From: a virus
Length of the DNA: 20,224 bases
Virus record (IMG/VR): IMGVR_UViG_3300027741_000326
Location: 1-20,224 of that record
Reading direction: 5' to 3' (one strand)
Made by a program: the position numbers and the translations under genes. Within the stretch, counting starts at the first letter, position 1, and every line of letters starts with the position of its first letter. The notes beneath the pieces were generated by a model that was not told the DNA's origin, did not search any database, and was given only the letters and a program-made list of their open reading frames with translations. This document shows positions 1 through 20,224 of the stretch, piece after piece.

Positions 1-21
1 CAATTCAGCAACAGTCATCAT
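1..21 (-). CDS. Start of a minus-strand gene cut by the window edge
   Basis: Only seven codons are visible (MMTVAEL). They follow a purine-rich ribosome site (GAAAGGGAAA) and a good promoter at 43-71. Nothing can be said about function. The ATG at 18 is an equally possible start. Confidence 0.5.
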
Positions 22-42
22 TTTCCCTTTCGTGTTGCTAGT

Positions 43-71
43 ATCTTACACTACTATTATCGACAAGTCAA
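43..71 (-). promoter_or_regulatory. Promoter TTGACT-17-TAAGAT
   Basis: The -35 is at 66-71 and the -10 at 43-48, with a 17-bp spacer containing GTCGATAATAGTAG. It drives the gene that leaves the window on the left. Confidence 0.75.
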
Positions 72-99
72 GAGGAAATCTTGAAAAAATCTTTTTAAA

Positions 100-181
100 C
101 GCAAAGTCTTTAGCAGCAAGGACTTACGGCGAACGCGGCCCGCCCGGCTTTCCCTAAGTCCTTATCCTGTCATGAGTTACC
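100..181 (-). repeat. Four-arm GC-core element, copy 1
   Basis: The two inner arms are a perfect 9-bp inverted repeat, AAGGACTTA and TAAGTCCTT, around the core CGCGGCCCGCCCGG. The zinc-ribbon gene at 170-295 ends inside the right arm. An A/T-rich run follows on the promoter side. Confidence 0.85.
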
Positions 182-295
182 AATAAACCACCAATGACAC
201 TGCTGGCAAAACTTCCAGATAACCCCATTATTATCATATCTCCATACCAGAGTATCACACTCTCCACATGGACAAATATCGCTAAGAATTTTCAA
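170..295 (-). CDS. 41-aa zinc-ribbon protein, TTG start
   Basis: This very small protein carries CPCGEC near residues 8-13 and CQQC at 30-33, the knuckle spacing of a zinc ribbon with a Trp-rich tail. Such proteins usually bind nucleic acid or brace a partner; the function here is unknown. The TTG start at 295 is chosen because GGAG lies 7 nt upstream and no ATG fits. It overlaps the end of the gene at 282-494, so it is probably translationally coupled as last gene of its operon. The stop falls inside repeat copy 1. Confidence 0.65.
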   Translation of the reverse strand: MKILSDICPCGECDTLVWRYDNNGVIWKFCQQCHWWFIGNS

Positions 296-494
296 GCACT
301 AGCTCCACGTATTTGTTTACCAATTCCGTCACCGATACCTCATGTAAACCAATCAACTCCTTAGCTTTGCTCACATTATGCTTATTTGCAGCAGCCATAC
401 GAGAGTTAAAAAAGTTGATAAGATACATCATAGCCTGCTCACGATTCATGTTGCAGGCTTCCACAGTATTCAAGTCTCTAAAGCTTTTAGCCAT
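282..494 (-). CDS. 70-aa hypothetical protein
   Basis: I do not recognise this family. It is a mixed, probably helical protein containing NREQAMMYLINFFNSR and ending VELVLENS. The start at 494 is preferred over the longer frame beginning at 536 because GAGGAG sits 6 nt upstream and the upstream gene's stop lies just before it. It is the fifth gene of the operon driven from 1245-1273. Confidence 0.75.
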   Translation of the reverse strand: MAKSFRDLNTVEACNMNREQAMMYLINFFNSRMAAANKHNVSKAKELIGLHEVSVTELVNKYVELVLENS

Positions 495-496
495 CT

Positions 497-814
497 TTAC
501 TCCTCGTAGAATCCCATACGACCTTCGGTAGTCCACACTTCTTTACCATTAACGGTAATCAGTCTAGGATAATCGTCGGGATAGTCTTTACTAGGCTTTT
601 CCGGCCTATCCATCTTACCATCATCTAACATCCACCACGGAGCATCCATGCGATCAACCAAGCCGGGAGACTCATGGCAAATCATAAGATGTGGACTCAC
701 CATGTCATGTGGAGCATATCGATACTCTCCACACCACACACCGATATACTCACCATAATACCAGATACCCTGACCATCTTCTGGCTGTCGTTCAAAAAAA
801 CTAATCCATTCCAT
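497..814 (-). CDS. 105-aa DUF551-like phage protein
   Basis: The protein opens EWISFFERQPEDG and later has a PWWM motif followed by a Pro/Asp-rich stretch. This recalls DUF551-type small phage proteins, which begin WIS...R.P and end near a W-M-P motif. Function is unknown even within that family. Its ATG overlaps the TAA of the upstream gene (TAATG), indicating coupled translation. The match is from memory of the motif, not an alignment. Confidence 0.75.
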   Translation of the reverse strand: MEWISFFERQPEDGQGIWYYGEYIGVWCGEYRYAPHDMVSPHLMICHESPGLVDRMDAPWWMLDDGKMDRPEKPSKDYPDDYPRLITVNGKEVWTTEGRMGFYEE

Positions 815-939
815 TATTTAGTTACCTCAATATGCCACTTTGTTCCACGGAGTTCGGCAGTAACACTCATGCCCAACTTAACCAGTTCAGCCACAATTTC
901 GGCCAACCGCTCAATCTCATTAATATTTAAATAGATCAT
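814..939 (-). CDS. 41-aa hypothetical protein
   Basis: A short frame (MIYLNINEIERLAEIVAEL... to HIEVTK) with a strong GGAGG site 7 nt before the ATG. It ends in TAATG, sharing bases with the next start. The first 23 residues look amphipathic-helical and the rest beta-like. No family recognised; support comes from ribosome site, spacing and coupling. Confidence 0.7.
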   Translation of the reverse strand: MIYLNINEIERLAEIVAELVKLGMSVTAELRGTKWHIEVTK

Positions 940-1000
940 TACCAACCCTCCGGCATAGGAATCTCTTGGAAGCTAGTATATCTGGTGTGACATTCAACAT
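920..1000 (-). CDS. Possible 26-aa peptide
   Basis: ATG at 1000 follows GAGGAG at good spacing and reads MLNVTPDILASKR to LFKY, overlapping the next start out of frame. The ribosome site is real, but the overlap is larger than elsewhere in this operon, so it may be a leader peptide or nothing. Confidence 0.3.
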   Translation of the reverse strand: MLNVTPDILASKRFLCRRVGNDLFKY

Positions 1001-1023
1001 GACATTCTCCTCTTATAAAATTA

Positions 1024-1218
1024 TTATTTGGATATCTCAATATCCTTCGTAGGAAACCAACCTCGCCAACTATCATTCAAATTTTCTACCATAATAGCAA
1101 GCTCACCATGCCAGCAAACCACACTACGCTCTTCCTGAACCACAATAAATTCACCCGGATGCAGCTTAAGACGTTCTTTCGTCCATTTCCGTGCATTCTG
1201 TTTTGCAGTAATTTTCAT
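1024..1218 (-). CDS. 64-aa hypothetical protein
   Basis: First gene of a five- to six-gene operon running down to position 170. It is Lys/Arg-rich at the N terminus (MKITAKQNARKWTKERLK) and then beta-rich with several Trp (CWHGELAIMV, WRGWFPT). No family recognised. AAGGA lies upstream and the promoter at 1245-1273 places the RNA start about 20 nt before the ATG. Confidence 0.75.
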   Translation of the reverse strand: MKITAKQNARKWTKERLKLHPGEFIVVQEERSVVCWHGELAIMVENLNDSWRGWFPTKDIEISK

Positions 1219-1244
1219 AAGTGTAGATTTCCTTGCGTCAAGCC

Positions 1245-1273
1245 ATTCTACACTACTATTATCGACCTGTCAA
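1245..1273 (-). promoter_or_regulatory. Promoter TTGACA-17-TAGAAT
   Basis: -35 at 1268-1273 and -10 at 1245-1250. The spacer GGTCGATAATAGTAGTG carries the GNCGATA word. It drives the operon 1218 to 170. Confidence 0.85.
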
Positions 1274-1301
1274 TGGAGTTTTCTTTAGAGAATTCTTTTT
1301 T

Positions 1302-1385
1302 GACGTAAAGCATTGAGAGATAAGGAGTTAGAACAAACCCGGCCGCCCCAACTTGACGTAAGTCGTTACCAGCGGATCATTTACG
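1302..1385 (-). repeat. Four-arm GC-core element, copy 2
   Basis: Arms TGACGTAAAG, AAGGAGTTAG, GACGTAAGTCGTTACC and CATTTACG surround the core CCCGGCCGCCCC. This copy follows the structured RNA rather than a protein gene, so the element is a feature of unit ends, not of stop codons. Confidence 0.75.
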
Positions 1386-1970
1386 CCCCGATCCTATAAC
1401 CCACCAATACTCCGATATTATGAACCCTTGGAGCAAGGTAAAAACTGGTGGAAACCGTCCACGGAAATCCTCCCTGCAAAGCGATTGTCTGCTAGCAACA
1501 GATCGCTCTGGTCTGGCTCTTGGGAACGGTTACTGATTGTTCGGTATCCGGCTGTTATTTCAGCGATCCTACCCGATGAAGGATAAGACACGGCTTTAGC
1601 ACCATGGTGTTAATTCACTCCATTACCCGATGAAGGATAATACCGGATTGTATTGTCAATGTGGTGGGATTTTACCCACACTGCCCTATGGCGGTCTAAC
1701 GGACGGTTGTGGTAGTACTCCCGCCAACCGTTGGCTGCTTAACGCTTAACCTACACATTGTATTAGAGCGTGGCAGAGGAATCGCACCCCTATAGATTAG
1801 TATCGGTTCCCAGTGCATAACCAGCACAGCCGTCCCCAATAGGTTATCTAATCTAGTCGCTAGACCCACGCATGATTGTATTGTAAAGCAAATAGGGTTG
1901 AGCCATACTCGACAGCCATTTAACCGTGGCTCCTTTGATATCATTCTGCCAGCGGCCCTCATCTGCTTAT
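1386..1970 (-). ncRNA. Large structured noncoding RNA candidate (about 585 nt)
   Basis: The region has its own promoter (1977-2005), and repeat copy 2 marks its end. Perfect inverted repeats close successive domains: 1900-1905 with 1927-1932; 1768-1773 with 1866-1871; 1793-1800 with 1848-1855, stacked on 1817-1822 with 1842-1847; 1657-1663 with 1754-1760; 1542-1547 with 1640-1645; and 1480-1485 with 1502-1507. Small hairpins sit at 1775-1791, 1664-1679, 1448-1462 and 1426-1438. A 17-nt direct repeat occurs at 1570-1586 and 1624-1640. The one long frame here (1998 to 1696) begins at a GTG inside the promoter, upstream of the expected RNA start, so it is not a gene. Size and phage setting resemble ROOL or GOLLD RNAs; identity is unproven. 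A new class, or a divergent known one, is equally possible. Confidence 0.65.
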
Positions 1971-1976
1971 GTGCTA

Positions 1977-2005
1977 AGTATACATCTATTATCGTCACTT
2001 GTCAA
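1977..2005 (-). promoter_or_regulatory. Promoter TTGACA-17-TATACT of the structured RNA
   Basis: -35 at 2000-2005 and -10 at 1977-1982. The spacer contains GACGATAATAGATG. The RNA start is expected near 1970. It is among the strongest promoters in the window. Confidence 0.85.
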
Positions 2006-2042
2006 GAGGTTTCTATAGGAATTCCAAAAATTTTTTAGAGTT

Positions 2043-2128
2043 GATGTAACCCTATGATACACAAGCACTTACGTCAAAGTCGGCCGGCCCGCCCTATCCC
2101 TAAGTTCTTTAAGGATAAGGACTTACGA
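2043..2128 (-). repeat. Four-arm GC-core element, copy 3
   Basis: Inner arms AAGCACTTACG and TAAGTTCTT flank the core CGGCCGGCCCGCCC. The outer right arm AAGGACTTACG abuts the stop of the gene at 2129-2332. Confidence 0.85.
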
Positions 2129-2332
2129 TTAGTTGTTACTAGCCCCAATAGACTCACGAACCCTAACCACCCCATCTCTTTCAGCAATCTCAAGAGCCTT
2201 ACAAAAGAACTCAAAGAAAATATCCAGTTCTTGGCGCATAGACTTCTCATCAACAGTAGCAGCGGTCAGCAAACGAGTAGCAAAATCAGCCACACACTCA
2301 CAAACAGCGTCTCGTTCGTCACTCGTCAACAT
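2129..2332 (-). CDS. 67-aa hypothetical protein
   Basis: Single-gene unit. The sequence (MLTSDERDAVCECVADFATRL then ELDIFFEFFCKALEIAERDG) looks all-helical and acidic. No family recognised. AAAGGGATAG precedes the ATG, and the promoter at 2353-2381 is about 20 nt upstream. The stop touches repeat copy 3. Confidence 0.75.
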   Translation of the reverse strand: MLTSDERDAVCECVADFATRLLTAATVDEKSMRQELDIFFEFFCKALEIAERDGVVRVRESIGASNN

Positions 2333-2352
2333 AATTCTATCCCTTTCTGCCC

Positions 2353-2381
2353 AATATACTCTATTAAAGACTCTTTGTCAA
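2353..2381 (-). promoter_or_regulatory. Promoter TTGACA-17-TATATT
   Basis: -35 at 2376-2381, -10 at 2353-2358. This is one of three promoters without a GNCGATA word. Just upstream on the transcribed strand is a small GGCTG...CAGCC hairpin after the gene at 2429-2578. Confidence 0.8.
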
Positions 2382-2428
2382 GCCCCGACTACTGGCTGAC
2401 TATACCCATCCAGCCCAAATCCGTAGGA

Positions 2429-2578
2429 TTAGGCAGGACAACTATTGGAAATTCGCTCAAGTAGCAAATTCTTCCCATACAACTTCTCTGCCTGACACAA
2501 GGCATGGTAGGTACTGTACGCTTCAATATAGCCTACAACCTTATTGCCTTTCATCACCATATAAGTATCAGTATTCAT
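2429..2578 (-). CDS. 49-aa hypothetical protein
   Basis: ATG at 2578 overlaps the TGA of the preceding gene (TGATG), with GAGGAGG just upstream, so coupled translation is clear. The protein reads MNTDTYMVMKGNKVVGYIEAY and then a helical AEKLYGKNLLLER. It resembles a small beta-beta-alpha domain, but no family is recognised. Confidence 0.75.
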   Translation of the reverse strand: MNTDTYMVMKGNKVVGYIEAYSTYHALCQAEKLYGKNLLLERISNSCPA

Positions 2579-2859
2579 CACTCATCCTCCTCTTGTGTTC
2601 CTGCGAACATGGTTTCCCAAGCCTGAGCGTCGATTCCTGTCATCAGAATTTCACGCTCATCAGCATTGAGATAGGGGAAACAATTTTGAATCAACTCTCC
2701 GTTGACCCAACGCTGGGCATCTTCAAGCTTGGTGACGATACTAAACTGACTACCGCTAGTGGACAACCCACTGAACTCGATCATATCCACATCATTTACT
2801 GTGGTGATCGTGCGAGTTGTACGATCCGACAAAGCATACGGCTTATTGAACATGAACAT
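2578..2859 (-). CDS. 93-aa conserved phage-type hypothetical protein
   Basis: The C-terminal half contains WVNGELIQNCFPYLNADEREILMTGI, a pattern (W-x-G-x-x-I-Q-x-x-x-P-Y-L-x-x-x-x-R-E) I recall from small proteins in phages and their hosts; its function is unknown. The N-terminal half is Thr/Ser-rich and the tail acidic. AAGGAG lies upstream of the ATG, and the promoter at 2885-2913 gives a short leader. First of a two-gene unit. Confidence 0.8.
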   Translation of the reverse strand: MFMFNKPYALSDRTTRTITTVNDVDMIEFSGLSTSGSQFSIVTKLEDAQRWVNGELIQNCFPYLNADEREILMTGIDAQAWETMFAGTQEEDE

Positions 2860-2884
2860 CTGTTTTCTCCTTTTGATTCCCTGT

Positions 2885-2913
2885 ATTCTACACTACTATT
2901 ATCGGCTTGTCAA
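2885..2913 (-). promoter_or_regulatory. Promoter TTGACA-17-TAGAAT
   Basis: -35 at 2908-2913, -10 at 2885-2890. The spacer AGCCGATAATAGTAGTG is nearly identical to that of the promoter at 1245-1273. Confidence 0.85.
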
Positions 2914-2940
2914 GAGAAAAAACTTGAGCAAAAAAAGATT

Positions 2941-3025
2941 GTCGTAAAGTGTTGGGGCGTAAAGACTTACGACTCGCGGGGCGGGCCGACCTCGCCCTAA
3001 GTCCTTTGGTGTCAAAGGGTTAGGG
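2941..3025 (-). repeat. Four-arm GC-core element, copy 4
   Basis: Arms TCGTAAAGTG, AAAGACTTACG, CCCTAAGTCCTTT and CAAAGGGTTAG; core CGCGGGGCGGGCCG. Seven T follow on the transcribed strand after the last arm. Confidence 0.85.
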
Positions 3026-3058
3026 GTTGGTCAGTTAGTAGGCAGAGACTGCTAGTTT

Positions 3059-3463
3059 TTAGAACAGGTTAGCAAACCCGCTCTTGAACAAAGCACCGGC
3101 CAGCAAAGGCTTTCGGCACTTGGTCACTCGCTCTGCATAGAAATTACGCACCTTACCATCCGCAGTTCGACACGTTACCAGATTGGTAGTACGCACAAAC
3201 TCAGGATCATTGATACGATATCGGCTCTTTCGATTCAGTCTCTTAATCTGGTCAGCAGTCAGCGTCTGCTTGCCGATCACCTTGGCAAGAAAACGCTCAT
3301 GCGTTCCATGCAAAGGCTGCTCGTAAACAAAGTTGAAAACCTGACCCTCTTGGGCATTCGCCAAGCTAGCCTTCGATCCACCATAGACCGAATAGAAGAC
3401 GAAACCCACAACAGCAGCGGCAACAGCCGACAGAATCGAACCAAACAAAATCACATCGTTCAT
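3059..3463 (-). CDS. 134-aa membrane-anchored hypothetical protein
   Basis: Residues 4-27 (VILFGSILSAVAAAVVGFVFY) form one membrane helix, followed by a soluble domain with the pattern PLHGTHERFLAKV...RLNRKSRYRINDPEF and NLVTCRTADGKVRNFYAER. I take the latter as a conserved phage-type domain of unknown function. The start at 3463 is preferred over the longer frame at 3502, because 3502 coincides with the expected RNA start and AAAGGG stands before 3463. The protein probably faces its soluble domain into the cytoplasm or envelope; orientation is not determined. Confidence 0.75.
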   Translation of the reverse strand: MNDVILFGSILSAVAAAVVGFVFYSVYGGSKASLANAQEGQVFNFVYEQPLHGTHERFLAKVIGKQTLTADQIKRLNRKSRYRINDPEFVRTTNLVTCRTADGKVRNFYAERVTKCRKPLLAGALFKSGFANLF

Positions 3464-3508
3464 AGAAACCCTTTCAAATTGAAAACCGATCACAACTTCC
3501 ATACGCCA

Positions 3509-3537
3509 AGTCTACACTAATTATCGTCATTTGTCAA
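3509..3537 (-). promoter_or_regulatory. Promoter TTGACA-17-TAGACT
   Basis: -35 at 3532-3537, -10 at 3509-3514. The spacer holds GACGATAATTAG. There is no GC-core element between this promoter and the upstream gene. Confidence 0.8.
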
Positions 3538-3562
3538 GCGGGAACTTTAGAAAAATTTTGGT

Positions 3563-3769
3563 TCACCACCCATTACGGCGACACTCTTCATTCCAAGCGT
3601 CTACCTCTGCTTTTTGCTTACGGGTAACTGCCGGACCCTCGCCCGTCAAGTAAGCGTCACGAGCGGCATCATAGCCGTCATCACTATCTTCCATTGGCTC
3701 GCAATGTTCCTTGCATCGAGTGCAAATATCACCACGATAAATCAGAACTCCACAGCAATCGCTCAACAT
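3563..3769 (-). CDS. 68-aa zinc-ribbon-like protein
   Basis: MLSDCCGVLIYRGDICTRCK then EHCEP: Cys pairs at residues 5-6 and 16/19 plus C23 form a compact zinc site, followed by an acidic Asp-rich linker and a basic tail. The same Cys plan occurs in the gene at 9948-10097, so the two are probably paralogs. Function unknown. Single-gene unit with its own promoter (3797-3825) and no terminating repeat. Confidence 0.8.
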   Translation of the reverse strand: MLSDCCGVLIYRGDICTRCKEHCEPMEDSDDGYDAARDAYLTGEGPAVTRKQKAEVDAWNEECRRNGW

Positions 3770-3796
3770 ACTTCACTCTCTTTCTTGTATACCATC

Positions 3797-3825
3797 ATTC
3801 TACCATATATTATCGGCAAAATCAA
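3797..3825 (-). promoter_or_regulatory. Promoter TTGATT-17-TAGAAT
   Basis: -35 at 3820-3825, -10 at 3797-3802. The spacer has GCCGATAATATATGG. Confidence 0.7.
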
Positions 3826-3836
3826 GGGGCAAACTT

Positions 3837-3861
3837 GAATCTTACGGAATTGTAAGGATTC
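3837..3861 (-). repeat. CTTAC-GTAAG hairpin, copy 1
   Basis: GAATCTTAC and GTAAGGATTC pair with one bulge around GGAATT. It sits between the GC-core element and the promoter. Confidence 0.6.
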
Positions 3862-3946
3862 TCGTAAAGTGTTGGTAGATAAGGACTTACGACGAACCCG
3901 GCCCGCCCCGTCGGCCCTAAGTGCTTGAACACAAAGGGTTTACGAC
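3862..3946 (-). repeat. Four-arm GC-core element, copy 5
   Basis: Arms TCGTAAAGTG, AAGGACTTACG, CCCTAAGTGCTT and AAAGGGTTTACG; core CCCGGCCCGCCCC. It starts about 10 nt after the stop of the gene at 3957-4187. Confidence 0.85.
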
Positions 3947-3956
3947 GAGGGAGAGT

Positions 3957-4187
3957 TTACTCAAAATCAACAAAGATGATCTGAGCATAGCCGCGAGGCT
4001 TAACGGTATAACCGTCGCCATAGTCAAGGGTATCAGCCTTAACCGCAGTCATACCAGCAAGAGCCTTAGCCTTACGAATAACGCTACGCTGAGAAGCATT
4101 CTTCTTGGGGATAAACTCATAACGATTCACCCAACCATAGTTAGCTTCACCGCCATAAGTATCAGTATGGGTAACAACGCACTTCAT
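3957..4187 (-). CDS. 76-aa conserved phage-type hypothetical protein
   Basis: Last of a five-gene operon. The sequence has NYGWVNRYEF, a basic helix SQRSVIRKAKALAGMTAVK, and YTVKPRGYAQIIFVDFE. I recall a similar W-V-x-R...R-A-K-x-L...G-D pattern in small phage proteins of unknown role. Its ATG overlaps the upstream TGA (ATGA). Confidence 0.8.
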   Translation of the reverse strand: MKCVVTHTDTYGGEANYGWVNRYEFIPKKNASQRSVIRKAKALAGMTAVKADTLDYGDGYTVKPRGYAQIIFVDFE

Positions 4188-4321
4188 TTTGCCAATTCCT
4201 TTGCTTTCAGGGTTTCCAGATACAACTTTTCCAACAGATTCACGCGAGCAATCGCACGATTAGCTTCACGTTCCATAAGCATAACAGCTTTCTGGTGATT
4301 TGTCAATGGTCTCTTTTTCAT
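4184..4321 (-). CDS. 45-aa helical hypothetical protein
   Basis: A basic, all-helical protein (MKKRPLTNHQKAVMLMEREA then RVNLLEKLYLETLKAKELAK), with a possible coiled coil over residues 12-44. GGAG lies 6 nt before the ATG, and ATGA overlap couples it to the next gene. No family recognised. Confidence 0.75.
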   Translation of the reverse strand: MKKRPLTNHQKAVMLMEREANRAIARVNLLEKLYLETLKAKELAK

Positions 4322-4322
4322 T

Positions 4323-4478
4323 TCAATCTCCATAAGTATCAGAATCGTTCATGTAAATCAATCGAGCAACTCGGTTAGAACAATTATGTTCCTTATCCCA
4401 ACCGTTTTCGATTTCTGGAGACTTATCGGACAATCCAACAGAACGACGATACTCAATCCACTTTTCTTCGTTTGTCAT
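4323..4478 (-). CDS. 51-aa hypothetical protein
   Basis: MTNEEKWIEYRRSVGLSDKS followed by an acidic stretch with one Cys and a helix RVARLIYMNDSD. It starts in an ATGA overlap with the gene at 4475-4627 and ends 1 nt before the next start. Support comes from tight operon packing and the purine-rich site before the ATG. Confidence 0.7.
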   Translation of the reverse strand: MTNEEKWIEYRRSVGLSDKSPEIENGWDKEHNCSNRVARLIYMNDSDTYGD

Positions 4479-4627
4479 TTCTTTTCTTCTTCTTTCTTCA
4501 ACGGGCCACGATAGCCTCTGAACCTTCTCAACTCACCATAGTAGTTACGGCTAGCAGAACCATATGGGGTTTTTCGACGCTTGGTGGTTCTACATGGTTC
4601 AATCGGTTTGATTTCTTCATTATCCAT
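4475..4627 (-). CDS. 50-aa basic hypothetical protein
   Basis: Strongly basic in the middle and at the end (RTTKRRKTPYG, ELRRFRGYRG, LKKEEEKK), which suggests nucleic-acid or ribosome contact; this is inference only. The upstream gene's end supplies GAGGAAT, and the ATG at 4627 follows its TAA directly. Confidence 0.7.
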   Translation of the reverse strand: MDNEEIKPIEPCRTTKRRKTPYGSASRNYYGELRRFRGYRGPLKKEEEKK

Positions 4628-4629
4628 TT

Positions 4630-4818
4630 TTATTCCTCGATTTCACTCACATAACACTCACAACCAAACTCATAGCCAGCCTTACGCTTGGCTTCACTTT
4701 CGCTACGACAATCAATAACCATTCCAAGGTGCTTGTTGTCGCTCTTGCGATAGACCACATACATTCCCGTATCATGACGATTATACGGATTAAAACGACC
4801 TTCGTAATACCTACTCAT
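4630..4818 (-). CDS. 62-aa hypothetical protein
   Basis: First gene of the five-gene operon. MSRYYEGRFNPYNRHDTGMY then strand-like YVVYRKSDNKHLGMVIDCRS and a helix SEAKRKAGYEFG, with two late Cys. The leader carries the purine-rich word GAAAGAGAGA seen in many units. No family recognised. Confidence 0.75.
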   Translation of the reverse strand: MSRYYEGRFNPYNRHDTGMYVVYRKSDNKHLGMVIDCRSESEAKRKAGYEFGCECYVSEIEE

Positions 4819-4853
4819 TCTTCACTCTCTCTTTCTCTATCTCTTATATCGAC

Positions 4854-4882
4854 ATTTTAGCAGATAAAACTTTAGTTGTCAA
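4854..4882 (-). promoter_or_regulatory. Promoter TTGACA-17-TAAAAT
   Basis: -35 at 4877-4882, -10 at 4854-4859. Here GTCGATA lies just downstream of the -10 rather than in the spacer. Confidence 0.8.
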
Positions 4883-4893
4883 ACGGAAAGTTT

Positions 4894-4911
4894 CCTTGCA
4901 ATTTCGTAAGG
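4894..4911 (-). repeat. CTTAC-GTAAG hairpin, copy 2
   Basis: CCTTGC and GTAAGG pair, with one wobble, around AATTTC, between copy 6 of the GC-core element and the promoter. Confidence 0.6.
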
Positions 4912-4914
4912 TTC

Positions 4915-5000
4915 TCGTAAAGTGTTGCAGCATAAAGACTTACGTCAAATATGGCCCGCCCCGCCAGCCCTAAGTGCTTATGCACAAAGGGTTTATGGCG
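4915..5000 (-). repeat. Four-arm GC-core element, copy 6
   Basis: Arms TCGTAAAGTG, GCATAAAGACTTACG, CCCTAAGTGCTTATGC and AAAGGGTTTATG; core GGCCCGCCCCGCC. The inner arms are extended by GCATAA/TTATGC, giving a longer stem than in other copies. Confidence 0.85.
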
Positions 5001-5005
5001 AGTGT

Positions 5006-5404
5006 TTAGAATTTTCCTCCAAAATCTGGACTTATCCCAAGTTGCTGCTGAACATCCTCATCGTCCAGAATATCTTGGTCAATCATAAAATCCATATCAT
5101 TAAAGAACATTTCGATTTCTGGCTGTCCATCATGGGCCATAATAGATGTAAAATCATAGATCATAAAGTAAGCCGTAGCTTGAACCCATGATTCCACAAG
5201 CCCCGAATGTAGCTCAATAGTATCTCGATTAGTATAAACATACTCTATCGCAGAACACTTAGTATTATCATCCATCTCATCCCACACGGGAATTTCTTGA
5301 TTGTGCTTGTTCAGTTCTTCATCCAGCACACCATCTTCACGCCACTGTACATAGTTTTCATATGTAGCTTCAATCATACCCGTTGCAATCTTTCGATACT
5401 GCAT
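5006..5404 (-). CDS. 132-aa acidic hypothetical protein
   Basis: Mostly helical and acidic (TYENYVQWREDGVLDEELNK, then SWVQATAYFMIYDFTS, then DILDDEDVQQQLGISPDFG). No family recognised. The ATG at 5404 follows AAAGGAAAAGG. It is the last gene of a four-gene operon, and its TAA lies 5 nt before repeat copy 6. Confidence 0.75.
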   Translation of the reverse strand: MQYRKIATGMIEATYENYVQWREDGVLDEELNKHNQEIPVWDEMDDNTKCSAIEYVYTNRDTIELHSGLVESWVQATAYFMIYDFTSIMAHDGQPEIEMFFNDMDFMIDQDILDDEDVQQQLGISPDFGGKF

Positions 5405-5421
5405 TGTCCTTTTCCTTTCAA

Positions 5422-5766
5422 TTAGTCGTTATAGGGATCGTCTTCATTATAGTCAACAAATCCCACAGCCTCATCGGCGTGGAAATCTTCCTGATAGTCT
5501 AAATCTTCCCCGTAATAGCCGTAATCTTCGTCGGTTCCATGTCCTGCGGAAGCCAACGCAGATTCAGCATCACCATCCATACTATCATCAAACGAATCAT
5601 TCTCAAATTCTCCAACGGTATCATCTTCCTCAAAATCATCAAAATGATTCTTTCGATTATCTTCGTCGTGGAAATCATTGTGATCATCATAGTTCTCATC
5701 TTCGATCATCATATCATCATCCTCATAAGAGTTATCGGGATCAAACAATGGATCAGGGTGGCTCAT
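5422..5766 (-). CDS. 114-aa Asp/Glu-rich protein
   Basis: Extremely acidic throughout (EDDDMMIEDENYDDHNDFHDE, FDDFEEDD), with many Tyr and Phe and hardly any Lys or Arg. Probably disordered. DNA-mimic or chaperone-like roles are known for such compositions, but nothing in the sequence proves either. AAGGAC stands before the ATG at 5766, 4 nt after the stop of the 23-aa peptide gene. Confidence 0.75.
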   Translation of the reverse strand: MSHPDPLFDPDNSYEDDDMMIEDENYDDHNDFHDEDNRKNHFDDFEEDDTVGEFENDSFDDSMDGDAESALASAGHGTDEDYGYYGEDLDYQEDFHADEAVGFVDYNEDDPYND

Positions 5767-5770
5767 GATA

Positions 5771-5842
5771 TTAGTCCTTCACGATGGTGATAGTATAAAA
5801 CAAACCGATATAACCCACAACAAAAGCAATTGCACTAAGCAT
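5771..5842 (-). CDS. 23-aa single-helix membrane peptide
   Basis: MLSAIAFVVGYIGLFYTITI plus VKD: one membrane helix and little else. GAGGAG lies 7 nt before the ATG, which overlaps the end of the upstream gene. The next gene starts 4 nt after the stop. Those three facts make a translated microprotein likely. Role unknown. Confidence 0.65.
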   Translation of the reverse strand: MLSAIAFVVGYIGLFYTITIVKD

Positions 5843-6008
5843 TAGTATACTCCTCTGGAACAAACTCGTCAACAGCACCAACAACATCGGCCCAATCCCA
5901 AAAGTTGACTTCCACACTGGGATCGTCAATCGGCTCGACCATCGGCTCAAGGATACCGGCTTCAGCCATATCGTTCAGAATATCATTGATCTCGTCGAAG
6001 TTCAGCAT
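5835..6008 (-). CDS. 57-aa acidic hypothetical protein
   Basis: MLNFDEINDILNDMAEAGIL, a Pro/Glu middle, then a Trp-rich WDWADVVGAVDEFVPEEY. The start at 6008 is used because the longer frame (to 6074) begins inside the -35 box of the promoter at 6046-6074. No family recognised. First gene of its operon. Confidence 0.7.
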   Translation of the reverse strand: MLNFDEINDILNDMAEAGILEPMVEPIDDPSVEVNFWDWADVVGAVDEFVPEEYTNA

Positions 6009-6045
6009 GATTCTGGTTCCTGTGGTTTCCGTTCGTGATGCTGCG

Positions 6046-6074
6046 ATTATACTCTTATTATCGGCCGGTGTCAA
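6046..6074 (-). promoter_or_regulatory. Promoter TTGACA-17-TATAAT (perfect consensus)
   Basis: -35 at 6069-6074, -10 at 6046-6051. The spacer contains GGCCGATAATAAGAG. Confidence 0.85.
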
Positions 6075-6133
6075 GCAGAAACTTGGAAAATTCCAAAATA
6101 TAATTCCATGCCAAAGATGAAAAATTTTTTAGT

Positions 6134-6220
6134 TGACGTAAAGTGTTGGTACATAAAGACTTACGCTTCGCGGGGGCGGCCGGACTCGCCGTAAGTCCTT
6201 ACTGGTGAAGGAGATACGTC
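6134..6220 (-). repeat. Four-arm GC-core element, copy 7
   Basis: Outer arms TTGACGTAAAG and GATACGTCAA, inner arms GACTTACG and CGTAAGTC (perfect 8-bp inverted repeat), core GCGGGGGCGGCCGG. The gene at 6199-6408 ends inside this copy, so part of the element is coding. Confidence 0.85.
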
Positions 6221-6408
6221 AAGCCACATCCTAGAATGAAACACACCCCTAATAGAACATAATCACTGATTTTCATCATTTTCCTCCATATACATGATAT
6301 TTGACATACTAGCATACAGTACGATACCACAAATGTAGCCAAAAGCAACGCTAATAAAATCAAATTGATACATCCCTGTATCTCCATAGTTAAGTGGTCA
6401 ATCCCCAT
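6199..6408 (-). CDS. 69-aa two-helix membrane protein
   Basis: Two hydrophobic segments (about residues 14-36 and 48-66) separated by a short basic loop IWRKMMK. An internal ATGATG preceded by GGAGG could also start a separate 25-aa single-helix form, so two products are possible. The ATG at 6408 overlaps the upstream stop. Phage proteins of this plan include holins and membrane modulators; no specific motif is seen. Confidence 0.65.
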   Translation of the reverse strand: MGIDHLTMEIQGCINLILLALLLATFVVSYCMLVCQISCIWRKMMKISDYVLLGVCFILGCGLTYLLHQ

Positions 6409-6586
6409 ATCCTACCCAAAAATCATCACCCTTATCATTCTTCATAAGAGTATAACCCCGACTCCTCATGGCCTCATACTCGTTTATCCTCTGCCACACT
6501 TCCCCCACAATAGAGAGAAAGTAGACAAAACCCAAAACTAAAAGCATAACCCCCACCCAAGCCCACACCAGAATAAAAGCACTCAT
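6398..6586 (-). CDS. 62-aa single-helix membrane protein
   Basis: Residues 3-27 (AFILVWAWVGVMLLVLGFVYF) form one membrane helix. The rest is a short soluble tail with EYEAMRSRGYTLMKNDKGDD. GGAGG lies 8 nt before the ATG, in the end of the upstream gene. With its neighbour it forms a membrane-protein pair; role unknown. Confidence 0.7.
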   Translation of the reverse strand: MSAFILVWAWVGVMLLVLGFVYFLSIVGEVWQRINEYEAMRSRGYTLMKNDKGDDFWVGYGD

Positions 6587-6589
6587 GGG

Positions 6590-6787
6590 TCAAGCCTCCA
6601 CAGTATTGGCGACATGGATCATATTCTCACACTGGTCAAGATAGCACGAACGATATTCGGTCAGACCGATTTTCACAATCATCATCTTTCCCTTGGGCTT
6701 GTCAAGAACCCTACGAACTTCACCACGGTAATTCTCACCCTTATAATCAAACTCAACCCAATCATACCGCTTGATATCGTCTCTCAT
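6590..6787 (-). CDS. 65-aa beta-rich hypothetical protein
   Basis: RYDWVEFDYKGENYRGEVRR, then KGKMMIVKIGLTEYRSCYLD. This reads like a small SH3-like barrel, but no family is assigned. The frame is open to 6877, but the promoter at 6834-6862 lies inside that extension. ATG at 6787 has GAGG at ideal spacing; ATG at 6811 is the alternative. Confidence 0.65.
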   Translation of the reverse strand: MRDDIKRYDWVEFDYKGENYRGEVRRVLDKPKGKMMIVKIGLTEYRSCYLDQCENMIHVANTVEA

Positions 6788-6833
6788 ACGTTCCTCTTGG
6801 TTACTGGTCATCTTCTCTACATCTATTATCGAC

Positions 6834-6862
6834 ATTCTACACTGCAAAACTTTAGTTGTCAA
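6834..6862 (-). promoter_or_regulatory. Promoter TTGACA-17-TAGAAT
   Basis: -35 at 6857-6862, -10 at 6834-6839, with GTCGATAATAG immediately downstream of the -10. Confidence 0.8.
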
Positions 6863-6924
6863 CCTTACAAGACCCACAGGTTCCGCTGACTAGTCTGACT
6901 AGGCTCCGTTTCGACCCCATAGGG

Positions 6925-7107
6925 TTAGCTGAGACTAGCCAAAGACAAAGATTCTTCACGATACCTACGAAGCAATTCTGTGGCAAGATAGGAAATATGC
7001 TGTTTCCTCAATTCGATCATTTCGGGATCAGTATCCCTAGATAGCCTGACCTGTTCAAGCCACAGATTATCTTGCAAAACCCTAGTGGAAAATTCTTTCA
7101 TCTTCAT
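6925..7107 (-). CDS. 60-aa helical hypothetical protein
   Basis: A charged helical protein (STRVLQDNLWLEQVRLSR, then MIELRKQHISYLATELLRRY). No family recognised. The leader has the purine-rich word ACAAGAAAGAGAGA before the ATG. Downstream are several CTAGTC repeats and a small hairpin but no GC-core element. Confidence 0.7.
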   Translation of the reverse strand: MKMKEFSTRVLQDNLWLEQVRLSRDTDPEMIELRKQHISYLATELLRRYREESLSLASLS

Positions 7108-7127
7108 TCTCTCTTTCTTGTCCTACT

Positions 7128-7156
7128 ATCTTACCAAATTTTTCTGCCGTCGTAAA
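7128..7156 (-). promoter_or_regulatory. Weak promoter TTTACG-17-TAAGAT
   Basis: The -10 at 7128-7133 is good, but the -35 at 7151-7156 is poor. There is no GNCGATA word. Placed by position before the gene at 6925-7107. Confidence 0.45.
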
Positions 7157-7162
7157 CCCCTA

Positions 7163-7387
7163 TTATGCGGGGGTAGGTTGTGACCGATAATACTTCGCCC
7201 ACAGTTCATCCATCACGAACTGGACAACACGATCATGAGTACCACGACAAACGTAGTATCCCATGTGAATGTCGAACAGGGCAAACGAGCCATCCTCTTT
7301 CGGATGAAATGTGAACCCACACTTGTAGGCATACCCATTGATCTTACCCTTGACAGTCGAAACTTTCGGAGGCTTTCTCATTTTCAT
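7163..7387 (-). CDS. 74-aa hypothetical protein
   Basis: Basic N terminus (MKMRKPPKVSTVKGK), then beta-rich GYAYKCGFTFHPKEDGSFALF and a helical C terminus RVVQFVMDELWAKYY. No family recognised. The frame is open to 7438, but that start lies within the -35 box, so ATG at 7387 with its purine-rich leader is used; ATG at 7381 is an alternative. Single-gene unit. Confidence 0.7.
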   Translation of the reverse strand: MKMRKPPKVSTVKGKINGYAYKCGFTFHPKEDGSFALFDIHMGYYVCRGTHDRVVQFVMDELWAKYYRSQPTPA

Positions 7388-7409
7388 TTTCTCTCTTTCT
7401 TGTCTTACC

Positions 7410-7438
7410 ATTATACATCTATTATCGTCAAATGTCAA
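7410..7438 (-). promoter_or_regulatory. Promoter TTGACA-17-TATAAT (perfect consensus)
   Basis: -35 at 7433-7438, -10 at 7410-7415. The spacer holds GACGATAATAGATG. Confidence 0.85.
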
Positions 7439-7460
7439 TAGGGTAGACCAGAAAAAATTT

Positions 7461-7478
7461 TCTTACAATCTCGTAAGG
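7461..7478 (-). repeat. CTTAC-GTAAG hairpin, copy 3
   Basis: TCTTAC and GTAAGG flank AATCTC. A second hairpin, ATAGGCA-TCG-TGCCTAT, lies further on near 7530-7547. Confidence 0.55.
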
Positions 7479-7551
7479 TTCGTAGATAAGTTTGGCACAA
7501 GATTTGCTAGTGATGCAAAGATAGGCATCGTGCCTATAGAATAATCATTGA

Positions 7552-7637
7552 ATGTAAGTCATTACAGCATAAGCACTTACGTCGAGCCGGGGCGGCCCGC
7601 CTCGCTCTAAGTCCTTTAGTAGCAAGGCTTTACGTCA
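7552..7637 (-). repeat. Four-arm GC-core element, copy 8
   Basis: Arms ATGTAAGTCATT, AAGCACTTACG, CTCTAAGTCCTTT and AAGGCTTTACGTCAA; core CCGGGGCGGCCCGCC. The TGA of the gene at 7635-7775 lies within the last arm. Confidence 0.85.
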
Positions 7638-7775
7638 AGTTTTTCGTTTTCTGTATATTCGTTCAGTACCCACCCATACGGGTAGGTATAGCTTAGGGTA
7701 CAGCTGTACATACTTACTCTTTACCCATCGCTCAGTCTCTAGTGTAACGTCGTACACTAGTGTACAGTCGTTCAT
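7635..7775 (-). CDS. 46-aa basic hypothetical protein
   Basis: MNDCTLVYDVTLETERWVKS followed by Tyr- and Leu-rich KYVQLYPKLYLPVWVGTE and a basic tail RIYRKRKT. It starts in an ATGA overlap with the upstream gene and has AAGGGAG before the ATG. Its coding sequence holds two perfect palindromes, GTACAGCTGTAC and GTACACTAGTGTAC. No family recognised. Confidence 0.7.
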   Translation of the reverse strand: MNDCTLVYDVTLETERWVKSKYVQLYPKLYLPVWVGTERIYRKRKT

Positions 7776-8146
7776 TCTTCTCCCTTGAAGCTGAACGGAC
7801 TGATTTCCAGATGAGCAACCGCACCGTATTGCTTGGTCAGTTCCTCGACACGCTCACGGCTTCCCGGCTTGCCAACCGGGACGATCATGGTATCCTGTCC
7901 CCCCACATAGCGGGGGTCGGCCTTTTCCTTGCGAACCTTGCCCAGATTCTTCAGGGCAGTACGATTGAACTTGAGAACCTTTTCGGTCACAACGTAACGC
8001 TTGTGGTCAGTCACGCCGTGAACGTAGTCAACGTCGATGATAAACTGTTCATCGCTCACTTCGTGGCGAACGGGAATCGCGATACCCTTGAAAATCATAC
8101 GGGCTTGACGCTTGGCATTTTCGATGATGGGGAACTTGGTTTTCAT
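7772..8146 (-). CDS. 124-aa hypothetical protein
   Basis: Mixed alpha/beta protein: basic N terminus (ENAKRQARMIFKG), then FIIDVDYVHGVTDHKRYVVT, then VGGQDTMIVPVGKPGSRERV. The last part resembles a nucleotide- or nucleic-acid-binding surface, but no known motif is complete. Start at 8146 follows the leader AAGAAAGAGAGAAAGCC. First of two coupled genes. Confidence 0.75.
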   Translation of the reverse strand: MKTKFPIIENAKRQARMIFKGIAIPVRHEVSDEQFIIDVDYVHGVTDHKRYVVTEKVLKFNRTALKNLGKVRKEKADPRYVGGQDTMIVPVGKPGSRERVEELTKQYGAVAHLEISPFSFKGEE

Positions 8147-8171
8147 GGCTTTCTCTCTTTCTTGTGTGTGT

Positions 8172-8200
8172 ATTATACCAAAATGATTTTATCTTGTCAA
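8172..8200 (-). promoter_or_regulatory. Promoter TTGACA-17-TATAAT (perfect consensus)
   Basis: -35 at 8195-8200, -10 at 8172-8177. There is no GNCGATA word. The hairpin at 8201-8218 abuts its -35. Confidence 0.85.
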
Positions 8201-8218
8201 CCTTACAATGTCGTAAGG
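8201..8218 (-). repeat. CTTAC-GTAAG hairpin, copy 4
   Basis: CCTTAC and GTAAGG pair perfectly around AATGTC. It lies directly between the stop of the gene at 8220-8405 and the next promoter, the position expected of a transcription end signal. Confidence 0.65.
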
Positions 8219-8219
8219 T

Positions 8220-8405
8220 TCAGAAACTCTTTCCGCAAGCAGCTTCCCATTCTGCGGGAGCGTAGCCATTTTCGATTTCAGTGGTCGAACACTCACAGAT
8301 CACACCACCAAGATTCACCACCCACACATCACCCTCATCGAAGAACCAATTGACAATCTTGCCAGTGATTCCACCCATCCGAACGCTATCACCAATTTCA
8401 AACAT
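8220..8405 (-). CDS. 61-aa KOW/SH3-like small protein
   Basis: FEIGDSVRMGGITGKIVNWF then DVWVVNLGGVICECSTTEIE has the rhythm of a small SH3-like barrel: G-D-x-V-x-x-x-G-x-x-G-x-V, a V-x-V strand, and a final T-E-I/L. Such domains are common in small phage proteins; the partner is unknown. The C-terminal 15 residues are a short Trp-containing tail. Single-gene unit with promoter at 8446-8474. Confidence 0.75.
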   Translation of the reverse strand: MFEIGDSVRMGGITGKIVNWFFDEGDVWVVNLGGVICECSTTEIENGYAPAEWEAACGKSF

Positions 8406-8445
8406 TCTTTTCTCTCTTTCTTTCTTCTCTATCTCTTATATCGTC

Positions 8446-8474
8446 ATTATACCATGCTCATCTTGAGCTTGCAA
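8446..8474 (-). promoter_or_regulatory. Promoter TTGCAA-17-TATAAT
   Basis: -35 at 8469-8474, -10 at 8446-8451. GACGATA lies just downstream of the -10. Confidence 0.7.
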
Positions 8475-8559
8475 GAGAAATCTAGAGATTTTATTGTCAA
8501 GAAATTTTGACAAAACTTTTCGTCATTTTCTTTCTCATTGGCATACCATTTGCTAAGTC

Positions 8560-8644
8560 GTCGTAAAGTCTTATGGGGCAAGTACTTACGTCGAGCGGGG
8601 CCCGCCCGCCTTGCCCTAAGTGCTTTAGGGTCAAGGACTTACGT
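8560..8644 (-). repeat. Four-arm GC-core element, copy 9
   Basis: Arms CGTAAAGTCTT, AAGTACTTACG, CCCTAAGTGCTTT and CAAGGACTTACG; core CGGGGCCCGCCCGCC. Outer arms are also complementary to each other. The stop of the gene at 8645-8962 abuts the right end. Confidence 0.85.
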
Positions 8645-8962
8645 CTAGTAGATCAGATTCATATCGGCCACAACCATACCATCTTCATACTCTAGGCCAC
8701 TTTCCAGATACCATTCTCCCTTGCGTTGATATACACGCACGGGCGAATACTGGTTGATTCTATCCTTAGTTGTTGCAGTATGCCAACCCCCACTATTGAG
8801 GGTAGCACTATTGTCGGGATGAATCTTTACCACATAGGTACTATGCAGCATGATCCCTACGCTACCGTCGGGAAGAATTTCCGCATAGGTATTGTTACCA
8901 ACCTTGCGAGTATCACGATTAGTCTTACCACGAACCATCTTCACTGCTTCAAAATGTGTCAT
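8645..8962 (-). CDS. 105-aa conserved phage protein (SGGWxT-TTKxRIN type)
   Basis: The middle carries VGNNTYAEILPDGSVGIMLH, then TYVVKIHPDNSATLNSGGWH and ATTKDRIN, followed by VYQRKGEWYLE. I recall this pattern (N-x-T-Y, H-x-T-x-V, L-N-S-G-G-W-x-T-x-T-T-K-x-R-I-N) from a widespread family of small phage proteins with no known function. Last of a four-gene operon. The ATG at 8962 lacks a strong ribosome site, so it may rely on coupling to the gene just upstream. Confidence 0.85.
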   Translation of the reverse strand: MTHFEAVKMVRGKTNRDTRKVGNNTYAEILPDGSVGIMLHSTYVVKIHPDNSATLNSGGWHTATTKDRINQYSPVRVYQRKGEWYLESGLEYEDGMVVADMNLIY

Positions 8963-8967
8963 TTTGT

Positions 8968-9075
8968 TTACCAGCTTTCGCTGATCATCCCTAGTAATTG
9001 TTGAAGAAACTGTAAAATCTCTTTAATATTGTATGTAGCATAATCTACATACCCATCGGGCAGATACCTAGACAT
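8968..9075 (-). CDS. 35-aa hypothetical protein
   Basis: MSRYLPDGYVDYATYNIKEI then LQFLQQLLGMISESW: a Tyr-rich start and an amphipathic helix. GAGGAG at ideal spacing before ATG 9075 decides the start; the frame is open further upstream but overlaps the next gene. No family recognised. Confidence 0.65.
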   Translation of the reverse strand: MSRYLPDGYVDYATYNIKEILQFLQQLLGMISESW

Positions 9076-9082
9076 ATTCTCC

Positions 9083-9202
9083 TCAGTCGTTTTCATGTAG
9101 CATAGAATGGATAGCGTTACCCACTTCATGCACAGTGTAGGTGATAAATGCACAACAGCTAATTAGTGCAGCTAATTGAATATAATCGATCATAGTCAAC
9201 AT
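9083..9202 (-). CDS. 39-aa single-helix membrane peptide
   Basis: Residues 6-24 (DYIQLAALISCCAFITYTV) form a membrane helix, followed by a short polar tail HEVGNAIHSMLHEND. It fills the gap between two coupled genes and its TGA overlaps the next ribosome site. The start is uncertain (9202 or the ATG three codons later). Confidence 0.55.
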   Translation of the reverse strand: MLTMIDYIQLAALISCCAFITYTVHEVGNAIHSMLHEND

Positions 9203-9213
9203 GTCAATATCTT

Positions 9214-9429
9214 TCAAGAGGCGTGAATGAATACTTGTTCGTTTCTCAGTCGGCTATTAATGGTCACGATCCAGTTCTTTCCGCTACCATCCTCACGCAT
9301 GATACCATTGACAAGTCCCACATGAGCATTACCCTTGGGGTCGAGCACGCAGTGATACTTGCCAGCTCGCATAGCAGAGAAAAGCTTGTCAAGGTTATTC
9401 GTTACCGGCTTATAGGCTGTTGCAAACAT
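9214..9429 (-). CDS. 71-aa conserved phage-type hypothetical protein
   Basis: GKYHCVLDPKGNAHVGLVNG then IMREDGSGKNWIVTI and VFIHAS. The REDGSGxxxxVT motif recurs in small phage proteins I have seen, likely beta-rich, of unknown role. AAGGAAAAAC precedes the ATG at 9429. First gene of its operon, promoter at 9458-9487. Confidence 0.75.
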   Translation of the reverse strand: MFATAYKPVTNNLDKLFSAMRAGKYHCVLDPKGNAHVGLVNGIMREDGSGKNWIVTINSRLRNEQVFIHAS

Positions 9430-9457
9430 GTTTTTCCTTTTTCTTTCTTGTTTTTCT

Positions 9458-9487
9458 ATTATAGAGTATCGGCTAGGTTGTTGTCAA
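9458..9487 (-). promoter_or_regulatory. Promoter TTGACA-18-TATAAT
   Basis: -35 at 9482-9487, -10 at 9458-9463. The spacer contains GCCGATACTC. Confidence 0.75.
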
Positions 9488-9501
9488 TACTGTACAAACT
9501 A

Positions 9502-9735
9502 TCAGTTGACCGCAAAATCATCCACAACATATCCCATCTCGTCAATCTCGATCCAACCGCCATCATCCATAAAGCCCAGTTCGTCGTCGATTGCGATCTG
9601 GTTATATCCGCTCGCACGAACATGGTCGAGAAGATCAGAAGCAAAAGCAACCCGACCAACCAAGGTAGAAAGGCTGGTGTTGTCAAGGAACTCAATCAAC
9701 TCAGCCACAGTGTTCAGAACGATCAGGTTTTCCAT
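9502..9735 (-). CDS. 77-aa hypothetical protein, paralog of 10163-10402
   Basis: NTVAELIEFLDNTSLSTLVG then ASDLLDHVRASGYNQIAIDD and an acidic ending EIDEMGYVVDDFAVN. It aligns by eye along its whole length with the 79-aa protein at 10163-10402: shared ELxxFL, S-x-x-TLVG, D-x-x-G-x-x-x-(D/E)DF. The leader CAAGAGGACAAGAAA before the ATG is identical in both. Function unknown. Confidence 0.8.
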   Translation of the reverse strand: MENLIVLNTVAELIEFLDNTSLSTLVGRVAFASDLLDHVRASGYNQIAIDDELGFMDDGGWIEIDEMGYVVDDFAVN

Positions 9736-9773
9736 TTTCTTGTCCTCTTGTTGTCTCTTGTTCTTATATCGAC

Positions 9774-9801
9774 ATTATACAGAGTATTCTTTAGGTTGCA
9801 A
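9774..9801 (-). promoter_or_regulatory. Promoter TTGCAA-16-TATAAT
   Basis: -35 at 9796-9801, -10 at 9774-9779, with GTCGATATAAG right after the -10. Confidence 0.65.
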
Positions 9802-9812
9802 GCGAAAAGTTT

Positions 9813-9830
9813 CCTTACAATTTCGTAAGG
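9813..9830 (-). repeat. CTTAC-GTAAG hairpin, copy 5
   Basis: CCTTAC and GTAAGG pair perfectly around AATTTC. It is almost identical to the copy at 4894-4911, including the flanking GAAAGTTT stretch. Confidence 0.65.
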
Positions 9831-9860
9831 TTCGCAGTGCAAATGTCATGCCAATTGCTA

Positions 9861-9943
9861 TAACCTCTTACTACGTAACCACTTACGTCAAATCGGGGCC
9901 GCCCGGCAAATTGTAAGTCTTTATAGCATAAGGCTTTACGTCA
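9861..9943 (-). repeat. Four-arm GC-core element, copy 10
   Basis: Inner arms CCACTTACG and TTGTAAGTC, outer right arm AAGGCTTTACGTCAA, core CGGGGCCGCCCGG. The left outer arm is degenerate. Confidence 0.75.
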
Positions 9944-9947
9944 AGCC

Positions 9948-10097
9948 TCAATACTCCCCATTATCTTCAATCACTTCCTCTCCGATAACCTCACAGTGTT
10001 CACCACAGCTAGGGCAGATACCGTAATCAACTTGGGCGAAAGTCATGTTGCAACCGCAGCAGTCAGAAGTGAAGTAGACGGTAACGACGTTTTCCAT
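9948..10097 (-). CDS. 49-aa zinc-ribbon protein
   Basis: DCCGCNM...YGICPSCGEHCEV: a Cys cluster near residues 13-16 and a CPSCGEHC knuckle near 28-35, followed by an acidic tail. The EHCE ending matches the protein at 3563-3769, suggesting paralogs. Single-gene unit with AAGGAAAAGAACC before the ATG. Confidence 0.8.
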   Translation of the reverse strand: MENVVTVYFTSDCCGCNMTFAQVDYGICPSCGEHCEVIGEEVIEDNGEY

Positions 10098-10128
10098 GGT
10101 TCTTTTCCTTTTCTCTTGTGTTGATTCT

Positions 10129-10158
10129 ATTATACAGTATCGGCTATTCCGTTGTCAA
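10129..10158 (-). promoter_or_regulatory. Promoter TTGACA-18-TATAAT
   Basis: -35 at 10153-10158, -10 at 10129-10134. The spacer contains GCCGATACTG. It begins 4 nt after the preceding stop. Confidence 0.75.
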
Positions 10159-10162
10159 TACC

Positions 10163-10402
10163 TTAGTAGTAAAGAAAATCTTCCAGAATGTTTCCGTCCC
10201 GGTCAACGGTGATTCCCTCACCCTCATCACCCATCGGGAAAAACTCTCCAATGTGGAAAGTACCATCGGAAAGCTCGTTGGCCAGAGCCTCAGCGAGCAA
10301 CTCGCCGCCGATACGAGCAATCCCAACCAAGGTTTCGGGGCTGGTCGAATCAGCACCATAGAGGAAGTTTTCGAGTTCGTTGCGGCTGTTGATGGTGATC
10401 AT
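10163..10402 (-). CDS. 79-aa hypothetical protein, paralog of 9502-9735
   Basis: NSRNELENFLYGADSTSPET then LVGIARIGGELLAEALANEL and DRDGNILEDFLYY. The start at 10402 is preferred to the longer frame (10441), because the latter lies at the promoter and 10402 has the AGAGGACAAGAAA leader shared with the paralog. Acidic, probably an alpha/beta mini-domain; function unknown. Confidence 0.8.
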   Translation of the reverse strand: MITINSRNELENFLYGADSTSPETLVGIARIGGELLAEALANELSDGTFHIGEFFPMGDEGEGITVDRDGNILEDFLYY

Positions 10403-10439
10403 TTTCTTGTCCTCTTGGTTATCGTTCTCTTGTGCTTTC

Positions 10440-10467
10440 ATTATACAGTATTTATCGACACTTTCAA
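10440..10467 (-). promoter_or_regulatory. Promoter TTGAAA-16-TATAAT
   Basis: -35 at 10462-10467, -10 at 10440-10445. The spacer has GTCGATAAATACTG. Confidence 0.65.
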
Positions 10468-10530
10468 GAGAAATCTTTGGAATTTTTGAAATATAATTTC
10501 ATGCCAAATAGATATTTTTTTATCTTTATC

Positions 10531-10610
10531 ATAAACCCTTACCACACAATAACTTACATTCAATTCGGCCGAGCATACTCGCTCTAAGTCCTTACCTCGT
10601 ATAAGGTTAG
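10531..10610 (-). repeat. Four-arm GC-core element, copy 11 (degenerate)
   Basis: Arms AAACCCTTACC, AATAACTTACATT, CTCTAAGTCCTTACC and ATAAGGTTAGG; the core is reduced to CGGCCGAGC. It is the last copy, where the small-gene block ends. On the plus strand the end runs into six T. Confidence 0.65.
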
Positions 10611-10719
10611 GGGGTTTTTTCATTTTACAAAGGGCTCGCGATATTTATCAGTAAAGGCCAGGGTGGTACATAAGCAATAAGCGCCCTCATATACAATTAG
10701 CCAGTTTATTAGCCACTTA
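10611..10719. other. Intergenic stretch with no recognised gene
   Basis: Between copy 11 and the secreted-protein gene. It has short GGCTAAT repeats but no clear hairpin plus T-run on the minus strand. Confidence 0.5.
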
Positions 10720-11025
10720 TTAATATCTATTTGGAACATAAACTGTCTGAGGCACAGTTAGTACTTCGTATCTTTTAAAAAAACAATGATATCGACGTTC
10801 CACCAGTACGTTTTGATAAGTTGTCATAGGAACATACTGAGGAACAGATGGAACCATTGTGACCATCGGAACATAATAGTAGTAATATGGCACTATTTGA
10901 ATTATTGGAGCTGGTTGATTAACTATTGGAGCCCGATAAACACTTGGCCCCCATCCCTCATCTCCGTAAACACCCCCGTTCAACCCTGCAACAATCAAAA
11001 ACGCTCCTATTAATATCTTTTTCAT
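10720..11025 (-). CDS. 101-aa secreted Tyr/Val/Pro-rich protein
   Basis: MKKILIGAFLIVAGLNGGVYG is a clear signal peptide, with likely cleavage near residue 21. The mature part is low-complexity: IVPYYYYYVPMVTMVPSVPQ, then YVPMTTYQ and VPQTVYVPNRY. Such YVPxxxY repeats resemble secreted or envelope proteins I associate with Planctomycetes, which suggests capture from the host; this is inference. It could coat the cell surface or the virion. A GTCGATAA word lies upstream at 11074-11082, but no strong promoter was identified. Confidence 0.75.
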   Translation of the reverse strand: MKKILIGAFLIVAGLNGGVYGDEGWGPSVYRAPIVNQPAPIIQIVPYYYYYVPMVTMVPSVPQYVPMTTYQNVLVERRYHCFFKRYEVLTVPQTVYVPNRY

Positions 11026-11073
11026 AAATTCCCTCGATGTTAAAATTAATTGACCAGTTTTCCGCCAACAGAG

Positions 11074-11082
11074 TTATCGACA
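11074..11082 (-). promoter_or_regulatory. Operator-like TGTCGATAA site
   Basis: The same GNCGATA word found at 15 promoters further left, here about 50 nt upstream of the secreted-protein gene. Confidence 0.45.
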
Positions 11083-11110
11083 TTGACCATCATGTAACTT
11101 CAATAAATAC

Positions 11111-11136
11111 AAAAAGGCCAGCATTTCTGCCAGCCT
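11111..11136 (-). terminator. Intrinsic terminator
   Basis: On the minus strand AGGCTGGCA-GAAA-TGCTGGCCT forms a 9-bp stem (two wobble pairs) with a GAAA loop, followed by five T. It ends the gene at 11165-11389 and is the only textbook terminator seen in the window. Confidence 0.85.
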
Positions 11137-11164
11137 AATTGTTTATTAAATTAGAAAAACTAAA

Positions 11165-11389
11165 TCAAGTAGAAGATTCTGGAACATTAGTTACAGTCTT
11201 ATTTTTTGATGGTCGTCCACGAGGCTTGCTTAGCTTTAGCTTTCTTCGTTGGCGTCGTATCATTGCGGTACTCACGCTCTGTCCCGTAATTTCACTCAGC
11301 TTAACGGCTAAATCTTCGTCACATACCACACTATGATTATTTTTAATATAGTCGATTTCGCTGTCGTTCCACTTCTTGTAAGTAGCCAT
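11165..11389 (-). CDS. 74-aa helix-turn-helix DNA-binding protein with AT-hook-like tail
   Basis: KKWNDSEIDYIKNNHSVVCD then EDLAVKLSEITGQSVSTAMI and RRQRRKLKL fit a helix-turn-helix of the type found in small phage regulators (W-x-x-x-E-x-x-Y-I-K-x-N...D-x-x-L-A-x-x-L...R-R-x-L). It is followed by KPRGRPSK, an AT-hook-like minor-groove motif near residues 54-61. Strong AAGGAG before the ATG. It lies head-to-head with the late operon and shares a compact promoter region, so it probably regulates itself and that operon. Confidence 0.75.
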   Translation of the reverse strand: MATYKKWNDSEIDYIKNNHSVVCDEDLAVKLSEITGQSVSTAMIRRQRRKLKLSKPRGRPSKNKTVTNVPESST

Positions 11390-11415
11390 AAATTCTCCTT
11401 TTGGTGTTTATATTG

Positions 11416-11444
11416 TTGACAACATATCCCAGTATACATACTAT
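11416..11444 (+). promoter_or_regulatory. Plus-strand promoter TTGACA-17-TACTAT
   Basis: -35 at 11416-11421, -10 at 11439-11444. It precedes the 56-aa gene and the whole packaging operon. Confidence 0.7.
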
Positions 11445-11460
11445 AGTATATGGTTGACAA
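11431..11460 (-). promoter_or_regulatory. Minus-strand promoter TTGTCA-18-TATACT
   Basis: -35 at 11455-11460, -10 at 11431-11436. It reads toward the DNA-binding protein gene and overlaps the plus-strand promoter almost completely. Confidence 0.6.
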
Positions 11461-11479
11461 CTTTGCGCAAGGAGAAAAA

Positions 11480-11650
11480 ATGAGTAAATCTAACTTAGAT
11501 TATAGCCTAGTTGATTCTGTTCTAACAGTCAAGGCTTCTGGCCAAATCAATGATAGCGCCATAATGGATCTATTATTACCTCAAGGAAAAAGCATAGCAC
11601 AACTAATAGATGACCAACAAGAAAAAAACATCGAAAAAACAGTCGAATAA
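11480..11650 (+). CDS. 56-aa hypothetical protein
   Basis: MSKSNLDYSLVDSVLTVKAS then INDSAIMDLLLPQGKSIAQL and an acidic/basic tail. No family recognised. ATG 11480 has AAGGAG at good spacing; the in-frame ATG at 11450 lies at the promoter and is rejected. It is the first gene of the rightward operon and overlaps the sigma-like gene. Confidence 0.75.
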   Translation: MSKSNLDYSLVDSVLTVKASGQINDSAIMDLLLPQGKSIAQLIDDQQEKNIEKTVE

Positions 11651-12269
11651 GGTATCAGAAGAAGAATTTTTAATCGTATTGGATAATATCAGTAAAAGAT
11701 TGGCTCATAAATTCAGATTCGCATATCACGACATAGAGGACATGAAGCAGCAGGCCGCTATATTCGCTATAGAAGGACTAGAAAAATACGATAATAAAAG
11801 ACCATTAGAAAACTTCTTATGGACTCATGTTAGAAATCGACTATTTAATTATAAGCGAAATAATTATCAGAGGCCCGACAAACCCTGTATAGGTTGTCCT
11901 TTTTTTGATAAAAATCTAACCCAATCAACAAATCAATGCTCAAAATTCTCTAATAAAAATGATTGCGACTTATACGCCTCATGGAGCAAACGAAACGAAG
12001 CTAAAAAGAATATTATACAACCATCACACATGGAAGATGACAGTTACTATAAGTCTAAGAGTGATTTTAATTTAAACATACAAAATCAAGAACTTATTAA
12101 ATTTTTAGATGATAATATTGAAACAGAATATAGAGAAAATTATTTAAAACTTAAACATGGCGTAAAAGTACCTAAACAACAACTTAATAAACTCAGAAAA
12201 CACATAGCATCTATAATGGAGAATAAACAATGGAATCCACAAACATTCCAAGAAAACGAGGACAACTAA
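11610..12269 (+). CDS. Sigma-70 region 2-like transcription factor
   Basis: Residues 20-85 (ISKRLAHKFRFAYHDIEDMK, IFAIEGLEKYD, ENFLWTHVRNRLFNYKR) match sigma-70 region 2, the part that binds core polymerase and the -10 element. They are followed by a Cys cluster C93-x2-C96-x13-C110-x8-C119 that could bind zinc. The C-terminal helices (about 160-205) could be a reduced region 4. Phage late sigma factors such as T4 gp55 share this small size, so a late-gene role is likely. The start is uncertain: ATG 11610 has no clear ribosome site and overlaps the upstream gene by 41 nt. Confidence 0.7.
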   Translation: MTNKKKTSKKQSNKVSEEEFLIVLDNISKRLAHKFRFAYHDIEDMKQQAAIFAIEGLEKYDNKRPLENFLWTHVRNRLFNYKRNNYQRPDKPCIGCPFFDKNLTQSTNQCSKFSNKNDCDLYASWSKRNEAKKNIIQPSHMEDDSYYKSKSDFNLNIQNQELIKFLDDNIETEYRENYLKLKHGVKVPKQQLNKLRKHIASIMENKQWNPQTFQENEDN

Positions 12270-13057
12270 GTCTTGATGAAGAAAAATTCATACGAGATAA
12301 TGTATCCTCATTATCTATTCAAGATATAGCAAATGCTATTAATCGTAATGAGGCCCCAGTTAAAAGATACATAACTGAGAACACCCTATTAATTCCGGAA
12401 GAAGAAAAATCTAATGATGCATATCTTAGGCATAAATTATATAGTAAAACTTTTTGGGGAGAAATAAAACGACAATTTGATACAGATACCGGAGAACTAC
12501 CATATTTTGAAGACACATGGATCTCCCTGATAAAACAATTTAGAGAAGATGTTCTACCTGCAGAAGAACTCCAAATTAAACAGTTTATCACAATAGATAT
12601 TCTTATTAATCGAAGTATGAAGGAACGCAAACGACATATTGCCGAAACTGAAAAACTACAAAAACAAGTTGATAAAGAATATGATAAGAACGAAAATGAC
12701 CGAGACATACCTAAATTGGCTAATCTTGAAACACAATTAAGTTTTGCTCGCAACAGCATAGCTAACTATACTAATGAATATACTAAACTATTATCTGAAC
12801 AACAAAAAATAAGCAAAGACCTAAAGGCCACCAGAGAACAAAGAATTAAAAGAATTGAAGACGGCAAAAGCAGTTGGGTAGGATTAATAAGAATGCTAGA
12901 AGATGAAGAATTAAGAGAAAAAGAAGGAAAAGAGATGGAAATACTAAATATGGCCACAGAAAAAGCACGAGCCCAATTAGAAGACTATCATACATACCAA
13001 GATCAAACTGTTGACAAACCATTTTTAACCCCGGATAGCGTAGGAGACAATTCATGA
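12230..13057 (+). CDS. Helix-turn-helix plus coiled-coil protein, possible terminase small subunit
   Basis: Residues 12-52 (LSLDEEKFIRDNVSSLSIQD, IANAINRNEAPVKRYI) form a helix-turn-helix. Residues 130-235 are a long charged coiled coil (KERKRHIAETEKLQKQVDKE and on). DNA-binding head, coiled-coil oligomerisation and position before TerL fit TerS, but TerS proteins share little sequence and four genes intervene. GGAG is 8 nt before the ATG, which overlaps the sigma-like gene by 40 nt. Confidence 0.55.
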   Translation: MESTNIPRKRGQLSLDEEKFIRDNVSSLSIQDIANAINRNEAPVKRYITENTLLIPEEEKSNDAYLRHKLYSKTFWGEIKRQFDTDTGELPYFEDTWISLIKQFREDVLPAEELQIKQFITIDILINRSMKERKRHIAETEKLQKQVDKEYDKNENDRDIPKLANLETQLSFARNSIANYTNEYTKLLSEQQKISKDLKATREQRIKRIEDGKSSWVGLIRMLEDEELREKEGKEMEILNMATEKARAQLEDYHTYQDQTVDKPFLTPDSVGDNS

Positions 13058-14046
13058 CTAAAACAGCACTAATTACCGGAGTAACCGGACAAGACGGATC
13101 ATACTTAGCCGATTTTCTCTTAGAAAAAAACTATAAAGTAGTAGGACTTCACAGAAGAAGCAGCACTAATAATTTTTCACGAATTAAACATTTGTCTAAT
13201 AATAGCCAGTTTTCCCTAGAAGAGTTTGACCTTACTGATCCCTCTAATATAGCCCTTCTTATTAACAAATATCAACCAGAAGAGTTCTATAATCTAGCAG
13301 CCCAGAGCCACGTAGGTACCAGCTTCAAACAGCCATCAACCACTTTTGAAATTAATACTGTTGGAGTTATCAATATTTTAGAATCCATAAGGTCGTTCTC
13401 ATCTGCAACAAAATTTTATCAAGCTAGCACTAGCGAAATGTTTGGTCGTAATTACAATGTTGACGAAGATGGAAATAGATATCAAGACGAAAAGACGGAA
13501 TTATTACCTCAGAGTCCATACGGAGTTAGTAAACTAGCTAGTCATCGCATGGTACAGTTATATCGAGAAGGATACGGACTATTTGTTACTAGTGGAATTC
13601 TTTTTAATCATGAAAGTCCGCGTCGTGGTGAAAACTTTGTTACGCGAAAAATTACTAAATATATAGGCCAATTAATCAATAACAAGACTAATGAATCTTT
13701 GAAACTTGGAAATCTTAATGCTCAAAGAGACTGGGGTCATGCTAAGGATTATATTCGTGCTATGTATTTGATGCTACAGCAGGACAAGCCTGATGATTTT
13801 GTTATTTGTACGGGCCAAACATGGACAGTTTTAGATTTTGTTAAAGCTTCTTTTGAGTATGCTAATCTAGACTATACAAAATATGTTGAAATTGATTCTT
13901 CTCTTTATCGTCCAGCAGAAGTAGATTATTTAAGAGGCAATAATGATAAAGCAAGAAAAATATTAAAGTGGATTCCAATGATCTCTTTTGAAGACTTAGT
14001 TAAAGACATGGTTGATAACGATTTGAAAGCTTTCTCTTATGCGTAG
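13054..14046 (+). CDS. gmd: GDP-mannose 4,6-dehydratase
   Basis: Converts GDP-D-mannose to GDP-4-keto-6-deoxy-D-mannose, the precursor of GDP-fucose and related deoxysugars. NAD(P)-binding GVTGQDGSYLA at 9-19; LAAQSHV near 81-87; catalytic set T126, E128 (STSEMFG), Y156 and K160 (YGVSK); and the family motif FNHESPRRGENFVTRK near 184-199. Length of 330 aa is close to the usual 340-370. All key residues are intact. AGGAG precedes the ATG, which overlaps the upstream stop. Carried by some large phages (cyanophages, for example), probably to alter surface sugars. Its place inside the packaging cluster is unusual. Confidence 0.95.
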   Translation: MTKTALITGVTGQDGSYLADFLLEKNYKVVGLHRRSSTNNFSRIKHLSNNSQFSLEEFDLTDPSNIALLINKYQPEEFYNLAAQSHVGTSFKQPSTTFEINTVGVINILESIRSFSSATKFYQASTSEMFGRNYNVDEDGNRYQDEKTELLPQSPYGVSKLASHRMVQLYREGYGLFVTSGILFNHESPRRGENFVTRKITKYIGQLINNKTNESLKLGNLNAQRDWGHAKDYIRAMYLMLQQDKPDDFVICTGQTWTVLDFVKASFEYANLDYTKYVEIDSSLYRPAEVDYLRGNNDKARKILKWIPMISFEDLVKDMVDNDLKAFSYA

Positions 14047-14323
14047 AAATTATGATGATCCAGTATATAAAGCTTGGAGATTAAAAGTTTATCAAAGAGA
14101 CCAATTTAAGTGTCAGTGGCCAGGTTGCTATGCATCTAAAAAACAATTAAATGCACATCATATTAAACGATGGTCAGACTGTCCCGGATTAAGATATGAA
14201 ATTAATAATGGAATAACTTTATGTAAGAATCATCATAAAATGATACAGGGTATGGAGACCTATTATGAGGCTTCATTTTTTAAAATAGTGTCTAGTAAAA
14301 AAGAAAAAGAAAAAGATGAATAA
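14039..14323 (+). CDS. HNH endonuclease-like protein
   Basis: A short HNH domain: C25 and C30 (FKCQWPGC), HH at 40-41 in LNAHHIKRW, NNG at 56-58, and C62-x2-HH at 65-66. The four Cys/His pairs bind zinc, and H41, N57 and H66 fit the nicking site. It covers the whole 94-aa protein, so this is a free-standing enzyme. HNH proteins near terminase genes often assist DNA packaging by nicking with TerL; a homing role is less likely, as no intron is visible. It overlaps gmd by 8 nt. Confidence 0.85.
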   Translation: MRRNYDDPVYKAWRLKVYQRDQFKCQWPGCYASKKQLNAHHIKRWSDCPGLRYEINNGITLCKNHHKMIQGMETYYEASFFKIVSSKKEKEKDE

Positions 14324-14798
14324 TCCAGATTTTACCATTATAGTAGATACTAGAGAGCAACAACCATGGTCATTTGATCATTATATTAAAGCAAATATCA
14401 AATTAGATGCTGGCGACTATAGTATTCAGGGATTACAGCATTTACTGGGCATTGAACGGAAAAAGAGTGTTAATGAGATAGCCAATAATATCACCGAACC
14501 TCGATTCAAGGATGCTATATCAAGATTGGCCCAACTTAAATATTCATTTTTATTATTAGAATTTGACATAGAAGATATTCTAAATTATCCAATAGGATCC
14601 AGCTTGCCGAAGAAACTTTGGGATAAAGTAAAAATTAGTCCAGCTTTTTTAATGAAGCATGTGCTCGACTGGCAACTAGCACATAATATTAATGTGATTT
14701 TTTGTGGAAGTAGCTCATCAGCTGAAAGAACAGCAGAAATGATTCTTAAAAAAATCTACTATATAGAACAGGATAACATCAAATATGAAACTGAATAG
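14316..14798 (+). CDS. ERCC4-type nuclease
   Basis: Matches the ERCC4/XPF nuclease core: IIVDTREQQPW (D11, R13, E14), GDYSI at 33-37 and IERKKS at 46-51. These give the metal-binding D-x-R-E, GD and ERK residues, all present. XPF-family enzymes cut branched or flapped DNA; single-domain forms occur in phages. The rest (60-160) is alpha/beta without extra domains, so no helicase or tandem HhH is attached. A role in trimming branched concatemers before packaging fits the neighbours but is inference. Confidence 0.85.
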   Translation: MNNPDFTIIVDTREQQPWSFDHYIKANIKLDAGDYSIQGLQHLLGIERKKSVNEIANNITEPRFKDAISRLAQLKYSFLLLEFDIEDILNYPIGSSLPKKLWDKVKISPAFLMKHVLDWQLAHNINVIFCGSSSSAERTAEMILKKIYYIEQDNIKYETE

Positions 14799-15363
14799 TA
14801 TTATAATTATCAATCCTCCTCCCGTTTTAGATCATAATAATAGATTACTAAATCCTCCTCCTTTAGTGATGTCAGAATTAAACGTTGTTTATCATGATAA
14901 TCCAACAACCAAAACCGTTACAGCAACTATACAGAATATTCCAGGACAAATTGTTCTTCTAAAAGACAAAGAATATGAAGAAGCAGGAGACTATACTCAA
15001 TCTTTTATAGAAGATAAACTAAGAGAACAACTAGGAACAGATCCGGCAAATAAACTAAGAAACATGTTTCCAAAAACACTAGAAGAACATCCTAATGGAC
15101 CTGGAACCATTTTGTCTGGAATGATTAGCTCTCTAGGAATAAAGAGTACTCCTAATTGCTCTTGTAGACAACATGCTATTGAGATGAATGAGAAAGGCCC
15201 GGATTGGTGTGAGCAAAATTTAGGTCAGATACTAGGCTGGCTTAAAGAAGAAAGCACTAAACGAGGTATGCCATTTATTGAGACCATAGCCAAAATAATG
15301 GTTATGAAAGCCATTAAAAAATCTCGTAGACTTTTAGAAAAAGAGAAACCTAATGCTATTTAA
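14785..15363 (+). CDS. 192-aa protein with CxC...WC motif
   Basis: The diagnostic part is LGIKSTPNCSCRQHAIEMNE followed by GPDWCEQN and ILGWLKEES (C125, C127, C142). I recall this C-x-C-x-x-x-A-x-x-M-N-x-x-G-x-x-x-C pattern from proteins encoded near terminases in phages of several hosts; function unknown. A short repeat, NPPPVLDHNN and NPPPLV, opens the protein. M29 is an alternative start. It overlaps the end of the ERCC4 gene by 14 nt and the start of TerL by 11 nt. Confidence 0.75.
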   Translation: MKLNSIIIINPPPVLDHNNRLLNPPPLVMSELNVVYHDNPTTKTVTATIQNIPGQIVLLKDKEYEEAGDYTQSFIEDKLREQLGTDPANKLRNMFPKTLEEHPNGPGTILSGMISSLGIKSTPNCSCRQHAIEMNEKGPDWCEQNLGQILGWLKEESTKRGMPFIETIAKIMVMKAIKKSRRLLEKEKPNAI

Positions 15364-17380
15364 AGATCATATTGCTTTTGATAGCGCATGGTTAGGACTA
15401 GGAGATCTTAGTAAGCTTACTATAGATCAAAACTTAATGATCAATAGATCAGAAAAGGATATAGAAGTACCGGATTTACATTTATTAAGAATACTAAGGA
15501 ATCCCAAATATATTGGTTCAACATGCAAGTTGCTATTTAATATAGAACTACATCCTATTCAAGTAGCTATTATACAAGAATTTTGGATAAGAGCATTTCC
15601 AATGTATATTGCTAGTCGTGGTTGGGGTAAAAGTTTTTTGTTGGCTTTATACTGTATCTTAAGATGTACTTTTTATCCAGGTACTAAGATTGTTGTTGTG
15701 GGCGCTGCTTTTCGACAAAGTAAAATTATCTTTGAGTATATGGAAACTATCTGGCGTAGTAGTCCTATTTTACGGAGTATTTTTAATGGAAATGATGATG
15801 GCCCCAGAAGAGACGTTGACCGATGCACTATTCGTCTAGGAGATAGCTGGACTATTGCTATTCCTATGGGCGACGGTAGTAAGATTAGAGGTTTAAGAGC
15901 ACATATAATTATTGCAGACGAATTTGCCTCTATATCTCCAGATATTTATGAGACCGTAGTTTCTGGATTCGCTGCTGTTAGCGCTAGTCCTATTCAAAAT
16001 GTGAAAGAAGAAGCAAAAAAGAAAGCTATGAAAGAAGCTGGACTATGGAATGATGAATTAGAAGTACTCAGCACAAAAATGGGTAATCAAGCAATTATCT
16101 CAGGAACAGCAGATTATGACTTTAAGCACTTTGCTAGTTATTGGAAAAGATATAAAAGCATTATTGAGAGCAAAGGAGAAAATCAAAAACTAGAAGAAAT
16201 TTTTCATGGTGAAGTACCTCCTAATTTCAACTGGAGAGACTATAGTATTATTCGAATTCCCTATGAGTTGATACCAAAAGGCTTCATGGATGATAAACAG
16301 GTATCACGAGCCAAAGCTACTATTCATACCGGTATCTATAATATGGAGTATGCCGCCTGTTTCGTTAAAGATAGCCAGGGATTTTTTAGACGAAGTCTGA
16401 TTGAAAGCTGTGTTGCCAGATCTCAGAATCCTATTCTAGTAAATAACAAACCTGTCATCTTTGATGCTGTTACTCAAGGAAATCCTAATCTCAAGTACAT
16501 ATACGGAATTGATCCAGCATCCGAACAAGATAATTTTAGTATTGTCATTTTAGAATTACATCCAGATCATACCAGAGTAGTCTACTGTTGGACAACAAAT
16601 AGAAATAATTTTAAAGACAGACAAAAAACAGGTCTTGTTAATGAATATGATTTTTATGGATTTTGTGCTAGAAAAATTCGTAATCTTATGAAATATTTTC
16701 CTCCAACAAGAATAGGTATGGATGCTCAGGGAGGAGGAGTAGCTATCGAAGAAGCTCTTCATGATCCATCGAAGCTAGAAGAAGGAGAAAATTTAATTTG
16801 GCCAGTTATAGATATGGATAAAACTAAAGATACGGACAGCCAAGCAGGATTGCATATTTTAGAATTGGTTCAGTTCGCCAAAGCAGACTGGACTAGTCAA
16901 GCTAATCATGGACTCAGAAAAGATCTAGAAGATAAAATGCTTTTATTTCCTCAATTTGATAACTTAACTTTAGGCTTGGCTTTAGACAAAGAAGGAAAAG
17001 ATATTTTAGACACAGATCTCTCTCCATTATATGATAGTGTTAGTGAGTGTATTTTAGAGATAGAAGAACTCAAAAATGAATTGACAACTATTATTATGAG
17101 CCAAACTAGTACCGGTCCTAATGCTAGAGATCGATGGGATACTCCTGAAGTTAAAACTAATAATGGTAAAAAAGGAAGATTACGAAAAGACCGATATAGT
17201 TCATTAATAATAGCCAATATGTTAGCAAGACAAATTAATAGAGTACTACAACCAATTCCATATGATATTGTGGGTTTGAATGCTAAGGATGGAGTTGATA
17301 ATAAAGGAGCAATGTATAAAGGACCAGAATGGTTTACTTCATCAGCAAATGATGATATTTATACTAGTATTAAAAAATAA
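15353..17380 (+). CDS. terL: Terminase large subunit
   Basis: Packaging motor ATPase and headful nuclease. Walker A is ASRGWGKS at 87-94, with the Arg/Trp variant usual for TerL. Walker B is HIIIADE at 184-190 with catalytic E190. The coupling motif is likely SGTADY at 250-255. The RNase H-like nuclease has YGIDPAS (D387) and RIGMDAQGG (D457) plus later acidic residues near DSVSE. At 675 aa it is at the long end for the family. It acts at the portal, encoded next. Confidence 0.95.
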   Translation: MLFKDHIAFDSAWLGLGDLSKLTIDQNLMINRSEKDIEVPDLHLLRILRNPKYIGSTCKLLFNIELHPIQVAIIQEFWIRAFPMYIASRGWGKSFLLALYCILRCTFYPGTKIVVVGAAFRQSKIIFEYMETIWRSSPILRSIFNGNDDGPRRDVDRCTIRLGDSWTIAIPMGDGSKIRGLRAHIIIADEFASISPDIYETVVSGFAAVSASPIQNVKEEAKKKAMKEAGLWNDELEVLSTKMGNQAIISGTADYDFKHFASYWKRYKSIIESKGENQKLEEIFHGEVPPNFNWRDYSIIRIPYELIPKGFMDDKQVSRAKATIHTGIYNMEYAACFVKDSQGFFRRSLIESCVARSQNPILVNNKPVIFDAVTQGNPNLKYIYGIDPASEQDNFSIVILELHPDHTRVVYCWTTNRNNFKDRQKTGLVNEYDFYGFCARKIRNLMKYFPPTRIGMDAQGGGVAIEEALHDPSKLEEGENLIWPVIDMDKTKDTDSQAGLHILELVQFAKADWTSQANHGLRKDLEDKMLLFPQFDNLTLGLALDKEGKDILDTDLSPLYDSVSECILEIEELKNELTTIIMSQTSTGPNARDRWDTPEVKTNNGKKGRLRKDRYSSLIIANMLARQINRVLQPIPYDIVGLNAKDGVDNKGAMYKGPEWFTSSANDDIYTSIKK

Positions 17381-17400
17381 ATAGTGTATTAGTCAGGTAA

Positions 17401-17429
17401 TTGAATTACATTTCCATTATAATTAGAAT
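17401..17429 (+). promoter_or_regulatory. Possible promoter TTGAAT-17-TAGAAT before the portal gene
   Basis: -35 at 17401-17406, -10 at 17424-17429, only 6 nt before the ATG at 17436. If real, the RNA would start at the start codon. Confidence 0.4.
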
Positions 17430-17435
17430 ACAATT

Positions 17436-19649
17436 ATGGCCAAAAAAAAATATAACAGCTCTAAAGAACTAGAAGACACAAATCATGTTCCTTCTGAGGC
17501 TTATGTTACTTGGGGAGATGATTTAGCCAGTAAACAAGAAGCTCTTAAGAAAGCGGATTCTTTAGATGAGTTTGTCGGTATACAAAAAGCTGAAGCCGCT
17601 GGAAGAAGATACAGTTTAGACTATTCTAATTTAGATAGTAATACATCTGGTAGACCAGGATTAACCAGATCAGATTATGACTTCTTTAGGCCAGATGAAG
17701 CAGTACCTCGTCGTAATATTAAGTTAATCCTGAGAAGAGCAGAAGATATTTATCAAAAAGTAGGTCTAGTAAAAAATGTTATAGACCTGATGGGAGATTT
17801 TGCAGTTCAGGGTATAAAATTATCTCACAAAAATAAACGTATTGAAAAATTCTATAGACAATGGTTCAAAAAAGTACAAGGTAAAGATCGTAGTGAAAGA
17901 TTTCTTAACAATCTATATAAAGTAGGTAATATAGTTATTAATAGACAAACAGCTAAGCTCAATACTAAAATGAGCGATAAACTATACAAAACTATTGCAG
18001 CTCCTGATTTTGATCCATCAGATTTAGAAGAGACTAAATTTGAGAGAAAAGAAATTCCTTGGAAATATACTTTTATAGATCCTGTATTCGTTGATGTGGC
18101 AGGCGGTTCTTTAGCTGCTTTCGTGTCATTAAAAAGATACGAATTAACACTTCCAGCAGATCTAAGAAGAATTATTAATGCTCCAAAAACACCAGCAGAA
18201 AAACAAATTATTGAAAGTTTACCTCCTCAGATTATTGAAGCAGCTAAGAGTAAGGCTGCCTATAGTTTGGACTCAAATAAACTTTGTGTATTCCATTACA
18301 AAAAAGATGATTGGCAGCCGTGGGCATATCCCATGATGTACGCCATAATGGATGATATTACAGTTGTAGAAAAACTAAAATTAGCAGATATGTCAGCTTT
18401 GGATGGTGCAATATCTAATATTCGTATTTTCAAATTAGGTAGCTTAGAACACAAAATAGCGCCAACAAAAGCAGCAACAGCAAAACTAGCACAAATATTA
18501 GGTAATAATGTTGGTGGTGGTACTATGGATCTTATTTGGGGTCCGGATATTGAGTTGATTGAATCTAAAACTACTGTTCATCAATTTCTCGGAGAAGGAA
18601 AGTATGTTCCTCATCTAAATGCTATTTATGCCGGATTAGGAATACCTCCAACTCTTACTGGAACCTTTGGTGCTGCTGGAACCACTAATAACTTTATTAG
18701 TCTCAAAACATTAACACAAAGATTACAATACGGTAGAGATATACTAGTATCTTTTTGGGAGAAAGAAATAGAGCTAGTACAAAAAGCAATGGGCTTTAGG
18801 TATCCAGCAACAATAGAATTTGATAAAATGGACCTTAGTAATGAAGATGCTGAAAAAGCATTACTTATTCAATTAGCTGATCGAAATATTATTAGTGATG
18901 AGTTATTACAAAGCGTTTTTGGTTTTGATCCAGATATGGAGAAGTCCAGACTCAATAAAGAGTCGAAAGATAGACAGGCAGAAAGAATGGTTAAAAAAGC
19001 AGGACCATGGTATGATCCCCAAGTCGAAAATGCTCTTAAGAAAATTGCGCTTCAAGGAGGCACTGTCACTCCAAGTCAAGTTGGTCTTGATCTAGAAAAA
19101 AAGAAAACTGGAGAAAAAACAGCACTTGAACTTAAAGTTCCATCTGGCCCTTCTTTGCAACCAACGAAGTTGGCTAACGCTCCGTCTTCGGATGCGTTGC
19201 CAAAAGAACCCGGTGAAGGAAGACCCAAAATGTCCAAGGATTCAGCACCACGAAAAACTAAAAAGTTCACCCCACAAACAGGCGCTAAGTTAACACTATG
19301 GGCAAATTCAGCTCAAGATAAAATTAGTAATATTATCAATCCAGTTCTGTTGGAGTTTTACGGTAAAAAAAATCTCAGAGGCCTATCCAATACGGAGGCC
19401 AAAGAATTAGAGCAAATCAAAACCAACATACTGCTAAATATTGATCCTCTATCTTCTACGGATGAAGATAAGATTATGGCCTCTTTTGAAAAATCTTTAA
19501 ATTCAACATCACAACTAGTCCACTACCAACATTGGCTTAAAAATCTTCAATCAGAATTAGGTCGAGAGCTATCTGTTGAAGAAAATAAGCAAGCAAAGGC
19601 ATCTTATTATTTAATGGTGTATTCAGATATAGACCAAATAGGAGAATAA
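17436..19649 (+). CDS. Portal protein
   Basis: Forms the ring at one capsid vertex through which DNA enters. Supporting features are position right after TerL, length (737 aa), the opening RRNIKLILRRAEDIYQKVGLVKNVIDLMGDF, the basic clip-like region, and a middle part with IPPTLTG and NNFISLKTLTQRLQYGRDI, typical of portal proteins. The C-terminal 200 residues are Lys/Pro-rich then helical, perhaps an extension inside the head. No ribosome site is visible before the ATG, unlike its neighbours. Identification rests on context and these motifs. Confidence 0.85.
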   Translation: MAKKKYNSSKELEDTNHVPSEAYVTWGDDLASKQEALKKADSLDEFVGIQKAEAAGRRYSLDYSNLDSNTSGRPGLTRSDYDFFRPDEAVPRRNIKLILRRAEDIYQKVGLVKNVIDLMGDFAVQGIKLSHKNKRIEKFYRQWFKKVQGKDRSERFLNNLYKVGNIVINRQTAKLNTKMSDKLYKTIAAPDFDPSDLEETKFERKEIPWKYTFIDPVFVDVAGGSLAAFVSLKRYELTLPADLRRIINAPKTPAEKQIIESLPPQIIEAAKSKAAYSLDSNKLCVFHYKKDDWQPWAYPMMYAIMDDITVVEKLKLADMSALDGAISNIRIFKLGSLEHKIAPTKAATAKLAQILGNNVGGGTMDLIWGPDIELIESKTTVHQFLGEGKYVPHLNAIYAGLGIPPTLTGTFGAAGTTNNFISLKTLTQRLQYGRDILVSFWEKEIELVQKAMGFRYPATIEFDKMDLSNEDAEKALLIQLADRNIISDELLQSVFGFDPDMEKSRLNKESKDRQAERMVKKAGPWYDPQVENALKKIALQGGTVTPSQVGLDLEKKKTGEKTALELKVPSGPSLQPTKLANAPSSDALPKEPGEGRPKMSKDSAPRKTKKFTPQTGAKLTLWANSAQDKISNIINPVLLEFYGKKNLRGLSNTEAKELEQIKTNILLNIDPLSSTDEDKIMASFEKSLNSTSQLVHYQHWLKNLQSELGRELSVEENKQAKASYYLMVYSDIDQIGE

Positions 19650-19650
19650 T

Positions 19651-20224
19651 ATGATTATTTTTGAGCAAGAAAAACTAGACGGCTTAGAACCCAAACTATC
19701 AACATCTGCATCAATAGTCTATGCTTCTATAGTTGAGCCACTTAATCACAATCAACATTCTGTCAATTATAATATTCCAGAAACAACTATTGCTTCTATC
19801 AATGATAGTGACTTATATTATATTCAATGCATTTTAGTAACATCTTCTTGGAACAAAAATGATGATATCTTTGATAAAGAGGAAGTTTGGGCAGCTAAGA
19901 ATACGCCAGAGGATAAACCAACAAATCTTGAGCATGATGAAAACATTATTGTTGGTCACATAACATCTAACTGGCCAATTACAGAAGATGGAAAAACTAT
20001 CGATCCTAATATCAGTATCTCTGATCTGCCAGAAAAATTTCATATTTTAACAGGCTCAGTGATCTACAAGGGCTTTAGTGATAATGCTCTCAGAGATAGA
20101 TCTGAAAAATTAATTGCAGAAATTCAGAATGGTACAAAATATGTTAGTATGGAGTGCTTTTTTAAAGGTTTTGATTATGGTATCTTAAATAAAACAACTG
20201 GTTCATATAAAATATTAAATAGAA
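19651..20224 (+). CDS. Head maturation protease-like protein, cut by the window end
   Basis: 191 residues are visible. Motif WNKNDDIFDKEEVWAAKNTP then KPTNLEHDENIIVGHI and KYVSMECFF resembles phage prohead protease or scaffold-protease proteins, in which a conserved N-x-x-H-D stretch is followed by G-H-I and a later S-M-E-C. The position after the portal agrees. Catalytic residues cannot be settled from the part seen. GGAG is 6 nt before the ATG. Confidence 0.65.
   Translation, partial: MIIFEQEKLDGLEPKLSTSASIVYASIVEPLNHNQHSVNYNIPETTIASINDSDLYYIQCILVTSSWNKNDDIFDKEEVWAAKNTPEDKPTNLEHDENIIVGHITSNWPITEDGKTIDPNISISDLPEKFHILTGSVIYKGFSDNALRDRSEKLIAEIQNGTKYVSMECFFKGFDYGILNKTTGSYKILNR

Follow-up and report, generated by a model that had tools for sequence, protein, structure and literature searches.

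Stable noncoding RNAs are a known part of the gene inventory of phages. In the tRNA cluster of phage T4, the stable RNAs C and D (species 1 and 2), which are not tRNAs, stem from an early transcript that they share with the tRNAs. A tRNA-like module is also part of YrlA, a bacterial Y RNA, whose partner is the Ro protein. The ornate RNA GOLLD assembles into a 14-mer nanocage, and its 3' region is universally conserved, while its 5' region is variable. GOLLD is found in phages and prophages, is often longer than 800 nt and sometimes carries tRNAs in a linker; ROOL, which is 659 nt long in the solved example, forms an 8-mer nanocage (PMC12286853). Both are phage RNAs that are often encoded near tRNA islands and form symmetric cages (PMC12286853).

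The window analysed here covers 20,224 nt of the genome of an uncultured tailed phage and encodes the terminase (15353-17380) and the portal protein (17436-19649). The terminase shares at most about 33% identity with GenBank phages and has hundreds of relatives in IMG/VR. The left arm (1-11450) has a G+C content of about 43% and carries many small unknown genes on the minus strand; it changes sharply into a region of about 33% G+C (11450-20224), in which structural and packaging genes lie on the plus strand. The packaging genes are adjoined by genes for a nucleotide-sugar epimerase and an ERCC4-type nuclease (13054-14046 and 14316-14798). The left arm bears repeated TTGACA/TATAAT promoters. 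It also contains the imperfect G+C-rich palindrome CTTACGTC..GGCCCGCC..CTAAGTCCTT about eleven times; the copies are located between transcription units and look like punctuation cassettes (Table 1).

Comparison with related loci confirms that the structured noncoding RNA proposed for the window is genuine and has a promoter of its own. The initial annotation had proposed a minus-strand RNA of about 585 nt at 1386-1970 with a promoter at 1977-2005. This promoter was recovered as TTGACA-17-TATACT, reading from 2005 to 1977 on the minus strand, and the predicted RNA start at about 1970 stands; the 3' end, however, had to be corrected, since module M4 runs on to about 1365. The array thus covers 1365-1970 on the minus strand and gives rise to an RNA of at least about 606 nt. 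A copy of the G+C-rich palindromic repeat marks its 3' border; the 3' end of the array shows no convincing U-tract terminator. Promoters of the type used by the array recur ahead of the other early genes of the phage, and the A/T-rich stretch CATCAACTCTAAAAAATTTTTGGAATTCC upstream of the array promoter is possibly an UP-like element; the 75 nt reaching from this stretch into the 5' leader are 96-99% identical in L004, L011, L103, L251 and L100. The folding energy of the region is unremarkable (z = -1.34; opposite strand, -1.91), and the support for the RNA is therefore comparative, namely covariation and the strand asymmetry of G-U pairs. Across the arrays compared, 295 G-U pairs were counted versus 20 A-C mismatches, which, as had been proposed, identifies the minus strand as the RNA strand. 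The 100-aa reading frame at 1998-1696 was rejected as a protein gene: homologs with the same start run into stop codons at codon 7, 22, 33 or 49, no codon-type conservation was detected, and the earlier view that the region lacks a credible reading frame is upheld.

First homologs came from a scan with a 17-nt pattern, taken from the hairpin that is duplicated in the RNA, and from relatives of the terminase; three further pattern scans and profile searches brought the collection to 72 distinct arrays, and a scan restricted to M0a returned 106 stretches. The 72 arrays lie in contigs of uncultured phages, which reach a length of about 244 kb. In 60 of the 72 arrays (1.8 expected), the first recognised module is preceded by a promoter of the TTGACA-17-TATACT kind at a distance of up to 350 nt. 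Neither the 585-nt region nor M0a or M1 had a match among 50,697 GenBank phage records, and the whole array of a relative matched only a tRNA gene or tRNA-like stretch in GenBank phages. The pattern matches in the bacterial contigs L253 and L254, which lack an M1 match, and in L323, which appeared in the scan for M0a loop types, were discarded as chance matches.

The 72 arrays are built from at least nine recurrent module families and many rarer ones, which follow a fixed order. In the window, five self-contained structured modules are arranged as M0a-M1-M2-M3-M4 from 5' to 3' (Table 1). The relatives usually start with M0a or M0b, followed by M1, optionally M2, M3, M6 or M7, then M4 and optionally M5; exceptions are a few relatives in which M2 or M6 is located ahead of an M1. 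The modules are joined by linkers, whose common form is ACAATACAA and which show no conserved pairing; their core AATAYAA occurs 172 times in the 72 arrays versus 19.3 times expected. Segments that lie between linkers and outside of the named modules form further clusters or are singletons, and many of them possess closing stems of their own.

Table 1. Features of the RNA array and its surroundings in the 20,224-nt window.
Feature	Coordinates	Strand	Basis or remark
A/T-rich conserved stretch CATCAACTCTAAAAAATTTTTGGAATTCC	2008..2046	-	upstream of promoter
Promoter TTGACA-17-TATACT	1977..2005	-	11/12 matches
Module M0a, three helices	1886..1968	-	R3 match, 97.7 bits
Linker ACAATACAATC, M0a to M1	1874..1884	-	position between modules; AATAYAA count
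Module M1, short variant	1768..1871	-	R1 match, 72 bits
Linker TCTAATACAATG, M1 to M2	1756..1767	-	last bases double as start of M2 closing helix
Module M2, closing helix CAATGTG/CACATTG	1657..1760	-	profile matches in window and six other contigs
Linker ACAATACAATCCGG, M2 to M3	1643..1656	-	its ATCCGG is the 5' strand of the M3 closing helix
Module M3, closing helix ATCCGG/CCGGAT	1546..1648	-	identity to L011
Linker ACCGAACAATC, M3 to M4	1535..1545	-	position between modules
Module M4, near-universal 3' module	1365..1535	-	R2 match, 111.7 bits
Imperfect G+C-rich palindromic repeat, separates transcription units	1299..1367		repeat families D1-D3 and inverted repeats
G+C-rich palindrome copies	96-186, 1300-1390, 2041-2133, 2939-3030, 3859-3950, 4912-5002		
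G+C-rich palindrome copies, continued	6133-6224, 7549-7640, 8558-8649, 9855-9945, 10526-10613		

Domain-closing inverted repeats had been noted in the region before, and they are indeed present: closing helices are seen in M0a, M1, M2, M3 and M4, the last of which contains an additional inner helix. M0a is closed by the repeat AAGCAGAT../ATTTGCTT and has a hairpin loop of the form AGAA-TGATATCA-AAGGA, whose central 8 nt (1936-1943) are palindromic. M1 is closed by the helix GCGTGG/CCACGC, which encloses a D-arm-like and a T-arm-like hairpin, and forms a pseudoknot between ATAACC (1842-1847) and the loop GGTTAT (1817-1822). M2 contains the T-arm-like hairpin GTGGG-TAAAAT-CCCAC and the palindrome AGTACT (1714-1719) in a hairpin loop, and two hairpins of M3 share one loop, TATCC-TTCATC-GGGTA. 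M4 combines the closing helix AACCG/CGGTT and the inner helix CCACCA/TGGTGG with three hairpins, the variable P2, which bears the palindrome TGCTAGCA apically (1490-1497), the exchangeable P3, and P4 (GGATC/GATCC).

Covariation was scored for M1, M4 and M0a on alignments fitted to covariance models made for these modules, which lean towards the fitted structure: 96.2% of the cells were paired in M1 and both sides had changed in 25 of 41 pairs (67 sequences), compared with 94.2% and 22 of 29 pairs in M4 (64 sequences) and 92.9% and 10 of 16 pairs in M0a. For all three modules, none of 500 shuffles matched the observed covariation, and pairing fell below 50% when the 3' partner was shifted by one to three columns. 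The bulge-loop pseudoknot of M1, which is absent from the model and hence exempt from this leaning, reached 99.7% pairing, and both of its sides had changed at three positions. Independent MAFFT alignments gave the same covariation pattern; a strict tree-simulation test, which has low power on MAFFT alignments, retained few pairs at E < 0.05. Furthermore, the 14 distinct arm pairs of M4-P2 are 98.6% paired versus 56.7% with shuffled arms. Taken together, covariation is strong in the three families tested.

The closest relative of the window differs from module to module, which shows that modules are exchanged between phages. M0a and M4 are nearest to L004 (97.7% identity), though several other arrays are equally near for M0a; M1 is nearest to L097 (97.2%), M2 to L243, L236 and L214 (97.1%), and M3 is 96.3% identical to L011 and at most 84.5% identical to the remaining arrays. 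Far-diverged M1 modules (29-36 bits) were observed in L132, L173, L214 and L231; they keep the helices and the pseudoknot, differ considerably in sequence and carry the loop TTGGATT, which is close to a true T-loop. In addition, the array of L210 (12220-12682) contains two M1-like copies, the second of which is truncated.

Several modules present self-complementary sequences in their hairpin loops. Of the distinct M0a sequences, 60 carry TGATATCA as the 8-nt palindrome of the loop and two carry TAACGTTA, with no other type; since part of this sample was fetched by a pattern demanding TGATATCA, only the M0a matches found by the model count as unbiased. The two sequences bearing TAACGTTA differ in scaffold, and in one of them, L210 (10471-10561), the M0a core is otherwise identical to that of its relatives. 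The step from TGATATCA to TAACGTTA requires four substitutions, which form two symmetric pairs, and self-complementarity of the loop is thereby kept. As the loop exists as two different 8-nt palindromes, loop-loop dimers are predicted. Among 29 distinct apical parts of M4-P2, 24 contain a palindromic stretch of 6 nt or longer (7.8 expected), and these palindromes are unlike in sequence (TGCTAGCA, GTCATGAC, TTCATGAA, TGCGCA, GGTACC and TGATCA). In M0b and M2, the palindromes TCCTAGGA and AGTACT are constant, while their stems vary; M1 has no self-complementary loop of this kind. Over all modules, the 94 representatives give a count of 26 versus 15.4 expected and 22 in the highest null set. Given this modest overall excess and the fact that counts from related sequences are not independent, self-association via kissing loops is a prediction rather than a demonstration.

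M0a can also be found as a free gene. Each positive record contains exactly one copy (17/17 and 23/23, two records being common to both searches), which opens the array in some genomes and is located one to several kb away from it in others. Free M0a often abuts tRNA-Lys, for instance in L166, L173, L237, L234, L231 and L242, and tRNA-Leu in L008 and L012, and the junctions inspected measure 2-4 nt. In these genomes, free M0a is arranged like a stable RNA gene within a tRNA operon. A second link to tRNAs is provided by M5, a module that does not occur in the window and that contains a tRNA or tRNA-like insert scoring above the RF00005 gathering score in several relatives. This nesting within a structured module was seen in L002 (6894-6968), L103, L113, L246 and L182; the anticodon loops of these elements are odd, and ARAGORN assigns a four-base or two-base anticodon to some of them. 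In M1 and M2, T-arm-like and acceptor-like helices adjoin each other; neither module is recognised as a tRNA by ARAGORN or Rfam, and ARAGORN detects no tRNA (cloverleaf with anticodon) in the window.

On balance, we lean towards the view that the locus is an array of RNA cassettes, in which one promoter drives a chain of independently folding, exchangeable modules that act in trans and probably self-associate. Sequence comparison establishes that separate modules exist, that they keep a fixed order and are joined by linkers, that their folds covary, which strand forms the RNA, that it is non-coding, and that modules pass between phages. According to this reading, one early promoter would produce a chain of independently folding and partly pseudoknotted modules of about 80-180 nt each, which are held together by unstructured ACAATACAA linkers. 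Each module would act alone and in trans as a stable RNA, as in a tRNA operon, and might be released by tRNA-processing enzymes or by cleavage of the linkers; copies would probably pair via kissing loops to form dimers or larger assemblies. The near-constant modules M1 and M4 would provide a shared function. The variable slots between them may be adapted to the host, and their most plausible role would be to decoy or inhibit a factor that the host uses in RNA handling or defence. It is tempting to speculate that exchangeable RNA cassettes of jumbo phages, many with kissing loops, represent a new kind of mobile genetic organisation and form a multivalent complex that counters RNA-based or tRNA-targeting defences of the host; we regard this as unlikely. 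The fixed order and the near-constancy of M1 and M4 would, however, also fit one larger functional RNA.

Such an RNA could be a single giant ornate RNA resembling GOLLD and ROOL: a chain of 350-950 nt with M1 and M4 as its core and a variable periphery, which forms a symmetric homo-oligomer and perhaps a cage. We consider this a tentative possibility that deserves a minority share of confidence. Its length and phage origin, the tRNA genes nearby, the combination of a conserved core with variable parts and the self-complementary loops speak for it, as does the tRNA embedded in M5, since the linker of GOLLD also holds tRNAs (PMC12286853). The initial annotation had ventured a new member or a new class of the GOLLD and ROOL kind and had suggested a search with the Rfam models of ROOL, GOLLD, OLE and HEARO. 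This search gave no match to GOLLD, ROOL, OLE, HEARO or Y RNA in the window (up to E = 5) or in 13 homologous loci (up to E = 1), and tRNA, the only family matched among these arrays, showed that the search works; weak matches to ar14, STnc50 and sR5 were outside of the arrays and far below the cut-offs. That the phage encodes a strongly structured noncoding RNA of a new type, preceded by a strong promoter of its own, as the same annotation held, is supported by the lack of an Rfam match and the strong covariation. Membership in one of these families is not supported, and neither is one giant fold: in relatives, separate modules come and go independently. They are lost or swapped singly and are separated by linkers without conserved pairing. 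The main argument against one indivisible RNA is that M0a can stand outside of the array, as it does in many genomes. Furthermore, L103 has M5 and lacks M4, and the core is therefore not strictly constant. The array RNA is thus probably not one monolithic fold. Symmetric multimers, which had been put forward as a guess, gain independent support from the self-complementary apical loops of M0a, M0b, M2 and M4, while the assembly itself is a prediction.

Alternatively, the modules could be tandem riboswitch-like or other regulatory domains that act in cis on an early gene located downstream, as part of its 5' untranslated region, which we judge to be quite improbable. In at least 17 of the 72 arrays, and in up to 38 by a looser pattern, the last linker leads directly to a ribosome-binding site and the start codon of a reading frame, and some transcripts may hence also serve as mRNA leaders; the compact and pseudoknotted fold of M1 resembles that of metabolite-binding RNAs as well. 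However, in the window and several relatives, the gene that follows is preceded by a promoter of its own or lies beyond a palindromic cassette, and the downstream genes differ. A leader also does not explain the M0a copies beside tRNA genes in other genomes, where control of translation makes no sense. A decayed tRNA island, in which the modules are degenerate and now functionless tRNAs with altered anticodon arms, would account for the T-arm-like and acceptor-like helices of M1 and M2, the tRNA in M5 and, in L098, a tRNA match that lies ahead of M1 and just misses the cut-off (28.7 bits versus 29), but it is very improbable. Compensatory changes keep the helices and modules are 96-98% identical across phages, neither of which would result from decay; moreover, M0a, M3 and M4 are unlike tRNAs and ARAGORN reports none in the window.

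At least nine recurrent RNA families, none of which matches Rfam save for the tRNA insert of M5, and many rarer ones share one architecture whose domains are shuffled like gene cassettes. Such a system is a natural setting to ask how RNA folds recombine and assemble, and the two alternative M0a palindromes on otherwise nearly identical scaffolds make the specificity of homodimer formation directly testable. Should the variable slots respond to host defences, the arrays would correspond, at the RNA level, to the anti-defence islands of protein genes in phages.

No description of such RNA arrays was found in the largely open-access literature searched, and a second array of dissimilar structured RNAs that can be exchanged is not known to us. 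An identity with Y RNA or YrlA, with which the arrays share a tRNA-like part inside a noncoding RNA, was rejected, as Rfam gave no match and none of 20 of these phage records contained a Ro (TROVE) protein. The arrays resemble ROOL in length range, phage origin, the frequent proximity of tRNA islands and the presence of pseudoknots; they differ from it in their array organisation and the lack of an Rfam match, and no common order of stems was seen. Like GOLLD, the array RNA is a large structured phage RNA with tRNA genes nearby or a tRNA within, conserved and variable parts and, by prediction, self-association; in contrast to GOLLD, it consists of separate modules with a repeated linker, which are exchanged and one of which is able to stand alone. 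GOLLD combines a conserved 3' region with a variable 5' region; in the arrays, the near-constant M4 lies near the 3' end, and modules vary on both sides of M1 as well as after M4. The nearest concept would seem to be the tRNA cluster of T4, which includes the stable RNAs C and D: as in T4, several stable RNAs would stem from one early transcript, and M0a abuts tRNA genes; the array, however, is mostly made of non-tRNA modules, which are joined by a common linker, belong to nine or more families and are shuffled between phages.
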